Positions 1 through 64,000 of a DNA stretch of 64,000 nucleotides are shown piece by piece. The position numbers and the translations under genes were made by a program. The notes beneath the pieces were generated by a model. It was not told the origin of the DNA. It did no database searches and worked only from the letters and a program-made list of their open reading frames with translations. Every line of letters begins with the position of its first letter. Position 1 is the first letter of the stretch. Origin of the DNA: Thalassovita autumnalis (lineage in GTDB: Bacteria; Pseudomonadota; Alphaproteobacteria; Rhodobacterales; Rhodobacteraceae); assembly GCF_001458255.1 (NCBI RefSeq), contig NZ_CYSB01000030.1, positions 124,001 through 188,000 of the forward strand. Direction: 5' to 3'.

Positions 1-1
1 G

Positions 2-82
2 TCGCTGCTGTACCTTTTCTTGCATTTTGGTGCGATCCTGGCCGAAGCCGCTTTGAAACCCTATGGGCTGGGAGGCTGGTAA
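2..82 (+). CDS. ctaB: Protoheme IX farnesyltransferase, 3' end only
   Basis: Only the last 26 codons are in the window; they read in frame from base 2 to a TAA at 80-82. The peptide is a hydrophobic helix beginning [15 protein letters not shown] and ending in a short polar tail, as expected for the last membrane segment of heme O synthase, which farnesylates heme B for the aa3 oxidase. The call rests mainly on context: in Rhodobacter and Paracoccus the order is ctaC-ctaB-small ORF-ctaG-ctaE, and the next genes here follow that order with a one-base gap. The fragment is too short for an independent family call. Confidence 0.7.
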
Positions 83-83
83 G

Positions 84-257
84 ATGAGCTTTGAAAAAGT
101 TGAGCACGAGCTGCACAAGCGCCGTTCCAGCCGCAACATCGGTGTCGGGCTGACCCTGGTGGCCTTCATTGCCATCGTGTTTGGCCTGACCGTGGTGAAG
201 GTGACCCGAGGCGACTTTGAACCGGAAAGCGTTCGCGTTCAGCAGGAGAACGGCTGA
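84..257 (+). CDS. Small single-pass membrane protein of the cox operon (CoxF-like)
   Basis: This is a 57-residue protein starting at ATG 84, with a GGGAGG ribosome site about 9 bases upstream. An in-frame GTG/ATG further upstream lies inside ctaB and lacks such a site. The charged N terminus (residues 1-20, rich in Lys, Arg and His) is followed by one membrane helix (about 22-41) and a short acidic tail. A small protein sits at this place between ctaB and ctaG in many alphaproteobacteria and is often annotated as CoxF or a cytochrome oxidase assembly protein. Its biochemical role is not established. It is two bases from ctaG, so the two are surely cotranscribed. Confidence 0.8.
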
Positions 258-259
258 CA

Positions 260-847
260 ATGGCAATGGACGCAAAAAACAAAACCGTGGTGAAGCTGGT
301 TAGCGTTGTGCTGACCATGGGCGCGCTGGCCTGGGCCTCGGTGCCGTTTTATGACTGGTTCTGCCGTGTCACCGGCTTTGGCGGCACTACGCTTGTTTCC
401 GAAGTGGGCGCGGACGAAGTGCTGGATAAGACCATCAAGATCCGCTTTGACGCCTCAAAAGAGCGCGACATGCCATGGGAGTTCAAACCCGTGCAGCGTG
501 AGATGGAAATCCGCATCGGTGAAACCGGTCTGGCCTTCTATGAGGCTTACAACCCAACCGACAAACCCATCGCGGGTCAGTCCACCTACAACGTCGCGCC
601 CTATGCGGCCGGTGGCTTCTTTACCAAGATTGACTGTTTCTGCTTCACCGAACAGGTGCTGCAGCCTGGGGAACGGGTGCAGATGCCCGTGACCTTCTAT
701 GTGGATCCGGAAATTGTTGAGGACAGCGAAGGCAAGTATCTGCATCAGATCACCCTGTCCTACACATTCTACGAAATCGACCTGCCCGAGGAAGAGGCCC
801 GCCAACAGGCGGCGCTTGCGACGGACAGCGAAACAAACCTAAACTAA
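260..847 (+). CDS. ctaG: Cytochrome c oxidase assembly protein CtaG/Cox11
   Basis: CtaG (Cox11) delivers copper to the CuB site of cytochrome oxidase subunit I. The 195-residue protein has one N-terminal membrane helix (about 11-29), then a periplasmic immunoglobulin-like domain. The copper-binding CFCF motif is at 126-129, and the additional conserved Cys is at 35 in the FCRVTG segment just after the helix. Length and motif agree with the family. It starts two bases after the small upstream protein and ends 24 bases before subunit III, so it belongs to the cox operon. Confidence 0.96.
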   Translation: MAMDAKNKTVVKLVSVVLTMGALAWASVPFYDWFCRVTGFGGTTLVSEVGADEVLDKTIKIRFDASKERDMPWEFKPVQREMEIRIGETGLAFYEAYNPTDKPIAGQSTYNVAPYAAGGFFTKIDCFCFTEQVLQPGERVQMPVTFYVDPEIVEDSEGKYLHQITLSYTFYEIDLPEEEARQQAALATDSETNLN

Positions 848-871
848 AAGCCTTCCAACGAGGGAAACGAA

Positions 872-1705
872 ATGGCGCACGCTAAAAATCACGATTATCA
901 CATTCTGCCACCGTCCACGTTGCCGCTGATGGCTTCGGTCTTCGGCTTCATCATGCTGTTTGGTGCGGTTGTTTGGATGTCTGGCGGCATGCCGCTGTTC
1001 TTCGAAACCGTTAACGTTTCGGGCCCCTGGATGTTCCTGATCGGCCTGGTTGGCGTTCTGTACGTCATGTTCGCCTGGTGGGCCGAGGTTGTGCACGAAA
1101 GTGAAACTGGCGATCACACCCCTGTAGTAGCCATCGGCCTGCGCTACGGCTTCATTCTGTTCGTGATGTCCGAAGTGATGTTCTTTGCCGCTTGGTTCTG
1201 GAGCTTTTTCAAACACGCCATGTACCCGATGGGCCCGGAAAGCCCTGCGGTAGACGGTGTGTGGCCGCCGGCTGGCATCGAGACCTTCGACCCCTGGCAC
1301 CTGCCGCTGATCAACACGCTGATCCTGCTGTGCTCGGGCTGTGCCGCCACTTGGGCGCACCACGCCATCGCGCATGAGAACAACCGCAAAGACATGATCA
1401 ACGGCCTGCTGATTGCAGTGGTTCTGGGTCTGATCTTCACCGTATTCCAGGCCTATGAGTACACCCACGCCTCGTTCGGTTTTGCCGGCAACATCTACGG
1501 CGCCAACTTCTTCATGGCGACGGGTTTCCACGGCTTCCACGTTGTCGTTGGTACCATCTTCCTGTTCGTCTGCATGCTGCGCGCCATGAAAGGTCACTTC
1601 ACCCCTGAGCGCCACGTGGGCTTTGAAGCGGCTGCCTGGTACTGGCACTTTGTTGACGTGGTCTGGCTGTTCCTCTTTGCCGCCGTCTACATCTGGGCCG
1701 GCTAA
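872..1705 (+). CDS. ctaE: Cytochrome c oxidase subunit III
   Basis: Subunit III of the aa3-type cytochrome c oxidase, 277 residues with seven membrane segments. Diagnostic stretches are the N-terminal HDYHILPPS, the [11 protein letters not shown] segment with the conserved membrane Glu, and the C-terminal [10 protein letters not shown] and [12 protein letters not shown] blocks. The ribosome site (GAGGGAAACG) lies just before ATG 872. It is the last gene of the oxidase operon portion visible here, because a strong terminator follows at 1732. The gene is also called coxC. Confidence 0.97.
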
Positions 1706-1731
1706 GCCGTTTTCCTGATGCGAATGTTTGG

Positions 1732-1763
1732 ACCCCCGCAGATGACTGCGGGGGTTTTCTTTT
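1732..1763 (+). terminator. Rho-independent terminator after ctaE
   Basis: A near-perfect stem (ACCCCCGCA pairing with TGCGGGGGT) with a six-base loop is followed by TTTTCTTTT. It closes the cox operon and separates it from the SURF1 gene. Confidence 0.9.
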
Positions 1764-1796
1764 GCCCGGTGAGCATTGGCAGGCGGGGGAGGTGCG

Positions 1797-1846
1797 CTGG
1801 GGGCGCTGCCCCCAGACCCCCGGAGTATTTTAGGAACGGTGAAAGG
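1797..1846 (+). repeat. Dispersed intergenic repeat, copy 1
   Basis: The element begins with the palindrome CTGGGGGCGCTGCCCCCAG, then CCCCCGGAGTATTTT, then a tail GGAACGGTGAAAG. Two related copies lie at 13993-14080 and 21655-21714, the latter in the opposite orientation. All three are intergenic. The 244-bp gap between ctaE and SURF1 otherwise shows only the terminator and the SURF1 leader. Confidence 0.65.
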
Positions 1847-1949
1847 GTTTTTGGCCCCCTGGCTTTGATTGTTCATTGCAACTTGCGACCAGACGGGCAA
1901 AAACGGGCCAGATGCGCAATTGCGCTTGTTTGAAAGGCTGGCCGTTCTG

Positions 1950-2642
1950 ATGCGCCGTTTGATCCTTCCTTTGATACTGGGGCTTGTCAGCGCTGCGATC
2001 CTGATCAGCCTGGGCAATTGGCAGCTGCGCCGTCTGGCGGAGAAAGAGGCCTACCTGGCCGAGGTTGAGGCGCTGATTGGCGCCACCCCGGTCGCCCTGC
2101 CTGCGGCGCCGGACCCGACAGCGGATCGGTTTTTGCCTGTCACCGTTTCTGGCCGCTTGAGCGGTGAGACGGTGCGCGTGCTGGTCAGTCACAAGAAGAT
2201 GGGCGCAGGCTATCGCCTGATCTCCGCGTTGGAGACAGGCGCAGGCCGTCGCATCCTTGCTGACCGTGGTTTCATCCGTGTTGCCGCACCGATGCCGGAC
2301 CTGCCCGAGGGACCGGTTGAGGTGACGGGCAATCTGCATTGGCCGCAGGAACGGGATGGTTATACACCCGACAATGACCTGAACGAAAACATCTGGTTTG
2401 CCCGCGAAGTGCCAGTGCTGGCGGACCATCTGAAAACCGAAGAGGTGATGGTGATTGCACGCGCCACCTCCTTCACCGATCCCGGTGTGACACCCCTGGC
2501 TGTTGGCACCGAAGGAATCCCTAACGATCATCTGGAATATGTCGTTACATGGTATGGGCTTGCGGCTGTTTGGCTGGCGATGCTTGGCCTTTTCCTGTGG
2601 CGCATGTACAAATCCGCACGCAACCCTCTGAAAGAGACTTGA
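1950..2642 (+). CDS. SURF1 family cytochrome oxidase biogenesis protein
   Basis: SURF1 proteins assist assembly of cytochrome oxidase and supply heme a to subunit I. The 231-residue product has a membrane helix at each end (about 6-23 and 203-221), with the SURF1 domain between them. The family marks are LGNWQLRRLAEK after the first helix and YVVTWYGLAAVWL at the second. The reading frame stays open upstream, but ATG 1950 places the first helix at the very N terminus as usual for SURF1, so it was preferred. It lies downstream of the ctaE terminator and three bases before thrC, so it probably has its own promoter. Confidence 0.93.
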   Translation: MRRLILPLILGLVSAAILISLGNWQLRRLAEKEAYLAEVEALIGATPVALPAAPDPTADRFLPVTVSGRLSGETVRVLVSHKKMGAGYRLISALETGAGRRILADRGFIRVAAPMPDLPEGPVEVTGNLHWPQERDGYTPDNDLNENIWFAREVPVLADHLKTEEVMVIARATSFTDPGVTPLAVGTEGIPNDHLEYVVTWYGLAAVWLAMLGLFLWRMYKSARNPLKET

Positions 2643-2645
2643 GCT

Positions 2646-4034
2646 GTGAAATACGTTTCGACCCGGGGCAAGGCGCCCGTTCTGAATTTCGAAGAAGCCA
2701 TGCTGACCGGTCTGGCCCGTGACGGTGGCCTGTATCTGCCCGAAACCATCCCAACCATGGATGCGGATGAGATCGCAGCGCTGGCCGGCCAGCCTTATGA
2801 AGAGGTCGCGTTCCGGGTGATGAAACCCTACATCGGTGACACGTTCACCGATGCCGAATTCAAAGAGATCATCGCCAAGGCCTATGCCGGTTTCGGCCAC
2901 GCCGCCCGCGCCCCTATGGTGCAGCTGGGCGACAACCATTTCCTGCTGGAACTGTTCCACGGCCCAACGCTGGCGTTCAAAGACTTCGCCATGCAGCTCA
3001 TCGGTCAGCTGTTCCAGGCCTCGCTGAAACGCTCGGGCAGCCGGGTGACCATCGCCGGTGCGACCTCGGGCGATACCGGATCCGCAGCCATCGAAGCATT
3101 CAAAGGTTTGGATGCAGTGGATGTGTTCATCCTTTACCCGCATGGCCGCGTGTCTGAGGTGCAGCGCCGTCAGATGACCACACCTGTAGAAAGCAATGTA
3201 CATGCGCTGGCGGTGGATGGTCACTTTGATGACTGTCAGGCCCGTGTGAAGGATATGTTCAACGACTTTGACTTCCGCGATGGCGTCAAACTGGCGGGTG
3301 TGAACTCGATCAACTTCGCCCGTGTGCTGGCGCAGGTCGTCTACTACTTCTCCTCAGCCGTCAGCCTTGGCGCGCCGCAGCGCAAGGTCAGCTTCACCGT
3401 GCCCACCGGCAACTTCGGTGATATCTTTGCCGGCTATATCGCCAAACAGATGGGTCTGCCGATTGACCGTCTGGTGGTGGCCACCAACCAGAACGACATT
3501 CTGCACCGCTGCCTCAGCACCGGCGAATACCGCCCAGATGGGGTGGAGCCGTCGATCAGCCCGTCGATGGATATTCAGGTATCCTCAAACTTTGAGCGCG
3601 CGCTTTATTACGCCTACGATCAGGACGGCGGTGCGGTCAGCCAGCTGATGGATGAGTTGCAGGCCGGCGGCTTCACCGTTTCGCAAGGGGCGCTCAGCAA
3701 ACTGCAGGAGCTGTTTGACAGCGGCAATTGCTCGGAAGCGGAAACCTCTGCCACCATCAAGGATTTCTACGCCACAACAGGTGAGTTGCTGTGCCCGCAC
3801 AGTGCTGTTGGGGTCAAAGTGGCCGAAGAAAAACGCGATGCCTCGGTGCCGATGATCACCCTGGCCACTGCGCATCCGGCGAAATTCCCCGCCGCTGTGG
3901 AAGAGGCGAGCGGGCAACACCCGGCCCTACCTTCGCGTATGGCGGACTTGTATGATCGCGCTGAGCGTGTCACCCGTGTGGGCAACGACCTCAATGCGTT
4001 GGAAACCCTGATCAAGGACCGTATCGCCAAGTGA
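2646..4034 (+). CDS. thrC: Threonine synthase
   Basis: Converts O-phospho-homoserine to threonine with pyridoxal phosphate. The 462-residue protein has the N-terminal signature YVSTRGKAP with ARDGGLYLPE and the PLP-lysine block HGPTLAFKDFAMQ (Lys112). The phosphate-binding GATSGDTGSAA and PTGNFGDIFAGY follow. It starts at GTG 2646, three bases after SURF1, and its last four bases (GTGA) overlap the start of the M16 peptidase. The pairing of thrC with an M16 peptidase is common in alphaproteobacteria. Confidence 0.97.
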   Translation: MKYVSTRGKAPVLNFEEAMLTGLARDGGLYLPETIPTMDADEIAALAGQPYEEVAFRVMKPYIGDTFTDAEFKEIIAKAYAGFGHAARAPMVQLGDNHFLLELFHGPTLAFKDFAMQLIGQLFQASLKRSGSRVTIAGATSGDTGSAAIEAFKGLDAVDVFILYPHGRVSEVQRRQMTTPVESNVHALAVDGHFDDCQARVKDMFNDFDFRDGVKLAGVNSINFARVLAQVVYYFSSAVSLGAPQRKVSFTVPTGNFGDIFAGYIAKQMGLPIDRLVVATNQNDILHRCLSTGEYRPDGVEPSISPSMDIQVSSNFERALYYAYDQDGGAVSQLMDELQAGGFTVSQGALSKLQELFDSGNCSEAETSATIKDFYATTGELLCPHSAVGVKVAEEKRDASVPMITLATAHPAKFPAAVEEASGQHPALPSRMADLYDRAERVTRVGNDLNALETLIKDRIAK

Positions 4035-5293
4035 CTGTAAAACTGCATAGCCTGCCCAATGGATTCCGGGTGGTCTCGGAGTTGATGCCGGGGCTGCAAT
4101 CGGCGTCGATTGGCATCTGGGTCCTCGCAGGTGGACGGCATGAACGGCTGGAACAGAACGGCATTGCCCACTTCCTTGAGCATATGGCGTTTAAGGGTAC
4201 AGAAACCCGCAGCGCGCTGCAGATCGCGGAGGCGATTGAAGATGTGGGCGGCTATCTGAACGCCTATACCTCACGTGAGGTGACCGCCTACTACGCCCGT
4301 GTCCTGCAGGATGATGTGCCGCTGGCGCTGGATGTGCTCTCTGACATTGTACTGAACCCAATCTTCGACCCACGAGAGATCGAGGTGGAGCGTGGCGTGA
4401 TCCTGCAAGAGATTGGTCAGGCTCTGGATACGCCGGACGATGTGATCTTTGACTGGCTGCAGGAACAGGCCTATCCCGGTCAGGCCTTGGGCCGGACCAT
4501 TTTGGGCCAAACGGAGCGGGTCAGCAGTTTTGGCCGTGAAGACCTTTCGCGCTTTGTGGCGGAACGCTATGGGCCGGGTCAGATGATCCTGGCGGCGGCC
4601 GGGGCCGTTGACCATGATGCGCTTGTCAAAGCGGCTGAACGGATCTTTGGCCATCTGCCGGCCCATGACAGCGCGGCCTATGAGATCGCCAAATTCCGCG
4701 GTGGCGAACATCGCCAGATCAAGGATCTGGAACAGGCGCATTTCGCGCTTGGTCTGGAAAGCCCGGACTACAGCAGTGACGATATTCACAAGGCACAGAT
4801 CTACGCAGGTGTGATGGGTGGGGGCATGTCCTCACGCCTGTTCCAGGAGGTGCGTGAGAAACGCGGCCTGTGCTACACCATTTTTGCGCAGGCCGGGGCC
4901 TATGCAGACACCGGTATGATGACGCTTTATGCCGGAACCTCGGGGGATCAGCTGGAGGAGCTGTCCACCGTGACGCTGGATGAGATGAAGCGCGCGGCCG
5001 AGGATATGACGGAAGAGGAAGTCGCCCGCGCACGGGTGCAGATGAAAGCGGGCATGTTGATGGGGTTGGAGAGCCCATCAAACAGGGCGGAGCGCCTGGC
5101 CCGTATGATACAGATCTGGGGGAGGGTGCCCGGGGTGGAGGAGATCGTACAGAAGATCGATGCCGTCACTTTGGGCGACGTGAAGGGATTTGCCGAAACA
5201 ATGGCCGTATCCGCACCTGCAGCACTGGCGCTTTACGGGCCAGTATCGCAGGCTCCCACATTGGAGGCGATGCAGGAAAGGCGCGCGGCATAG
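4031..5293 (+). CDS. M16 family zinc peptidase, processing-peptidase type
   Basis: The 420-residue product is like the mitochondrial processing peptidase beta subunit and its alphaproteobacterial relatives. The inverted zinc motif HFLEH lies at 47-51 within the segment AHFLEHMAFKGT. The distal metal-binding Glu lies about 76 residues later in the EVERGVILQEI region. A second M16 half-domain with the GGGMSSRLFQEVREKRGLCY block follows. No signal peptide is evident, so it is probably cytoplasmic. It is translationally coupled to thrC (4-base overlap) and to the next gene (1-base overlap, TAGTG). Confidence 0.93.
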   Translation: MTVKLHSLPNGFRVVSELMPGLQSASIGIWVLAGGRHERLEQNGIAHFLEHMAFKGTETRSALQIAEAIEDVGGYLNAYTSREVTAYYARVLQDDVPLALDVLSDIVLNPIFDPREIEVERGVILQEIGQALDTPDDVIFDWLQEQAYPGQALGRTILGQTERVSSFGREDLSRFVAERYGPGQMILAAAGAVDHDALVKAAERIFGHLPAHDSAAYEIAKFRGGEHRQIKDLEQAHFALGLESPDYSSDDIHKAQIYAGVMGGGMSSRLFQEVREKRGLCYTIFAQAGAYADTGMMTLYAGTSGDQLEELSTVTLDEMKRAAEDMTEEEVARARVQMKAGMLMGLESPSNRAERLARMIQIWGRVPGVEEIVQKIDAVTLGDVKGFAETMAVSAPAALALYGPVSQAPTLEAMQERRAA

Positions 5294-5874
5294 TGTTTGG
5301 TGGCAAAAAGCAGGTTCGGATCGAGACCGAGCGGTTGACCCTGCGTCTGCCGCAACACACTGATTTCAAGGCGTGGAGCTCTCTGCGCCGCACGTCCAAG
5401 GAATTTCTGAAACCTTGGGAACCTGCCTGGGCCCCGGATCATCTGAGCCGCAAAGCCTTTGCCAACCGCGTGTACTGGGCCGGGCGGGCGTTTAAAAACG
5501 AAACCGCCCTGCCTTTGTTCATCGTGCGCCGTGAAGACGAAGAACTGGTGGGCGCCATCACCCTGGACCACATCCGCCGCGGTCCGGCGCAGGCCGGCAC
5601 CCTGGGCTATTGGATCGGTGAGAAATTTGCCCGTCAGGGCTACATGCGTGAAACCATCGATACGCTGGTTTACCACGCCTTCCACCGTATGGACCTCAGC
5701 CGGATTGAGGCTGCTTGCCTGCCGGAAAACAAACCCAGCCGTGATCTGCTGGAAAAATGCGGCTTCAAATATGAGGGCGTGGCGCAGAGCTATCTGGAGA
5801 TCGATGGCCGGTGGCGCACCCATGTGCTTTATGCCCATATCCGAATGGATCGCCGCGGCCGCACGGAAGGCTGA
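5293..5874 (+). CDS. RimJ/RimL-type GNAT N-acetyltransferase
   Basis: A 193-residue acetyltransferase of the family that modifies protein N termini, including ribosomal proteins. It has ETERLTLRLP at the N terminus, GYWIGEKFARQGYM for the acetyl-CoA-binding motif A, and the closing ENKPSRDLLEKCGFKYEG block. It starts at GTG 5293, sharing one base with the stop of the peptidase gene, so it belongs to the thrC-peptidase unit. The actual substrate cannot be read from the sequence; small-molecule GNATs share this fold. Confidence 0.88.
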   Translation: MFGGKKQVRIETERLTLRLPQHTDFKAWSSLRRTSKEFLKPWEPAWAPDHLSRKAFANRVYWAGRAFKNETALPLFIVRREDEELVGAITLDHIRRGPAQAGTLGYWIGEKFARQGYMRETIDTLVYHAFHRMDLSRIEAACLPENKPSRDLLEKCGFKYEGVAQSYLEIDGRWRTHVLYAHIRMDRRGRTEG

Positions 5875-5946
5875 ACTGGGGCCTGACCCGCCACACCCGT
5901 GACTTGTAGTATTGGCGCGCTATCTCCGGCTGAAGGAGGTAACGCG

Positions 5947-6810
5947 ATGATCCGTTTCTTAACCGTTTTGGCGGCCCTTGCAGTGTCGACATTGGCAGTG
6001 ACGGGCTTTGCGGCCCACGCTCAGACGGCGCAACCGCGTATCGCCAGCCATTGCATTGCGCTGGCGGAATCGGTACCCGGTCTGACCTATCTGCATCACG
6101 CTTCGGAAACTGACAATTTCCGCGCTCCCTTGCCCGAGTTTGACGTGCGCATTCACTACCTGTCACATGCGTCTTTCCTGATCCAAAGCCCCGGGGGTGC
6201 CTCGGCGGTGACGGATTACACGGGCTATATCGGCAATGTGGATTTCCTACCGGATGTGGTAACCATGAACCACGCCCATGACACCCATTGGACGGCCTTC
6301 CCGGATCCGGCGATCCCGCATGTGCTGAAAGGATGGGGGGAAAGTTTCGGCGCGGGCATCGATCACAACCTGATGGTCAAGGACATGAAGGTGCGCAATG
6401 TTTCAACCGATATCCGCAGCCACAGCGGGGTTGAGCCCGAGGGCAATTCGATTTTCGTGTTTGAGGCGGCGGGTCTGTGCATTGGCCACCTTGGCCACCT
6501 GCATCACGAACCGGACGCCGCGCAATATGCCGCGCTGGGGCGCATGGACGTGGTGATGGCGCCGGTGGATGGTGGCATGACGCTGGATCTGGACACGATG
6601 ACCAAGGTTTTGAAACGGTTGCAGGCCTCTGTGGTGATTCCGATGCATTGGTTTGGCCGCTATACGCTGGATCGGTTCTTGGCGGATATGTCAGATCAGT
6701 TTGCCATCGAACGCACTGGCAAACACAGCCTGCAACTGTCGCTTAGGGATCTGCCCAAAACGCCCACCGTGGTGGTGCTGGAACCGCGACATATTGAGGA
6801 ATATGAGTGA
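5947..6810 (+). CDS. Exported beta-lactamase-fold metallohydrolase
   Basis: ATG 5947 follows a strong AAGGAGG site by seven bases and gives a 287-residue product with a signal peptide (cleavage near AHA-QT, residue 25). The fold is that of the metallo-beta-lactamase/UlaG superfamily: IHYLSHASFLIQ near residue 70, a His-rich loop at 107-115, GHLGHLHHE in the middle and IPMHWFGRYT near the end. The usual metal motif HxHxDH reads HAHDTH here, so the Asp is one place early and the normal Asp position is Thr. The substrate is unknown. It is separate from the thrC unit by 72 bases. Confidence 0.85.
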   Translation: MIRFLTVLAALAVSTLAVTGFAAHAQTAQPRIASHCIALAESVPGLTYLHHASETDNFRAPLPEFDVRIHYLSHASFLIQSPGGASAVTDYTGYIGNVDFLPDVVTMNHAHDTHWTAFPDPAIPHVLKGWGESFGAGIDHNLMVKDMKVRNVSTDIRSHSGVEPEGNSIFVFEAAGLCIGHLGHLHHEPDAAQYAALGRMDVVMAPVDGGMTLDLDTMTKVLKRLQASVVIPMHWFGRYTLDRFLADMSDQFAIERTGKHSLQLSLRDLPKTPTVVVLEPRHIEEYE

Positions 6811-6853
6811 CGCTCTCTTGTCCTGATGGCCCCGGCCACGCTATGCGACAGGC

Positions 6854-8272
6854 ATGGATTTGAACGCTGTTACCCCCGCCTTTCTTGATGCCCTGCGCGC
6901 TGATCTGGATGCGCGCTGCTTTCGCGATGTCACCCCAAACTACCTGGAGGAGCCGCGTGGCCGCTGGCAGGGGCAGGCAGGCGCGGTTTTGGCACCGGGA
7001 TCGGTGGAAGAGGTTTCGCTGATCCTGAAAGCCGCCCACGCGGCCCGGGTGCCGGTGGTGCCTTACGGCGGTGGCACCGGGCTGGTTGGCGGACAGGTGA
7101 TGGGGCAGGGGCCCGCGCCGATCATCCTGTCGCTGGAGCGGATGACCAAGGTCCGCGCCTGCTACGCGCAAGAAAACGTTCTGGTGGTTGAGGCCGGCGC
7201 CATCCTGCAGGACATTCATGCCGTGGCTACTGAGCATGACCGTCTGTTCCCGATGTCCATCGCCGCCAAAGGTTCGGCCCGGATCGGCGGCTGTCTGGCG
7301 ACCAATGCCGGTGGGGTCAACGTGCTGCGCTATGGCAATACCCGGGATCTGGTGCTGGGCATTGAGGCGGTTCTGCCAGACGGTCAGATCTGGAATGGCC
7401 TCAGCCGGCTGCGCAAAGATAACACCGGCTATGACCTGAAAAACCTGATGATCGGCTCGGAGGGCTCCCTCGGTGTGATCACGGCGGCGGCGCTGAAACT
7501 GTCCCCGATCCCGGCAGGGCAGGGCACTGCGGTCATGGTTGTAGAAAATCCTGCTGCCGCGCTGGAACTGCTGTCGCTGGCGCGCAGCCACATGGGCGAA
7601 GCGGTTTCAGCCTTTGAGTTGATCCACCGTCAGGGGCTGGATTTCATGGCCGAACACCTGCCTGACCTGCGCCAACCCTTGGCCGATGCGCCGGAATGGT
7701 CGGTGCTGATCGATGTGGGCCTTGCCCGCGGGCTGGATCCGTCCGTGGCGCTGGAAACCCTGTTTGTTGAGGCGGCTGAGGCTGGATTGGTCAGTGACGG
7801 GGTGATTGCGCAGAACGAGCAGCAGCGTCATGAGTTGTGGGAAATGCGCGAACAGATCCCTGAGGCGAACCGTCTGGTCGGGTCAATCTCCAGCCATGAC
7901 ATCAGCCTGCCGCTGAGCCGGATTGCGGAGTTCATCACCGAAGGCTGGGCCGCTCTGACGGCTATGGATGACGTTCGGGTCAATTGCTTTGGCCATCTGG
8001 GCGATGGCAACCTGCACTTCAACGTCTTTCCGGCGGCGGGCAAAAGCCGGGCCGATTATCTGGACATTCGCGACGCGATCAAAACCTGTGTGCATGACAT
8101 GGTGGCGCGCTATGACGGCAGTGTCAGCGCGGAACATGGCATTGGCCGGTTGAAAGTGGCGGATCTGGAAAAATACGGCGATCCGGTGAAACTGGCGCTG
8201 ATGCGTCAGATCAAGGATGCCTTTGACCCGCAGGGCATCATGAACCCCGGTGCGGTGTTGCGCGCGGAGTGA
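6854..8272 (+). CDS. FAD-linked 2-hydroxyacid oxidase/dehydrogenase
   Basis: The 472-residue flavoenzyme belongs to the glycolate oxidase GlcD / D-lactate / D-2-hydroxyglutarate dehydrogenase family. The N-terminal FAD-binding domain has VVPYGGGTGLVGG for the pyrophosphate loop and GGCLATNAGG with GSEGSLGVITAA further on. The C-terminal substrate domain has the family ending NCFGHLGDGNLHFN and SAEHGIGRLK. It stands alone here without GlcE or GlcF partners, which fits a D-2-hydroxyglutarate or D-lactate dehydrogenase better than glycolate oxidase. The substrate is not decided by sequence. Confidence 0.92.
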   Translation: MDLNAVTPAFLDALRADLDARCFRDVTPNYLEEPRGRWQGQAGAVLAPGSVEEVSLILKAAHAARVPVVPYGGGTGLVGGQVMGQGPAPIILSLERMTKVRACYAQENVLVVEAGAILQDIHAVATEHDRLFPMSIAAKGSARIGGCLATNAGGVNVLRYGNTRDLVLGIEAVLPDGQIWNGLSRLRKDNTGYDLKNLMIGSEGSLGVITAAALKLSPIPAGQGTAVMVVENPAAALELLSLARSHMGEAVSAFELIHRQGLDFMAEHLPDLRQPLADAPEWSVLIDVGLARGLDPSVALETLFVEAAEAGLVSDGVIAQNEQQRHELWEMREQIPEANRLVGSISSHDISLPLSRIAEFITEGWAALTAMDDVRVNCFGHLGDGNLHFNVFPAAGKSRADYLDIRDAIKTCVHDMVARYDGSVSAEHGIGRLKVADLEKYGDPVKLALMRQIKDAFDPQGIMNPGAVLRAE

Positions 8273-8288
8273 CCGCGCGCATTTTTTT
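8259..8288 (+). terminator. Terminator overlapping the stop codon of the FAD oxidase gene
   Basis: A perfect 9-bp stem (TGCGCGCGG with CCGCGCGCA) encloses a five-base loop AGTGA that contains the TGA stop codon (8270-8272). It is followed by seven T residues. The 5' arm of the stem is therefore coding sequence. Confidence 0.9.
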
Positions 8289-8295
8289 GGGGGGG

Positions 8296-9402
8296 TTAGC
8301 CGCGGGCCTCAGCGAGGGCTTCCGGTAAAGCTTTTGCAAAGGCGGCCAGATCTTCAGGCCGTCCGGCGCTGACCCGGATGCAACGGTTTTGTGGCGCCAC
8401 AAAGGGCATCCGCACAAAGACACCGCGACTAACCAGCGCGTCCAGCACTGCCTTGGCAAAATTACCATCGCTGCCGCAGTCGATGGCGACGAAGTTGGTG
8501 GCCGAGGGCACAACAGTCAGGCCATTTTCGGCGGCGATCCGGCCAATGTCATCACGGGCTGCGGCGACATTGGTGCAGGTTTCGTGCAGATATTCCTGAT
8601 CCGCCAGGGCCGCCAATGCTCCGGCCTGTGCCGCGCGGTTCATACCGAAATGGTTGCGGATCTTGTTGAAGGCGGTGATCAACTCCGCCGCCCCCAACGC
8701 GTAGCCAACCCGGGCACCGGCCATGCCGTAGGCCTTGGAAAAGGTGCGCATGCGGATCACCCGGGGATCGTCAATGTCGATCTCGGCCGCGGTGCCTTCG
8801 GGGGCAAACTCCACATAGGCCTCATCCAGGATCAGCAGCGCGCCCTCTGGCAGCTTGTCCAAGGCGGTGACGATCTCAGCCCCTGTGTGCCAGGTGCCCA
8901 TCGGGTTGTCGGGATTGGCCAAATAGACCAGCTTGGCGCCAACCTCGGCGGCTTTGGCCATCAACGCTTCGGGATCTTCGTGGTCACCTTTGTAGGGCAC
9001 CTTGTGCAGCAGGCCCCCAAAGCCCGCGACATGGTAGTTGAAGGTCGGATAGGCCCCTTCTGAGGTGACAACCGCATCGCCCGCGCCAATCAGCAGACGC
9101 ACCAGATAGCCCAGCAAACCGTCAATGCCCTCACCCACCACGATATTGGCCGGAGTGATCCCCAGATCGGCCGCCAGGGCACTGCGCAGATCATGGTTTT
9201 CCGGATCGCCATACATCCAGATCTCAGCGCTGGCGGCCTGCATCGCAGCGATTGCTTTGGGCGAGGGGCCAAAGACGTTTTCATTGGCCCCAAGGCGCGC
9301 GTCAAAGGCGCGGCCCATGGCACGTTCCTGCGCTTCGGGGCCGACAAAGGGCACGGTTGCAGGCAGGCTTTCGGTCAGCGGGGTGTAGCGTGGTCCAGTC
9401 AT
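8296..9402 (-). CDS. HisC-like class I/II aminotransferase
   Basis: A 368-residue pyridoxal-phosphate aminotransferase related to histidinol-phosphate aminotransferase. It has RLGANENVFGPSP at the N terminus, NPDNPMGTW in the middle and ILDEAYVEF as the PLP-ring block. The PLP lysine is in RTFSKAYGMAGARVGY, and the arginine-containing IRVSAGRPED is near the end. No other his genes are nearby, so it could serve histidine synthesis or act on an aromatic or other amino acid. It converges with the FAD oxidase gene and diverges from the crotonase gene. Confidence 0.88.
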   Translation of the reverse strand: MTGPRYTPLTESLPATVPFVGPEAQERAMGRAFDARLGANENVFGPSPKAIAAMQAASAEIWMYGDPENHDLRSALAADLGITPANIVVGEGIDGLLGYLVRLLIGAGDAVVTSEGAYPTFNYHVAGFGGLLHKVPYKGDHEDPEALMAKAAEVGAKLVYLANPDNPMGTWHTGAEIVTALDKLPEGALLILDEAYVEFAPEGTAAEIDIDDPRVIRMRTFSKAYGMAGARVGYALGAAELITAFNKIRNHFGMNRAAQAGALAALADQEYLHETCTNVAAARDDIGRIAAENGLTVVPSATNFVAIDCGSDGNFAKAVLDALVSRGVFVRMPFVAPQNRCIRVSAGRPEDLAAFAKALPEALAEARG

Positions 9403-9517
9403 GGCTCCTCGATAGCGGTCGGGCGACGCCGGGGCAAGAGAGCCCTGCCGTCACGTTCTGCTGGATTTCATTGGCTGCAAGGATCAAGCTGATCGCAGAT
9501 TTTCCGGAGGAGCACCA

Positions 9518-10306
9518 ATGTCCCGCGTCAGCACAGTTATTGATAACCACGTTGCCCATGTCACCCTGACCCGTGGTGATAAGATGAACGCGCTGGACAC
9601 CGATATGGTTGAGGCGATCATTGCCGCAGGTGAGGCGCTGGTGGACAATGATGAAGTCCGCGCCGTGGTGCTGTCGGGCGAAGGCGGGGCCTTCTGTGCT
9701 GGTCTGGATCTGATGAATTTCGCCAAATTCGCCACTCAGGATCCCGAAGATTTTGTGATGAAGCGCACGCACGGCAACGCCAATGCCTTTCAAGAGGTCT
9801 CATTGGTTTGGCGCAAGGTGCCGGTGCCGGTGATTGCGGCGCTGCATGGGGTGTGTTTCGGCGGTGGCATGCAAATCGCGGCGGGGGCTGACATCCGCAT
9901 TGCTCATCCCGAAACCAAACTGGCCATCATGGAGATGAAGTGGGGGCTGATCCCTGACATGGGCGGCATGGTGACCCTGCCACATCTGATGCGCGCCGAT
10001 CACCTGCGTCGCCTGACCTACACGGCCGATCCTGTGCTGGCACCGCAGGCGATGGAGATGGGGCTGGTCACCGAACTGTCGGATGATCCGCTGAAGGCCG
10101 CTCAGGATCTAGCTGCAAAAATCGCACTGAAAAGCCCAAGCGCCACCCGCGCCGCAAAACGCCTGTTGGAGTTTGCGGAAACGTCAGATGATGAAGACGC
10201 GATCCTGCATCTGGAAAGCCGCGAACAGGCCGATCTGATCGGCAAACCGCATCAGTTGGAGGTGATCAACGCCAACATGCAAAAGCGCGCGCCGGTCTTT
10301 AAATAA
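9518..10306 (+). CDS. Crotonase / enoyl-CoA hydratase family protein
   Basis: A 262-residue crotonase-fold protein. The first oxyanion-hole segment is GEGGAFCAGLDLMNF and the second is HGVCFGGGMQIAAGADIRI. In the catalytic loop it reads MEMKWGLIPDMGGM, with the Asp-containing PDxGG form found in PaaG-like isomerases and related enzymes. It starts at ATG 9518 behind GGAGGAGC. It stands alone, so its acyl-CoA substrate is unknown. Confidence 0.9.
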   Translation: MSRVSTVIDNHVAHVTLTRGDKMNALDTDMVEAIIAAGEALVDNDEVRAVVLSGEGGAFCAGLDLMNFAKFATQDPEDFVMKRTHGNANAFQEVSLVWRKVPVPVIAALHGVCFGGGMQIAAGADIRIAHPETKLAIMEMKWGLIPDMGGMVTLPHLMRADHLRRLTYTADPVLAPQAMEMGLVTELSDDPLKAAQDLAAKIALKSPSATRAAKRLLEFAETSDDEDAILHLESREQADLIGKPHQLEVINANMQKRAPVFK

Positions 10307-10327
10307 CCCCTCAGCGCCGGCGCAGGG

Positions 10328-10657
10328 TTACGACATGAACTTGCGCCGCGCATCTCGCGCGATGTTGTAGCGCATTTCCAGATCGGCGATCTTTGCCATG
10401 ATCGCTTTTTTCTCGGCCTCGCCAGATGCGGTCTGCCATTCCTTGCGCGCTGCGGCCAGCAGCTCTTTCAGGCCGAACTCTTCAGGAACTGCGCCAGCTT
10501 CGGCCATGATGCGGACACCGGCCGCCATGGCCGGATCCACCACGCTGGCCTCTGGATGCTCAGGCAACGGTTCACCTTCGCCCTCCAGCCCATCTAGCTT
10601 GCCCTCGGCCTTGGCTTTCAGGATCTGTCGCTCAATCAACTCACGAAACGCCCGCAT
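10328..10657 (-). CDS. DUF1992 (DnaJC28-like conserved region) protein
   Basis: A 109-residue soluble protein made almost entirely of the DUF1992 domain, marked by IERQILKAKAEGKLDGLEG and the proline-rich turn GEGEPLPEHPEA. The domain is shared with DnaJ homologue subfamily C member 28 but no J domain is present. The function is not known. The gene converges with the crotonase gene and lies upstream of valS on the other strand. Confidence 0.88.
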   Translation of the reverse strand: MRAFRELIERQILKAKAEGKLDGLEGEGEPLPEHPEASVVDPAMAAGVRIMAEAGAVPEEFGLKELLAAARKEWQTASGEAEKKAIMAKIADLEMRYNIARDARRKFMS

Positions 10658-10798
10658 GTGCCCTCTCTTTCAATGATCGCACAAATACTCTCGCCGAAGG
10701 CACGCTGCCTTCTCAGCCAAGGCCGACAGTAACGTCTTTCCCTTCGCGGTCCAATTCGATAGACGGTTTTGAAACGGATTTGACACGAGATCACGATC

Positions 10799-13700
10799 AT
10801 GGCGATGGAAAAAACCTTCAACGCAGCCGAGGCAGAAGCCCGGTTGCTGACTGCCTGGGAACAGGCTGGCTGCTTCAAGGCGGGCGCAAACGCCAAGCCT
10901 GAGGCCTCGACCTACAGCATCATGATCCCGCCCCCGAACGTGACCGGCGTTCTGCACATGGGCCATGCCTTCAACAACACCCTGCAGGACATTCTGATCC
11001 GCTGGAAACGGATGCAGGGCTATGACACGCTCTGGCAGCCGGGCACCGACCACGCGGGCATCGCCACCCAGATGGTTGTGGAACGCACCCTTGCCGAAAC
11101 CCAGCAGCCCTCGCGCCGCGAATTGGGCCGTGAGGCGTTTCTGGAAAAGGTCTGGGAGTGGAAAGAACACTCCGGCGGCACCATCATCAACCAGCTGAAG
11201 CGCTTGGGCGCCTCCTGTGACTATGACCGCACCGCCTTCACCATGTCGGGCGCCCCCGGCGCGCCCGCGGCTGAGGCCGATGGCAACTTCCACGATGCCG
11301 TGATCAAGGTCTTTGTGGAAATGTACAACAAGGGCCTCATTTACCGCGGCAAACGTCTGGTGAACTGGGACCCGCATTTTGAAACCGCGATTTCCGACCT
11401 TGAGGTGGAAAACATCGAGGTGGCGGGCCACATGTGGCACTTCAAATACCCGCTCGCCGGTGGCGCGACCTACACCTATGTGGAAAAGGACGAAGACGGC
11501 AACGTCACCCTTGAGGAAGAGCGCGATTACATCTCCATCGCCACCACCCGTCCGGAAACCATGCTGGGCGACGGCGCCGTTGCCGTGCACCCCTCTGACG
11601 AACGCTATGCGCCAATCGTCGGACAGCTCTGTGAAATCCCTGTTGGTCCCAAGGAACACCGTCGCCTGATTCCGATCATCACCGATGAATATCCCGATAA
11701 GGACTTCGGCTCCGGCGCGGTGAAGATCACCGGCGCCCATGACTTCAACGACTATCAGGTTGCCAAACGCGGTGGCATCCCGATGTACCGCCTGATGGAC
11801 ATGCGCGGTGGCATGCGCGCCGATGGTGCGCCTTACGCCGAGGAGGCCGGCAAAGCACAGGCCCATGCCAAAGGCGCGGCGTTCACCGAAAACGAAGTGG
11901 ACGCGATCAACCTGGTCCCCGATTACCTGCGCGGTCTGGATCGGTTTGAGGCCCGTAAGGCCGTGGTGAAAGAGATCACCGACGAAGGTCTGGCCGTTAT
12001 GCAGACCCTGACCAAAACGGTGAAGGACGAAGACGGCAATGAAACCGAGGTCACCGAAGTGGTGCCCTACGTTGAGAACAAGCCGATCATGCAGCCCTTC
12101 GGCGACCGCTCCAAAGTGGTGATCGAGCCGATGCTGACCGATCAGTGGTTCGTGGATACGGCCAAAATCGTCGGCCCGGCGCTGGACGCGGTGAAAAACG
12201 GCGACGTGAAGATCATCCCCGAAAGTGGTGAGAAGGTTTATTACCATTGGCTGGAAAACATCGAGCCTTGGTGCATCTCGCGCCAGCTGTGGTGGGGCCA
12301 CCAAATTCCGGTTTGGTATGGGCTGAACCTCAGCGCTGAAGACTTCAAAGATGATGAGGGCAACGGTGGCCTCGACATGGTCGAGATTGGTCGGCTGTTG
12401 AACGAAGGTGGCATGTTGCATCGCGGTGATGTCTCGCGTTGCGCTGCTGACTTGGCCGGCGTTAGTGAGTTGTTCCTTGACGATAACGCCAATATCCCTG
12501 CACCACTCAATCACGCCACGATTGTCGAGGTTGCTGATAAGGCCGAGGCGATGCATCGCCTGGCCGAAAGCTTGGCGCAATATGTGATCGATCAGGATCC
12601 CACCAAGTTGGAATATCCTGTCTGGCGCGACCCCGACGTCCTCGATACCTGGTTCTCTTCCGGCCTCTGGCCGATCGGAACCCTGGGCTGGCCCGAAGAT
12701 ACCGAGGAGCTGGCGAAATACTTCCCGACCTCAACCCTGATCACCGGTCAGGACATCCTGTTCTTCTGGGTTGCCCGCATGATGATGATGCAGCTGGCTG
12801 TGGTCGACGATATCCCCTTTGACACCGTCTACCTGCACGGTCTGGTGCGCGATGCCAAAGGCAAGAAGATGTCGAAATCCACCGGCAACGTGGTGGACCC
12901 CCTTGACATCATTGATGAATACGGCGCCGACGCGCTGCGCTTCACCAATGCGGCCATGGCCTCCATCGGGGGTGTGCTGAAACTCGACATGAAACGGATC
13001 GAAGGCTACCGCAACTTTGGCAACAAGCTGTGGCAGTCGCACATCCTGGCGGAAATGAACGGCGTCTTTGAGGTTGACTGTTCCACCCGTCCCGAACCGA
13101 CTCATGCGGTGAACAAATGGATCATCGGCGAAGTGGGCCGCGTGCGGGAAACCGTGGATCGGGCGCTGACCGATTTCCGCTTCAACGACGCCGCGCAGGC
13201 GCTTTATGCCTTCTTCTGGGGCAAGGTCTGCAACTGGTATAATGAGTTCACCAAGCCGCTGTTCCAGAACGAGGACCTGCGTCTGGAAACCCAGCAGACC
13301 ATGGGCTGGGTGCTGGATCAGTCGCTGATGTTGCTGCATCCGATCATGCCCTTCATGACCGAAGAGCTGTGGTCCAACCGTACCCGCGCCAAGATGCTGG
13401 TTCATGCCGACTGGCCGACCTATGGCGGCGAATTGGTGGATGAGGCGGCGGATGCGGAAATCACCTGGGTGATCTCGGTGATCGAAAACATCCGCTCGGC
13501 GCGCGCGCAGATGAACGTGCCCGCTGGCGCCTTCGTGTCGCTGGTGCAGACCGAAGCGGATGCTGCCGCCCGTGAAGCATGGGGTAATAACGAGGCGCTG
13601 ATCAAAAAGATGGCCCGAGTTGAGGCCCTGACCGAGGCGGAGGCGACCCCGAAAGGCTCCGTCGCGATCGCCGCCAAAGGCGCCACCATCGTGATGCCGC

Positions 13701-13924
13701 TGGCCGATCTGATCGATGTTGCCGCCGAAAAGGCGCGCCTGTCGAAGAAACTGGGCAAGATCCAAAAAGAACTCGGCGGTCTCAAAGGGCGTCTCAACAA
13801 CCCGAAATTCGTTGCCTCGGCGCCGGAAGAGGTGATTGAAGAGGCCCGCGAAAACATGGCCCTGCGGGAAGAGGAAGAAGCCCAGCTCAACGCCGCGCTG
13901 TCGCGTCTGGCCGAACTGGACTAA
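10799..13924 (+). CDS. valS: Valyl-tRNA synthetase
   Basis: Charges tRNA-Val. The 1041-residue class I synthetase carries the HIGH box as HMGH (53-56) after [12 protein letters not shown], the editing domain with [17 protein letters not shown], and KMSKS at 690-694. A C-terminal coiled coil (about 975-1040, [16 protein letters not shown]) is typical of ValRS. It is longer than the E. coli enzyme (about 950). Much of the excess is an insertion of roughly 90 residues (about 512-603) between the [11 protein letters not shown] and [13 protein letters not shown] blocks. A terminator follows at 13948. Confidence 0.97.
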
Positions 13925-13947
13925 ATCCGCACCAGTTTACACATCAA

Positions 13948-13976
13948 GGGCTGCCCTCGGGCGGCCCTTTTTTGTT
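13948..13976 (+). terminator. Rho-independent terminator after valS
   Basis: GGGCTGCC pairs with GGCGGCCC (one G-T pair) around a four-base loop, followed by TTTTTTG. It lies 23 bases after the valS stop. Confidence 0.88.
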
Positions 13977-13992
13977 TCAGGGATACGTTTTT

Positions 13993-14080
13993 GAGTATTT
14001 GGTGATCATTGAAAGGCGCTTTCATCGTTTCCCAAAAACTCTGGGTGAATTAGCCGTCAGGCCAAGGGGGCAAAGCCCCA
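13993..14080. repeat. Dispersed intergenic repeat, copy 2 (head-to-head form)
   Basis: This copy contains GAGTATTTGGTGATCATTG followed after a short GCG centre by the mirror version CTTTCATCGTTTCCCAAA, so two half-elements face each other. The GC-rich arm (GGGGGCAAAGCCCC) follows. It resembles the repeats at 1797-1846 and 21655-21714. It lies in the 171-bp gap between valS and the Lrp gene, which convergently end here. Confidence 0.55.
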
Positions 14081-14095
14081 TGTGCGCGGCTTAGC

Positions 14096-14530
14096 TCAAA
14101 ACCCGCGATCAATCTTGGTGCTCAGCTGGATCAAGCTTTCCGAACTGCGCACGCCTTTGGCCTCGCCAATCCAATCAAGGGTTTCGTCCAGCTCTTCGGT
14201 GGTCTCGGCGCTGATTTCGGCGATCATGTCAAACCGGCCCGAGGTCGTGTGCACCCGCATCACATTCGGCAGCGCCTTAAGCCGGGACAGTACCGCCGGG
14301 CCAGACCGGGGCTCCACCGACAGTAGCGCCGTGGCCCGCAGCCGTTGCTGCGCGGGCTGGCCCAGCCGCAGCGTATAGCCTGCGATGGTGCCATTGGTCT
14401 CCAACCGCTCCAGCCGGGCCTGCACCGTGGTGCGCGCCAGATGCAGACGGCGCGCCATCTGTGCCACGGGCATACGGGCATTTTCCGCCAAAAGCGCAAG
14501 AAGGCGCTGATCGATGTCGTCATTCTGCAT
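14096..14530 (-). CDS. Lrp/AsnC family transcriptional regulator
   Basis: A 144-residue Lrp-type regulator: winged helix at residues 1-60 (DDIDQRLLALLAENARMPVA, then ARTTVQARLERLE), followed by the RAM ligand-binding domain with VHTTSGRFDMIAEI. It is transcribed away from the neighbouring decarboxylase gene across a 117-bp control region. It probably regulates that gene in response to an amino acid; this is inference from the layout. Confidence 0.92.
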   Translation of the reverse strand: MQNDDIDQRLLALLAENARMPVAQMARRLHLARTTVQARLERLETNGTIAGYTLRLGQPAQQRLRATALLSVEPRSGPAVLSRLKALPNVMRVHTTSGRFDMIAEISAETTEELDETLDWIGEAKGVRSSESLIQLSTKIDRGF

Positions 14531-14647
14531 GATTCAGGAGTAAATTAGACGACTAGATCTGTCAAATCGATCAAGGTGCCCGGGCGAACTGACAAAGATT
14601 CCGCCGATACTGACGTTAAAAGAAGACCAAGACCAAAAGAGGTATCC

Positions 14648-15781
14648 ATGCGGCCTGACCCCCATTGGCTGAGCCCCGAGCGCCACCTGAAACGCGAACA
14701 GCCCGATCATCCGGTGATGTATTTCTCCCCGGTGGTGCTGCAGCAGACCGCGCATCGCTTTATGGAGGGGTTCCCGGGGCTGGTGACCTATGCCGTCAAA
14801 GCAAACCCGGCAGAGGCGGTTCTGGTCAATCTGGTTGCGGCTGGCATCACCTCTTTCGATGTGGCCTCGCCCGCGGAAATGGCTGCGGTGCGTGCGGTCT
14901 GCCCTGATGCGACCCTGCATTACAACAATCCCGTACGCTCCCTTGCTGAGGTGGAGGCGGCGAAGTCTTTTGCCATCGCCTCTGCCTCAGTCGATTGCCT
15001 GTCAGAGCTGGACAAGCTTGCCCCCTTGGGCACCGATCTGGAGGTCACAGTGCGTCTGGCCCTGCCGGTGAAGGGCGCGGCCTATGATTTCGGCGCCAAG
15101 TTTGGTGTCGGTCCTGAAGGTGGCATTGCCCTGCTGAAAGAGGTGGCGCGCCGCGGCTATCGCCCGGCAATCTGTTTCCACCCCGGCACGCAATGTGCGG
15201 ATCCCGCCGCCTGGGCCGCCTATATTCAGGAGGCCGCCGATGTCGCCAAGGCAGCTGGTGTGCGGATTGAGCGGATGAATGTTGGCGGCGGCTTTGCCTC
15301 GCATCGCGCCGGCCCCAGCCCGGATCTGGAACGGATCTTTGTGGGCATTCGCGCCGCGACCGTCGCCGCTTTCGGCGATGAGGCGCCTGATCTGGTCTGT
15401 GAGCCCGGCCGCGCCATGGTGGCTGAGTCCTTTACGCTCGCCACTCGCGTCAAAGCGATCCGTGAAGAGGGCGTCGTGTTCCTCAACGATGGGCTTTATG
15501 GCGCCCTGTTTGAATTTCGCGACATGTGCGCGGTGGAGCGGGTGCGCGCAGTCTCGCCCGAAGGGCAGGGGCGCGCCGGAACGGCAAAGCCGATGGTGGT
15601 TTTCGGCCCAACCTGTGACAGCATTGATCGCCTGCCAGAACCGGTGGAGCTGCCGGATGTCCTGCAGGAAGGCGACTATGTTCTGTTTGACGGCATGGGC
15701 GCTTATTCTCTGTCGCTGGCAACGGATTTCAATGGTTACGGATTGGGCCGACCGATCACCGTTGCGTCACTTTCTGGATAG
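14648..15781 (+). CDS. Ornithine/lysine-type decarboxylase (type III PLP enzyme)
   Basis: A 377-residue alanine-racemase-fold decarboxylase of the ornithine/diaminopimelate/arginine group 2 family. The PLP lysine is Lys51 in TYAVKANP, the phosphate-binding segment is MNVGGGFASH, and the CEPGRAMV and GPTCDSID (active-site Cys of the partner subunit) blocks follow. The short length favours ornithine or lysine decarboxylase over LysA. The start at ATG 14648 follows AAAAGAGG and avoids a long unmatched N-terminal extension. It is divergent from the Lrp gene and would make putrescine or cadaverine. Confidence 0.9.
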   Translation: MRPDPHWLSPERHLKREQPDHPVMYFSPVVLQQTAHRFMEGFPGLVTYAVKANPAEAVLVNLVAAGITSFDVASPAEMAAVRAVCPDATLHYNNPVRSLAEVEAAKSFAIASASVDCLSELDKLAPLGTDLEVTVRLALPVKGAAYDFGAKFGVGPEGGIALLKEVARRGYRPAICFHPGTQCADPAAWAAYIQEAADVAKAAGVRIERMNVGGGFASHRAGPSPDLERIFVGIRAATVAAFGDEAPDLVCEPGRAMVAESFTLATRVKAIREEGVVFLNDGLYGALFEFRDMCAVERVRAVSPEGQGRAGTAKPMVVFGPTCDSIDRLPEPVELPDVLQEGDYVLFDGMGAYSLSLATDFNGYGLGRPITVASLSG

Positions 15782-15815
15782 GTTTCCCGACAGCGCTGGA
15801 CATGGCTGTGTAGCA

Positions 15816-15845
15816 GGTTAACCTTAAGGTTAACCAACGCATAAT
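15816..15845 (+). promoter_or_regulatory. Perfect 20-bp palindrome overlapping a promoter of the coxL-like gene
   Basis: GGTTAACCTTAAGGTTAACC at 15816-15835 is a perfect palindrome built from two copies of the self-complementary octamer GGTTAACC separated by TTAA. It covers a possible -35 element (TTAACC, 15818-15823); CATAAT at 15840-15845 matches a -10 element with a 16-base spacing. The start codon is 15 bases further on. This is strongly suggestive of an operator for a dimeric or tetrameric repressor, whose identity is unknown. Confidence 0.7.
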
Positions 15846-15860
15846 ACGCAGGGTCATGTC

Positions 15861-18158
15861 ATGGAAAAGTTTGGCAAAAGTCAGTCCGTCAAACGCGTCG
15901 AAGATATCCGTTTTCTCAAAGGGGCCGGGGGCTATCTGGAAGATGTCGCCCCGGCGGGTCATTTGCGCGCCGTGGTGCTGCGCTCGCCGGTGGCCCATGC
16001 CCGTGTGACCGAACTGGATGTCAGCGATGCGCGCGAAGCAGAGGGCGTGCATCTGGTGCTGACCGGGGCTGATCTGGTGGCTGCGGGCATGACCCGTGGC
16101 ATGATGGCCTCGATCCAGACCAACCGCGATGGCAGCCCGGCTGCTGCGCCACACCGCCCGGTGCTGGCCGGTGACGTGGTGCGCTTCGTCGGGGAGCCAG
16201 TGGCGCTGATCGTTGCGGAAACCCTGGATCAGGCGCGTGACGCGGCTGAGATGGTGATGCTGGATTATGAGGATCTGGAGGTCAAAACAGACCTCGCCGT
16301 CGGCGGCGCTACACTCCATGCCGAGGCGCCGGACAACCGCGCCTTTGACTGGGGTCTGGGGGATGAGGCCGCGACCGACGCGGCCTTTGCCAAGGCGGCC
16401 CGGGTGGTGCGGATGCAGGTGGGTGACAACCGGGTGATTGTGAACTCGATGGAGCCGCGCGGCTGTTACGCCGAGATGGAGGGCGACCGCCTGCATGTCT
16501 GTTTCAGCGGGCAGGGGGTCTGGGGCCCAAGGGATGAAATTGCCCGGATGCTCGACATGCCGAAGGACAAGGTGCGCGTGACCATCCCCGATGTGGGCGG
16601 TGGGTTTGGTATGAAGGCGATGATGTATCCTGAATACCATGCCGTTGCCCATGCGGCCCGCGTGTTGAACCGGCCGGTGATGTGGGCGGCGGATCGCAAT
16701 GAAGCGATGTTGTCAGACCATCACGCCCGTGATCTGACCTCTGACGCGGCGCTGGCCTTTGACGAAAACAACCGCATTATCGGCTATAAGGTGCACACCC
16801 TGTGCAACCTCGGCGCCTATAACAGCCAGTTTGGTCAGTTCATGCAGACCCAGCTGTTCACCCGCGTGTTGATGGGCACCTATGACGTGCAGGATACCTA
16901 TATCCGCGTTGAGGGGATCTACACCAACACCACCTATGTGGATGCCTATCGTGGCGCTGGTCGGCCCGAGGCGATTTACCTGTTGGAGCGGATGATGGAC
17001 ATTGCGGCGCGAGAACTGGGCGTGGATCCCTGGGAGTTGCGGCGCATCAACTTCATCAAACCGGATCAGTTCCCCTATAAATCCGCGACGGATGAAACCT
17101 ATGATGTTGGGGATTTTGTCCGGGTGCTGAACGCCGCCGCAGATCAGTCGGATCTGGCGGGGTTTGCTGCGCGCCGGGCAGCGAGTGAGGCGCAGGGCAA
17201 ACTGCGCGGCATGGGGCTTTGTTACTATATCGAAAGCATTTTGGGCGATCCTTCGGAAGGAGCGAAGGTTGAGTTTAATGAGGATGGCACCGTGACCATC
17301 TATGTCGGCACCCAGTCAAACGGGCAGGGCCATGAAACGGCCTACATTGCTTTCCTCAGCGACCAGACCGGCATCGCGCCGGATCTGATTTCGGTGGTGC
17401 AGGGTGACAGTGATCGGATTGAGACGGGCGGCGGTACAGGCGGATCCCGTTCGGTGACGGTGCAGGCCAATGCGATGCTGGCCACAGTGGATGTGATGGT
17501 GGCCGCCTTTACCCCCTATTTGGCCGAAAAGATGGGCGTGGCAGAGGACGAAGTTCGGTTTGATCATGAAACCTTCCGCGCGCCGGGCTCCAACCTGACG
17601 CCAACGCTGGTTGAGGCGGCTGAAATGGCGCGGCTGGATGGCCGGGTCGATCTGCTCAGCCATGAGGCACGGGCCACCCTACCGGCGCGCAGCTTCCCCA
17701 ATGGGGCGCATGTGGCTGAGGTTGAGGTGGACCCTGAGACCGGCCAGATCATCATGGACCGCTACACCGTGGTCGATGACTTCGGCAATCTCATCAACCC
17801 GATGCTGGCTGAGGGGCAGGTGCATGGCGGCGTGGCGCAGGGCGTCGGGCAGGCCTTGATGGAACATGTTGTGCATGACGATCAGGGGCAGCTGCTGACG
17901 GCATCTTTCATGGATTACGCCATGCCACGGGCCAGTGATTTGCCCATGATCGGTTTCACAACTGAGGCCGTGCCCTCCACCGCCAACCCGATGGGGATGA
18001 AGGGCTGTGGTGAGGCTGGCACAGTTGGTGCAATGGCTTCTAGTACCAACGCGGTTCTGGATGCGCTTTGGTCGCGCGGGGTGCGGCATGTGGATATGCC
18101 GCTGACGCCGCTGAAAACATGGGAACTTTTGCAGGATGCAGCTGAACAAACTTGCTAA
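15861..18158 (+). CDS. Molybdenum hydroxylase large subunit, CoxL form II type
   Basis: The 765-residue protein belongs to the xanthine dehydrogenase / aerobic CO dehydrogenase large-subunit family, which binds the molybdopterin cytosine dinucleotide cofactor. It has the molybdopterin segment DVGGGFGMKAMMYPE, the active-site loop AYRGAGRPEA (form II; true CO dehydrogenases have AYxCSFR) and the catalytic Glu718 in KGCGEAGTVGA. No medium (FAD) or small (2Fe-2S) subunit gene is adjacent. It must therefore use subunits encoded elsewhere. The substrate is unknown. Its 3' end overlaps the next gene by 23 bases. Confidence 0.92.
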   Translation: MEKFGKSQSVKRVEDIRFLKGAGGYLEDVAPAGHLRAVVLRSPVAHARVTELDVSDAREAEGVHLVLTGADLVAAGMTRGMMASIQTNRDGSPAAAPHRPVLAGDVVRFVGEPVALIVAETLDQARDAAEMVMLDYEDLEVKTDLAVGGATLHAEAPDNRAFDWGLGDEAATDAAFAKAARVVRMQVGDNRVIVNSMEPRGCYAEMEGDRLHVCFSGQGVWGPRDEIARMLDMPKDKVRVTIPDVGGGFGMKAMMYPEYHAVAHAARVLNRPVMWAADRNEAMLSDHHARDLTSDAALAFDENNRIIGYKVHTLCNLGAYNSQFGQFMQTQLFTRVLMGTYDVQDTYIRVEGIYTNTTYVDAYRGAGRPEAIYLLERMMDIAARELGVDPWELRRINFIKPDQFPYKSATDETYDVGDFVRVLNAAADQSDLAGFAARRAASEAQGKLRGMGLCYYIESILGDPSEGAKVEFNEDGTVTIYVGTQSNGQGHETAYIAFLSDQTGIAPDLISVVQGDSDRIETGGGTGGSRSVTVQANAMLATVDVMVAAFTPYLAEKMGVAEDEVRFDHETFRAPGSNLTPTLVEAAEMARLDGRVDLLSHEARATLPARSFPNGAHVAEVEVDPETGQIIMDRYTVVDDFGNLINPMLAEGQVHGGVAQGVGQALMEHVVHDDQGQLLTASFMDYAMPRASDLPMIGFTTEAVPSTANPMGMKGCGEAGTVGAMASSTNAVLDALWSRGVRHVDMPLTPLKTWELLQDAAEQTC

Positions 18159-19206
18159 GCGCTTCATCGAGTGGATCAAACCCGGCCGTTGGTCGGGGCG
18201 GTCCCCCGTTGTTGCCACGCGCGGCAATCTTGTTCATGTGATCATTCTGGACGGTACCATGTCTTCGCTGGATCCCGGTTGCGAAACCAATGCGGGGCTG
18301 GCCTATCGGCTGGTGTCACAGATGGGCGCGCCGGTCTCAGTCTACTATGAGGCCGGGGTGCAGTGGAGCGAATGGCGACAAGCCCCCGACGTCCTGATGG
18401 GGCGCGGCATCAATCGCCAGATCCGGCGGGCCTATGGCTACCTGTGCTCACGCTACCGGCCGGGGGATAAGATTTTTCTCTTGGGCTATTCCCGTGGCGC
18501 CTATGCGGTGCGCTCCCTTGGGGGGGTGATCGATCAGGTTGGTCTGCTGAAGCCCGAACATGCAACAGAACGCAACATTCAGACAGCCTATCGTCATTAC
18601 CAATGCACACCGGGCAGTGAGGCCTCAGCGGCCTTTACCAGTGCCTATTGCCATGACGCGGTTGAGATTGAGATGATCGGCGTCTGGGACACAGTAAAGG
18701 CGCTGGGCGTCCGGCTTCCGTTTTTCTGGAAATGGGCTGAGGTCAAACACGGGTTCCATTCACATCAGCTGGGCGAAGCGGTCAAACACGGGTTCCACGC
18801 GCTGGCCTTGGATGAGACCCGCGAAGTGTTTGAGCCTGTGCTTTGGTCATGTGACCACCCGACCACCTGCCGGGTTGAACAGGTTTGGTTCCGCGGTTCG
18901 CATGGCGATGTAGGCGGGCAGCTTTCTGGGCGTGAGGCCTCGCGCCCGTTGTCCAATATCCCTTTGGTCTGGATGCTGGAAAACGCCGAAGACTGCGGCC
19001 TGCCCCTGCCTGAAGGTTGGCGCGCCACTTTCCCGCAAGACGCAGCAGCGCCATCGGTCGGCACCTGGAGTGGTTGGGGCAAAATGTTCCTGCTGCGCAA
19101 GAAACGGAATGTTGGTCAGGACCTGTCTGAACAGGTCCATGACAGTGCTGCCGCCGGGGATGGCGCTGGCGAAACCGTGGCGCCGGGCCAACAGGCGACG
19201 GGTTAG
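18136..19206 (+). CDS. DUF2235 alpha/beta-hydrolase-like protein
   Basis: A 356-residue protein with a DUF2235 domain, the family that includes type VI secretion phospholipase effectors of the Tle1 group. The nucleophile elbow is GYSRGAYAVRSLGG (Ser119). VIILDGTMSS near residue 35 and WFRGSHGDVGGQ, which carries a conserved Asp-His-Asp pattern, are further family blocks. No secretion genes, immunity gene or signal peptide are nearby, so an effector role is not supported. A 17-base direct repeat (18742-18758 and 18781-18797, 39 apart) gives the in-frame duplicated peptide VKHGFH. The gene overlaps coxL by 23 bases. Confidence 0.82.
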   Translation: MQLNKLAKRFIEWIKPGRWSGRSPVVATRGNLVHVIILDGTMSSLDPGCETNAGLAYRLVSQMGAPVSVYYEAGVQWSEWRQAPDVLMGRGINRQIRRAYGYLCSRYRPGDKIFLLGYSRGAYAVRSLGGVIDQVGLLKPEHATERNIQTAYRHYQCTPGSEASAAFTSAYCHDAVEIEMIGVWDTVKALGVRLPFFWKWAEVKHGFHSHQLGEAVKHGFHALALDETREVFEPVLWSCDHPTTCRVEQVWFRGSHGDVGGQLSGREASRPLSNIPLVWMLENAEDCGLPLPEGWRATFPQDAAAPSVGTWSGWGKMFLLRKKRNVGQDLSEQVHDSAAAGDGAGETVAPGQQATG

Positions 19207-19700
19207 CGCAGTTTCATAATGATGCAGGTGGTTGACCCGGTAGCGTAGAGCCGCCCGTCCTCAACCCCGCGAATTTCCCCGTTGGAAATCCCGCTGGAGC
19301 GGCCCGCGTGCTGCACACGACCGGTGGCGCGCACCTCGGTGCCCAGTGGGATCGGGCGGATGATGTTCACTTTGAACTCCATCGTTGTGTAGACCGAGCC
19401 TTGGGGCACTTTGGTCATCACCGCGCAGGCCATACAGCTGTCCAGAACGGTGCCGTACCAACCACCATGCACGGTGCCCATTGGGTTGCTGACCTCAAAT
19501 TCGGGCTTGCCGATAAAGCTGACTTCGCCGTCGCTCACCTCCGACAGATGAAAGCCCATCAGCTTGCCAATCGGCGGACCAGCGCTGTCGCCATCCAGAA
19601 TGCTCTGCATCGCTTCAAGACCAGACATCGACAACAGTCGCTCCGTGTCCCATAGCTCCTCCGGTGTTTCGGCGAACCGACGTTCCAGCTTGTCTGACAT
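19203..19700 (-). CDS. PaaI-type hotdog thioesterase
   Basis: A 165-residue single hotdog-domain protein of the PaaI family of acyl-CoA thioesterases. The helix block NPMGTVHGGWYGTVLDSCMA carries the usual Gly and Asp residues, followed by YTTMEFKVNIIRPI. The open frame extends upstream, but ATG 19700 has an AGGGAGG site before it (reading the minus strand) and gives the family length. It overlaps the DUF2235 gene end by four bases (convergent). Confidence 0.88.
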   Translation of the reverse strand: MSDKLERRFAETPEELWDTERLLSMSGLEAMQSILDGDSAGPPIGKLMGFHLSEVSDGEVSFIGKPEFEVSNPMGTVHGGWYGTVLDSCMACAVMTKVPQGSVYTTMEFKVNIIRPIPLGTEVRATGRVQHAGRSSGISNGEIRGVEDGRLYATGSTTCIIMKLR

Positions 19701-19773
19701 GATAAAGCCTCCCTGCCTATGGCAGAGAGGCTGACCCAGTAGGCCTGGCCAGTAAAGAGGGCAGGGGCGGCTG

Positions 19774-20640
19774 TTACGCCACGTTTTCCAGGCTGACCTT
19801 CGGCGTGACCCCCAGCGCGTGGCAGACATCACGGGTCAGTTCCGGACGGTTCAGCGTGTAGAAATGCAGGCTGTCCACACCGCCTTCGATCAGATCTGAA
19901 CACAGCTCAGTGCACAGCGCGGTGGCCAGCAGATCATGGCGATCGTCACGTTCGGCCTTTTCAAAGGCCTCAGCCACCCAATCGGGAACCGAGGTGCCGC
20001 AGCGCTTGGCGAAGTTGCGCGCCCCTTTGAAGTTTTCGATCGGCAGGATGCCGGGGATGATCTTATCCTCAATGCCCGCTTTGGCGCAGGCGTCGCGGAA
20101 GCGGAAGAAGGTGTCGGCCTCAAAGAAGAATTGGGTCAGTGCCTCATCCGCGCCGGCGTCAAATTTGCGCTTCAGCCATTCCACGTCGGCCTGATGGTCG
20201 GGGCTTTCGGGGTGTTTCTCCGGGTAAGCGCCAACGCGAATGTTGAACTGACCTGTCTGGGCGAGTGCCTCGATCAGCTCAACCGAACTGCGGAACCCGT
20301 CATTATGGGCCTTGAAGCCACCAGACCCTTTTGGCGGATCCCCCCGTAAGGCAACAATATCGCTGACCCCAGCCTTGGCGAAATCCTCTGCAATGGCCAG
20401 AGTTTCTTCGCGGGTGGCTTCCACACAGGTCAGATGTGCGGCAACCTTCAGGCCCGAATGTTTGTGGATGGTCGCAACGGCGTCACGGGTCAGATCCCGG
20501 GTGGTGCCGCCAGCGCCATAGGTCACTGAAACAAAGCGCGGCGCCAGCGGGGCCAGAACCTGCACCGTGTCCCACAGGCGGAACGAGGCCTCCAGGTTTT
20601 GCGGCGGGAAGAACTCAAACGAAACAGAAGGCACGGTCAT
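19774..20640 (-). CDS. metF: 5,10-Methylenetetrahydrofolate reductase
   Basis: Reduces methylene-THF to methyl-THF, the methyl donor for methionine. The 288-residue TIM-barrel flavoprotein starts with PSVSFEFFPPQ (catalytic Glu), then FVSVTYGAGG, HLTCVEATREE, VALRGDPPKG and GADEALTQFFFEAD. ATG 20640 was chosen because a GGAG site precedes it and the family begins here; the open frame runs further upstream into the control region. It is divergent from metR, its expected activator. Confidence 0.96.
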   Translation of the reverse strand: MTVPSVSFEFFPPQNLEASFRLWDTVQVLAPLAPRFVSVTYGAGGTTRDLTRDAVATIHKHSGLKVAAHLTCVEATREETLAIAEDFAKAGVSDIVALRGDPPKGSGGFKAHNDGFRSSVELIEALAQTGQFNIRVGAYPEKHPESPDHQADVEWLKRKFDAGADEALTQFFFEADTFFRFRDACAKAGIEDKIIPGILPIENFKGARNFAKRCGTSVPDWVAEAFEKAERDDRHDLLATALCTELCSDLIEGGVDSLHFYTLNRPELTRDVCHALGVTPKVSLENVA

Positions 20641-20740
20641 CGGGGGCTCCAGACGGAAAAACTGCGTTGTCCCCTTGTCGCGAAAATGCCTTTGTGAGAC
20701 AACTTCATAATTCTCAAGGTGAAGATGAGGTTTGTTCATA
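20641..20740. promoter_or_regulatory. metF-metR divergent control region
   Basis: This 100-bp gap holds overlapping inverted repeats of the kind bound by LysR-type regulators: TGAGA-N12-TCTCA (20695-20716), CTTCA-N12-TGAAG (20703-20724) and TGAA-N11-TTCA (20720-20738). The enteric MetR consensus is TGAA-N5-TTCA, so the half-sites match but the spacing does not. Autoregulation of metR together with activation of metF is the likely use. Confidence 0.55.
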
Positions 20741-21646
20741 ATGCACATCGAGCTGCGCCACCTACGCACCATCAAGGCCATCCATGAAGAGGGCGGCCTG
20801 GCCCGTGCGGCGGATCAGTTGAACATCACCCAGTCGGCTTTGTCTCACCAGATCAAACACTTGGAGGAACAGACCGGGGTCGAACTGTTTGTGCGCCGTT
20901 CGAAACCCATGAAGCTGACCTCCGCCGGGCGGCGCCTGTTGTCCGCGGCTGAGAAGATCCTGCCGGAAATGGCTGCACTGGAAGAACAGTTCAAAGGCAT
21001 CCTGTCTGGCAAAACCGGACGGCTGCACATCGCCATTGAATGCCACGCCTGTTTCGAATGGCTGTTCCCGGTGCTGGAGCAGTTTCGCAAAGCCTGGGGT
21101 GAGGTGGATGTGGATATCCGCCCCGGCCTGGCCTTTGACGCGCTGCCCGCCCTGCAGAAGGAAGAGGTGGACTTGGTCGTTTCCTCCGACCCGGAGGATA
21201 TTCCCGGCGTCGAGTTTATCCCGCTCTTTGACTATTCGCCGGTCTTTGTTGCCTCAGCCGCGCACCCTCTGGCTCAGAAAGACTATGTTGAGGCCGCAGA
21301 TTTTGCCGGTGAAACCCTGATCACCTACCCGGTGGACCGCAGCCGGTTGGATGTTTTCACCGAACTGCTGACACCAGCCGGGGTAGAGCCCGCCGCCCAG
21401 CGTCCGGTGGAACTGACGGCGGTGATCCTGTTGCTGGTGGCCTCCAACCGCGGGGTGGCTGTCTTGCCGGATTGGGTGGTGCGTGAGGTCAAATATTCCT
21501 CGGATTATGTCACTCGCCCGATCACCGAAAACGGCCTGACCAAACGCCTCTATGCCGCGGTGCGCAGCGAAGATGCCACACGCCCCTTCGTTTCCCATTT
21601 CATCCGCCTGGCCCGGACCGAACCGGTGAAGCTGCAGCGGCAGTAA
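20741..21646 (+). CDS. metR: LysR-type regulator of methionine synthesis
   Basis: A 301-residue LysR-family protein: helix-turn-helix at residues 1-60 (IELRHLRTIKAIHEEGG, TQSALSHQIKHLEE) and an effector domain. The segment IAIECHACFEWLFP and the later TYPVDRSRLDVF closely follow E. coli MetR, which senses homocysteine. Divergence from metF gives strong context. The start ATG 20741 is the one that begins the family N terminus. Confidence 0.92.
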   Translation: MHIELRHLRTIKAIHEEGGLARAADQLNITQSALSHQIKHLEEQTGVELFVRRSKPMKLTSAGRRLLSAAEKILPEMAALEEQFKGILSGKTGRLHIAIECHACFEWLFPVLEQFRKAWGEVDVDIRPGLAFDALPALQKEEVDLVVSSDPEDIPGVEFIPLFDYSPVFVASAAHPLAQKDYVEAADFAGETLITYPVDRSRLDVFTELLTPAGVEPAAQRPVELTAVILLLVASNRGVAVLPDWVVREVKYSSDYVTRPITENGLTKRLYAAVRSEDATRPFVSHFIRLARTEPVKLQRQ

Positions 21647-21654
21647 AAGCCGCG

Positions 21655-21714
21655 CTTTCATCGTTCCCAAAATACTCCGGGGGAGGCCCGGCAGGGCCGG
21701 GGGCAGCGCCCCCA
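21655..21714 (-). repeat. Dispersed intergenic repeat, copy 3
   Basis: CTTTCATCGTTCCCAAAATA is followed by CTCCGGGGG, a GGCCCGGCAGGGCC hairpin and GGGGGCAGCGCCCCC. It is the reverse-complement form of the element at 1797-1846. It starts nine bases after the metR stop. The rest of the 231-bp gap before suhB shows no other feature that I can identify. Confidence 0.62.
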
Positions 21715-21877
21715 AATCGCAGCGGTCACAAGCACCGTCCCATGGGCCCGCTATCGCAACGCAGCTATGCAGCGCGCGCAACGCGAAACCCCCTTGGCAA
21801 AAAGGCAAACCCGGCCTATACGCACGGCTTGGAACGCGCGTCCACGCGCCCCCGCCGGACAATGAGGAGCCTCACCG

Positions 21878-22672
21878 ATGCAAGGCAGTGCAAATCTCAA
21901 CATCATGATCAAGGCCGCCCGCAAGGCAGGCCGGTCCCTGGTAAAGGACTTCCGTGAGGTCGAGAACCTGCAGGTGTCGATGAAAGGCGCTGGTGATTTT
22001 GTCTCCAAGGCCGATATGGCCGCCGAACAGATCCTCAAAGAGGAACTGATGGGCGCCCGCCCGACCTACGGCTGGCTGGGTGAAGAAAGCGGCGAAGAAG
22101 AGGGCCAGGACCCGACCCGTCGCTGGATTGTCGACCCGCTGGACGGCACCACCAACTTCCTGCACGGCTTGCCGCATTGGGCGATCTCGATCGCGCTGGA
22201 ACACAAAGGCCAGATCGTCTCGGGTGTGGTCTATGACGCCGCCAAAGACGAAATGTTCTACGCCGAAAAAGGCGCCGGTGCCTGGCTGAATGACAGCAAC
22301 CGTCTGCGTGTGTCGGGCCGTCACCGGATGATCGAAGCCGTCTTTGCCACCGGCATTCCCTTTGCGGCGAAGAAAACCCTGCCTGCGACCTTGCAGGACC
22401 TGGCCCGTATCATGCCGGAATGTGCCGGTGTGCGCCGTTTCGGCTCGGCCGCGCTGGATCTGGCCTATGTTGCCGCCGGCCGCTACGACGGCTACTGGGA
22501 GCGTGAGCTGAACATCTGGGACATTGCCGCCGGCACCCTGATCGCCACCGAAGCGGGCGCGATGATCGGCCCGATCCGCGAAGGTCAGGATCCGCTGCGC
22601 GACGGCAACCTGGTGATTGCCAACAACGACATCTTTGAACGCTTTGCCAAGATCGTGCGCGCCCGCGACTAA
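21878..22672 (+). CDS. suhB: Inositol-1-monophosphatase family protein
   Basis: A 264-residue magnesium-dependent phosphatase. The metal site residues are seen in GEESGEEEG (Glu), WIVDPLDGTTNFLHG (Asp86 and Asp89) and ELNIWDIAAGTL near residue 215. SuhB-type enzymes hydrolyse inositol monophosphate and in E. coli also take part in rRNA antitermination. ATG 21878 follows a GAGGAG site. It stands alone, and a terminator follows. Confidence 0.94.
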   Translation: MQGSANLNIMIKAARKAGRSLVKDFREVENLQVSMKGAGDFVSKADMAAEQILKEELMGARPTYGWLGEESGEEEGQDPTRRWIVDPLDGTTNFLHGLPHWAISIALEHKGQIVSGVVYDAAKDEMFYAEKGAGAWLNDSNRLRVSGRHRMIEAVFATGIPFAAKKTLPATLQDLARIMPECAGVRRFGSAALDLAYVAAGRYDGYWERELNIWDIAAGTLIATEAGAMIGPIREGQDPLRDGNLVIANNDIFERFAKIVRARD

Positions 22673-22714
22673 GCTGCGCTGACACATCTCTTTCGGTTGA
22701 CTGCCGAAGTTGAA

Positions 22715-22748
22715 ACCGCTGCCGAAAGATCGGCGGCGGTTTTCTTTT
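22715..22748 (+). terminator. Rho-independent terminator after suhB
   Basis: ACCGCTGCCGA pairs with TCGGCGGCGGT (one T-G pair) around a four-base loop, followed by TTTCTTTT. Confidence 0.9.
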
Positions 22749-22753
22749 GCCGC

Positions 22754-23122
22754 TTAGCGATCTGACGGGTGGTTGACCCCGTCGGCCCAGCCGACCTCGC
22801 CCAAATCGCGCGGGTTTACCCCTTCGATACAGGCGACGTTGACGCCGTATTCATTGGGGTTTGAACGGCGCTGATGGTGGGTGTAGATGCCGCAGGTTTT
22901 GCAGAAATGGTGTTTGGCGGTTCCGGTGCCCCAGGTGTAAAGCGTCAGGTTGTCCGCCCCTTTAAGGATCTCAATGCCGTCCAGCGGTGCCGAAACGGCA
23001 ATCGCCCCACGGCGGCGGCAGAACGAACAATCACAGCGGCGCGCCGTGTTCAGCCCGTCTGACAGGGTGACCCGCATCTCCACCGCGCCGCAATGACAGG
23101 TCAGTTTCAAGGGATCACTCAT
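22754..23122 (-). CDS. GFA/CENP-V family zinc protein
   Basis: A 122-residue protein of the glutathione-dependent formaldehyde-activating (GFA) fold. The zinc-binding cysteines appear as TCHCGAVEM, CDCSFCRRRGA and HFCKTCGIYTHH. Most members have no proven activity, so no formaldehyde role is claimed. Its start overlaps the stop of the rhomboid gene by four bases, indicating cotranscription. Confidence 0.9.
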   Translation of the reverse strand: MSDPLKLTCHCGAVEMRVTLSDGLNTARRCDCSFCRRRGAIAVSAPLDGIEILKGADNLTLYTWGTGTAKHHFCKTCGIYTHHQRRSNPNEYGVNVACIEGVNPRDLGEVGWADGVNHPSDR

Positions 23123-23865
23123 TTCTTCCTCCGAACGGTTGGGATGCGGCTGGTTGAATAGGTGTAGCGGGCCTCAGGATGGTTTGGCCGGCCCTGATGG
23201 CTTTGCCAATAGCGGGTGCCACCACGCCGTAGCCAAAGCGGCAGCGCCAGAATGAACCCCGCGATGAAACCGCCAGCATGGGCCCAGTAAGCCACGCCGC
23301 CACCTTCGGGATCTGTGCCCGCGCCTGAGATGATCTGGAACAAAAACCAGAACCCCAGCATGACCCAGGCCGGCACCGTGAAGATCCGGATCAGGAACAC
23401 AATGAATAACAGCATGTCCACACGCGCCTTGGGGAACAGCAGCAGATAGCCGCCCATGACCCCGGCAATGGCGCCAGAGGCACCAACCGTCGGCACCGTG
23501 GACCAGGGCGCGGCCACCACATGCGCCAAAGCTGCCAGCAGCCCGGACATCAGATAGAAGGCGAGGAAGCCACCATGGCCCATCTCATCCTCCAGATTGT
23601 CGCCAAAGATCCACAGGAACAGCATGTTGCCGCACAGGTGCATCCAGCCCCCGTGCAAAAACATGGTTGAAAACAGCCCATGCAGATCCTGCCCCTGGCT
23701 GACCCGCGCCGGGAACAGCGCCCAGGCGTCATAGAAGGCAAACAGCCGCCTTGGGTCTGAGAACATATCGGAATAGCCGATAAAAATCAGTACATTGGCC
23801 GCGATGAGCGTGTAAGTGACAAAGGGGATGCGGTTTGACGGGTTGTGGTCACGGATGGGTATCAT
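23119..23865 (-). CDS. Rhomboid-family intramembrane serine protease
   Basis: A 248-residue polytopic membrane protein with about six helices. The first loop block WMHLCGNMLFLWIFGDNLED, the serine motif GASGAIAGVMGGY and the histidine in AHAGGFIAGF make a complete Ser-His dyad, so it should be active. Substrates are unknown. It precedes the GFA gene in one transcript and diverges from the TPR gene. Confidence 0.93.
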   Translation of the reverse strand: MIPIRDHNPSNRIPFVTYTLIAANVLIFIGYSDMFSDPRRLFAFYDAWALFPARVSQGQDLHGLFSTMFLHGGWMHLCGNMLFLWIFGDNLEDEMGHGGFLAFYLMSGLLAALAHVVAAPWSTVPTVGASGAIAGVMGGYLLLFPKARVDMLLFIVFLIRIFTVPAWVMLGFWFLFQIISGAGTDPEGGGVAYWAHAGGFIAGFILALPLWLRRGGTRYWQSHQGRPNHPEARYTYSTSRIPTVRRKK

Positions 23866-23967
23866 GGCGCGAAATTCGGCGCTTGGCTCTGCAAGGTCAA
23901 TTGCAATTCAGCGTCGCTCGCAAAGCCGTGACTTGATCCGTGGCCATTTTGCGCCACCCTTTTCAAC

Positions 23968-24540
23968 ATGAAAACACTTCGGCCGCTGCTCATCACTGCA
24001 TTCCTGCCACTCACGGCACCCACCGCAGCTTTGGCCTCTGAGTGTCCGGCCGCGCCAGATCACTCAGAGGCTTTAGCGCAACTTTTGAACAAGGTGCGTG
24101 TGGCCCCCGACGCCCGCGCCGGTCAGGCGCTTTCGGATCAGATGTGGGCGCTTTGGGCCACCGCCCCGGACGAGACCGCACAGGAGGCGCTGGACGCCGG
24201 CATGGCCAAACGGTCCTCTTACGATTTTATCGGGGCAATTGCGGAATTTGACCGGCTGATCGCCTATTGCCCGGACTATGCCGAAGGCTACAATCAGCGG
24301 GCCTTTGTCCTGTTTTTACAGCAGGATTATGCCGCCGCACTGGCGGATCTCGATCGGGCGCTGCATCGGTCGCCGACCCATGTTGCCGCCCTTGCCGGCA
24401 AAGCGCTGACGCTGATGGGGTTGAACCGGTTGGAGGAAGGGCAGAGCGTTCTGAGACAGGCGCTGGCGCTTAATCCCTGGCTGCCCGAACGCAATTTGGT
24501 GCTGCCTTCGTCACCTGCGCCGTTGGAACAAGAATTGTAA
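23968..24540 (+). CDS. Periplasmic TPR protein
   Basis: A 190-residue protein with a signal peptide (cleavage near ALASE, about residue 23) and about three tetratricopeptide repeats in the middle (YDFIGAIAEFDRLIAYCPDY, YAAALADLDRALHRSP, NRLEEGQSVLRQALALNP). TPR proteins mediate protein contacts; the partner is unknown. It lies upstream of tRNA-Leu. Confidence 0.86.
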   Translation: MKTLRPLLITAFLPLTAPTAALASECPAAPDHSEALAQLLNKVRVAPDARAGQALSDQMWALWATAPDETAQEALDAGMAKRSSYDFIGAIAEFDRLIAYCPDYAEGYNQRAFVLFLQQDYAAALADLDRALHRSPTHVAALAGKALTLMGLNRLEEGQSVLRQALALNPWLPERNLVLPSSPAPLEQEL

Positions 24541-24641
24541 GGGGCAAAAACGTGCCACCCTGTCCGAAAGGGTTGCTTTACACCCTCAACGCTTTCGCTA
24601 TGTTCGCGCCACAACCAGTCACCGGGTCCGCCCGGTCAGCC

Positions 24642-24728
24642 GCGGGCGTGGTGGAATGGTAGACACAGGAGACTTAAAATCTCTAGGCCGTATAGGCCGT
24701 GCCGGTTCGAGTCCGGCCGCCCGTACCA
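24642..24728 (+). tRNA. tRNA-Leu (anticodon UAA)
   Basis: An 87-base type II tRNA with encoded CCA. The acceptor stem is GCGGGCG with CGCCCGT (closing G-T pair). The anticodon loop CTTAAAA gives anticodon TAA. The variable arm is long (AGGCCGTATAGGCCGT), as in Leu tRNAs, and the T arm holds GGTTCGAGTCC. Its 3' end borders a region of mobile-element remnants, a common target for integrases. Confidence 0.96.
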
Positions 24729-24817
24729 AAATGACCGTGTATGTCTCTGTTTTGATTTAATATTTTTTTTGTCTGTCGCTTTGCCCCCACACTTGCCCCC
24801 ACACTTTTTTTCGTCAT
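24729..24817 (-). pseudogene. Possible integrase fragment next to tRNA-Leu
   Basis: On the minus strand an ATG at 24817 overlaps the stop of the excisionase-like remnant by four bases (ATGA) and reads MTKKSVGASVGAKRQTKK before running into the tRNA and stopping there. The VGASVGA segment comes from a tandem 12-base repeat (24781-24804). Basic tails with repeated VGA-like segments occur in integrases of this bacterial group, and the site beside a tRNA fits. The fragment is too short for a firm family call. Confidence 0.25.
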
Positions 24818-24954
24818 GCGGCTGAGCTTTCTATTAGATCTGTTAACTCGCTGACCTTGATCAGAGACGTTCCCTCCAGCTTGTGGATCTTCAGCTTTCC
24901 CTTATTTGCAAGCCGATAAATGGTTGGGGGGCTCAATGGAGCATCGGAATTCTT
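24814..24954 (-). pseudogene. Truncated excisionase/AlpA-type helix-turn-helix
   Basis: A 46-codon open segment on the minus strand ends at 24814 and reads PPTIYRLANKGKLKIHKLEG, then LIKVSELTDLIESS. This is the second half of an excise-type MerR-like helix-turn-helix domain. The N-terminal half is missing: an in-frame stop lies immediately upstream, at the edge of the IS66 remnant. It looks like a leftover of an integrated element at tRNA-Leu. Confidence 0.6.
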
Positions 24955-25210
24955 TCAGCGCTTCCATCTCGAACGCCTTAAGCAGTTCTTAGAGGAGTGC
25001 TCTGAGCGCCATTTACCCAGCGCTAGAATGGCGAAGGCTATTGCCTATGTCCAAAAACACTAAGCAGAACTTGTAGTGTTTCTGGACGGCGGGCGAATTG
25101 CCTCAGATACAAACTCCGTCGAGCGCATGTTTTAGCCGACTATTTTATTGCCTCAAAGCGCTCTGTTTATTGGAGGTAACCACAGGGCAAATCTGCGTCT
25201 CGATGCGTAG
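24947..25210 (+). pseudogene. Decayed IS66-family transposase, C-terminal part
   Basis: One frame reads FHLERLKQFLEECSER, MAKAIAYVQKH, stop, FLDGGRIASDTNSVERM, stop, PTILLPQSALFIGGN and then a third stop. The order matches the IS66 transposase (TnpC) C terminus, where AKAIRYAL, FLDDGRIEIDNNAVER and a NALFAGS-like block follow each other. The three in-frame stops (25061, 25130 and 25208 regions) show long decay. The rest of the 24729-25265 gap shows nothing else. Confidence 0.75.
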
Positions 25211-25265
25211 GGCGGAGAGCGTTCGTTCGCAGCGGGCGCCTGCCAACGCTTGATGCGAATATTGG

Positions 25266-26162
25266 TCAAACTGCCGACTGCCTCACCAACTGAACGAATG
25301 CTTCGACGCTTGCTGTTTCCACATGGGCTGTGCGCCGAAGAATACCAATACTCCGCAAAAGGCGCGCGTCTCTTAAAGGAACGCCTTTGACATGGGTGCC
25401 GGCGATAGCCGACTCCGGGACCAAAGCAGCCCCGAGACCCTTTTGGACCATTTCTAAAGACGTGGTGGTTCGTTCAGCTTCAAAGCTCCAAGCTATTTGT
25501 AATCTGGCGCGCGCCATCGCTTCGTCGATGAGTAGGCGGTTGCCTTTGCCGCGGGCAGGCAGGATCAAGGAAAGCTCTTTGAGGCTCGCCCAGTCGATAT
25601 CCGAACAGTCAGCCAATGGGTGATCTTCCTGCAAAGCAACAACAATGCGTTCCTCCAGCAAAGGTTCAAATCGGGTTGTTGCCTCAAGCTCGGGTATCGA
25701 GGCGACACCAAAATCTGCTTCGCCCTCAGCGACGGCCTCAGCAACTTCATTTGTTGCCAAATCCAGAATGCGCACGCGCGCGGCATGACCTTCCTCCCGA
25801 AACCGGCGCAGCGCGGGAAGCACCAGCCTCCCAAGGATTGTGGGGATGACGGCAATCGTAATGAGCGCGTTGCGCTGATGCGCAAAAGCGACGCTTTCAT
25901 CCCGCATCGCCTCGGATGTTTCGCGCGCATCTTGCAGCATGGCTTCGGCGCGTGCCTGCAACCGTTTGGCCGCTAGAGTCGGCTTCACATCGCGGGTTGT
26001 GCGGACAAACAGTTGACTGTCGAGCGCATTTTCAAGCTTTCGGATACGGCGTGTGATCGCGGATTGAGAGAGATTCAGCTTATCAGCGGCCTTATGAAAC
26101 GAGCCTGTTTCCTTGACCGCCAAAAAGGCTTCCAAATCGCCGAAGTCATAATTGATGCTCAT
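25266..26162 (-). CDS. LysR-type regulator of the tricarballylate-type block
   Basis: A 298-residue LysR-family protein: helix-turn-helix (LEAFLAVKETGSFHKAADKL, LSQSAITRRIRKLENAL) and an effector domain. It is divergent from tcuA across 80 bases, as is tcuR from tcuABC in Salmonella, so it is probably the activator of this catabolic block. The inducer cannot be read from the sequence. Confidence 0.9.
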   Translation of the reverse strand: MSINYDFGDLEAFLAVKETGSFHKAADKLNLSQSAITRRIRKLENALDSQLFVRTTRDVKPTLAAKRLQARAEAMLQDARETSEAMRDESVAFAHQRNALITIAVIPTILGRLVLPALRRFREEGHAARVRILDLATNEVAEAVAEGEADFGVASIPELEATTRFEPLLEERIVVALQEDHPLADCSDIDWASLKELSLILPARGKGNRLLIDEAMARARLQIAWSFEAERTTTSLEMVQKGLGAALVPESAIAGTHVKGVPLRDARLLRSIGILRRTAHVETASVEAFVQLVRQSAV

Positions 26163-26171
26163 TGCGCATTA

Positions 26172-26199
26172 ATTTGAAACATTTCCGCATTTGTCAAAT
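26172..26199. promoter_or_regulatory. Inverted repeat in the LysR-tcuA control region
   Basis: ATTTGA (26172-26177) and TCAAAT (26194-26199) form an inverted repeat between the divergent genes. It is a candidate LysR-type binding site; the spacing (16 bases) is longer than the common T-N11-A pattern. Confidence 0.4.
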
Positions 26200-26242
26200 C
26201 AAAAATCTCGCACTAGCCCGGGGGCAGCAAAGGATATGGACC

Positions 26243-27625
26243 ATGACACAGTATGACATCGCAGTGATAGGCGGTGGAAACGCCGCTCTGTGTGCAGCCA
26301 TGACCGCGGCCGAGGCCGGCGCCAAAGTGCTCATTCTTGAGACAGCGCCCAAAGCCTATCGCGGTGGCAACTCACGGCACACGCGCAACTTCCGTTGTAT
26401 GCACAAAGGGCCGCTTGGGCCACTTGTCGAAGACTACAGCGAAGACGAGTATTTCGAAGACCTGATGAAGGTTACCAAAGGCAAGACAGACGAGACGCTG
26501 GCGCGTCTGGCAATTCGCACCTCTGAGGAATGTCTGCCGTGGATGGAAGAGCATGGCGTGCGCTTTCAGCCATCTCTGTCGGGCACGCTGTCTCTGGCGC
26601 GCACCAATGCGTTTTTCATGGGTGGCGGTAAAAGCCTTGTGAATGCCTATTACCGCACAGCGGCAAAGCTGGGCGTGGATGTGCTGTATGAAGCCGCTGT
26701 GACGCACTTGGAGCTGGAAGGCGATCATGTCGCGTGGGTCGACTATACCCATGCGGGCCAGTCACATCGGATCACGCCCAAGTCCGTGGTTGTGGCGTCT
26801 GGCGGCTTTCAGGCCGACACCGATTGGCTGACACGCGCATGGGGGCCGGCCGCTAAAAACTTCCTCATTCGCGGGACGCCGTATAATCGCGGCGTTGTGC
26901 TGGCCGATCTTCTGGCGCAAGGGGTCAATCAGGTAGGCGATGCAGATCAATGTCATGCGGTGGCGATTGATGGCCGCGCGCCCAAGTTTGACGGCGGAAT
27001 TGTGACCCGATTGGACTGTGTGCCGTTTTCCATTGTGGTGAACAAGGACGCCGAGCGGTTTTATGATGAGGGCGAAGATGTCTGGCCCAAGCGCTATGCA
27101 ATCTGGGGCCGCCTTGTGGCTGCGCAACCGGATCAAGTGGGTCACGTGGTGATCGACAGCAAGTCCATCAACCTGTTCATGCCCTCGGTTTTCCCGCCTC
27201 TCAAGGCAGACACGATTGAAGAGCTCGCGGAGATGATGGGTATCGATGGCGGCAAACTCAAAGCAACCGTGGAAGAGTTCAACGACGCCTGTGGCGACAC
27301 CGCCAATTTCCACCCGACAGAATTGGATGGTGTAGCGACCTCAGGTTTGACGCCAGCCAAGACCAATTGGGCACGACCAATCAATGAACCGCCATACTAC
27401 GGTTATTCGCTGCGCACCGGTGTGACCTTCACCTACCTCGGATTGAAGGTCGACGAGAACGCCCAATGCAGTACCGCCGAAGGCCCGATCAAAAACCTTT
27501 GGGCCGCCGGAGAAACCATGGCCGGGTCCATCTTGGGGCAAGGCTATTTGGCCGGCTACGGCATGACCATTGGAACTGTCTTTGGACGCATCGCAGGACG
27601 GGAGGCCGCCGCTTATGCAAGCTGA
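26243..27625 (+). CDS. tcuA: FAD-dependent tricarballylate dehydrogenase-like protein
   Basis: A 460-residue flavoprotein of the succinate dehydrogenase/fumarate reductase FAD family. It has the dinucleotide fold IAVIGGGNAALCAAMTAAEA at residue 5, NSRHTRNFR in the substrate domain and LWAAGETMAGSILGQGYLAG at the C terminus. TcuA oxidises tricarballylate to cis-aconitate in Salmonella; length and partner agree. ATG 26243 has an AAGGAT site before it; an open frame upstream is not likely coding. It overlaps tcuB by 11 bases. Confidence 0.88.
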   Translation: MTQYDIAVIGGGNAALCAAMTAAEAGAKVLILETAPKAYRGGNSRHTRNFRCMHKGPLGPLVEDYSEDEYFEDLMKVTKGKTDETLARLAIRTSEECLPWMEEHGVRFQPSLSGTLSLARTNAFFMGGGKSLVNAYYRTAAKLGVDVLYEAAVTHLELEGDHVAWVDYTHAGQSHRITPKSVVVASGGFQADTDWLTRAWGPAAKNFLIRGTPYNRGVVLADLLAQGVNQVGDADQCHAVAIDGRAPKFDGGIVTRLDCVPFSIVVNKDAERFYDEGEDVWPKRYAIWGRLVAAQPDQVGHVVIDSKSINLFMPSVFPPLKADTIEELAEMMGIDGGKLKATVEEFNDACGDTANFHPTELDGVATSGLTPAKTNWARPINEPPYYGYSLRTGVTFTYLGLKVDENAQCSTAEGPIKNLWAAGETMAGSILGQGYLAGYGMTIGTVFGRIAGREAAAYAS

Positions 27626-28685
27626 TCTGATCCTAGAAGCCCGCCGTCAGGCGGAAATCTGCAATGCTTGTCGCTACTGCGAAGGCTACTGTTCGGTCTT
27701 TCCCTCACTGCACGCCAACCGTGCGTTCACCGATGGCGATATCACCCAGCTGGCAAATCTCTGTCACAACTGTCGCGGCTGTTACTATGCTTGCCAATAC
27801 ACCGCACCACATGAGTTTGATCTGAACCTGCCTGCCGCGCTCGCTGAAGTGCGCCGCGACAGCTGGGAAAGCTTTGCCTGGCCCCAGCCGGTGGCACGCA
27901 AATTCAACACCCACGGGGGGGCCATCGTCCTGGCGTTGGTTGCGGGGTTTGCGCTGCTCTTTGCTGCGATCAAAACCATCGGCTCAGCAGGCGGAGCAGG
28001 CTTCTATGCGGCCCTGTCTCATGATGCGATGGTCGCGATCTTTGCGCCGGCCTTTCTGTTGCCGCTCGTCAGCATCGCCGTCGGTATCCGCCGCTATTGG
28101 CGTGAGGTCGGTGGGCAACGCCTCGCACTTGCGGATATCACCGGCGCCTTTGGGCGCGCAGCCAAGATGAAGGATCTTGCGGCAGGGCATGGCGAAGGCT
28201 GTAACTTCGAAGATGAAGACCGGTTCAGCCATGGCCGCCGTCACGTACATCAGGCCATCATGTACGGCTTCCTGCTGTGCTTTGCTTCCACCTCTATGGC
28301 GACGTTGATGCACTATGTCTTTGATATGCCAGCGCCTTACCCGCTGTTTTCCTTGCCGAAACTCTTTGGCATCTCCGGCGGTTTACTGCTGACGCTAGGA
28401 TGCATTGGTATGGTGGCACTGAAGCTGAAATCAGACCGGGACCTTGGCGACACCAAGGCCTGGGGGGGCGAAATAGCCTTTATCGCTTTGCTTGGTTTTG
28501 TCGGATTTTCCGGGCTCGTGCTCTACGCTTTTGGCAGCACTGCCGCGATGCCCGCTCTTTTGGCGATCCACTTGGGCGCAGTGCTGACGTTTTTCTTGCT
28601 GACACCCTTCACCAAAATGGCGCATGGCTTCTACCGTTTGACAGCCTTGATCCGTGATGCACAGCGCAAACGGTTGGCAAAATAA
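27615..28685 (+). CDS. tcuB: Iron-sulfur/heme membrane protein of tricarballylate or citrate use
   Basis: A 356-residue membrane protein, the TcuB/CitB-type partner that reoxidises TcuA. The cytoplasmic N terminus has two [4Fe-4S] motifs, CNACRYCEGYC and CHNCRGCYYAC. About six membrane helices follow, with conserved histidines (GRRHVHQAIMYGF, MHYVFDMPAPY) suited to heme b. ATG 27615 lies inside the end of tcuA, behind GGGAGG. A clear terminator closes the tcuAB transcript. Confidence 0.9.
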   Translation: MQADLILEARRQAEICNACRYCEGYCSVFPSLHANRAFTDGDITQLANLCHNCRGCYYACQYTAPHEFDLNLPAALAEVRRDSWESFAWPQPVARKFNTHGGAIVLALVAGFALLFAAIKTIGSAGGAGFYAALSHDAMVAIFAPAFLLPLVSIAVGIRRYWREVGGQRLALADITGAFGRAAKMKDLAAGHGEGCNFEDEDRFSHGRRHVHQAIMYGFLLCFASTSMATLMHYVFDMPAPYPLFSLPKLFGISGGLLLTLGCIGMVALKLKSDRDLGDTKAWGGEIAFIALLGFVGFSGLVLYAFGSTAAMPALLAIHLGAVLTFFLLTPFTKMAHGFYRLTALIRDAQRKRLAK

Positions 28686-28710
28686 TCAAAACACCACTCC
28701 CAAACTTGTG

Positions 28711-28741
28711 GCCGCGCTTTCTAAGGATTGCGCGGCTTTTT
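28711..28741 (+). terminator. Rho-independent terminator after tcuB
   Basis: The perfect stem GCCGCGC / GCGCGGC with a 12-base loop is followed by TTTTT. The T run touches the stop codon of the convergent sensor kinase gene. Confidence 0.9.
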
Positions 28742-30134
28742 AATTGTTGGTGACGATTGGCAAAGATACCGTGATGCTTGCGCCTTGCGTTACAGTGTTA
28801 ATTGTCAAATCGCCTTTGTGTCTTTCCATAACTGAGGCCACAATTGCCAACCCGAGCCCGCTGCCGTCGCTGGGCGCGACTTGTGTAAATCGCCCAAGCG
28901 CCACCTCCCGGTCGCCCGGCGAGAGCCCTTTCCCGTCATCTGCAACAGTTACATGCACCTGGCCATCGTCCGCCGTAACGGTCACCGCCACTTTGCCTAG
29001 TCCAGCGCCGCCGTGTTTGAGAGCGTTGTCGATGAGATTTTTGACGGCTTCGCTCAAAAACAGCTGATCTCCATGCACCCAAATGCCGGCGCTGGGCGCA
29101 TCAAGCTCAAAATCGATGCCGCGTGACAGGGCCGCAGGAGCCGTATCAGCGCAGATCTGGCGCACATCGGCGACCAGGTCAAAACGGGTGTTGTGATCCT
29201 CGGGAGACAGGAAACGTAATCGATCCAGAGACAATAGTTGATTGGCCACCCGCGCCGCGGCACGCGCCGCCACAACCATCTCTTCTGTGCGTTTCAAACG
29301 GTCCTCCTCTGTAGGCGCGTCCCGCAATGCCACTGCCATGGATTGCACAGCAGCCGCAGGGTTGCGCAACTGATGCGCTGCATCAGAGATAAAGGTCTGA
29401 TGTGCCTCTATGCTGCGTTCCACTTGTCCAAACAAATGGTTGAGAGTTTGCACAATGCCGCGTGTTTCCGCAGGGACCGCGCGCTTGATGCGGCTTAGAT
29501 CGTCTGGCGACCGGATAGAGATGGCTTCCTGAAGGTCTGTGAGCGGGCGCAAGCCCAGTTGCACGCCAAACCAAACAACAAGGATCAACGTGGCCAAAAG
29601 CCCACCAATCAAGGCCGCAGCGCGCACCACCAAGAGCCGGACGAACTCGGCACGATCCGCGATCCGCTGCCAGACAGTGACCGTTGCATCGCCGGTCAGG
29701 TTTTCAATGGTGATCCGTTCTGTGACCCGCAGCACCCGCACCTTTTCGTCGCGATAGGTGGCCTCAAAAAAGCTTGGCTCATAGAGGTCAGAATTGCCCC
29801 GGCCGGGCTCAACAGGGGGGTAGGCATAGCCAGTCACATAGATGCCGCCCGGCCCGGTGGCATGGTAAAACACCTCCCCCCCGGACGCGTCGCGGATCAG
29901 GTCCCGCGTAGAGGGCAGGATCGCGTCACCATCGGATAGAATGACGTCTCTGGAAATCGCCAGCGCCGCCGCAAGAAGGCTACGATCAAAAAGCTCTTCG
30001 GCGGTCTTCTGCGCTGCGTTGATGCGCCAAACGCCGAGAACCGCCGCCATCACCAGTAGCGGAGCGACGATCACGAAAAACAGCCTGAGCCGAAGCGAAA
30101 TGCTTTTTACTGGAAACGAACGGCGGCGCTTCAT
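28740..30134 (-). CDS. Sensor histidine kinase, TctE type
   Basis: A 464-residue membrane sensor kinase. Two membrane helices (about 14-34 and 173-195) enclose a periplasmic sensing domain. The dimerisation box is FISDAAHQLRNPAAA with the phosphorylated His. The N box is NLIDNALKHGG, and DDGKGL and GSGLGLAI are the ATP-lid motifs. TctE kinases control tricarboxylate uptake and sit next to tct genes, as here. It overlaps the response regulator gene by four bases. Confidence 0.92.
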   Translation of the reverse strand: MKRRRSFPVKSISLRLRLFFVIVAPLLVMAAVLGVWRINAAQKTAEELFDRSLLAAALAISRDVILSDGDAILPSTRDLIRDASGGEVFYHATGPGGIYVTGYAYPPVEPGRGNSDLYEPSFFEATYRDEKVRVLRVTERITIENLTGDATVTVWQRIADRAEFVRLLVVRAAALIGGLLATLILVVWFGVQLGLRPLTDLQEAISIRSPDDLSRIKRAVPAETRGIVQTLNHLFGQVERSIEAHQTFISDAAHQLRNPAAAVQSMAVALRDAPTEEDRLKRTEEMVVAARAAARVANQLLSLDRLRFLSPEDHNTRFDLVADVRQICADTAPAALSRGIDFELDAPSAGIWVHGDQLFLSEAVKNLIDNALKHGGAGLGKVAVTVTADDGQVHVTVADDGKGLSPGDREVALGRFTQVAPSDGSGLGLAIVASVMERHKGDLTINTVTQGASITVSLPIVTNN

Positions 30135-30799
30135 GTGGTGACTTCCAGCATGTAGCCCAGCCCGCGGGCTGTTTTTATTGACACGCCATACGTTGCAATG
30201 CGTTTGCGCAGGCGGGAAACGTGTGGCTCAATAGCGCTGTCATCGATGGATGCCCCGACGCCATAGACATGTTCCACCAGCTGGGATTTGGACACGATGC
30301 GCCCACGCCGTTCGATCAGACATTCCAATACCGCTGCCTCTTTACGCGGAACGTCCAGCGCAACTCTGTCGACGCTCACGCGTCTGGAACTGCGATCAAA
30401 TTCAAGCTGCCCAATTTTTTCTAAGCTGCCGTAGTTCACGTCCTTGCGGCGTGACAATGCGCGAATGCGGGCCTCCAACTCGTCCATTTCAAATGGCTTT
30501 ACCAGATAATCGTCCGCACCCGCATCCAAACCGATCACACGGTCTTCGAGGTCACCACGCGCAGTCAATAGGATCACGGGCGTGCCATCGTCCCGGCGCC
30601 GCATGGCGCGCAAAACGTTCAGTCCTGACTGACCTGGAAGGTTGATATCCAGCACCACAAGGTCTGCGCCTTCCTGCGATAGAAAAACGTCCGCGTCTTG
30701 CCCGTCGCTTAACACATCGGCCGCGTGACCACGATCACGCAGCCGATAGGCAATAGCGTTGGCAAGCGCCTCGTTATCCTCGACGATCACTATCCGCAT
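30131..30799 (-). CDS. OmpR-type response regulator, TctD type
   Basis: A 222-residue regulator with a receiver domain (IVIVEDNE, phospho-acceptor Asp51 in LVVLDINLPG, Lys in DYLVKPFE) and a C-terminal winged helix (LIERRGRIVSKSQLVEHVYG, HVSRLRKRI). ATG 30799 begins the receiver domain; the longer open frame upstream is not coding. It is divergent from tctC across 146 bases, so it likely controls that transcript. Confidence 0.93.
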   Translation of the reverse strand: MRIVIVEDNEALANAIAYRLRDRGHAADVLSDGQDADVFLSQEGADLVVLDINLPGQSGLNVLRAMRRRDDGTPVILLTARGDLEDRVIGLDAGADDYLVKPFEMDELEARIRALSRRKDVNYGSLEKIGQLEFDRSSRRVSVDRVALDVPRKEAAVLECLIERRGRIVSKSQLVEHVYGVGASIDDSAIEPHVSRLRKRIATYGVSIKTARGLGYMLEVTT

Positions 30800-30945
30800 G
30801 TTTGATCCGTTTCGCTCCGTTGCAAGCTTGGCGCAAGGTTGGTCCCCCATGATCGGCAGATCACAAGGGGAATCAATCCCCGATTTGTGGCAGACTGGTC
30901 GTGTTGAGGACAGGACCAGTCTGTTTGGTCTTAAGGGAGGAACCA

Positions 30946-32034
30946 ATGACCATTTCCAAATGTGCACGCAATGCAGTTGCCGGTGCGATCGCGTCCGCAG
31001 CCCTGGCGCTGCCCGCCGCGGCCGACGTCGATTTTTCGGGTAAAACAATTGAGTGGGTGATCCCCTTCTCCGAAACCGGTGGTTCGGCCAAATGGGCCAA
31101 CTTCTTTGCACCACTGTTGAGTGAGGCACTGCCCGGCGAGCCGACTGTCGTTGTGAAGTTCATGCCAGGTGCAGGGTCCACAAAAGGGGCCAACTGGTTT
31201 CAGGGACAAGAACACAAAGACGGCACGCTGCTGTTTGGCACCTCGGGATCAACTCAGTTCCCCTATCTGCTAAGCGATCCACGTGTGCGCTATGAGTATA
31301 ATGACTGGAACCCAGTTATGGCATCGGGCACCGGCGGTGTGGCCTATCTGAACGCGGAGGACGGCGCCAAGTTCGATGGCTCGGCCAACATGCTTCAGGA
31401 CGTCGATTTCATCTACGGCTCCCAGGGGGCAACCCGTTTGGATCTTGTGCCATTGCTGGCGTGGAAAATGCTTGGCATGAACGTTGAGCCCGTCTTTGGC
31501 ATCAAGGGACGCGGCGATGGACGCCTGATGTTTGAGCGCGGCGAAGCCACCATCGACTACCAGACCACCTCCGGCTATCTGGGCGGTTCGGCCGCATTGG
31601 TCGAAGAAGGCAAGGCTGTGCCGATGATGACCTGGGGCGCGCTGGATGCGGAAGGGAATGTTGTTCGTGATCCGACCTTCCCTGACATCCCCACCTTCAA
31701 AGAGGTCTGCGACGCCACAGATGGCTGTGACACTTCAGGCGTGGAATGGGATGCGTGGAAGGCTTTCTTTGTCGCGGGTTTCCCTGTTCAGAAACTTGCC
31801 TTCCTGCCTGCAGGCACACCGCAGGATATTGTGGACGCCTATACCTCGGCATTCCTTGATGTTGTGGCGCGAGACGACTTTGCGGATCTGTCGGTGAAAC
31901 GGGTCGGCAAATATAAGGTCTTTACCGGTGGCAGCGCCAATGCCGCACTCGGCACCGCAACCAACGTTCCTGACTCGGCCAAAGCCTATGTCGTGAATTG
32001 GCTGAAAGAAGACTACGGCGTCGAGCTGAAATAA
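30946..32034 (+). CDS. tctC: Tripartite tricarboxylate transporter binding protein
   Basis: A 362-residue periplasmic protein of the TctC/Bug family. The signal peptide is cleaved near ALPAAA (residue 26). The domain then begins with IEWVIPFSETGGSAKWANF and has the ligand-loop MPGAGSTKGANWF. It starts at ATG 30946 behind AGGGAGG. It feeds the tctAB permease encoded next. A strong hairpin lies in the 85-base gap that follows. Confidence 0.92.
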   Translation: MTISKCARNAVAGAIASAALALPAAADVDFSGKTIEWVIPFSETGGSAKWANFFAPLLSEALPGEPTVVVKFMPGAGSTKGANWFQGQEHKDGTLLFGTSGSTQFPYLLSDPRVRYEYNDWNPVMASGTGGVAYLNAEDGAKFDGSANMLQDVDFIYGSQGATRLDLVPLLAWKMLGMNVEPVFGIKGRGDGRLMFERGEATIDYQTTSGYLGGSAALVEEGKAVPMMTWGALDAEGNVVRDPTFPDIPTFKEVCDATDGCDTSGVEWDAWKAFFVAGFPVQKLAFLPAGTPQDIVDAYTSAFLDVVARDDFADLSVKRVGKYKVFTGGSANAALGTATNVPDSAKAYVVNWLKEDYGVELK

Positions 32035-32047
32035 GCTCACGCCCTTC

Positions 32048-32081
32048 GGGGCGGCACCGCCCCCCCTCCCGGTGCTGCCCC
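32048..32081 (+). other. Stem-loop between tctC and tctAB
   Basis: GGGGCGGCACCG pairs with CGGTGCTGCCCC (one G-T pair) around a ten-base loop, with no T run after it. It is better read as an intercistronic stabilising or processing hairpin, which would allow more binding protein than permease, than as a full terminator. Confidence 0.6.
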
Positions 32082-32119
32082 AACTCCCCAAAAACTTATC
32101 TGAAAGAAAGGCGGCTCCC

Positions 32120-34156
32120 ATGGAGGCTTTCGCCACCGCCCTTCCTGCGCTTGGTGATGCGTGGGCTCTCATTCTGCAACCCATCGTTCTGGGCTATTTG
32201 GTGCTCGGTGTCGTGACGGGGCTGGCCGTAGGGGTCTTTCCAGGCCTCGGTGGAATTGCCGGTCTGTCGCTGCTGCTGCCTTTCATGTTTGGTATGGACC
32301 CGGTGCTGGGCCTCGCCCTGATGATCGGCATGGTCGCGGTTGTGCCAACTTCGGACACCTTTGCCTCGGTGCTGATGGGCATCCCCGGAAGTTCCGCCTC
32401 ACAGGCCACCGTGCTTGATGGATTTCCAATGGCAAAGAAAGGCGAGGCAGCGCGAGCGTTGTCTGCCGCCTTCACGTCATCGCTTTTTGGGGGCCTCGTT
32501 GGGGCCGCCTTCCTGACCATGTTCATTCTGGTTGCGCGCCCCATCGTGCTGGCTTTTGGCCTTCCCGAGATGTTGATGATCACCATTCTCGGGTTGTCGA
32601 TGGTCGCCATCCTTGCCGGTCGCATTCCGCTCAAAGGGCTTGCCGCCGCAGGTCTGGGCCTGATGATCGGCACCATCGGCGAAGCGGACGCGGGCGGCAG
32701 TCTGCGCATGGCGAGCTATGATATCCCCTATTTGACCGACGGCCTGAAGCTCGTGATCGTTGGCCTTGGCATTTTTGCAATCCCCGAAATTGTCTCCCTC
32801 CTGCGCCAGGACCGCGCCATCGCCAAAGGCGCCAGCCTCGGCGCAGGCTGGATGGATGGTGTGAAAGACTGGATGGCCAACAAATGGCTTTCGGTGCGGT
32901 GTTCCCTGATTGGCGTCACCGTCGGCATCATCCCTGGCCTCGGTGGCTCCGTGGTGGACTGGATCGCCTACGGCCATGCCGTGCAATCCACGCCGGACAA
33001 GTCCAACTTTGGCAAAGGCGAAGTGCGTGGCGTGATTGGCCCGGAAAGCTCCAACAACGCCAAAGAAGGCGGCGGCCTTGTGCCAACTCTGTTGTTTGGC
33101 ATTCCGGGTTCCGGCTCCATGGCGATCTTCATTGGCGCTGTTGCGTTGCTGGGATCGGGCGACATCGAAGTTGGTCCTGCCATGCTCAAAGACAATCTCG
33201 ATATCACCTATTCGATTGTGTGGTTGCTGGCCCTGGCCAATGTGGTGGGCACGCTTCTGTGCATTGCGGCCTCTGGCGGCATCGCCAAACTGACCACCAT
33301 TCGCTTCACGTATCTGGCGCCCTTCCTGTTCATGCTGATCAGCTTTGCGGCGTTCCAATCGGGTCAAAACTTCGAAGACCTTCTGGCGCTCTTTGTCATC
33401 GGTCTTATCGGTATCTTCCTGCGCCGCTTTGACTGGTCGCGCCCGGCCTTCCTGATCGGCTTTGTGCTGTCCAATCCGGTTGAAAAATTCACCAACCAAG
33501 CCTTCCAGATCGCCTCCTTCCGGTTCCGCAAGAGTTTTGATGCCGGCATCGAATACATCTTCTCTCCGATCGTGATCGTACTGATCATCGTCACAGTGGT
33601 GTCCGTGGTCTTTGGCATCCGCCAAGCCAAAACCATTATGGCCGAAGGCGACGTTCAGTCCGGTTCCAAACGCGCGCCGGTGATTTTCCTGCTGGCGATC
33701 GCCGCCTATCTGGTGGTGGCGCTGGTGAACGCGAACATGATCCCCGACTACAACATGACCGACAAGGTGATCCCCTTGTTTGTTGGCGGATTCAGCTTGG
33801 TTTGCTGTCTGATCCTACTCACGCAGATGATGCGCCGTCGCGAAGGTGACGCCATTTTCGCGGATAAAGAAATCGCAGGAGAAGACGCCGATGCGCCCTA
33901 CGGGCTGTGGTCCACGCTGGCGTGGTTTGTTGGCCTGATCGCAGGCACAGCTGTGGTCGGCTTCATCATCGCGCTTCTGGGTTTCCTGATCGCCTTTTTC
34001 CGCATCCGCGCGCAGGCCAGCTGGCCCAAAACACTGACCCTGACCGCCGCTGGCATAACGCTGATGTGCTTCATGGCGGGCGTTTTGAACCGTGATTTCC
34101 CACCCGGCCTACTGCAGTCCGCAATTGACCTTCCTTGGCCCCTTGGAGGCAACTGA
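32120..34156 (+). CDS. Fused TctA-TctB permease of a tripartite tricarboxylate transporter
   Basis: A 678-residue membrane protein. Residues about 1-507 are the large TctA permease, with GVFPGLGGIAGLSLLLPFMF and the repeated GIIPGLGGSVVDWIAYGHA and ESSNNAKEGGGLVPTLLFGI blocks. Residues about 519-678 carry four more helices of TctB type (VIFLLAIAAYLVVAL, IALLGFLIAFFRIRAQAS). The small and large subunits are normally separate genes, so this is a fusion. ATG 32120 is preferred over an upstream frame without a ribosome site. Confidence 0.88.
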   Translation: MEAFATALPALGDAWALILQPIVLGYLVLGVVTGLAVGVFPGLGGIAGLSLLLPFMFGMDPVLGLALMIGMVAVVPTSDTFASVLMGIPGSSASQATVLDGFPMAKKGEAARALSAAFTSSLFGGLVGAAFLTMFILVARPIVLAFGLPEMLMITILGLSMVAILAGRIPLKGLAAAGLGLMIGTIGEADAGGSLRMASYDIPYLTDGLKLVIVGLGIFAIPEIVSLLRQDRAIAKGASLGAGWMDGVKDWMANKWLSVRCSLIGVTVGIIPGLGGSVVDWIAYGHAVQSTPDKSNFGKGEVRGVIGPESSNNAKEGGGLVPTLLFGIPGSGSMAIFIGAVALLGSGDIEVGPAMLKDNLDITYSIVWLLALANVVGTLLCIAASGGIAKLTTIRFTYLAPFLFMLISFAAFQSGQNFEDLLALFVIGLIGIFLRRFDWSRPAFLIGFVLSNPVEKFTNQAFQIASFRFRKSFDAGIEYIFSPIVIVLIIVTVVSVVFGIRQAKTIMAEGDVQSGSKRAPVIFLLAIAAYLVVALVNANMIPDYNMTDKVIPLFVGGFSLVCCLILLTQMMRRREGDAIFADKEIAGEDADAPYGLWSTLAWFVGLIAGTAVVGFIIALLGFLIAFFRIRAQASWPKTLTLTAAGITLMCFMAGVLNRDFPPGLLQSAIDLPWPLGGN

Positions 34157-34157
34157 G

Positions 34158-35255
34158 ATGACACAAACTGCTATCCCTTATGTGTTCATGCGCGGTGGCA
34201 CGTCCCGCGGTCCCTACTTCAACCGAGCAGACCTACCGGAAGACCTCGAAAAACTGGCGGATGTGTTGGTGGCGGCCGTGGGCGCGGGCCATGCGCTCAA
34301 CATCGACGGCATCGGCGGCGGCGCCGCAGTGACCACCAAGGTCGCCATACTCAGCAAATCGGAAGAAAACTGGGCTGATGTCGACTATTTCTTCGCGCAG
34401 GTTTCGGTCGAAGAAAAATTCGTCGATTTCAAACCCACTTGCGGCAACATCCTCTCCGGCGTCGGCGCTGCAGCGATTGAAATGGGGTTGGTAGAGCCAA
34501 CTGGCGACACAACCGAAGTCAAAATTCGCGCCACCAACACCGGGGCGCAAGTCATTGCAAACGTTGCCACCCCCGGCGGTACTCTCGCTTACGAAGGCGA
34601 TGCGGCCATTGCGGGCGTTCCCGGCACTGCCGCCCCGGTACAGCTCAAGTTCATGGGGGTTGTCGGTTCCGCAACCGGTGCGCTGCTGCCAACTGGCAAT
34701 CTGCGCGACACATTTGATGGCGTTGAGGTCACCTGCATGGATGTGGCCATGCCTGTCGTATTGGCACGCGCCGAGGACTTTGGACTGACCGGTTATGAAG
34801 CTGCCGCAGACTTGGATGCCAACACTGACTTCTTTGCGCGAATGGAAGCAATCCGTTTGCAAGCTGGTGTTGCCATGGGCATGGGTGACGTCACCAAGTC
34901 GGTGACCCCCAAATTTGCCATTCTCGCGCCTTCCCAGAACGGCGGCACGATTGCCACCCGATACTTCATGCCGTGGAAAACCCACCCGACCATGGCGGTA
35001 ACAGGCGCACAATGCATTGCCTCTTGCGCCTTGACGCCGGGGACTGTGGCGGAGGGCCTACTGGAGCGTCCCTCCGCAAGCCCCGCCGAAGTGGTTCTCG
35101 AACATGCCTCCGGCACCATCGACGTTCTGGTCGATTTCTCGGCCGAGGATGGTTTTGACCTCAACGCAGCGGGACTTGTGCGTACTGCCCGCAAGATTGC
35201 AGACGGACATGTGTTTGTGCCGTCGACGGTCTGGAATGGGGAGCCTGACGCATGA
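34158..35255 (+). CDS. PrpF/4-oxalomesaconate tautomerase-like isomerase
   Basis: A 365-residue protein of the PrpF family (diaminopimelate-epimerase fold), which moves double bonds in aconitate-like acids. FMRGGTSRGPYF opens the protein, the first active-site Cys is Cys95 in KPTCGNILSG, and the second half has TGAQCIASCAL. In this context it could interconvert cis- and trans-aconitate or related products of tricarballylate oxidation. ATG 34158 follows GGAGG in the end of the permease gene. It overlaps the usp gene by four bases. Confidence 0.85.
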   Translation: MTQTAIPYVFMRGGTSRGPYFNRADLPEDLEKLADVLVAAVGAGHALNIDGIGGGAAVTTKVAILSKSEENWADVDYFFAQVSVEEKFVDFKPTCGNILSGVGAAAIEMGLVEPTGDTTEVKIRATNTGAQVIANVATPGGTLAYEGDAAIAGVPGTAAPVQLKFMGVVGSATGALLPTGNLRDTFDGVEVTCMDVAMPVVLARAEDFGLTGYEAAADLDANTDFFARMEAIRLQAGVAMGMGDVTKSVTPKFAILAPSQNGGTIATRYFMPWKTHPTMAVTGAQCIASCALTPGTVAEGLLERPSASPAEVVLEHASGTIDVLVDFSAEDGFDLNAAGLVRTARKIADGHVFVPSTVWNGEPDA

Positions 35256-36073
35256 GTTTCAAGAACATCCTTGTCGCCTTCAACGGCTCCGAAGGCGCGG
35301 TCACTGCGCTCAAATATGCCGCCGGGCTGACGCTTCCTGACACCCATGTAACTGTGCTCTTGGCCCACTCCCGGCACGATGTGTCTGGCTCTGGCGGCAA
35401 ATGGGTGCCTGCCAGTGCACGGGAGATCATAGCGCAAGCCAACGCAGCCTTTCTGGACGAGATCGAGGCGCGATACGCGGCCGTGGCCGACACGTTAGAC
35501 CTCGGTGAGCGGCTGCACTTTCACCGGGAGGAGGGGCGAGTGGACACGGTTGTGTCTGAAACCGCACGGGCGTTTGATCTTCTGGTGATCGGACAAGACG
35601 CGCCAAACGAAGGAGTGGATGAACATGTGTTCCTCCATCCGGACAGGATCGCCCTGGTCAGTGGACGGCCGATACTGATCGTGCCACAGGGATACGACCC
35701 CAAGGCAACCCACTCCCATGCCGTTTTGGCCTGGGATGGCGGCCGTGCTGCGGCGCGCGCCTTGTCCGATGCTCTGGACCTGCTTGAGGATCAGGGCCGT
35801 GTGACCGTGTTGAGTATCGGGGAAACCGATGCGCCCAGACCGGCGGATGATTTGATGACACATCTGGCGCGTCACGGCGTTACTGCTGACCGTGAGAGGA
35901 TCCCAGCCTCGCCGGGCCCTGCGCGTGCTTTGATCGCCTATTGTGAGCAAAAGGACCCCTGTCTTTTGGTCATGGGCGCCTATGAGCATTCCAAATTTCG
36001 CGAAGATTTTTTGGGAGGTATGACCGCGCGCGTCTTCAAGCGCACCCCAATACCGGTGTTGCTATCACATTGA
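35252..36073 (+). CDS. Universal stress protein with two UspA domains
   Basis: A 273-residue protein of two UspA-like halves: the first starts FKNILVAFNGSEGAVTALKY and ends at RPILIVPQGYD, the second begins AVLAWDGGRAAARALSDAL and ends in FKRTPIPVLLSH. It is translationally coupled to the prpF-like gene. USP genes often accompany carboxylate and ectoine transporters in Rhodobacteraceae. The role here is unknown. Confidence 0.88.
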   Translation: MSFKNILVAFNGSEGAVTALKYAAGLTLPDTHVTVLLAHSRHDVSGSGGKWVPASAREIIAQANAAFLDEIEARYAAVADTLDLGERLHFHREEGRVDTVVSETARAFDLLVIGQDAPNEGVDEHVFLHPDRIALVSGRPILIVPQGYDPKATHSHAVLAWDGGRAAARALSDALDLLEDQGRVTVLSIGETDAPRPADDLMTHLARHGVTADRERIPASPGPARALIAYCEQKDPCLLVMGAYEHSKFREDFLGGMTARVFKRTPIPVLLSH

Positions 36074-36130
36074 TTTTCGCACCTCCGCGATACAATCGTG
36101 GTACAGAAGCAATACAGAAAGGCCACAACG

Positions 36131-37093
36131 ATGAAAGTTCACATCCTCGATGATTGGTTCGACACGCTGCGCGGCCTCCCGTGTTTTTCCAAATTGGATG
36201 GCCACGACGTCACTGTCTGGACCGATCACCTGGACGACCCCGACGCTTTGGCCGCCCGTCTGAAAGATGCGGAGGTTTTGGTTCTGTTTCGTGAACGAAC
36301 CAAGGTTACGCGCAAACTATTGGAAAAGCTTCCAAACCTACGCCTGGTCAGCCAGCGCGGCACCTATCCCCACATCGACGTGCAAGCTTGTGCGGATCAC
36401 AATGTGATGCTGTGTTCCAAGATTCCATCGGGTGGCGGGGTGAACTATGCGGCGGCGGAATTGACGTGGGCGCTGATCATGATGGGCATGCGCGACCTGC
36501 CCAATCAAATGGCCTCGGTCAAGGCCGGCAACTGGCAGTCTGGAGTCGGAAAAACGTTACGAGGAAAGCGTCTGGGCCTCTATGGCTATGGGCGCATTGC
36601 CAAGGCTGTGGCCGGGTATGCGGAAGCTTTTGGAATGCAGACAGTTTGGTGGGCGTCAGAAGCCAGCCGTGCCTGCGCCAAAGCAGATGGTGCCACCGTC
36701 GCCGAATCCCGCGCTGAATTCTTTGCCAACAGCGATATCGTCTCTCTGCACCTCCGTCTCAATGCTCAAACGCGCGAGATAATTTCACTCGAAGATCTTT
36801 TGCAAATGCCGCAATCAGCACTCTTGGTGAACACATCCCGCGCCGGCCTAATCGCGCCGAACGCTCTTCTCTCTGCACTTGAGCACGGTCGCCCCGGCCG
36901 CGCAGCCATAGATGTGTTTGACGTAGAGCCGCTTTTGGACGCATCAGATCCCCTGTTGTCCCACCCAAACCTGATCGCCACTCCCCACATTGGTTTTGTG
37001 ACTGAAGAGGAGTTCGAGAAGCAATTCTCAGACATCTTCGATCAGGTGGTCGCGTTTGAAAATGGACGGCCGGAAAGTGTGATTGTTTCCTAG
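36131..37093 (+). CDS. D-2-hydroxyacid dehydrogenase
   Basis: A 320-residue NAD(P)-dependent D-isomer 2-hydroxyacid dehydrogenase. The nucleotide fold is GLYGYGRIAKAVAGYAEAF; the active-site Arg (LVNTSRAGLI), Glu (DVFDVEPL) and His (ATPHIGFVTEEE) are all present. ATG 36131 follows GAAAGG. It lies 57 bases after the usp gene in the same direction and is probably the last gene of the tricarboxylate block. The substrate is unknown. Confidence 0.9.
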   Translation: MKVHILDDWFDTLRGLPCFSKLDGHDVTVWTDHLDDPDALAARLKDAEVLVLFRERTKVTRKLLEKLPNLRLVSQRGTYPHIDVQACADHNVMLCSKIPSGGGVNYAAAELTWALIMMGMRDLPNQMASVKAGNWQSGVGKTLRGKRLGLYGYGRIAKAVAGYAEAFGMQTVWWASEASRACAKADGATVAESRAEFFANSDIVSLHLRLNAQTREIISLEDLLQMPQSALLVNTSRAGLIAPNALLSALEHGRPGRAAIDVFDVEPLLDASDPLLSHPNLIATPHIGFVTEEEFEKQFSDIFDQVVAFENGRPESVIVS

Positions 37094-37242
37094 TTGTTTC
37101 TCCTCCGCTGAAGTGGTCCAACTTGCATGCTGGTGCATGATTGGCCTTTGTTCCATCGGAGCGTTGGTTTCAGGGGCGGGTGGACGGTAGTTTCCCTGTG
37201 CCGCATCCTAAACCCACCAAGCTCAAGCAACAGGAGGCGGCG

Positions 37243-37677
37243 TTGACGATCATTCGGCCCAAGCAGGATGTGGCCTCAGGAGGTGCGAGGGACGTGGCCG
37301 GTCCGGAGGTACGTTCCCCAGAACCTGCCGCCGTTGACCCATCTGTTTTGACCGCGTTGCTGGGCCATGAGGACAAGACGTTTATTGCCGATACCCTGCA
37401 AAAGCTGATCTGTGAAACCGGTCCTGAAATTCCCAAGCTGCAAGAGGCCCTGGAAGCCAACGACAGGGAAACCGCCGGGTTTTTAGCGCATAAGTTCAAA
37501 TCCTCCATGCGGTCGGTCGGGGCACTTGCTTTCGGTGACCTATGCGACAGCATCGAACAGCGCGCCAATGGCGATGAGGTGTTTGATGGGCAGGGATTTA
37601 TCGAGCCGGTCGAACAGGGCTTTATTGCCGTTCTGGACTTCGTTGAAGACTACGCAAAAGAGCAGTTGGAAACCTAG
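37243..37677 (+). CDS. Hpt (histidine phosphotransfer) domain protein
   Basis: A 144-residue protein. After a Pro/Ala-rich N terminus (about 1-36) it has an Hpt four-helix domain with the phosphorylated His83 in LAHKFKSSMRSVGALAFGD. The start is taken as TTG 37243 because AGGAGG lies five bases before it; upstream in-frame starts have no such site. No matching hybrid kinase or response regulator is adjacent. The neighbouring PAS and HAMP-PAS genes suggest one signalling pathway. Confidence 0.78.
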   Translation: MTIIRPKQDVASGGARDVAGPEVRSPEPAAVDPSVLTALLGHEDKTFIADTLQKLICETGPEIPKLQEALEANDRETAGFLAHKFKSSMRSVGALAFGDLCDSIEQRANGDEVFDGQGFIEPVEQGFIAVLDFVEDYAKEQLET

Positions 37678-37716
37678 TCAGAGGGTTTGAGTGGCCTGCC
37701 GCAAATGTCCCACCTG

Positions 37717-37787
37717 GCTGTTCAAGCCAAATGAACAGCACCACAGCGAAGTGCTAGGTGAAACTGGCGAACGGGGCCTTTCGCCAG
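37717..37787. other. Two tandem hairpins in a convergent gap
   Basis: GCTGTTCA/TGAACAGC (37717-37739) and CTGGCGAA/TTCGCCAG (37764-37787) are perfect 8-bp stems. Neither has a T run. They lie between the converging Hpt and PAS genes and may end transcription from both sides, but this is weak. Confidence 0.4.
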
Positions 37788-37816
37788 CTCCCGATTTGTC
37801 ACACTCGCAGAGGCGC

Positions 37817-39109
37817 TTAAGCCGCTTGGCTGGTCTGCGCGGGATCATTCATGGACTGGTTGACCCCTTTCACAATCTCATCTGCAGCGGTTAGGATCGT
37901 ATCCAGATGGTTGTCGACATCGCGGTGGAAGGTTTCCAGACTGGTCAGGATTTCCTCCAACCCGCTGACGGCATTGGCAAGTCGGGCCATTTCAACCCGG
38001 CAGGCGATGCGGATGTTGGACAGCGCTAGGATCAACTCGCGCAGGTATTCCGTGCCGCTTTTGATCTTCAGTGCGGCCTCAACACTTTGGCTAACGGCGG
38101 TCAGGGACTGATCTTTGTAGCCGTTCAGCAGGTCATGCAGGAAACCGGTGTCGAGGTCCTTTGAAGCACCTTCCACCTGACGGGCCTGATCGTCAAACTG
38201 GGCGGTCATATCTTCCATCAGATGCGCCGCACAAAGTAGGAAATAGGTGTTCTGATCACGCGACACACCCCAGATGCCTTCCAGCTCTTCGTGCACACGT
38301 ACATTGGCTAGATGGCCTTCGATGCCGCGCATTTTCATGCTGTAGTTCTGGGCAATGGCGCGCAGCACTGATTGGCCAACCTGCTGCTTGTTGGCGACAA
38401 TCTCCATATTGGTGATCAAGAGGACGGCATGGTCAAATTTCCGCGCCAAAAGGGCCATTTCACGCTGGAAAATTGCCGTGTTGGAGGTGATCACATCAAC
38501 GCTGGTCAGAACCGGATCTTTGGCAACATCCAGCGCGTCACGGCGGGCCTCAAATTCGGTATAGAAGGCATGCGACTGAAACATCGCATAGGTCGGAAAA
38601 CCAAGGCCCTGCAACTGTTCCAGCACGCGGTGCGCGCTTTCTTCTGCGGAAAGCCCCAGCTCCTGCTCATCACGCAGGGCAGCTTGATAAAGTTCTTGGA
38701 CCTGCGCAAACAGTGGGCTGGAGGGTTTCATCCGAACCGAGAGGAAACCGCCGGTGATGGGCGAGGCAACCGCGTAAACCCAGTAGTATTTGCCGCTTTT
38801 GGTGCGGTTTTTCACATAGGCACCAACCGGGACGCCCGCCTTCAGGCCGTTCCACAGCAGCCAAAATACGGCTTTGGGAACATCGCCATGCCGCACCAGC
38901 TTGTGCGGGGCACCCATCAGCTCACCCGGGGCAAATCCGGCGATGCGCTCAAAGGTGTCATTATAGGATTGAATTACGCCGCGCTCATCCGTGCGCGAGA
39001 AAAAAAGCTCTTCAATGCCATAGGCTTCTTCTTCGTCAGTACCTAGGACGGATAACGGAAGCTCCAGATCTTCATCGACTTCAAAATTTCCTTTCGGCTG
39101 CATGTTCAT
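37817..39109 (-). CDS. PAS-domain sensor protein without a recognised output domain
   Basis: A 430-residue cytoplasmic protein. An Aer-like PAS domain fills about residues 30-130 (FFSRTDERGVIQSYNDTF, PHKLVRHGDVPKAVFWLLW, AYVKNRTKSGKYYWVYAV). The rest is helical and rich in charged residues (about 135-425), with no kinase, GGDEF or methyl-accepting signalling motif that I can see. The Aer-like PAS suggests sensing of redox or oxygen by a flavin, which is inference. It diverges from the HAMP-PAS gene. Confidence 0.8.
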   Translation of the reverse strand: MNMQPKGNFEVDEDLELPLSVLGTDEEEAYGIEELFFSRTDERGVIQSYNDTFERIAGFAPGELMGAPHKLVRHGDVPKAVFWLLWNGLKAGVPVGAYVKNRTKSGKYYWVYAVASPITGGFLSVRMKPSSPLFAQVQELYQAALRDEQELGLSAEESAHRVLEQLQGLGFPTYAMFQSHAFYTEFEARRDALDVAKDPVLTSVDVITSNTAIFQREMALLARKFDHAVLLITNMEIVANKQQVGQSVLRAIAQNYSMKMRGIEGHLANVRVHEELEGIWGVSRDQNTYFLLCAAHLMEDMTAQFDDQARQVEGASKDLDTGFLHDLLNGYKDQSLTAVSQSVEAALKIKSGTEYLRELILALSNIRIACRVEMARLANAVSGLEEILTSLETFHRDVDNHLDTILTAADEIVKGVNQSMNDPAQTSQAA

Positions 39110-39512
39110 TGCATAATCCCTTCGTATTCCATCTGCTTGCGGAAGCGGGGTCGAGACCAGCGTTTGTTACAAATGCCCGGCAGATGGGGTCGGGGACACC
39201 AAACATTTGATCAAGCCGCAGCTCAGTAACGTCGGCTTTTTGCGGGTCTTTAGGCAGAATTTCCTAGTTGACCGTATTAACAACCTAAGTGCGTCGTTTT
39301 GACTGACCTCAATCCTAGATTTTAGTCGGATCAGAACCGTCGCGGTCGCGAGCGACACATTCAAGTTGCGCCCTAGCCGAGTGGCTATCACTTTGATTTC
39401 AGCCTTGTCGGGAATGCCCCCCAAACCTTTCTGTGAAAGGGCGTGGCTGTTGATTGACAGGCCGGGGTGCCGGTGATGCTCTAGCAAGGTGGTTTACAGG
39501 AGCTGAGCGAAG
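39110..39512. other. 403-bp divergent gap between two PAS genes
   Basis: This stretch holds the start regions of the two divergent signalling genes. A minus-strand frame (39167-39487) is open for 106 codons, but it has no family resemblance and an odd composition, so no gene is called. No repeat or clear promoter pair was identified. Confidence 0.5.
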
Positions 39513-41072
39513 TTGCGCATGACACCAAAAGCGAACGCACTTGGTCTGAGGGCAAGCCTAGCCTACAGACAAGCGCAGATCGCAGTTTTCGCGGGCCTTC
39601 TATTGGGGCTGACGTTTAGTTTTCTTCAGATCGCGACGGATTTGCGGCGTGAGGTCAAAAACATCGATGCCACCTATGCCCGCAGCCTGGCGGCCTTTGA
39701 GGATGCGGCCTTTCAGGCGGCGTTCGGTCTGGATAAAGAGCTGGCGGAGCGGGTGGTTGACGGGCTGATGCTGCAGCCGGCAGTGATTGAGGCGTCGATC
39801 ATCGACAGCTACGGCGATGTGATGAGCCTCAAGCGCCAACCGCAGTCCCCCAGCCGGTTTCCCTGGCTGGTCGAGGCCACCTTTGGTCAATCGCGAGCGT
39901 TTCATTCAATCCTGACAGACGGCAACAGCACCTTTGTGGCCGGGAAAATCAATGTGATGGTGGATACCAACGTTCTGGCCCACGCCTTTCTGCAGCGCTC
40001 GGCGCTCGTTCTTGGGTTTGGGGTGTTGCGCAACCTCGTTCTGGCGATCCTGCTGACCTATCTGTTTTTCCGGCTGGTCACGCGGCCGCTGCGGGATATG
40101 GCGCGTGCCATCGGGGCGGGGGGCGAAACCCTGTCAGTGCCACGGCGCAATCGCGGCGATGAGTTGGGCGCACTCGCCCTGGCCTATAATCTGGAAACGC
40201 AGCGCCGTACCCTGACCGAAAGGCAGCTGAGTGCGGAGGAGCAGAAGCACAGCGTCCTGTTTGAAACCAGTGACATTTCGCAGTGGCTGGTGGATTTTTC
40301 CGCGGTCGATCTGCTGCTGCAGCAGCTGCGCAGGGATGCGGTGACAAACCTTGGTGAGCATCTGGATCAGCACCCCAAGTTGATTTCAGAACTTATCGTT
40401 AAGCTCCGTGTGTCCTCGGTAAACAACGCAACATTGCGTATGTTCACAACACACCGCGGCAGCGACTATGTGCAGACGCTGGGCGGTATTCTGGCTGAGG
40501 AGATGCGGAACGTTCTGAGAGATCTTTTGGTCGCGATTTGGCAGGGGCAAGGGGCTTTTGCCAAAGAGACGCTGCTGCGGTCACAGGACAACAGGCAATT
40601 CCCGGCCATTATCACCATCCCGCTGCCCCCGGCCGGCAGCCCGTTACAGACGCGCACCATGAGCATTGTCGATATCTCAATGCTCCAAAACCATGCGGGG
40701 GATTATAGCCTGCAGAATGAAATCTTGAACGCGTTGGAGGATGGGATATGCACGGTCAGATTGGCGGATACCTCCATCCTGACGGTGAATCCTGCGTTTG
40801 AACGGATGTTTCTGCACAGCGCCAGCAAGCTGCAGGGTCAGCCGCTGCTGTTGCTGTCGGTCAAAACGGCTGAGGCCAGAGATGGTCAGGTCCAAAACCT
40901 AGCCAGTGTGATCAAGGCCGAAAAAGACTGGGGTGGTCTGGTGCAGTGTCAGCGCCGCGATGGGGTGGAGTTCACCTGCCATGTTCAGGTTTCCAGCCAT
41001 TTCCACGTTGATCACGGTGCATTGGCTATCTTGTCCTTCCGACCTGCGCAGGTTGATGGGCCATCGGCCTAG
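39513..41072 (+). CDS. Membrane HAMP-PAS sensor without output domain
   Basis: A 519-residue protein with membrane helices at about 22-42 and 166-188 flanking a periplasmic domain. A HAMP linker follows (RLVTRPLRDMARAIGAGG) and then two PAS-like regions: ETSDISQWLVDFSAVDLLLQ (about 250-390) and LNALEDGICTVRLADTSILT (about 408-515). No kinase, cyclase or methyl-accepting domain follows, so it must signal through a partner. It may start at TTG 39513 (AGGAG site ten bases before) or ATG 39519. Confidence 0.8.
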   Translation: MRMTPKANALGLRASLAYRQAQIAVFAGLLLGLTFSFLQIATDLRREVKNIDATYARSLAAFEDAAFQAAFGLDKELAERVVDGLMLQPAVIEASIIDSYGDVMSLKRQPQSPSRFPWLVEATFGQSRAFHSILTDGNSTFVAGKINVMVDTNVLAHAFLQRSALVLGFGVLRNLVLAILLTYLFFRLVTRPLRDMARAIGAGGETLSVPRRNRGDELGALALAYNLETQRRTLTERQLSAEEQKHSVLFETSDISQWLVDFSAVDLLLQQLRRDAVTNLGEHLDQHPKLISELIVKLRVSSVNNATLRMFTTHRGSDYVQTLGGILAEEMRNVLRDLLVAIWQGQGAFAKETLLRSQDNRQFPAIITIPLPPAGSPLQTRTMSIVDISMLQNHAGDYSLQNEILNALEDGICTVRLADTSILTVNPAFERMFLHSASKLQGQPLLLLSVKTAEARDGQVQNLASVIKAEKDWGGLVQCQRRDGVEFTCHVQVSSHFHVDHGALAILSFRPAQVDGPSA

Positions 41073-41089
41073 CGCCGTCATCCTCGCCG

Positions 41090-41839
41090 CTATTGGGTCA
41101 CCGCATTCGGTTTCGTGTAGGCCTGCATGATATCGTCATAAGCACCGGCTTCACGCAGGGCATTGGCGGCTTGGCGCAGGCCCTCATCCTCGATCTCAGG
41201 CAATTGGCCCTTCGCGCATTGCAGCCACATCTCCTGACGTTCATAGGTGAAGACCTCACCCAGCACCTTCCGCCCGGTTTCGAGCAGCGACAGCTCATAA
41301 AGGATGCTCAACTCAGTGCCTGAAACGGCATCCACCCGGCCAGCGACCAACAGCGCCACGCTTTGCGCCACATCATTGGTCAGGACAATTTCAATTTCAG
41401 GGTCTTCCAGAATGGACGAGCCTTCAAAACTGCCGCGCGGAATGGCCAGCCGGCTGCCTTTCAGGTCATCGACGGAGGTCAGCGTCAAACCGGCGCGGGC
41501 CACAATCACGGTATCGAAGCGGTCATAGATCTTTGCCACTTGTTCATAGGTGGCCTTGCTGGGGCCTGTCTACAGGAACACGCCGCAATCCGCCACGCCT
41601 GAGGCCAGGTTTTTAATCACGCGCGAAATCGGCAGAACGGCATTGATGTGCTCCAGCCGGGCTTGCTCGGCGGTTACGCTCACAATGTCAACGATCAGCC
41701 CGTCCCGCCCCAGCGCATCCCCCGTTAAGGCATAGGGCGCGTAGTCGATTGTGGAAAAGCGGACCGGATCCGCCACGCTTTGGCCGGCAAGGGTAAGTGC
41801 GCTCAAAAGGGCTGACTGAAAAACCATCTGTTTGAGCAT
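41090..41839 (-). pseudogene. Periplasmic amino-acid-type binding protein with an in-frame amber codon
   Basis: Reading the minus strand from ATG 41839 (behind GAAGGAGC), a signal peptide and binding domain (RFSTIDYAPYALTGDALG, then LPISRVIKNLASGVADCGVF) end at a TAG at 41570-41572. The same frame then continues without shift (KIYDRFDTVIVARAGL, SRLAIPRGSFEGSSIL, VDAVSGTELS) to a stop at 41090. The two parts together make one class 3 solute-binding domain of 249 codons. A single nonsense change, a sequencing error or readthrough could explain it. No transporter permease is adjacent. Confidence 0.8.
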
Positions 41840-42196
41840 TTTGACGGTCGCTCCTTCGTCATCAAGGTTGCGGTGTGACCCACATCTAGGGCGGCGCATT
41901 CCGGCTATCTTGCCACAGATGTGGCCCTCGCTACAGCGCATGAATTCTGGGAAAACCGAAACGTGAAGGACGGGCAGGGCCGTTTCAGGCTGCTCTGCAA
42001 TGGGTTTAGCCCCAATGCCCATGTTGGGGGTTTCGGGTTCCTCGCGCCTAGGATGTTTGTTCAAATTTTTGCTGCGAACAGTCCATAAAATCCAGGGCGC
42101 GATCGGGATGAGATAACCGATTGAGATTACGCAATTGTTGTCTGATTGATGCACGTTTTGAGAGTTTGGATGGAGTTGTGCATTACAAATTACTCG
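41840..42196. other. Intergenic region before the liv operon
   Basis: About 350 bases separate the binding-protein pseudogene from the promoter region of the next operon. No coding potential, RNA or repeat was identified here. Confidence 0.5.
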
Positions 42197-42217
42197 TTGA
42201 CATGAATCATGATTCAT
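42197..42217 (+). promoter_or_regulatory. Perfect 16-bp palindrome over a -35 element of the liv operon
   Basis: ATGAATCATGATTCAT at 42202-42217 is perfectly self-complementary. It begins within a consensus -35 hexamer TTGACA (42197-42202) and sits 41 bases before the livK-like start. The size and symmetry suit a TetR-family operator, and a TetR gene lies in the operon it would control (47857). No good -10 was recognised. Confidence 0.65.
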
Positions 42218-42257
42218 ATTTCATGTTTTGCGAGGAACATCCTAGGGAGGAAAAACC

Positions 42258-43433
42258 ATGCTGCGCGCTGTTGCGTTGACGGCTGTGGGGGCCTTGATGG
42301 CCACTGCGGCAACTGCTGAAATCCGGATTGCCCATGTCTACGGCAAAACCGGCCCGTTTGAGGCCTATGCGGCCCAATCCCACAATGGTCTGATGCTGGG
42401 GCTGGAATATGCCACTGGCGGCACCATGGAGATTGACGGCGAGAAAATCGTTGTGATCGAAAAAGACACCCAGCTGAAACCCGACATCGGCCGTGCCCAG
42501 CTGGAAGAGGCTTACGGCGACGATGATGCTCATATCGCGATCGGGCCAGTGAGCTCGGGCGTGGCACTGGCGATGCTGCCGGTGGCCGAGGAGTATGAGC
42601 GCGTTCTGATTGTGGAGCCTGCGGTGGCCGACTCGATCACCGGTGCCAACTGGAACCCCTATATCTTCCGCACCGGGCGCAACTCGTCCCAGGATGCGAT
42701 TGCCAATGCGGTTGCTCTGGGCGGTGAGGGTGTGACCATCGCCACCCTGGCACAGGACTATGCCTTTGGCCGCGACGGTGTTGCCGCGTTCAAAGAAGCG
42801 CTGGAAGCCACAGGTGCGGAAATCGCGCACGAAGAATACGTGCCGACCGACACCACGGATTTCACCGCAGCGGCTGAACGTATTTTTACCAAGATGGGCG
42901 ACATCGAAGGTGAAAAGAAACTGTTCATCATCTGGGCCGGTGGCGGCAATCCGATGAGCAAAATCAACGCGATGGAGCCTGAGCGTTTCGGTGTTGAGAT
43001 TGCTACCGGCGGCAATATTCTGGCGGCGCTGAAAGCCTATAAAGAGCTGCCCGGCATGGAAGGTGCGACCTACTACTACTATGAAATCCCGCAGAACCCG
43101 GTGAATGAATGGCTGGTGAAAACCCATTTCGAACGCTTTGACAGCCCGCCGGATTTCTTCACCGCAGGCGGTATGGCCTCGGGCATGGCGATTGTTGAAG
43201 CCATCAAAAAGGCCGGTGGCGCTGAAGACACCGACGCGCTGATCGCCGCCATGGAAGGCATGACCTGGGAAACCCCGAAAGGTCAGATGCAATTCCGCGC
43301 CGAAGACCATCAGGCCATGCAGACCATGTACCATTTCCGCACCGAGGTGCATGACGGCAAAGACTACGGTGTGCCGGTTCTGGTTCGTGAAATCGGCATG
43401 GATGAAATGGCCATTCCGGTCCGCAACAAATAA
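42258..43433 (+). CDS. Branched-chain-type ABC transporter binding protein
   Basis: A 391-residue periplasmic binding protein of the LivK/HAAT family (signal peptide cleaved near TATA-E, residue 20). IRIAHVYGKTGPFEAYAAQ, IGPVSSGVALAMLPVAEEY and TLAQDYAFGRDGVAAF mark the fold. ATG 42258 follows a strong GGGAGG site. It begins an eleven-gene run. LivK relatives also bind aromatic acids, dicarboxylates and short fatty acids, so the ligand is not assumed to be an amino acid. Confidence 0.93.
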   Translation: MLRAVALTAVGALMATAATAEIRIAHVYGKTGPFEAYAAQSHNGLMLGLEYATGGTMEIDGEKIVVIEKDTQLKPDIGRAQLEEAYGDDDAHIAIGPVSSGVALAMLPVAEEYERVLIVEPAVADSITGANWNPYIFRTGRNSSQDAIANAVALGGEGVTIATLAQDYAFGRDGVAAFKEALEATGAEIAHEEYVPTDTTDFTAAAERIFTKMGDIEGEKKLFIIWAGGGNPMSKINAMEPERFGVEIATGGNILAALKAYKELPGMEGATYYYYEIPQNPVNEWLVKTHFERFDSPPDFFTAGGMASGMAIVEAIKKAGGAEDTDALIAAMEGMTWETPKGQMQFRAEDHQAMQTMYHFRTEVHDGKDYGVPVLVREIGMDEMAIPVRNK

Positions 43434-43456
43434 GCCGATCCCGGCTTAGCAACCCT

Positions 43457-43490
43457 CCCCGTGGCGCGGCTTTCCCCTTGCGCTACGGGG
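43457..43490 (+). other. Stem-loop between the binding protein gene and livG
   Basis: CCCCGTGGCGC pairs with GCGCTACGGGG (one G-T pair) around a 12-base loop, without a following T run. It probably stabilises or attenuates the transcript, giving more binding protein than ATPases. Confidence 0.6.
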
Positions 43491-43505
43491 ATCGGGACGA
43501 GAGAG

Positions 43506-44270
43506 ATGACCCAGACACTTCTAGAAACACAGGCGCTGACCGTGCGTTTTGGCGGTCACGTGGCCGTTGATGCGGTCTCCTGCAGCTTTCACGCAGGTGA
43601 GTTGACCGCGATCGTGGGCCCCAACGGCGCGGGCAAGACCACCTATTTCAACCTGATTTCCGGCCAGATCCCCGCCAGCGCGGGCACGGTTGAATTGATG
43701 GGTGAGGATATCACGCGCCTTGGCGTCGCAGATCGCTGCCGTCGCGGGTTGGGGCGGGCCTTTCAGCTGACCAACCTGTTTCCCAGCCTTTCGGTTCTGG
43801 AAAACGTGCGTCTGGTGATCCAGTCCCGCCAGCACAAAGGTTTTGGTCTGTTTTCCATGGCGGACAGCCACACAGAACTGACTGTCGCCGCGATGGCCAT
43901 TCTGGAACGGGTGCGGCTGGACCATCAGAAGGATCAGCTGGTCTCGGAACTGTCGCATGGCGATCAGCGCAAGCTGGAAGTGGCGCTGCTGCTGGGCCTC
44001 GACCCGATGGTTTACATGTTCGATGAGCCCACCGCCGGCATGAGCGTGGACGAAGCCCCGGTCATTCTGGACCTGATTGCCGAAATCAAAGCGGATCGGG
44101 AGCGCACCGTGCTGCTGGTCGAACACAAGATGGACGTGATCCGCACCCTGGCGGATCGGATTATCGTTTTGCACAACGGCGCCTTGGCGGCGGATGGCGA
44201 TCCGGAAACGGTGATGGCCTCAGACGTGGTGCAAGAGGCCTATATGGGCAAGGAGCTGGATCATGTCTGA
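43506..44270 (+). CDS. ABC transporter ATPase, LivG type
   Basis: A 254-residue ATPase with Walker A GPNGAGKTT, signature LSHGDQRKLEVALLL and Walker B VYMFDEPTAGMS. The insertion after GRAFQLTNLFPSLSVLENV is typical of LivG. ATG 43506 follows GACGAGAG; the open frame further upstream overlaps the hairpin. Its end overlaps livF by eight bases. Confidence 0.94.
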   Translation: MTQTLLETQALTVRFGGHVAVDAVSCSFHAGELTAIVGPNGAGKTTYFNLISGQIPASAGTVELMGEDITRLGVADRCRRGLGRAFQLTNLFPSLSVLENVRLVIQSRQHKGFGLFSMADSHTELTVAAMAILERVRLDHQKDQLVSELSHGDQRKLEVALLLGLDPMVYMFDEPTAGMSVDEAPVILDLIAEIKADRERTVLLVEHKMDVIRTLADRIIVLHNGALAADGDPETVMASDVVQEAYMGKELDHV

Positions 44271-44985
44271 CCCGATCCTGTCACTCAGCGCGGTCTACAC
44301 AGACATCGCGCAATATCACATTCTGCAAGGCGTGGACCTTGTTGTCCCGCGTGGTCAGGTGACCATGCTTTTGGGGCGTAATGGCGTGGGCAAGACCACC
44401 ACGCTCAAAACCATTATGGGGCAATGGGCGGCCAAATCTGGCCAGATCCAATTTGGTGGGGCTGACATCACCCAAATGGCCACCTCGGCTCGGGCGCGGG
44501 CTGGCATTGGATTTGTGCCCGAAGATATGGGGATCTTCAGCGACCTGACCGTTGCAGAAAACATGGCGCTGGGCTGTATCTCTGGCCCGCTGAAGCCGGA
44601 ACGCAAGGATTGGCTGCTCAGCGCCTTTCCCGCGCTTGCCACCTTCTGGGAGGCGGAAGCAGGCAACCTGTCAGGCGGGCAGAAGCAGATGCTGTCGATT
44701 GCCCGCGCATTGGCCGAAGACCGCAAGCTTTACCTCATTGATGAGCCGACCAAGGGCCTGGCGCCCGCCATCGTCTCCACCATGGCTGCGGCGCTGCGTG
44801 AACTGAAGGCGCAGGGCGCGTCGATCCTACTGGTCGAACAGAACTTCTCGGTCGCGAAGGCCTTGGGCGACAGCGCGGCGGTGATGGATGACGGCCGGGT
44901 GATCTGGACCGGTGAGATGGCAGAACTGGCAACAAGCAAAGACCTGCAGGAACGGCTGATGGGTCTCAGCATGGAGGCACATTAA
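44263..44985 (+). CDS. ABC transporter ATPase, LivF type
   Basis: A 240-residue ATPase with Walker A GRNGVGKTT, signature LSGGQKQMLSIARAL and Walker B LYLIDEPTKGLAP. The segment GFVPEDMGIFSDLTVAENM is typical of LivF. It forms the heterodimeric ATPase with the LivG-type protein and is one base before the first permease. Confidence 0.94.
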   Translation: MSDPILSLSAVYTDIAQYHILQGVDLVVPRGQVTMLLGRNGVGKTTTLKTIMGQWAAKSGQIQFGGADITQMATSARARAGIGFVPEDMGIFSDLTVAENMALGCISGPLKPERKDWLLSAFPALATFWEAEAGNLSGGQKQMLSIARALAEDRKLYLIDEPTKGLAPAIVSTMAAALRELKAQGASILLVEQNFSVAKALGDSAAVMDDGRVIWTGEMAELATSKDLQERLMGLSMEAH

Positions 44986-44986
44986 G

Positions 44987-46018
44987 ATGACTGCTGCTCC
45001 TGATCATAAACCAACTTTCGCAACCCTCTCTTTGGGCGAGCGGTTGGACAAGGCGATGCCGGTTCTGCTGATCCCGATCCTTGTGGTGTTGGGGTTCCTT
45101 GCCATTGGCGCGCCTTCGTCCTGGCTGACGCTGACGGTGTCCGGTCTGGCGATGGGCATGATGATCTTCATCATGGCCTCCGGCCTGACGCTGGTCTTTG
45201 GCCTGATGGACGTTATCAACTTTGGCCACGGCGCTTTCGTCTCGGTTGGGGCCTTTGTTGGCATCTCGGTTCTGATCGCCCTGGGGGATTGGACCGGTGC
45301 AACGTCACTGCTGCTGAACATGTCCGCAGTCTTCCTAGCCGTGGTTGCGGCCATGGCGGTGACTGGCGTGATGGGCTGGGGGTTTGAGCGGGTGATCGTG
45401 AAACCCGTCTATGGCGCGCACCTGAAACAGATCCTTGTGACCGTGGGCGGGCTGATCGTGATTGAACAGCTGATCCATGTGGTCTGGGGCCCGGATGAGA
45501 TTTTTATTAACCGCCCCGAAACCCTGAAAGGTGCCATCACTTTTGCCGGTGCCGCGATGGAGAAATATCGCCTGCTGGCCGTGGCCATCGGTCTGATCCT
45601 GTTTGTCGCCATGCGCATGGTGCTGCGCCGTACCAAGATCGGTCTGATCGTGCGTGCCGGCGTGGAAAACGGCCCGATGGTGGAGGCGCTGGGCTACCGG
45701 CTGCGGCTGGTCTTCGTCGGGGTCTTCATCGCTGGATCTGCTCTTGCGGGTCTGGGCGGCGTCATGTGGGGCCTTTACCAGGAGGTGATCACCGCTGGCA
45801 TGGGCGAAAAGATGATGGTGCTGGTTTTCATCGTGGCCATTATCGGTGGGCTGGGATCGGTGGAGGGCGCCTTCATCGGTGCGTTGCTGGTCGGTCTGAC
45901 ACAGAACTACGTGGCCTTTCTGGAACCGAAACTGGCGCTGGTGTCCAACATCGCGCTGATGACCGCAATTCTGATGTGGCGCCCGCAGGGGATGCTGCCT
46001 GTTGTGAAAGCGAAATAA
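44987..46018 (+). CDS. ABC transporter permease, LivH type
   Basis: A 343-residue membrane protein with about eight helices, longer at the N terminus than average. LVFGLMDVINFGHGAFVSVG is the typical first block, RTKIGLIVRAGVENGPMVEALGY the coupling loop, and GGLGSVEGAFIGALLVGL a later helix. It pairs with the LivM-type permease encoded next. Confidence 0.93.
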   Translation: MTAAPDHKPTFATLSLGERLDKAMPVLLIPILVVLGFLAIGAPSSWLTLTVSGLAMGMMIFIMASGLTLVFGLMDVINFGHGAFVSVGAFVGISVLIALGDWTGATSLLLNMSAVFLAVVAAMAVTGVMGWGFERVIVKPVYGAHLKQILVTVGGLIVIEQLIHVVWGPDEIFINRPETLKGAITFAGAAMEKYRLLAVAIGLILFVAMRMVLRRTKIGLIVRAGVENGPMVEALGYRLRLVFVGVFIAGSALAGLGGVMWGLYQEVITAGMGEKMMVLVFIVAIIGGLGSVEGAFIGALLVGLTQNYVAFLEPKLALVSNIALMTAILMWRPQGMLPVVKAK

Positions 46019-46019
46019 G

Positions 46020-47078
46020 ATGATCGTCAAACTTCTGTCCGGCGACCAGCCACGTTCGCCTATCCTGACCGCCATTTTGCTGCTGATCCTTGTCTGCCTT
46101 GCAGGTGCCCCGTTCATCTTTGACGGTGTGCGCCCCTTGGACACGGCGGCGCGGATCTGCATTTTCATCGTTCTGGTGGCCAGCTATGATCTGTTGCTGG
46201 GCTATGGCGGCATCGTCAGCTTTGCCCATACCATGTTCTTTGGCCTTGGCGCCTACGGTGTGGCGCTGGCCTCCACCCACATGGGGCGCGGCTTTGATGC
46301 CCTGCTGGTGGGCTCTATTGCCGGGGCGCTGGCGGCCGTCGTGCTTGCCCTGCTGATCGGCCTCTTTTCCTTGCGGGTGCGGGCGATCTTCTTCGCGATG
46401 ATCACCCTCGCAGTGGCCTCCGCCGTTGCGGTGCTTGTGTCGCAATTCTCCGGCCTTACCGGGGGGGAGGATGGGCTGACCTATAAGATCCCGCGGGTTC
46501 TGACCTCTGCCAATCGCATGGGCGAGTTTCTGGGCACCAAGATCAGCGGCAAGATTCTGAATTACTATCTGATCTTCTTTGCCTCGCTGGCCCTGTTCCT
46601 GATCCTGTTGCGTATCGTCAATTCACCCTTTGGTCGGGTGCTGCAGGCGATCCGCGAAAATGACTTCCGCGCTGAGGCGATCGGGTATCGTGTGGTCTGG
46701 TATCGCACTGTGGCCACATGTCTGTCGGCAGCCACGGCCGCGCTGGCGGGCAGCCTGTTTGCGATCTGGCTGCGTTATGTCGGCCCGGACACCACGCTGA
46801 GCTTTGAGATCATGTTGGACATCCTGTTGATGGTGGTGATCGGCGGCATGGGCACAATGTATGGCGCGGTGATTGGGGCGGTGCTGTTCATCATGGCGCA
46901 GACCTATCTGCAGAACCTGATGGGCGTGGCTTCAGAGGCGACCCATGGGCTGCCGCTGCTGCCTGATCTGTTGGAGCCGGACCGCTGGCTGATGTGGCTA
47001 GGCATCCTGTTCATCCTGTCGGTCTATTTCTTCCCCACTGGCATCGTTGGTCGCCTGCGTGAGCGGAGCACTTCATGA
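46020..47078 (+). CDS. ABC transporter permease, LivM type
   Basis: A 352-residue membrane protein with about nine helices. LLLGYGGIVSFAHTMFFGLGA, the coupling loop GRVLQAIRENDFRAEAIGY and MVVIGGMGTMYGAVIGA are LivM blocks. Its last four bases overlap the start of the alpha/beta hydrolase gene, tying transport to the catabolic genes in one transcript. Confidence 0.93.
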   Translation: MIVKLLSGDQPRSPILTAILLLILVCLAGAPFIFDGVRPLDTAARICIFIVLVASYDLLLGYGGIVSFAHTMFFGLGAYGVALASTHMGRGFDALLVGSIAGALAAVVLALLIGLFSLRVRAIFFAMITLAVASAVAVLVSQFSGLTGGEDGLTYKIPRVLTSANRMGEFLGTKISGKILNYYLIFFASLALFLILLRIVNSPFGRVLQAIRENDFRAEAIGYRVVWYRTVATCLSAATAALAGSLFAIWLRYVGPDTTLSFEIMLDILLMVVIGGMGTMYGAVIGAVLFIMAQTYLQNLMGVASEATHGLPLLPDLLEPDRWLMWLGILFILSVYFFPTGIVGRLRERSTS

Positions 47079-47860
47079 GCCTGCCTGTCCTTTTCCTGCA
47101 CGGCTGGGCGATGCGCGGGGACCTTTTTGATGAGGTGGCGCGCCGACTTGGGCCGGGCTTTGACTGTCACGCGCCGGATTTGCCGGGGCATGGCAGCCGC
47201 GCCGATCAGCCCGGCGGGCTGGAGGCCTGCGTGGATCTGGCCTGTGACTGGATCACGCGGTTGGATCGCCCGCTGGTTATTGGCTGGTCTATGGGGGCAG
47301 GTGTGGCCTGGCGCAGCATTGCGCGCAGGGGCACGGCAGGGATCCGCGGCTTGGTCACCATAGATATGAGCCCCCGCATGTTGCCCGCCGATGATTGGGA
47401 TATGGGGATGATTGCCAGCGGGGCAGAGGCGATCCTTGCCACCTCGGATAAGATCATCCCGGAATGGCCCCGCATGAGCGGCAGCATCGCCCGCACCATG
47501 TACGCCCGCACCTCTGATCCGCAACCCAGCCGTCAAGCCATTGAGGGGATGTTGCTGGCGCAGGATCCGCGTCACCTGCGCCCTGTCTGGGACGATCTGG
47601 TGGCGATGGATGTGCGTGATACGATTGCTGGCATCGATGTGCCCTATTTGGTGTGCACCGGCGCGGACAGTCGTCTGTATCGTGAAGATGTGGCGCAGTG
47701 GATCGCTGCTGAAGCATCACAGGCACAGGTGGCGCGGTTTGCCCAGTCAGGCCATTCGCCCCATCTGGAAGAGCCCGAGGCCTTTTGTGATGCCATTTGC
47801 CGCTTTGTTGCGGCACAAGGGTGGGTAAGCCACATCCACGAGCAAGAAGACCAGACATGA
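47075..47860 (+). CDS. Alpha/beta hydrolase of the transport-catabolic operon
   Basis: A 261-residue alpha/beta hydrolase resembling BioH/MhpC types. LFLHGWAMRGDLF is the oxyanion segment, GWSMGAGVAW the nucleophile elbow, TGADSRLY the acid segment and SGHSPHLEEPEAF holds the His, so the catalytic triad is complete. A role in ester or thioester hydrolysis of the imported compound fits the neighbours. It overlaps both neighbours by four bases. Confidence 0.87.
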   Translation: MSLPVLFLHGWAMRGDLFDEVARRLGPGFDCHAPDLPGHGSRADQPGGLEACVDLACDWITRLDRPLVIGWSMGAGVAWRSIARRGTAGIRGLVTIDMSPRMLPADDWDMGMIASGAEAILATSDKIIPEWPRMSGSIARTMYARTSDPQPSRQAIEGMLLAQDPRHLRPVWDDLVAMDVRDTIAGIDVPYLVCTGADSRLYREDVAQWIAAEASQAQVARFAQSGHSPHLEEPEAFCDAICRFVAAQGWVSHIHEQEDQT

Positions 47861-48453
47861 CCATTCAAACCACCGCCAAACCCAAAACCAAACGCGGGCT
47901 GGAACGCCGGGCCAAGATCCTTGCCGCGGCAGAACAGGTGATTGGTGAAAAAGGGTTCGTGGCCGCCTCAATCGCGGATATCACCCGGGCGGCCGATACC
48001 GCTTCTGGCACGTTCTACATCTATTTCTCGGGCAAAGACGAAGTGTTCCGTGAACTGGTGCAGGACATGGGGCACGCCACACGTTCGCAAGCTGCCGAGC
48101 GGGTCGCAGGGGCCACCAACCGGTTGGAGGCCGAACGTGCCGGCCTTGCCGCCTACCTGACCGTAGTGCGCGACCGGCCCATGCAATACCGCATTGTCGA
48201 GGAGGCGCGTTTCGTCGATCCCGAGGCCTACCGCGAATACTACACCGAGTTTGGCAAAGCCTATAGTGAGCAACTGCGTCAGGCAGCGGAGAAGGGCGAG
48301 ATTTCAGCCGGGGATGCTGAGGTGCGGGCCTGGGCGCTGATGGGGCTGGCCAAAACCCTTGGGGAGCGTTTCGTGCTGTGGGAAGACAACGTCGATATCG
48401 ATCGCGTGGTTGAAGAGGCGCATAGCTTCATTTGCAATGGGTTGGCCCCATGA
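47857..48453 (+). CDS. TetR-family repressor of the operon
   Basis: A 198-residue TetR protein: helix-turn-helix at about 15-60 (RRAKILAAAEQVIGEKGF, SIADITRAADTASGTFYIYF) and an alpha-helical ligand domain. ATG 47857 overlaps the hydrolase stop (ATGA). Its place inside the operon, with a 16-bp palindrome at the operon promoter, suggests autoregulation by an operon substrate or its CoA ester; this is inference. Confidence 0.92.
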   Translation: MTIQTTAKPKTKRGLERRAKILAAAEQVIGEKGFVAASIADITRAADTASGTFYIYFSGKDEVFRELVQDMGHATRSQAAERVAGATNRLEAERAGLAAYLTVVRDRPMQYRIVEEARFVDPEAYREYYTEFGKAYSEQLRQAAEKGEISAGDAEVRAWALMGLAKTLGERFVLWEDNVDIDRVVEEAHSFICNGLAP

Positions 48454-49223
48454 CCGAGCGGCTGACCTGTGAACTGACCGAGCTGCCCAGCGGCGAATTG
48501 TGTTTTCACATCACCCTTCACGCGCTACGCGCCAACTCCCTTGTGCCCGCGTTTCTGACAGATCTGCACAATGCTTTTGACCAGTTGGAACACTCCGGCG
48601 CGTCCAAGGGGCTGATCACTTCGGGGCGCAACTATTCCTCAGGCGGGGATGTGGCGGGCTTCTACGATGCCGCGCGTCAGGGTCGGGCGGAGGCATATGC
48701 CCGTGATGTGGTGCCCCAGCTGCAGGATCTGGTCTTGCGGATGATCGAGGCCCCGGTGCTGATCGCAAGCGCTGTGCGCGGTGCTGCGACCGGTGGCTCG
48801 GCCGGTTTGGTCTTTGCCTCTGATCTGGTGACTGCGGCACCAGACGCCTTTGTGCAGCCCTATTATGGCATCATGGGCTATGCGCCGGATGGCGGCTGGA
48901 CGGCCACCCTGCCTGAATTGATCGGGCTGGGTCCGGCGCGGGGTTGGCTGATCGCCAATAGGCGTCAAAAGGCGCCAGACCTGCTGCAAATGGGCCTTGC
49001 ACAGGTTGTTTCGGACGAGCCTGAGGCGCAGGCGCTGCATCTGCTGGACAGTGTGGAAACCGGCACGGCCCTGGCCAGTAAACGCCTGTTGTGGACGGTG
49101 GATCGGGTGGCGCGTGTGCGTGCGGCTCTGAGCGCGGAGACCGAAGCCTTTGTACACTTGATCGGGCGGCCAGAGGTGCTGGCGCGCATGAATGATTTCC
49201 TGAACCCAACTGGGACAGAATGA
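48450..49223 (+). CDS. Crotonase-fold acyl-CoA enzyme, PaaG-like
   Basis: A 257-residue crotonase. SGRNYSSGGDVAGFY and VRGAATGGSAGLVFASDL form the oxyanion hole. Where hydratases carry the two catalytic Glu residues, this protein reads YYGIMGYAPDGGW and LGPARGW, so both Glu are replaced and only the Asp of the PDGG turn remains. That pattern suits an isomerase or another crotonase reaction more than hydration. It is coupled to both neighbours by ATGA overlaps. Confidence 0.85.
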   Translation: MTERLTCELTELPSGELCFHITLHALRANSLVPAFLTDLHNAFDQLEHSGASKGLITSGRNYSSGGDVAGFYDAARQGRAEAYARDVVPQLQDLVLRMIEAPVLIASAVRGAATGGSAGLVFASDLVTAAPDAFVQPYYGIMGYAPDGGWTATLPELIGLGPARGWLIANRRQKAPDLLQMGLAQVVSDEPEAQALHLLDSVETGTALASKRLLWTVDRVARVRAALSAETEAFVHLIGRPEVLARMNDFLNPTGTE

Positions 49224-50713
49224 TGTTTGACCTGATACCTGACATGGCCGCAAAACGGGCCGAGTTGACGCCAGATGCACTGGCCTTTGAGGACACGACA
49301 ACGGGCCTCAGCTGGAGTTTTGCCAAGGTCAATGCAGCCGCAGATGCGGTGGCCGCTGGCCTGGCCGCGCGCGGGCTGGTTGAAGGCGACCGGTTGGCGA
49401 TCCTGTGCCAGAACCGGGCTGAATTTTTCGTAGCACTCTTTGCCTGCCAAAAGACTGGCCTGATCCTGTGCCCGTTGAACTGGCGTCTGCCCGCACCTGA
49501 ACTGACCGAGGTGGTGGCTGATGTCGGCATCTCGCTGTTTCTGGCCGATGCTGCCTTCATGGATGTGGCGCAGGCTGTGGCCTCGGCTACAGAAACTCCG
49601 CTCCTGTCCATCGAACAGGATCTGAACGGCTGGATCACTGCCGGTGGGCCGGCCCTCAGCGCCGCAATCCCGGCGGAGCGGCCTTGGTATCTGCTGTTCA
49701 CCTCCGGCACCACGGGCCTGCCAAAGGCGGTGATCCAGACGGCGCGGATGGCTTGGGCCAATGCGGTCAACATCGGTCAGGCGATCGATATTGCCTCAAC
49801 CGACCGGGCAGCGTGTTTCCTGCCGCTGTTTCACACCGCTGGTATCAACCTTTACACCTTGCCGATCTTCCTGACCGGGGGGCTTTCGACCATTCTGGCT
49901 AAGTTTGAACCCGATGAAGTGCAGGCGTTGCTGGCCTCGGGACGGATCAACCAGTTCTTCGGTGTACCCGCGATCTATCAGGCGCTTTCACTGATGGAGA
50001 CTGTGGATGATATCGATTGGCACTTGATCAAATGTGGTTGTGGTGGCGCGCCGCTGCCCGAACCACTGATCCACTTCTTCGCGGAAAAAGGCGCCTATGT
50101 GCTGAACGGCATGGGCATGACGGAAAGTGGCCCGACCGTCTTCCTGATGGATCCGGGACATGCGGCGGACAAGATCGGATCGGTCGGCAAACCCCAAAGC
50201 CTGGCCGAGGTGCGACTGGCCGGTGTCGCCGACGGCGTTGAAGGGGCAGGGGAGTTGCAGCTGCGCGGTCCCGGTATCACCCCCGGCTATTTCCAGAACC
50301 CCGTGGCAACCAATAAGACCTTTACCGGAGATGGCTGGCTGGCCACCGGCGATGTCGCCCGGCGGGATGCGGATGGCTATTACTACATCGTCGATCGCAT
50401 CAAAGACATGTTCATCTCGGGTGGTGAAAACGTCTACCCGGCGGAGGTGGAGCGGGTGCTGAACAGCCACCCGGCCATTTTGGAAACCGCAGTGATCGGC
50501 GTACCCGATGCCAAATGGGGTGAAGTCGGCGCGGCCTTTGTGCTGCTGCGCCCCGGCGCCACGCTGGAGGCTGAGACCTTGCGCCCTTGGAGCCGTGAAC
50601 GCCTGGCTGGATATAAGGTGCCGGCCCATGTGCGCATCGTCACGGACTTCCCGCGCACAGCGGCAGGCAAGGTCTGCAAACCCGATCTGAGACAGGAGTT
50701 TGAGGATGCTTGA
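49220..50713 (+). CDS. Acyl-CoA ligase (AMP-forming)
   Basis: A 497-residue acyl-adenylate-forming enzyme. The P-loop block is LLFTSGTTGLPKAVIQT, then NGMGMTESGPTVF (A5), TGDVARRDADGYYYIVDRIK (A7), FISGGENVYPAEVE (A8) and the catalytic Lys in RTAAGKVCKPDLR. It would activate the imported acid to its CoA ester. The acid could be an aryl, cyclic or medium-chain carboxylate; the pocket residues do not decide it by eye. Confidence 0.93.
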   Translation: MMFDLIPDMAAKRAELTPDALAFEDTTTGLSWSFAKVNAAADAVAAGLAARGLVEGDRLAILCQNRAEFFVALFACQKTGLILCPLNWRLPAPELTEVVADVGISLFLADAAFMDVAQAVASATETPLLSIEQDLNGWITAGGPALSAAIPAERPWYLLFTSGTTGLPKAVIQTARMAWANAVNIGQAIDIASTDRAACFLPLFHTAGINLYTLPIFLTGGLSTILAKFEPDEVQALLASGRINQFFGVPAIYQALSLMETVDDIDWHLIKCGCGGAPLPEPLIHFFAEKGAYVLNGMGMTESGPTVFLMDPGHAADKIGSVGKPQSLAEVRLAGVADGVEGAGELQLRGPGITPGYFQNPVATNKTFTGDGWLATGDVARRDADGYYYIVDRIKDMFISGGENVYPAEVERVLNSHPAILETAVIGVPDAKWGEVGAAFVLLRPGATLEAETLRPWSRERLAGYKVPAHVRIVTDFPRTAAGKVCKPDLRQEFEDA

Positions 50714-51062
50714 TCTGCAAGAGGTCTGGGTGCCGACACAGGCGGAGTTTGATGCTTTTGCCGCCGTATCCGGTGATGACAACGCAATCCATGTCGACCC
50801 GGAGTTTTGCGCTGCAACCACCTTTGGGCGCACCGTCAGTCATGGCATGCTGATCTACAGCAAACTCTGGGGTATGTTGAAACGTTATGATGCAAGCCTC
50901 AGGCAGGTCAGCCAATCGATGATGTTTCCAAATCCGGCCTTCACTGGGGAGGCACTGGATCTGCGGATCGTGGAAACCAGTCCCGGCCAGTTGACCATGC
51001 GGGTGACCCGCGTGGCCGATGGGGCGGAATGTCTGGTCGGGGAGGCCGAAGTCACATGTTGA
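50706..51062 (+). CDS. MaoC-type enoyl-CoA hydratase, catalytic half
   Basis: A 118-residue single hotdog domain with the hydratase 2 motif intact: SGDDNAIHVDPEFCA, with the catalytic Asp and His, then FGRTVSHGMLIYS. It starts at ATG 50706 behind AGGAG, inside the end of the ligase gene. Its stop overlaps the start of a second hotdog gene that lacks this motif, so a heteromeric enzyme is likely. Confidence 0.88.
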   Translation: MLDLQEVWVPTQAEFDAFAAVSGDDNAIHVDPEFCAATTFGRTVSHGMLIYSKLWGMLKRYDASLRQVSQSMMFPNPAFTGEALDLRIVETSPGQLTMRVTRVADGAECLVGEAEVTC

Positions 51063-51424
51063 GCCTTGGACAGTTTGCCGAAGTCACCCGCAGCTACAGC
51101 GCCGCCGACCTGCGGGCCTACCAACGCCTCAGCGGGGCGGTGGGCGACAGCGTGCCTGAGCCCCTGATCGCGGGTCTGTTTTCCTACCTGTTGGGCGTCC
51201 AACTGCCGGGGTCCGGCACCAACTACCTGAAGCAGGAACTGGCGTTCAAAGCGCCCGCACCTCTGGCGACACCGCTAACGGCGCGGGTGGAGATCACCCG
51301 CCTCAGGGCCGACAAACATCTGGTTGATCTTTGGGCCAGCTGTACGGCGCCGGATGGCACAGTGATCTGTGAAGGACGCAGTTTGGTAAAGGCGAAGGAC
51401 GTGCAGGGCGCCTTTGCCGCTTAG
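51056..51424 (+). CDS. MaoC-like hotdog protein lacking the catalytic motif
   Basis: A 122-residue hotdog protein. It shows the fold (YSAADLRAYQRLSG, PEPLIAGLFSYLLGVQLPG, SGTNYLKQELAFKAP), but the Asp-x5-His hydratase segment is absent: the helix follows directly after VGDSVPEPL. Small non-catalytic MaoC partners are known in actinobacterial ChsH1-ChsH2 hydratases of steroid side-chain breakdown. It is the last gene of the operon and meets the P450-like gene tail to tail. Confidence 0.78.
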   Translation: MLSLGQFAEVTRSYSAADLRAYQRLSGAVGDSVPEPLIAGLFSYLLGVQLPGSGTNYLKQELAFKAPAPLATPLTARVEITRLRADKHLVDLWASCTAPDGTVICEGRSLVKAKDVQGAFAA

Positions 51425-51430
51425 CGGTTC

Positions 51431-52705
51431 CTAACCTTCCGGCTGTGCAGGCGCCTGCGTCAGGTCGGCGGCCAGTTGGGTCAGCAGGGCTGAGATCATG
51501 TTGAACGACAACAACGCGCTGGCGCAGCGATGCGTGCCATCGTGGAAGGTCAAAGAGTCTGAGGATGCGCTGCGTGATTGCAGCTGATCCGGCTGCGAAA
51601 ACACCTTGGGATCGCGGTTTGCTGCGGCAAGGGACAGGAAAACTGCTGTGTCCGCTTCGACCTCAACACCGCAGAGGGTAATCGATTTGGCAGCGGCACG
51701 TTTCAGCATGGGCTGAGGTGGAGACAGGCGTAAAACCTCCTCGATCACTGTGCTGCTGTCATTTGGCAGTTGCTGCGCCAGCGATGGGGTTGCGCCCAGC
51801 GTGGCCACCAGATGTTTGAGCGCCGCCGCAGTGAACTGAATCCCGGTCACAAAAACACCCAGCGCACAATCGGCCGCCTGTTCCGGTGTCAGCTTGCGAT
51901 GTTGCAGGGCGGCCAGCAGGCCTTGCTGTTCGGGCATCGTGGCTGCGGCCCAATCTTGCAGATCAGCATGGAACATCACCACGCTCTCAACGGTCGCTTT
52001 ATCGCCGGTCTGCTCGGTGATGGTCAGCCCCTCCAGCATCGCTTGGTATCGCGGTGCCTCGCTGGCGGGCAGTCCGGCAAATTGACACAGCGCTGTAAAG
52101 ACAAAGCAATCAATCAGCGCGGAGTAATCCAATGAAGACTGCGGTGTGCTCTGCTGCCGAATGACGTCTGAGGCAATCTGCAGCAGCAACACGCCTTGTT
52201 CGTGCAGGCAGTGCAGATGGGCCTCTTGCAGGGCGGTCTGTTCAATGGCGGCTTTGGTATTGGTCAGGCGGTCGTAGAGGTTGGCGAGTTCTGGCGACTG
52301 GTCAACGCCCTGTTGCCGCGGGGGCGTGCAAATGAGGTCTGGATGTTCCAAAGCCTCTTTCACCTCACGATGGCCGGTCAACAGCAGGGCGTTGCTGCCG
52401 CAGCGCAAAATGGGCGTGTCCTGACGCAGACGCATTAGTTGCGGCACGCTCATTGCGGTGATCGCCTCTTCGGTGAGATGGGTCACTGGCAGGGCGGCAG
52501 ATGGATTGGGCTGGAGGTTGTGCAATGGCGTCACCACCCGATGCCCGGCACCGTGGGGGACGGCGTGTGTGCGTTTGGCAAAGCACAGCTGCTGCGCATC
52601 AGGTAAACCTTTGTCATCGTTGAAATACGTTTTGACCAAATTCAGCCCCCTGAAACGACGGATAAACGTCAGCCGGGAACCCACGGAAAAGTTGAATGCG
52701 CGCAA
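51431..52705 (-). CDS. Divergent cytochrome P450-like protein
   Basis: A 424-residue protein with most P450 landmarks. The K-helix ExxR is in EEVLRLSPPQPMLKR, and the heme loop is TFHDGTHRCASALL, with the Cys ligand kept but the usual FGxG and CxG glycines changed. The I helix (VFVTGIQFTAAAL) keeps Gly and Thr. The N-terminal 60 residues have no clear match. It ends seven bases from the operon on the other strand. Substrate and electron donor are unknown. Confidence 0.75.
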   Translation of the reverse strand: MRAFNFSVGSRLTFIRRFRGLNLVKTYFNDDKGLPDAQQLCFAKRTHAVPHGAGHRVVTPLHNLQPNPSAALPVTHLTEEAITAMSVPQLMRLRQDTPILRCGSNALLLTGHREVKEALEHPDLICTPPRQQGVDQSPELANLYDRLTNTKAAIEQTALQEAHLHCLHEQGVLLLQIASDVIRQQSTPQSSLDYSALIDCFVFTALCQFAGLPASEAPRYQAMLEGLTITEQTGDKATVESVVMFHADLQDWAAATMPEQQGLLAALQHRKLTPEQAADCALGVFVTGIQFTAAALKHLVATLGATPSLAQQLPNDSSTVIEEVLRLSPPQPMLKRAAAKSITLCGVEVEADTAVFLSLAAANRDPKVFSQPDQLQSRSASSDSLTFHDGTHRCASALLSFNMISALLTQLAADLTQAPAQPEG

Positions 52706-52799
52706 CTTAACGGCATTTTCACAAAAGTGTAGAAAAATTCATCTTAGAGTCGTGTTTTTTTGAGCCGCGCTTTGGGACGCGACCAGGCTGGTCGTAACC

Positions 52800-53465
52800 C
52801 TAGCTGGGGCTGGCCTGCTGCAAACGTTTGAAGCTCATCGAGATATGGGCCCGTTGCAGCTGCGCCAAAGCGGCCGGATCCTGTGCGTCCAGCGCGAGTG
52901 AGATCGCTTCCAGTTCATGATGGAAGATGCGGAACTCTTCCTGCAGGTCCAGTTTGGCCTGCATCGCCAGGGTCAGCCAGATCCGTTTTGTTTGATAATA
53001 CAGCCGTTCCTGCACCTGCCGCAGGGGCTGATTGCCGATCAGATCCAAGAGGGTTTGGAACACCTCAATATCAAACTCGGTAAAGACACGTGCTGTGCCG
53101 CGATCAACAATGTCTGCGCTGCGCTGCAACAGTGCGTCAAAACGGGCGCGATAGGCCGCGTCAGCCGGGATCGGGTCCAGACGACCAGTCAGTTCCACCA
53201 GCTCCAGCCGGAGTTGGTAGACCTGTTCCAGTTCGGCAAGGCTGGCATCGGTCACAAAGGTGCCCACGCCGTGCTGGGACTGCAGCAGCCCTTCGTCCTC
53301 CAACCGGGCCAGCGCCCGTCGCAGCGGGGTACGGGAAACGCCGAAATCTTCGGCCAGCTCCGTCTCAGACAGTTTCATGCCCGGCGGGTAGTCCAGCAGG
53401 CAGATACGTCGGCGGAGCTCATGATGGATCGCCTCGTGCCTGTCACGCGCGCCGGTTTCTGCCAT
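52800..53465 (-). CDS. GntR-family regulator (FCD type)
   Basis: A 221-residue GntR protein: winged helix at about 8-75 (ELRRRICLLDYPPGMKLSET, SRTPLRRALARLEDEGLL) and a helical FadR-like effector domain. ATG 53465 begins the family N terminus; it lies four bases after the deacetylase stop. It is the third gene of a minus-strand run from the ectoine hydrolase. Palindromes of GntR type lie in the divergent control region at 55812-55996. Confidence 0.9.
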   Translation of the reverse strand: MAETGARDRHEAIHHELRRRICLLDYPPGMKLSETELAEDFGVSRTPLRRALARLEDEGLLQSQHGVGTFVTDASLAELEQVYQLRLELVELTGRLDPIPADAAYRARFDALLQRSADIVDRGTARVFTEFDIEVFQTLLDLIGNQPLRQVQERLYYQTKRIWLTLAMQAKLDLQEEFRIFHHELEAISLALDAQDPAALAQLQRAHISMSFKRLQQASPS

Positions 53466-53469
53466 TCCC

Positions 53470-54630
53470 TCAGTTCCCCAATCGATGCCCCAGTTTTTCC
53501 AACATGGACAGGCAGTGCTGAAGCTGGTCCAACGCCAGGTATTCATCTGCCTTATGCGCCTGCTCGATGGAGCCGGGGCCGCATACAATCACATCTGTTC
53601 CCAATGCTTGGAAGATACCCGCCTCAGTGCCAAACGCAACCAGATCTGCGCCATTGGCCCCTGTCAGCTCGGCGACGATCCGCTTCGCTTCATTGTCATC
53701 CGTGGGGGTTAGTCCGGCCACTTCGGCGATCACCTCCAGATCAATTCGGGCGTCTGGATGTACGGCGCGCATCGCGGGCTGCAGGGTGTCATCGCAATAG
53801 CGTTGCAGTTCTGATTTCACAAAATCCGCGTCGCTGGTCTGCACCGGGCGCATTTCCCAATCGATGCGGGCGGTGGAGGGGATCACGTTATTGGCCACTC
53901 CACCGTTCAGCGCGCCGACATTGATGGTGGTCCAGGGTGGGTCAAATCGGCTGGTTTCTGGCGCCATCGCGCGCAGCCGATCCTTCAGCTCCAGGATTTT
54001 GGCCACATAGCGGCTGGCGTATTCCACTGCGTTGACGCCCAGATCTGGCAGGGAACCATGGCCGGCAAGCCCATGAAAATGGGTGCTGTATTCGTAGCAG
54101 CCTTTGTGCCCTTCAATGATCCGCATTTCTGTTGGCTCACCGATGATGGCGATGCCGGGGGTGAGGCCGCGGTCCGCCAGAACCTTTCCCAGATGCTGCG
54201 CCCCAAAACAGCCGATTTCCTCATCATAGGTGAAGGCAAAATGCACCGGCCTGTCGGCCACCTGCCGCGCAAACAGCGGGGCCATGGCCAAAGTGGCGGC
54301 GATGAAACCCTTCATATCGCAGGTGCCGCGCCCGTAAAGCCGGCCGTCCCGTTCGACCATTTCGAACGGATCGGTCTGCCATTGCTGATCGCTGACCGGC
54401 ACAACGTCGGAATGACCTGACAGCAGGATGCCACCGTCCCGTTCCGGCCCCAATGTGGCAAAGAGGTTGGCCTTGGTCCCACAGGGGGACGGGATATGGT
54501 CAATCTTGGCGCCGACCTCTTCCAACAGACCGGCCGCAAAGGCGATCAGATCAAGGTTCCCGTCCGCCGAAACCGAAGGGAAGGCGATCAGATCGGCCAG
54601 TATCTCCTTGGTGCGCGCCAGCGTTGTCAT
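53470..54630 (-). CDS. M20 family deacetylase, ArgE-like
   Basis: A 386-residue zinc deacetylase of the acetylornithine deacetylase/succinyl-diaminopimelate desuccinylase family. LLSGHSDVVPV (metal His and Asp), GRGTCDMKG (bridging Asp), TYDEEIGCFGA (Glu pair), IIGEPTEM and the terminal HKADEYL are all present. Its position after the ectoine hydrolase suggests that it deacetylates N-acetyl-diaminobutyrate, a job done by DoeB elsewhere. It overlaps both the hydrolase gene (4 bases) and nearly the regulator gene. Confidence 0.88.
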   Translation of the reverse strand: MTTLARTKEILADLIAFPSVSADGNLDLIAFAAGLLEEVGAKIDHIPSPCGTKANLFATLGPERDGGILLSGHSDVVPVSDQQWQTDPFEMVERDGRLYGRGTCDMKGFIAATLAMAPLFARQVADRPVHFAFTYDEEIGCFGAQHLGKVLADRGLTPGIAIIGEPTEMRIIEGHKGCYEYSTHFHGLAGHGSLPDLGVNAVEYASRYVAKILELKDRLRAMAPETSRFDPPWTTINVGALNGGVANNVIPSTARIDWEMRPVQTSDADFVKSELQRYCDDTLQPAMRAVHPDARIDLEVIAEVAGLTPTDDNEAKRIVAELTGANGADLVAFGTEAGIFQALGTDVIVCGPGSIEQAHKADEYLALDQLQHCLSMLEKLGHRLGN

Positions 54631-55811
54631 GGTTTGACAAACAGTTTGCGGTCAACAGAACACAGCGGTTCCGCAGCGCCGTCTTCGGTGATCAGAATGG
54701 TCTCGGTTGTCTCCAGCCCCCAGCTGTCCATCCAGAGTGCTGGCATGAAGTGGAAGGTCATCCCCGGTTCCAGAACAGTAGTGTCTTCGGTCCGGATGGA
54801 GGCCGTGCGCTCACCCCAATCGGGCGGGTAGCTGAGGCCGATCGGATATCCCATCCGGCCCGAGCGTTCGATCCCATGTTTCGCCAATACATCCATAAAG
54901 GCATTGGCGATATCGCAGGTGCGGTTGCCGGTCTTGGCGGCCTCCAACCCGGCGGCAATGCCTTCAAGCTGCGCTGCCTCTGCCGCCAGCATCTCAGCCG
55001 GTGGGCTGCCAAGAAAGATCGTACGGCTCAGCGGGGCGTGATAGCGGCGATAACAGCCCGAAAGCTCAAAGAAGGTGGCCTCCCCCGATTTCATCGGCGC
55101 CCCGTTCCAGGTCAGGTGGGCGGCGGTGGCATCCAGACCCGAGGGCGTCAGGGGCACGATGGCGGGGTAATCGCCCCAGATGTCGTCCACCCCTTTGATG
55201 CCGGCATGGTAAATCTCAGCCACCAGATCGTTTTTGCGCAAGCCCGGTTCGGCCCGTTCCAGTGCGGTATGGATGACCTTATCGGTGATCCGCGCCGCCT
55301 TTCGGATGAAGCTGATCTCCTCACCGGATTTCACCAGACGCTGCCAGTTCACCAAGGCGGTGGCGTCACAGAAGGTTGCGCCAGGCAGTTCCTCGACCAG
55401 AACCGCATGAGCTTTGGCCGAGTAATAGTAATTCTCCATCTCGACGCCGATGCGTTTGCCCTCAGCGCCGAGAGCCTTGATATGACCGGCCAGATCCTGC
55501 ATCGGATGGCGTTCGGTGGATTGCACATATTCATCGCCGTAGCCGTGCACATGGCTTGGTGCCATCCAGCAGGTGCGATTGGCGCCCACGCTGTCCATAT
55601 AGCGGCCCCACCAGATCGGATCGCCTTCTAGCCCCAGCAACACGCCCTGATGCACGTAGAAAGACCAGCCATCATAGCCCGTCAGCCAAGCTTGGTTGGA
55701 GGGATCGGTGACAAAGATCAGATCCAGACCTGCCGCAACCATCGCGGCGCGGGTCTTGGCAATGCGTCGGTCATATTCGGTGCGGCTGAAAGGCAGATCC
55801 TTGGGTGTCAT
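54627..55811 (-). CDS. doeA: Ectoine hydrolase
   Basis: A 394-residue M24 (creatinase-type) protein. WLTGYDGWSFYVHQGVLLG, PIWWGRYMDSVGANRT, YYSAKAHAVLVEELPG, GYPIGLSYPPDWGERT and the ending FVKP follow DoeA/EutD, which opens the ectoine ring to N-acetyl-diaminobutyrate. ATG 55811 agrees with the DoeA N terminus; an in-frame upstream extension of up to 38 residues has no support. It starts the minus-strand half of the cluster. Confidence 0.9.
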   Translation of the reverse strand: MTPKDLPFSRTEYDRRIAKTRAAMVAAGLDLIFVTDPSNQAWLTGYDGWSFYVHQGVLLGLEGDPIWWGRYMDSVGANRTCWMAPSHVHGYGDEYVQSTERHPMQDLAGHIKALGAEGKRIGVEMENYYYSAKAHAVLVEELPGATFCDATALVNWQRLVKSGEEISFIRKAARITDKVIHTALERAEPGLRKNDLVAEIYHAGIKGVDDIWGDYPAIVPLTPSGLDATAAHLTWNGAPMKSGEATFFELSGCYRRYHAPLSRTIFLGSPPAEMLAAEAAQLEGIAAGLEAAKTGNRTCDIANAFMDVLAKHGIERSGRMGYPIGLSYPPDWGERTASIRTEDTTVLEPGMTFHFMPALWMDSWGLETTETILITEDGAAEPLCSVDRKLFVKP

Positions 55812-55996
55812 GCAGGGCTCGCTTGTTGTGTACATATTGGGTGGTGCTGCCGAGTGAAAATCAGATATTTCGAGATTCGGCGTCGATTTGCTGCTGATAA
55901 TCGGTTGGTGTGGAGCTTGCGTCAATCATCTTGTATACAAGTGGCGGTGCGGTGCCGAAAAACCACCGGCGCCCGCAGGCCAATTTGGACCCGAAA
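55812..55996. promoter_or_regulatory. Divergent control region of the ectoine cluster
   Basis: The 185-bp gap between doeA and the AsnC gene holds the perfect palindrome CTTGTATACAAG (55930-55941) and a related TTGTGTACATA (55826-55836) nearer doeA. Such TTGTnTACAA sites are bound by many GntR/FCD regulators, and a GntR gene is in the doeA transcript. Confidence 0.6.
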
Positions 55997-56488
55997 ATGC
56001 AGCTAGATGACCGAGATATCGCAATTTTGCAGGTGCTCACCCAAGAAGGGCGCATCACAAAAACCGCTCTAGCGGATCGAATCGGCCTGTCGCCCACGCC
56101 CTGCTGGGACCGCCTGAAGAAACTGGAACAGGCCGGCCTGATCGAAGGCTACGGCGCCCGCATCAATCTCAAGAAGCTGGGCCGCCATGTGACCATTTTT
56201 GTGGTGGCGGAATTGCAGGATCATACCGCTGCAAGTTTCCGCAGCTTTGAGGCAGCGCTGCAGCGCTATGCCGAGGTTACCGGCGCCTGGGCGCTGGGGG
56301 GCGGGTTTGACTATCTGTTTCAGGTCGTGGCCCCGGACATCGACGCCTATCAGCGGCTGATGGATACCATGTTGGAGGCGCGGATCGGTCTGGCGCGCTA
56401 TTTCACCTATGTGGTCACCAAACCAGTAAAGGGGCAGGGGCTGCCGCCGCTGGAACTGCTGCTTTCCTCTGCGCGAGGCGGGGCATGA
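55997..56488 (+). CDS. doeX: AsnC/Lrp-type regulator of ectoine catabolism
   Basis: A 163-residue Lrp-type protein with winged helix (DDRDIAILQVLTQEGRITK, SPTPCWDRLKKLEQAGLIEG) and RAM domain (GAWALGGGFDYLFQV). The SPTPCWDR turn is typical of the DoeX/AsnC regulators found beside ectoine genes, whose ligand is the ectoine breakdown product diaminobutyrate or its acetyl form. ATG 55997 was chosen over an upstream frame without ribosome site. Confidence 0.88.
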   Translation: MQLDDRDIAILQVLTQEGRITKTALADRIGLSPTPCWDRLKKLEQAGLIEGYGARINLKKLGRHVTIFVVAELQDHTAASFRSFEAALQRYAEVTGAWALGGGFDYLFQVVAPDIDAYQRLMDTMLEARIGLARYFTYVVTKPVKGQGLPPLELLLSSARGGA

Positions 56489-56576
56489 CGGCATATTTTC
56501 TGCCAAAGCCAGCAACTTCGGTCCAATCCTCTGCCCATCCCGCGCCAGATTTGCCGCCAGAAATGGAGGCAGGGCA

Positions 56577-58052
56577 ATGGACCACAAGGATCTGATCACC
56601 GCTGCGGGTATCACGGATAAAACCCTGATGCGCAGCTTTTCTTACATCAACGGCAAATGGTGCGCCGCCTCTGATGGCGCGACGTTTCCGGTGACTGACC
56701 CGGCGGATGGCGCGGTTGTGGGTGAGGTTGCCAGCCAATCGGCAGTCGAGGCCGCGGGCGCCGTAGATGCGGCGCAAGCGGCTTTTGCGGCGTGGTCACA
56801 ACTGCTGCCGCAAGACCGTGCGGCGATTCTGCGTCGCTGGGGCGCGCTGCAGGTGGAACATCGCGAAGACCTCGCCCGTCTTATGGTGATCGAACAGGGC
56901 AAACCCCTGTCCGAAGCCCGGGGCGAGATCGACTATGGCGCAGGTTTTGTGGAGTTCTATGCCGAAGAGGCCAAACGCCCCAACATCGAAGGTGTGACCA
57001 GCCACCTGCCCGATGCCGAGGTCGAGCTATGGCGCGAACCGGTCGGCGTTGCCGCGCTGATCACCCCGTGGAACTTCCCCTCGGCCATGTTGACCCGCAA
57101 AGCCGCCGCTGCACTGGCGGCGGGCTGCACCGTGGTTTGCCATCCTTGCGCGGAAACCCCGTTCAGCGCGCTGGCTTTGGCCGAACTGGCGGAACGGGCG
57201 GGCATTCCCGCCGGTGTGTTCAACGTGGTGACAGGCGATGCGCCCACCGTCGTGAAACCCTGGACCGAAGACACCCGTGTTCGCGCCCTGTCGTTCACTG
57301 GCTCCACGGAAGTGGGCAAATTGCTCTACCGCCAATCCTCGGAAACGGTGAAGACACTGGTGATGGAACTGGGCGGCCATGCGCCGGTTATTGTCTTTGA
57401 CGACGCCGATCTGGACCGCGCCGTTGCCGAAACCATCAAGGCCAAATTTGCAACCACCGGTCAGGATTGCCTGGGCGCAAACCGTATCTATGTGGATCGC
57501 GCGATCTATTCTGATTTCTGCGCTAAGTTCACCGAAGCCACCAAGGCGCTGACCCTCGCGCCGGGGATGGAGGACGCTGACCTCGGCCCGTTGATGAACG
57601 AAAAGGCGGTGGTCAAGCAGGAAGAACATGTCGCCGATGCCTTGGCCAAAGGCGCGCGCCTGACCTGTGGCGGCAAACGCGACCCGCTGGGGCCGCTATT
57701 CTATCAGGCAACCGTTCTGGTGGATGTGCCTGAGGATGCCCTGATCCTGCGCGAAGAAACCTTTGGTCCCGTGGCGGCGATCCTGCCCTTTGACAACGAA
57801 GAAGAGGTCATCGCCAAGGCCAATGACACCGAATACGGCCTTGTTGCCTATGTCCACAGTCAGGATCCCCGCCGCATCTACCGCGCCTCGCGCGCGCTGC
57901 AGTTTGGCATGGTGGCAGTCAACCGGACTAAGGTCACCGGTGCGCCGATCCCCTTTGGTGGCACCAAACAATCTGGTCTTGGCCGGGAAGGCGCCCGTCA
58001 GGGCATGGAGGCCTTTACCGAGATCAAATACGTCTGCCGCGACTGGGGATAA
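56577..58052 (+). CDS. NAD(P)-dependent semialdehyde dehydrogenase
   Basis: A 491-residue aldehyde dehydrogenase of the succinate-semialdehyde (GabD/Ssd) group. LITPWNFPSAMLTRK, FTGSTEVGKLL, Glu264 in VMELGGHAPVIV and the catalytic Cys298 in TTGQDCLGANRIY are present. In ectoine clusters the equivalent gene (ssd/doeC) oxidises aspartate semialdehyde to aspartate. It starts at ATG 56577, 88 bases after the regulator gene. Confidence 0.92.
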   Translation: MDHKDLITAAGITDKTLMRSFSYINGKWCAASDGATFPVTDPADGAVVGEVASQSAVEAAGAVDAAQAAFAAWSQLLPQDRAAILRRWGALQVEHREDLARLMVIEQGKPLSEARGEIDYGAGFVEFYAEEAKRPNIEGVTSHLPDAEVELWREPVGVAALITPWNFPSAMLTRKAAAALAAGCTVVCHPCAETPFSALALAELAERAGIPAGVFNVVTGDAPTVVKPWTEDTRVRALSFTGSTEVGKLLYRQSSETVKTLVMELGGHAPVIVFDDADLDRAVAETIKAKFATTGQDCLGANRIYVDRAIYSDFCAKFTEATKALTLAPGMEDADLGPLMNEKAVVKQEEHVADALAKGARLTCGGKRDPLGPLFYQATVLVDVPEDALILREETFGPVAAILPFDNEEEVIAKANDTEYGLVAYVHSQDPRRIYRASRALQFGMVAVNRTKVTGAPIPFGGTKQSGLGREGARQGMEAFTEIKYVCRDWG

Positions 58053-58148
58053 CCCCGCGTTGGCCAATGAAACATGGGGGCAACGTGCCCGCCGAAACGA
58101 TGAAACAAGAGCCGGCCACCCAACAGGCTGGCGCAGAAAGGACCCGAG

Positions 58149-59522
58149 ATGTTGAAAAACGATCAGCTGGCGGAATGGGACCGCGATAACTTCTTCCACC
58201 CTTCGACCGCGCTGGGGGCATTCGCCCGGGGCGAGTTGGACAACCGCGTGGTGAAAACCGCATCGGGCGTGTTCATTGAGGACCGTGAAGGCAACAAACT
58301 GCTGGATGCTTTTGCGGGCCTCTACTGCGTGAATGTCGGCTACGGCCGTCAGGACATCGCCGAAGCTATTGCCGATCAAGCGCGTGAGCTGGCTTACTAC
58401 CACTCCTATGTGGGGCACGGCACTGAGGCTTCGATCACCCTGTCGAAGATGATCCTCGACCGTGCGCCGGACAATATGTCGAAGGTGTACTTTGGTCTGG
58501 GTGGTTCTGACGCGAATGAGACCAACGTCAAGCTGATCTGGTATTACAACAACATCCTGGACCGTCCTGAGAAGAAGAAGATCATCTCGCGCTGGCGCGG
58601 GTATCACGGGTCCGGTCTGGTCACAGGGTCGCTGACGGGGCTGGAGCTGTTTCATAAGAAGTTTGACCTGCCTGTTGAACAGGTGATCCACACTGAGGCG
58701 CCGTATTACTTCCGCCGCGATGATCTGGACATGTCCGAAGAACAGTTCGTCGCCCATTGTGCGTCCGAACTGGAGGCCGTGATCGAACGCGAAGGCGCAG
58801 ACACCATCGCTGCCTTCATTGGCGAGCCGGTTCTGGGCACTGGCGGCATTGTGCCACCGCCCGCTGGCTATTGGCCGGCCATTCAGGCTGTGCTGAAGAA
58901 ACACGATATCCTGCTGATTGCCGATGAGGTGGTCACGGGGTTTGGCCGTTTGGGCAGCATGTTCGGCTCCGAACATTACGGGATTGAGCCTGACATCATC
59001 ACCATCGCCAAAGGCCTGACCTCGGCCTATGCGCCGCTGTCGGGATCCATCGTTAGCGATAAGGTCTGGGCCGTGCTGGAAAAAGGTACCGATGAAAACG
59101 GCCCGATCGGCCACGGCTGGACTTATTCGGCGCATCCGATTGGTGCGGCGGCGGGCGTTGCCAACCTTAAACTGCTGGATGAGCTGAACCTTGTCAGCAA
59201 TGCGGGCGAGGTTGGGGCCTACCTGAATAAATCCATGGCTGAGGCACTGGGCGAACACGCCAACGTGGGTGACATTCGCGGTGAAGGCATGCTCTGCGCC
59301 GTGGAGTTTGTGAAGGATCGCGACAGCCGCAGCTTCTTTGACGCGGCAGATAAGATCGGCCCGCAGATCGCCGCCAAGCTGCTGGAGCAGGATAAGGTCA
59401 TCGCTCGCGCCATGCCGCAGGGGGACATCCTAGGCTTTGCACCGCCGTTCTGCCTGACCAAGGAAGAAGCTGACACCGTGGTTGCGGCCACGGCCCGCGC
59501 GGTGAAGGCTGTGCTGGGGTAA
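58149..59522 (+). CDS. Class III aminotransferase
   Basis: A 457-residue PLP aminotransferase of the omega-amino acid group. [16 protein letters not shown], the PLP block [20 protein letters not shown] and PLP Lys288 in [15 protein letters not shown] are present. In ectoine clusters the equivalent gene (atf/doeD) transaminates diaminobutyrate to aspartate semialdehyde, feeding the dehydrogenase encoded next to it. It is 96 bases after ssd and is followed by a terminator. Confidence 0.9.
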
Positions 59523-59571
59523 GCGTCTTGCCTTGCCAAACCATGCCTTAACAGGCATTGGCAGGCCAACC

Positions 59572-59604
59572 GGGGCATCCTGCGGGGTGCCCCTCGTCGT
59601 TTTT
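59572..59604 (+). terminator. Terminator after the aminotransferase gene
   Basis: GGGGCATCC pairs imperfectly with GGGGTGCCCC around a short loop, followed after CTCGTCG by TTTTT. A second hairpin (ATGCCT/AGGCAT, 59543-59558) lies before it. Confidence 0.65.
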
Positions 59605-59616
59605 GGAGGACGTTGA

Positions 59617-60129
59617 ATGAGCTGTGCAATTTGCGGAGCCACCGAACAGTTGGAAACCATCACCGTTGCGCCACGCGAAGATGAGGTGCAGCTTTGCGCC
59701 ACCTGCCGCGATGGCCTGACATCTGACCTGCAGGATGTTCCACACTGGCGCTGTCTAAATGACGCGATCTGGTCAACGGAGCCTGCGGTGCAGGTGCTGG
59801 CCTGGCGGTTTTTGAACCGTTTGCCGGCCGCCTGGGCGCGGGACCTTCTGGATATCGCCTATCTGGAGCCTGAGGTGCTGGCCTGGGCTGAGGCCGGGCT
59901 GGAGCAGGTGCCTGACGTTATCCATCGTGACAGCAACGGCGCGGTTTTGGCGGCTGGCGATACGGTGGTGCTGATCAAGGACCTGCCGGTGAAAGGCGCA
60001 GGCTTTACCGCCAAACGCGGCACCGCCGTGCGCAACATTTCATTGGTGCCCGACAATGAGACACATATCGAAGGCCGGGTTGAGGGGCAGCGGATTGTGA
60101 TCCTCACCCAGTTTGTAAAGAAAGGCTGA
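59617..60129 (+). CDS. PhnA-like zinc-ribbon protein
   Basis: A 170-residue protein with an N-terminal zinc ribbon (SCAICGATE, QLCATCRDGL) and a C-terminal PhnA domain (DSNGAVLAAGDTVVLIKDL, VEGQRIVILTQFVKKG). Despite the name, PhnA-family proteins have no proven part in phosphonate breakdown. ATG 59617 follows GGAGG. Its 3' end overlaps the convergent hydrolase gene by 26 bases. Confidence 0.88.
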   Translation: MSCAICGATEQLETITVAPREDEVQLCATCRDGLTSDLQDVPHWRCLNDAIWSTEPAVQVLAWRFLNRLPAAWARDLLDIAYLEPEVLAWAEAGLEQVPDVIHRDSNGAVLAAGDTVVLIKDLPVKGAGFTAKRGTAVRNISLVPDNETHIEGRVEGQRIVILTQFVKKG

Positions 60130-60886
60130 ACAGCGGCGCTGATAGGGTCTCACAGGCGGTTTGCAGCGTGCTGTAATGCCCGCCGCCATGTACCCGCTGA
60201 ATTTCCGCTTCATGTGGCAGGGTGCTGCGCAGCGCTTCGGCCATGACGATAGGGGCCCAGGTGTCACGATCGCCATGCCACAGGGTGACCGGTGCTTTCA
60301 CCTCCGCCAAAACGCCGGTCCAGTCGCTGACATAGTGGCGCAGCAGCGCTTTGTAGGCATTGGGATAGTCGTGATAGGCGGCACGCAGCGCGGCCAACAA
60401 AAGCCGCCGGGCGTCGGGCTGTGCGGCCCAGTCTTTTTCAGCCACGCCGGCTTTGGCAAACAGTTGGCGCAGCAGAAATTCCGGGGTGTAGCGGAGCATT
60501 GAGCCTTGCGCTTTGGTTAGCAGGCCCAGACCGGGGCCCTGTTTTTGGGCCAGTTTGAACACGGGTGCACCGGCCATTTGGCGCAGAAAGTCGCCCAGCT
60601 GTAACGGCGCGGCGGCGGAAATCAGGGTGATCTGACCAACCTTTTCAGGCTGCGCGGCTGCGATGTGCAGCGCCACCATGGCGCCAATGGAAAACCCGAT
60701 CAGATGCACCGGTGCGTCAGCCGTGGCAAATCGATCGAACTGTGCGATCCAGGTTTCCGGCCCGGTGATGTCACCTGCATCTAGCAAATTTGGGGCGTGG
60801 ATCTTTTCCGGATCTGGCCAAAGCGCCTTGGCATCCGTCGGGCTACCGGGAATGCCGTGACAAAAGTAATAGGGGGCGTGGGGCAT
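60104..60886 (-). CDS. Alpha/beta hydrolase
   Basis: A 260-residue alpha/beta hydrolase. YFCHGIPGSPTD is the oxyanion segment, IGFSIGAMVALHIAA the nucleophile elbow, WHGDRDTWAP the acid segment and GGGHYSTLQ the His. The substrate is unknown. It converges with and overlaps the PhnA-like gene. Confidence 0.86.
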   Translation of the reverse strand: MPHAPYYFCHGIPGSPTDAKALWPDPEKIHAPNLLDAGDITGPETWIAQFDRFATADAPVHLIGFSIGAMVALHIAAAQPEKVGQITLISAAAPLQLGDFLRQMAGAPVFKLAQKQGPGLGLLTKAQGSMLRYTPEFLLRQLFAKAGVAEKDWAAQPDARRLLLAALRAAYHDYPNAYKALLRHYVSDWTGVLAEVKAPVTLWHGDRDTWAPIVMAEALRSTLPHEAEIQRVHGGGHYSTLQTACETLSAPLFSLSLQTG

Positions 60887-61047
60887 GGAGTGGTCAGAAA
60901 CTTATTCGGTTGATTAATTCTCGACCATGCCACACCGATGATTGCAAAAACCAATGGTTTTAAGGTGCATTGCTGATGCGACATAACATCAGGGCGGTGC
61001 GGTCGGTTAAACCTACCCGCGCTTGCGGGCTGAGCTGACCTCAAAGA

Positions 61048-61074
61048 AAAAGCCCGCCAATTTGGCGGGCTTCT
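61048..61074 (-). terminator. Rho-independent terminator of metG
   Basis: AGCCCGCCAA pairs with TTGGCGGGCT; reading the minus strand a run TTTTTC follows. On the plus strand only TTCTT follows, so it mainly serves metG. Confidence 0.88.
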
Positions 61075-61098
61075 TAGATGTTAATGGGCAACTTGCGT

Positions 61099-62811
61099 TT
61101 AGTCGCGGGTGCCTGAAAACTTTTCCTGCCACTCTTCGCGCTGTTCATCGGTGATCTTGGCGAAGAGCACATCGGGAACGGTGAAGGCATGACCGGCGGG
61201 CAGGGCATTCAGCGCCTCAGCCACGTCACCGGGCCAGCTGTCATCCGTGGTGCCCATGGCCTCCAGCATTTTGGCGGCGGTGAAAGGGATGAAGGGGGCC
61301 GACAGAACCGCATAGAGGCGGATCAGGTTCAGACCCAGACGCACCTGCGCTGCGGCCTGTTCGGGATCGGTTTTGAAGGTCGACCAAGGGGCCGCGGCCT
61401 GCAGGTATTCGTTACCCGCAACCCAAATCGCCCGCAGTTCCTGCGCAGCTTTGCGGACCTCTTTGTCTTCCATGAAGCCTTCATAGGCGCGCACCTTGGT
61501 GGTCAGGTCGGCGATCAGCGCCTGTTCCTGTTCGCCAAACGCGCCACCTTCCGGCACGGCCTCGGAGAATTTGGAGCGGCAGAACTTGGTGATACGGCTG
61601 ACAAAGTTGCCCAGTACGTCTGCCAGATCCTTGTTCACCGACTGCTGGAAGTTTTCCCAGGTGAACTCACTGTCCGAACTTTCCGGCGCGTGGCTCAGGA
61701 GCCACCAGCGCCAGTAATCGGCGGGCAGAATCTCAAGCGCCTGATCCTGGAACACGCCGCGCCCACGCGAGGTGGAGAATTGGCCGCCATCATAGTTCAG
61801 GTAGTTGAAGGATTTGATGTAATCCACCAGCTTCCACGGCTCACCCGATCCAAGGATGGTCGAGGGGAACGACAGCGTGTGGAAAGGCACGTTATCCTTA
61901 CCCATGAACTGGGTGTAGGTCACATCCTCCGCACCTTTGTCGGTGCGCCACCAGCGTTCCCAGTCGCTGCCTTTGCCAGCCGCGACCCATTCCTGCGCAC
62001 AGGCGATATATTCGATTGGCGCGTCGAACCAGACGTAGAAGACCTTGCCGTCCATGCCGTCCCAATCCTGATCGCCGCGCTTGACCGGCACGCCCCAGTC
62101 CAGATCCCGGGTGATGCCGCGGTCCTGCAGACCGTCACCATCATTCAGCCATTTCTTGGCGATGGAGGTGGTCAGCACCGGCCAGTCACCTTTGCTGTCG
62201 ATCCAGTCGTTCAGCTGGTCCTTCATCTGGCTCTGGCACAGATAGAGGTGTTTGGTCGCGCGCATTTCCAGATCGGTGGAGCCGGAAATGGTCGAATAGG
62301 GGTTGATCAGATCTACAGGATCCAGCTGCTTGGTGCAGTTGTCACACTGGTCACCCCGGGCGCTGTCAAAGCCGCAGTTGGGGCAGGTGCCCTCAATATA
62401 GCGGTCCGGCAGGTAGCGGCCGTCAGCGTTGGAATACATCTGATTTTCAGAAACTTCGCGGATCAGACCTTTGTCTGCTAGAACGCCTGCGAAATGCTGG
62501 GTCAGCTGTTTGTTTTCCTCGGATGAGGAGCGGCCAAAGTGATCAAAGCTAAGGCCGAAACCTGCCGCAATCTCAGCCTGTTTTTCGTGCAGCTCTGCGC
62601 AGTAACCCGCCACGTCCTGGCCCGCTTTGGCAGCGGCCAGTTCGGCGGGGGTGCCGTGTTCGTCGGTGGCGCAGATGAACATCACCTCATGGCCCCGGCC
62701 ACGCTGATAGCGTGCAAAGAGGTCCGCAGGCAGCTGCGAGCCCACGAGGTTACCGAGGTGTTTGATCCCATTGATATAGGGAAGTGCCGAGGTGATCAGA
62801 TGCCGTGCCAT
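61099..62811 (-). CDS. metG: Methionyl-tRNA synthetase
   Basis: Charges tRNA-Met. The 570-residue protein opens with [17 protein letters not shown] (HIGH box as HLGN) and has a zinc knuckle of four Cys ([17 protein letters not shown]). The second signature is [10 protein letters not shown] in place of KMSKS, as in the class with this zinc pattern. The C-terminal tRNA-binding dimer domain of the E. coli enzyme is absent. ATG 62811 begins the family N terminus; an open frame upstream (to 62964) is not likely coding. Confidence 0.96.
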
Positions 62812-63056
62812 AAACCCAAGTCCTGATATACGTGTTGAGACCCCCTTTAGCGCAAGGGCGCGACCTGTGCCACCGCTAGATGCTGATTTGCCTGTTGCGC
62901 GATGGGAGGGGGGCTTCGCACCGATCAATCTGAAACGTGAGCGCGTGTAGGTTGGCGCTAACATTTTTCGTCTTTCTCACCGGCTGGGGCTGGTTTGTTG
63001 CAGATGCCGCAGTATGTTCGCCTATAGCGTGGGTATTTAAGACGAGGGAACGCGTC

Positions 63057-64000
63057 ATGCAAAAGAACGAAATGGGCCGCACTGGGGTGATGGTGACGGA
63101 TATGTGCCTGGGGACGATGACCTTCGGCACCCAAACCTCAGAGGCAGAAGGCCACCGCCAGATCGACATGGCGTTGGCACATGGCATCAACTTCATGGAC
63201 ACCGCCGAGATGTATCCGGTGAACCCGGTGTCGAAAGAAACCATCGGCCGCACCGAAGAAATCATCGGCAACTGGATCGCCGCCAACCCCAGCCGCCGTG
63301 ATGAGTTTGTGCTGGCCACCAAACATTCCGGTGAAGGCCTGGCCGCCGTGCGTGACGGTGCCGCGATTACGGCAGAAACCATCCCGGCAACGGTTGAGGC
63401 CTCTCTCAAACGGCTGAAGACCGATTGCATCGACCTCTACCAGTTTCATTGGCCCAACCGTGGCAGCTACATGTTCCGAAAACATTGGCATTTTGATCCG
63501 TCGCATCAGAAAAAAGACGACACGATCGCCCATATGGAGGATGCGCTGGGCGCGCTGCAGCGCGAAGTCGACAAAGGCAATATTCGCCATTTTGGCCTGT
63601 CCAATGAATCCGCCTGGGGCACCACGCAATGGGTCAGCACCGCGGATCGTCTGGGGCTGCCGCGGGTGGCGACCATTCAAAACGAATATTCGCTGCTGTG
63701 CCGGATGTATGACACGGATCTGGCTGAGGTGTCGGTGAACGAAGACGTTGGGCTGATCTGTTATTCGCCGCTGGCGGCGGGCCTGTTGTCTGGCAAATAT
63801 CAGGGCGGCGCCCTGCCGGAAGGATCGCGGATGGCCATCAACGGCGATCTGGGTGGCCGCAAAACTGATCGTGCTTTTGCCGCCGTGGATGCCTATCAGG
63901 CCTTTGCGAATGAACATGGCCTTGACCTGATCAACATGGCGCTGGCATGGGCGCGGCAGCGTCCGTTCATGTGCTCGGTCATTTTTGGGGCCACCACTGA
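63057..64000 (+). CDS. Tas-like aldo/keto reductase, 3' end outside the window
   Basis: The frame opens at ATG 63057 behind GAGGGA and stays open to the window edge (314 codons). MGRTGVMVTDMCLGTMTFG and INFMDTAEMYPVNPV (Asp and Tyr of the catalytic tetrad), LATKHSGEG (Lys) and LYQFHWPNRG (His) follow the Tas branch of NADP-dependent aldo/keto reductases. The family is about 345 residues, so about 30 are missing. Physiological substrate unknown. Confidence 0.93.
   Translation, partial: MQKNEMGRTGVMVTDMCLGTMTFGTQTSEAEGHRQIDMALAHGINFMDTAEMYPVNPVSKETIGRTEEIIGNWIAANPSRRDEFVLATKHSGEGLAAVRDGAAITAETIPATVEASLKRLKTDCIDLYQFHWPNRGSYMFRKHWHFDPSHQKKDDTIAHMEDALGALQREVDKGNIRHFGLSNESAWGTTQWVSTADRLGLPRVATIQNEYSLLCRMYDTDLAEVSVNEDVGLICYSPLAAGLLSGKYQGGALPEGSRMAINGDLGGRKTDRAFAAVDAYQAFANEHGLDLINMALAWARQRPFMCSVIFGATT

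Follow-up and report, generated by a model that had tools for sequence, protein, structure and literature searches.

Eleven genes at positions 42258-51424 on the forward strand of the window (the whole 64 kb stretch of DNA analysed here) form one tight operon, and we think it on balance probable that they are a catabolic cassette that acts on a carboxylic acid via its CoA ester, is passed on as one unit and is controlled by a TetR-family regulator of its own.

Gene content of the operon

All eleven reading frames were found, and profile matches bore out the gene families named in an earlier note on this DNA. The first five genes make up a complete Liv-type (HAAT) ABC transporter: a periplasmic substrate-binding protein of the Peripla_BP_6 family (42258..43433), a LivG-type ATPase (43506..44270), a LivF-type ATPase assigned by family match (44263..44985), and LivH-type (44987..46018) and LivM-type (46020..47078) permeases, both matching BPD_transp_2. 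They are followed by a BioH-like alpha/beta hydrolase of the Abhydrolase_6 family (47075..47860), a TetR-family regulator with a TetR_N match (47857..48453), a crotonase-fold protein (48450..49223), an AMP-forming acyl-CoA ligase (49220..50713), a MaoC-type hotdog protein (50706..51062) and a second hotdog protein (51056..51424). Judged from the translations, the likely start is not always that of the longest open reading frame: we prefer ATG 43506 for LivG (its longest frame opens at GTG 43461), ATG 47857 for TetR, ATG 48450 for the crotonase, ATG 50706 for MaoC and ATG 51056 for the second hotdog protein. With these starts, every junction from livG onward is an overlap of 4-8 bases or a gap of one base, as had been described. 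The cassette in the window indeed holds neither an acyl-CoA dehydrogenase nor a thiolase.

The eleven genes recur as a unit

When the same gene set was sought in other genomes, all eleven genes stood together in 38 of 93 homologous loci besides the window, which is more than chance would give; the possibility that transporter and catabolic genes are rarely neighbours elsewhere was tested and did not hold. The scan for relatives kept the best 80 of at least 571 encoded ones, and the 93 loci are 92 places because L014 and L020 are one plasmid locus. Carriers span several alphaproteobacterial families, with the cassette on chromosomes and on plasmids. Many of them are marine bacteria. The 38 full cassettes are colinear (15), have convergent arms (22) or place the catabolic arm first (1), and the best matches to the cassette proteins contain stops only at the match edges. 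Transporter and catabolic arms diverge in step, with a distance correlation of 0.94 that was reached in none of 2000 permutations (39 rows). The earlier view of transporter and CoA genes as one unit is thus upheld by the full sets, by their shared operator (see below) and by the parallel divergence of the arms, but it does not extend to many close Liv transporters that have no CoA genes nearby: 24 HPC-labelled, 10 'ABH' and 12 'none' loci of the 93, counts that cover the fetched DNA and would miss a cassette lying farther off.

As to which genes extend the cassette, the flanks of the 38 have little in common at the chosen thresholds, with one loose, low-scoring cluster in 9 loci and four clusters in 3 loci each, in a comparison that often covers about 2 kb on one side and in most named loci reaches about 2 kb past the far cassette end; we therefore regard the cassette as self-contained. 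Among the window's own flanking genes, the only ones common to any of these flanks are an acetylornithine-deacetylase-like gene (L095), an ectoine-hydrolase-like gene (L038) and the reading frames on the opposite strand of these two. A P450 gene at 51431-52705 (reverse strand) was dropped as a candidate partner, as it is not common to the 38 flanks as covered. No recurring dehydrogenase, thiolase or other redox enzyme was found in or beside the 38 cassettes, again with flanks often of about 2 kb on one side, and this supports the earlier description of the pathway as partial or unusual.

A palindrome shared by the cassettes

Upstream of the operon, at 42202-42217, lies a conserved palindrome, ATGAATCATGATTCAT (ATGAAT-N4-ATTCAT), which is new with respect to the earlier note and is presumed to be the TetR site. 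Its first base is the last base of TTGACA (42197..42202, forward strand), the presumed -35 box of the operon promoter. A consensus promoter scan did not have this TTGACA among its predictions; 28 of the 38 homologous cassettes have TTGACA[TC]GA[AT] ahead of the binding-protein gene. With motif and thresholds chosen after the sites had been seen, the palindrome is the only site with at most one mismatch in the window, where 0.10 would be expected. At the same threshold it occurs upstream of the binding-protein gene in 26/38 cassettes and upstream of TetR in 15/22 split cassettes, against a background of 4 sites in the other 769 kb of these loci; it also occurs in 1/24 HPC-labelled loci and, before the binding-protein gene, in 4/10 'ABH' and 1/12 'none' loci. 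Even within two mismatches, no site was present upstream of the binding-protein gene in 5 of the 38 cassettes, nor in the stretch tested before TetR in 3 of the 22 split ones.

An extended form of the operator was then sought in 22 carrier genomes, picked mostly from carriers in whose locus the operator had already been seen and leaving out those with a weak operator or none (for example L018, L023, L040, L062, L069, L089 and L095). Thirty of the 32 sites are at the cassette, 22 as judged by reading the neighbourhood and 8 by a spacing of 9-10 kb; the other two have two mismatches each and lie in different genomes (G439 C28 and G099 C4). A reversed control pattern gave no sites in the same 22 genomes. 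This distribution suggests that the cassette TetR, presumed from the conserved site to bind the palindrome, probably controls only the cassette.

Active sites of the CoA enzymes and the hydrolase

The double-bond chemistry claimed in the earlier note held as regards the crotonase and hotdog families and can now be refined, the crotonase appearing isomerase-like and the two hotdog proteins resembling the halves of one hydratase. D153 of the crotonase is invariant in 32/32 cassette crotonases (alignment A7, made without plasmid loci and without L028, L035 and L069, whose matches have a stop at the edge; alignments A8-A10 are carrier subsets of 17, 22 and 22). It aligns with the Asp of PaaG, and both Glu of PaaF are replaced, by Gly and Tyr; the Asp of PaaG and the Glu pair of hydratases are the catalytic residues of these enzymes. 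The two catalytic Glu expected of an enoyl-CoA hydratase 1 are accordingly absent from the crotonase, and its profile fits PaaG (4.6e-21) better than PaaF (7.9e-15). These features suggest a PaaG-type acyl-CoA double-bond isomerase and not a hydratase. The resemblance to PaaG does not fix the reaction. Against the curated PaaG model the protein scored 51.8 bits, so far below the cut-off of 345.15 that it is not filed as PaaG, and its fold is equally near RpfF/DfsA and general hydratases (Z 26.8-30.5), with enoyl-CoA isomerases among the fold matches.

In the first hotdog protein Asp26 and His31 are invariant in 23/23 sequences and align with 1iq6, and MaoC_dehydratas scores above its cut-off; the protein thus has the Asp-His dyad in a hotdog fold that marks (R)-specific enoyl-CoA hydratases and is presumed to be the catalytic subunit. 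The second gave no Pfam match at 1e-3 and matched the (R)-specific enoyl-CoA hydratase 1iq6 at 2.7e-14, lacking a counterpart to 1iq6 residues 35-55 and also the dyad; none of the seven second-hotdog rows that were aligned beside their partners has the Asp-His segment. Two-subunit MaoC hydratases such as HadAB/HadBC and ChsH1-ChsH2 are known, and the residue pattern suggests that the two hotdog proteins form one such enzyme, the second being the presumed non-catalytic partner.

The ligase, which we infer activates the candidate acid to its acyl-CoA, has as its best solved relatives 8weu/8wev, of which 8wev is named a feruloyl-CoA synthetase (328 bits, best match only), and it reached the curated cut-off of none of the 25 families among the matches listed. 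The alpha/beta hydrolase scored 90.7 bits against curated BioH, below the cut-off of 206.95; its invariant S72, D97 and H227 suggest a hydrolase triad with the acid after strand 6.

The binding protein and its relatives

In a fold comparison, the nearest relative of the binding protein is RPA4397 (3n0x; Z 55.5, rank 1), to which it is 65% identical over 370 residues. Aromatic-acid binders (4eyg, 4ey3, 4f06, 4evq and 4evs) take ranks 4-8; ranks 2 and 3 (4zpj and 4maa) bear titles without an aromatic ligand, and 4maa ties with the aromatic binders. The fold is also that of 4n03, titled a fatty acid binding protein (Z 31.5). Against the amino acid model the protein scored 48.8 bits (cut-off 477), and the GPEG stretch that carries the ammonium-binding Glu in LivJ and LivK of E. 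coli is deleted in it and in four aligned relatives. We therefore regard the system as Liv-like in its working and do not file it as an amino acid importer. Liv-type transporters are named 'branched-chain amino acid' by default, yet the cargo of this family is probably something quite different.

No ligand for RPA4397 was found in the literature searched, subscription papers lying mostly outside its scope, and a term search of a paper on R. pomeroyi transporters (PMC10130141) gave nothing relevant. A transporter locus that we guess to be Bradyrhizobium-like (L114), with a sigma-54 activator, an esterase, a benzoylformate-decarboxylase-like enzyme and a flavohemoprotein as neighbours, was rejected as a source for the substrate, being too unlike the cassette for transfer.

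Association with aromatic pathways

A link to phenylacetate degradation as a requirement was rejected: PaaA, in a search that left out L032, is present in 18/28 carriers and 20/33 other family members, and 10 of the 28 carriers lack it. Nor is the cassette explained by protocatechuate (PcaG in 19/28 carriers vs 21/33 others), homogentisate (HmgA in 24/28 vs 26/33) or homoprotocatechuate (HpaD above cut-off in 8/28 carriers, the only genomes searched for it). Two carriers, G076 and G436, lack every one of PaaA, PcaG, HmgA, HpaD, intradiol dioxygenase, LigB, BoxB and gentisate dioxygenase, the last four having been searched in 8, 4, 4 and 9 genomes, respectively. An aromatic substrate would be expected to go with a ring-opening enzyme in every carrier, and this pair counts against it, as one case and not two since they are nearly one lineage.

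A proposed route and its alternatives

We propose that the binding protein would capture a carboxylic acid without an alpha-amino group, which the Liv permease would import and the AMP-forming ligase would convert to its acyl-CoA. The crotonase, with its PaaG-type Asp and no hydratase Glu, would shift a double bond into conjugation, and the hotdog pair would hydrate the product to a 3-hydroxyacyl-CoA, loss of the active-site segment from the partner allowing a bulky acyl group to fit. The remaining steps would fall to housekeeping dehydrogenase and thiolase. The alpha/beta hydrolase may free the acid from an imported ester or release a CoA dead end, and binding of an acyl-CoA product would release TetR from its operator. 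As substrate we favour a cyclic or aryl acid that is bulky and unsaturated from the outset, and its unsaturation would be why no acyl-CoA dehydrogenase is carried. We put forward only tentatively, as a possibility on the doubtful side, that the cassette is an autonomous eleven-gene alphaproteobacterial regulon for a complete, undescribed redox-free route, in which a cyclic or aryl unsaturated acid abundant in the sea would undergo uptake, CoA activation, isomerisation, two-subunit MaoC hydration and non-oxidative C-C or ester cleavage.

Rather unlikely, in our estimate, is a full degradation of the side chain of a cinnamate-like acid without redox steps, in which ligation and hydration by the MaoC pair would be followed by C-C cleavage by the crotonase (retro-aldol) or the hydrolase, so that neither dehydrogenase nor thiolase would be needed; the hydrolase might first split an imported hydroxycinnamate ester. 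The lack of a recurring redox gene, the finding, in 22 genomes, of just two operator sites away from the cassette, both with two mismatches, the feruloyl-CoA synthetase among the ligase's nearest solved relatives and the aromatic-acid binders among the nearest folds all favour it. However, ferulate-type hydratase/lyases use a Glu that the crotonase does not have, its Asp pointing to isomerisation; the ligase match is the best hit only; and every ring-opening enzyme tested is absent from G076 and G436. We give a similarly low rating to a straight polyunsaturated or conjugated fatty acid, for which the crotonase would serve as dienoyl-/enoyl-CoA isomerase while the MaoC pair, acting as (R)-hydratase, would lead into normal beta-oxidation. 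Unsaturated fatty acids are classically handled with an isomerase and a hydratase as auxiliary enzymes, and both the isomerases among the crotonase fold matches and the fold shared with 4n03 agree with this; aromatic-acid binders nevertheless rank nearer the binding protein, and homoprotocatechuate-type clusters contain a related clade of transporters. In R. palustris, according to PMC3223731, fatty or dicarboxylic acids caused a shift in seventeen binding proteins, which also speaks for a fatty acid.

Quite improbable is a salvage or detoxification unit that would import an exogenous signal or inhibitory acid, tag it with CoA and merely inactivate it, not supporting growth. Its own regulator, the failure to find further pathway genes, the presence on plasmids and the patchy spread (crotonase in 9/198 family genomes) would suit such a unit, but high-affinity import for inactivation would be odd, and a niche carbon source would likewise suit a patchy spread. 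A side arm of the phenylacetate pathway, in which isomerase and MaoC hydratase would process ring epoxides that PaaABCE forms elsewhere, would account for the likeness of the crotonase to PaaG, and PaaZ too has a MaoC-like hydratase step; we consider it very improbable and largely refuted by PaaA being about equally common with and without the cassette and missing from ten carriers. Automatic annotation names the permeases as those for branched-chain amino acids, but an ordinary transporter of that kind next to unrelated acyl-CoA genes is scarcely credible, given the deleted GPEG stretch, the low score against the amino acid model, and eleven genes that stay together through rearrangement, have a common operator and diverge in step.

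For the cassette as a catabolic unit, an apparently single dedicated operator on a portable eleven-gene unit offers a clean handle on the substrate: as TetR inducer, binding-protein ligand and ligase substrate have to match, a small screen could identify compound and pathway for dozens of genomes. The absent redox enzymes make it a good case for how CoA modules join housekeeping beta-oxidation or manage without it.

Comparison with known systems

The earlier note did not recognise the arrangement as a described pathway, and the literature searched did not contradict this: the same set was not found in it, as judged mainly from listings and with most subscription papers outside its scope. Related Liv transporters occur in homoprotocatechuate (hpa)-type clusters of Phaeobacter, Ruegeria, Shimia and relatives. 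Their proteins share about 62-81% identity with those of the window, and among the cassette-linked transporters 22 of the 24 HPC-labelled rows group as a single clade. In the fetched flanks of these loci, however, a ligase, crotonase, hotdog pair and TetR of the cassette kind were not found, and the operator is confined to the single locus mentioned above. They carry instead HpaR (20/24), a PLP decarboxylase (14/24) and HpaD (8/24), the HPC label itself being one match at 1e-15, which in the four loci without HpaR (L048, L075, L096 and L100) is to a distant dehydrogenase or hydrolase. RPA4397 of Rhodopseudomonas palustris (3n0x, 3nnd) resembles the window's binding protein in a comparison of the protein alone.

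The paa pathway shares with the cassette CoA ligation, a PaaG-like crotonase with the aligned Asp and a MaoC-type hydratase; unlike it, the cassette's eleven genes include none of PaaABCE, PaaZ, PaaH and PaaJ, and the cassette shows no association with PaaA at other places in the genome. As in HadAB/HadBC and ChsH1-ChsH2, one hotdog protein keeps the Asp-His and its neighbour has lost it, although the match to HadB is marginal (2.3e-4) and the cassette pairing is predicted from sequence. In the pimFABCDE system of R. palustris, as described in PMC3223731, ABC transporter genes with fatty- or dicarboxylic-acid binding proteins likewise adjoin an acyl-CoA ligase operon; pim is there said to encode all the enzymes of beta-oxidation, whereas the eleven genes of the cassette, without dehydrogenase or thiolase, do not.

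The cassette and its distribution

The cassette occupies 42258-51424 on the + strand. Its transport genes encode a Liv-type binding protein, two ATPases and two permeases; the other six encode an alpha/beta hydrolase, a TetR-family regulator, a protein of the crotonase fold, a CoA ligase of the AMP-forming type and a pair of hotdog proteins. When the likely ATG starts (43506, 47857, 48450, 50706 and 51056) are used, every junction from LivG onward is either an overlap of 4-8 bases or a one-base gap. The anatomy that the earlier note had read from the sequence, eleven genes with these families and tight junctions, was right. Downstream, a cytochrome P450-like gene (51431-52705, - strand) converges with the cassette and ends 7 bases from it; within the flanks compared, it is not common to other cassettes. 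At 53470-55925 (- strand), an acetylornithine-deacetylase-like gene overlaps an ectoine hydrolase DoeA-like gene (593.8 bits vs a 613-bit cut-off), and similar genes occur beside one other cassette each (loci L095 and L038, respectively).

Among 198 genomes sampled from the family, 9 have the crotonase, the window's own being one of them. We compared 93 loci (L011-L103, L014 and L020 being one and the same), for which the binding-protein scan supplied 80 named loci, the best 80 of at least 571 encoded relatives, and the plasmid sample covered 5 records out of 176 matching. All eleven genes were present in 38 loci and part of the CoA genes in 9, while 46 had a whole or partial transporter and, within the DNA fetched, no CoA genes. 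These last were labelled homoprotocatechuate-type (HPC, 24 loci, a single match at 1e-15 sufficing), 'ABH' (10) or 'none' (12). Among the carriers are Leisingera, Tritonibacter, Ruegeria, Celeribacter, Hoeflea, Roseibium/Labrenzia, Stappia and Amorphus, as well as plasmids of Mameliella, Nitratireductor, Hoeflea and Roseinatronobacter. Within the 38 complete cassettes, no 700-base stretch of ligase gene is identical between any two.

The median span of the complete cassettes is 9.2 kb. Fifteen are colinear, as in the window, one has the catabolic arm first, and 22 are convergent, with a transporter and hydrolase arm facing a TetR-crotonase-ligase-hotdog arm. A layout beyond these 38 was seen at L119 (4909-15345), where the two arms diverge; there, each arm ends in a different type of alpha/beta hydrolase, so that two such hydrolases accompany the cassette. 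The flanks share little (one loose cluster of 9 loci with a low mean score and four clusters of 3 loci each), in what is a one-sided test because in most named loci the DNA compared extends about 10 kb past the binding-protein end and about 2 kb past the opposite end. Median identity to the window is highest for the transporter proteins (76-84%), followed by the ligase, TetR and hotdog proteins (62-66%), the crotonase (48%) and the hydrolase (43%). Over 39 rows, the correlation between the distances in one arm and those in the other is 0.94 (0 of 2000 permutations), which shows joint inheritance of both arms, not function.

A putative operator shared by both arms

The sequence upstream of the binding-protein gene, TTGACATGAATCATGATTCAT, contains a palindrome, ATGAATCATGATTCAT (42202-42217), a putative TetR operator whose first base is the last of a TTGACA hexamer (42197-42202). 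The motif, ATGAAT-N4-ATTCAT, and its thresholds were set only after sites had been seen. Allowing one mismatch, it precedes the binding-protein gene in 26 of 38 cassettes and TetR in 15 of the 22 convergent ones; allowing two, the counts rise to 33 and 19. Outside these upstream stretches, the same loci hold, in 769 kb, 4 sites within the one-mismatch limit and a further 8 that have two mismatches. When TetR upstream stretches were counted in every layout, three outside sites were left in the 38 loci, two of them 202 and 217 bases from a binding-protein and a TetR match. The third is a perfect operator in Hoeflea sp. IMCC20628 (L011, 20082-20097), located between the cassette and a second Liv-type transporter operon, which may have joined the cassette regulon.

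We then scanned 22 whole carrier genomes with an extended 20-base pattern, allowing two mismatches. Of the 32 sites obtained, 22, one per genome, were inspected and found where the binding-protein or TetR gene begins; 8 are, by position, in the expected place of the second arm, 9-10 kb from a cassette site on the same contig; and 2 are away from the cassette. The reversed pattern, used as a control, gave zero sites in these genomes. Since the genomes were chosen mostly for a site already visible in their locus, the count supports the exclusiveness of the operator, not its generality. The simplest reading is that the local TetR, predicted to bind the palindrome, would govern both arms and little or nothing else.

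With at most one mismatch, the palindrome also precedes the binding protein in 1 of 24 HPC-labelled, 4 of 10 'ABH' and 1 of 12 'none' loci; thus, some cassette-free transporters keep it. Seven Roseibium/Labrenzia/Stappia loci (L063, L070, L073, L074, L076, L077 and L078) have the transporter and hydrolase and lack CoA genes in their fetched flanks. Because L074, L076 and L078 retain an operator with one mismatch, located 206-208 bases before the binding-protein match, the other arm may be elsewhere or lost. On a Qingshengfaniella alkalisoli plasmid (L014, 10432-12903), the fetched stretch holds only TetR and the crotonase of the cassette, with a perfect operator copy at 12888, apparently a decayed cassette.

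Active sites of the catabolic proteins

The crotonase retains Asp153 in 32 of 32 sequences. This residue lines up with the catalytic Asp of E. coli PaaG; at the positions of the two catalytic Glu in the hydratase PaaF, the crotonase has Gly and Tyr. The profile fit is better for PaaG (4.6e-21) than for PaaF (7.9e-15); the fold comparison gave no clear winner, with DfsA/RpfF, hydratases and isomerases all at Z 26.8-30.5.

In the first hotdog protein, which can be aligned with 1iq6, an (R)-specific enoyl-CoA hydratase, the Asp-His pair is conserved in 23 of 23 sequences. The second aligns with 1iq6 over residues 56-132 and weakly over 5-34; in this alignment it has no counterpart of 1iq6 residues 35-55, the stretch holding the catalytic His, and has Ala at the position of the Asp. 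Two-subunit MaoC hydratases of bulky acyl-CoAs (HadAB, ChsH1-ChsH2) combine a catalytic and an emptied hotdog protein, and the cassette pair, one catalytic and one emptied by the same comparison, looks like such an enzyme. In three plasmid records, the second protein (about 120 residues) is annotated 'phosphate acetyltransferase' (L011 13628-13984, L012 3505-3879, L013 13582-13941), a name perhaps derived from the hotdog part of the fused family PRK08190; the window's protein has no domain match of that kind.

In the hydrolase, Ser72, Asp97 and His227, positions that we assigned from the alignment, are kept in 14 of 14 aligned rows, and a Ser occupies the usual acid position. Within its superfamily the ligase is unremarkable; its nearest solved relatives are 8weu and 8wev, the latter named feruloyl-CoA synthetase.

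Transporter kinship and candidate substrates

The predicted model of the binding protein (pLDDT 88) matches RPA4397 of Rhodopseudomonas palustris at 65% identity and Z 55.5. No ligand is named for the proteins at fold ranks 2 and 3; the titles of ranks 4-8 (20-27% identity, Z about 41, tied with rank 3) name vanillate or 4-hydroxybenzoate, that of 4f06 being cut before the ligand. In LivJ/LivK, a Glu holds the amino group of the ligand; the stretch bearing it is deleted here, which makes an alpha-amino acid unlikely. In the transporter tree, which places the window in a roseobacter-type alphaproteobacterium, the window's nearest neighbors are L017 (same genus), L016 (same family) and L025 (Thalassobius sp. 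Cn5-15). There, 22 of the HPC-labelled rows group into a single clade, with support 100, among the cassette-linked transporters. In one HPC-labelled locus (L087), HpaR, HpaD, HpaE and HpaH score above curated cut-offs and HpaI below. Transporter kinship would point to aromatic or similar cyclic acids as cargo. In homoprotocatechuate-type clusters, a PLP-dependent decarboxylase gene lies near HpaR and a related Liv transporter (L041, L045, L050, L051, L054-L056, L058, L059, L083, L085, L087, L091 and L094), in some together with a sulfatase and glycerate kinase; homoprotocatechuate might be made there from an aromatic amino acid.

A plain aromatic diet is disfavored, because PaaA (18 of 28 carriers vs 20 of 33 others), PcaG (19 of 28 vs 21 of 33) and HmgA (24 of 28 vs 26 of 33) are about equally common in non-carriers, and the eight ring-opening enzyme families tested are all missing from one carrier lineage (genomes G076 and G436). 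Straight polyunsaturated acids are possible substrates. In our judgement, the best fit would be an unsaturated acid that is bulky and either cyclic or aryl, with a side chain or ring that would be isomerized and hydrated before entering beta-oxidation.

Comparison with known systems

In R. palustris, ABC transporters of the Liv kind adjoin CoA-dependent acid pathways (hba/bad and pim; PMC3223731); a transporter beside a CoA pathway is thus of a known kind. A full-text search of mainly open-access literature, PMC3223731 and a term search of PMC10130141 included, yielded no paper that we recognized as a description of the eleven-gene set. The gene set differs from the pim, paa and hpa sets. What appears new here, as judged from sequence, is the combination, in one cassette of transporter and CoA genes, of an isomerase-like crotonase with a split hydratase and a predicted operator of its own, but no redox step.
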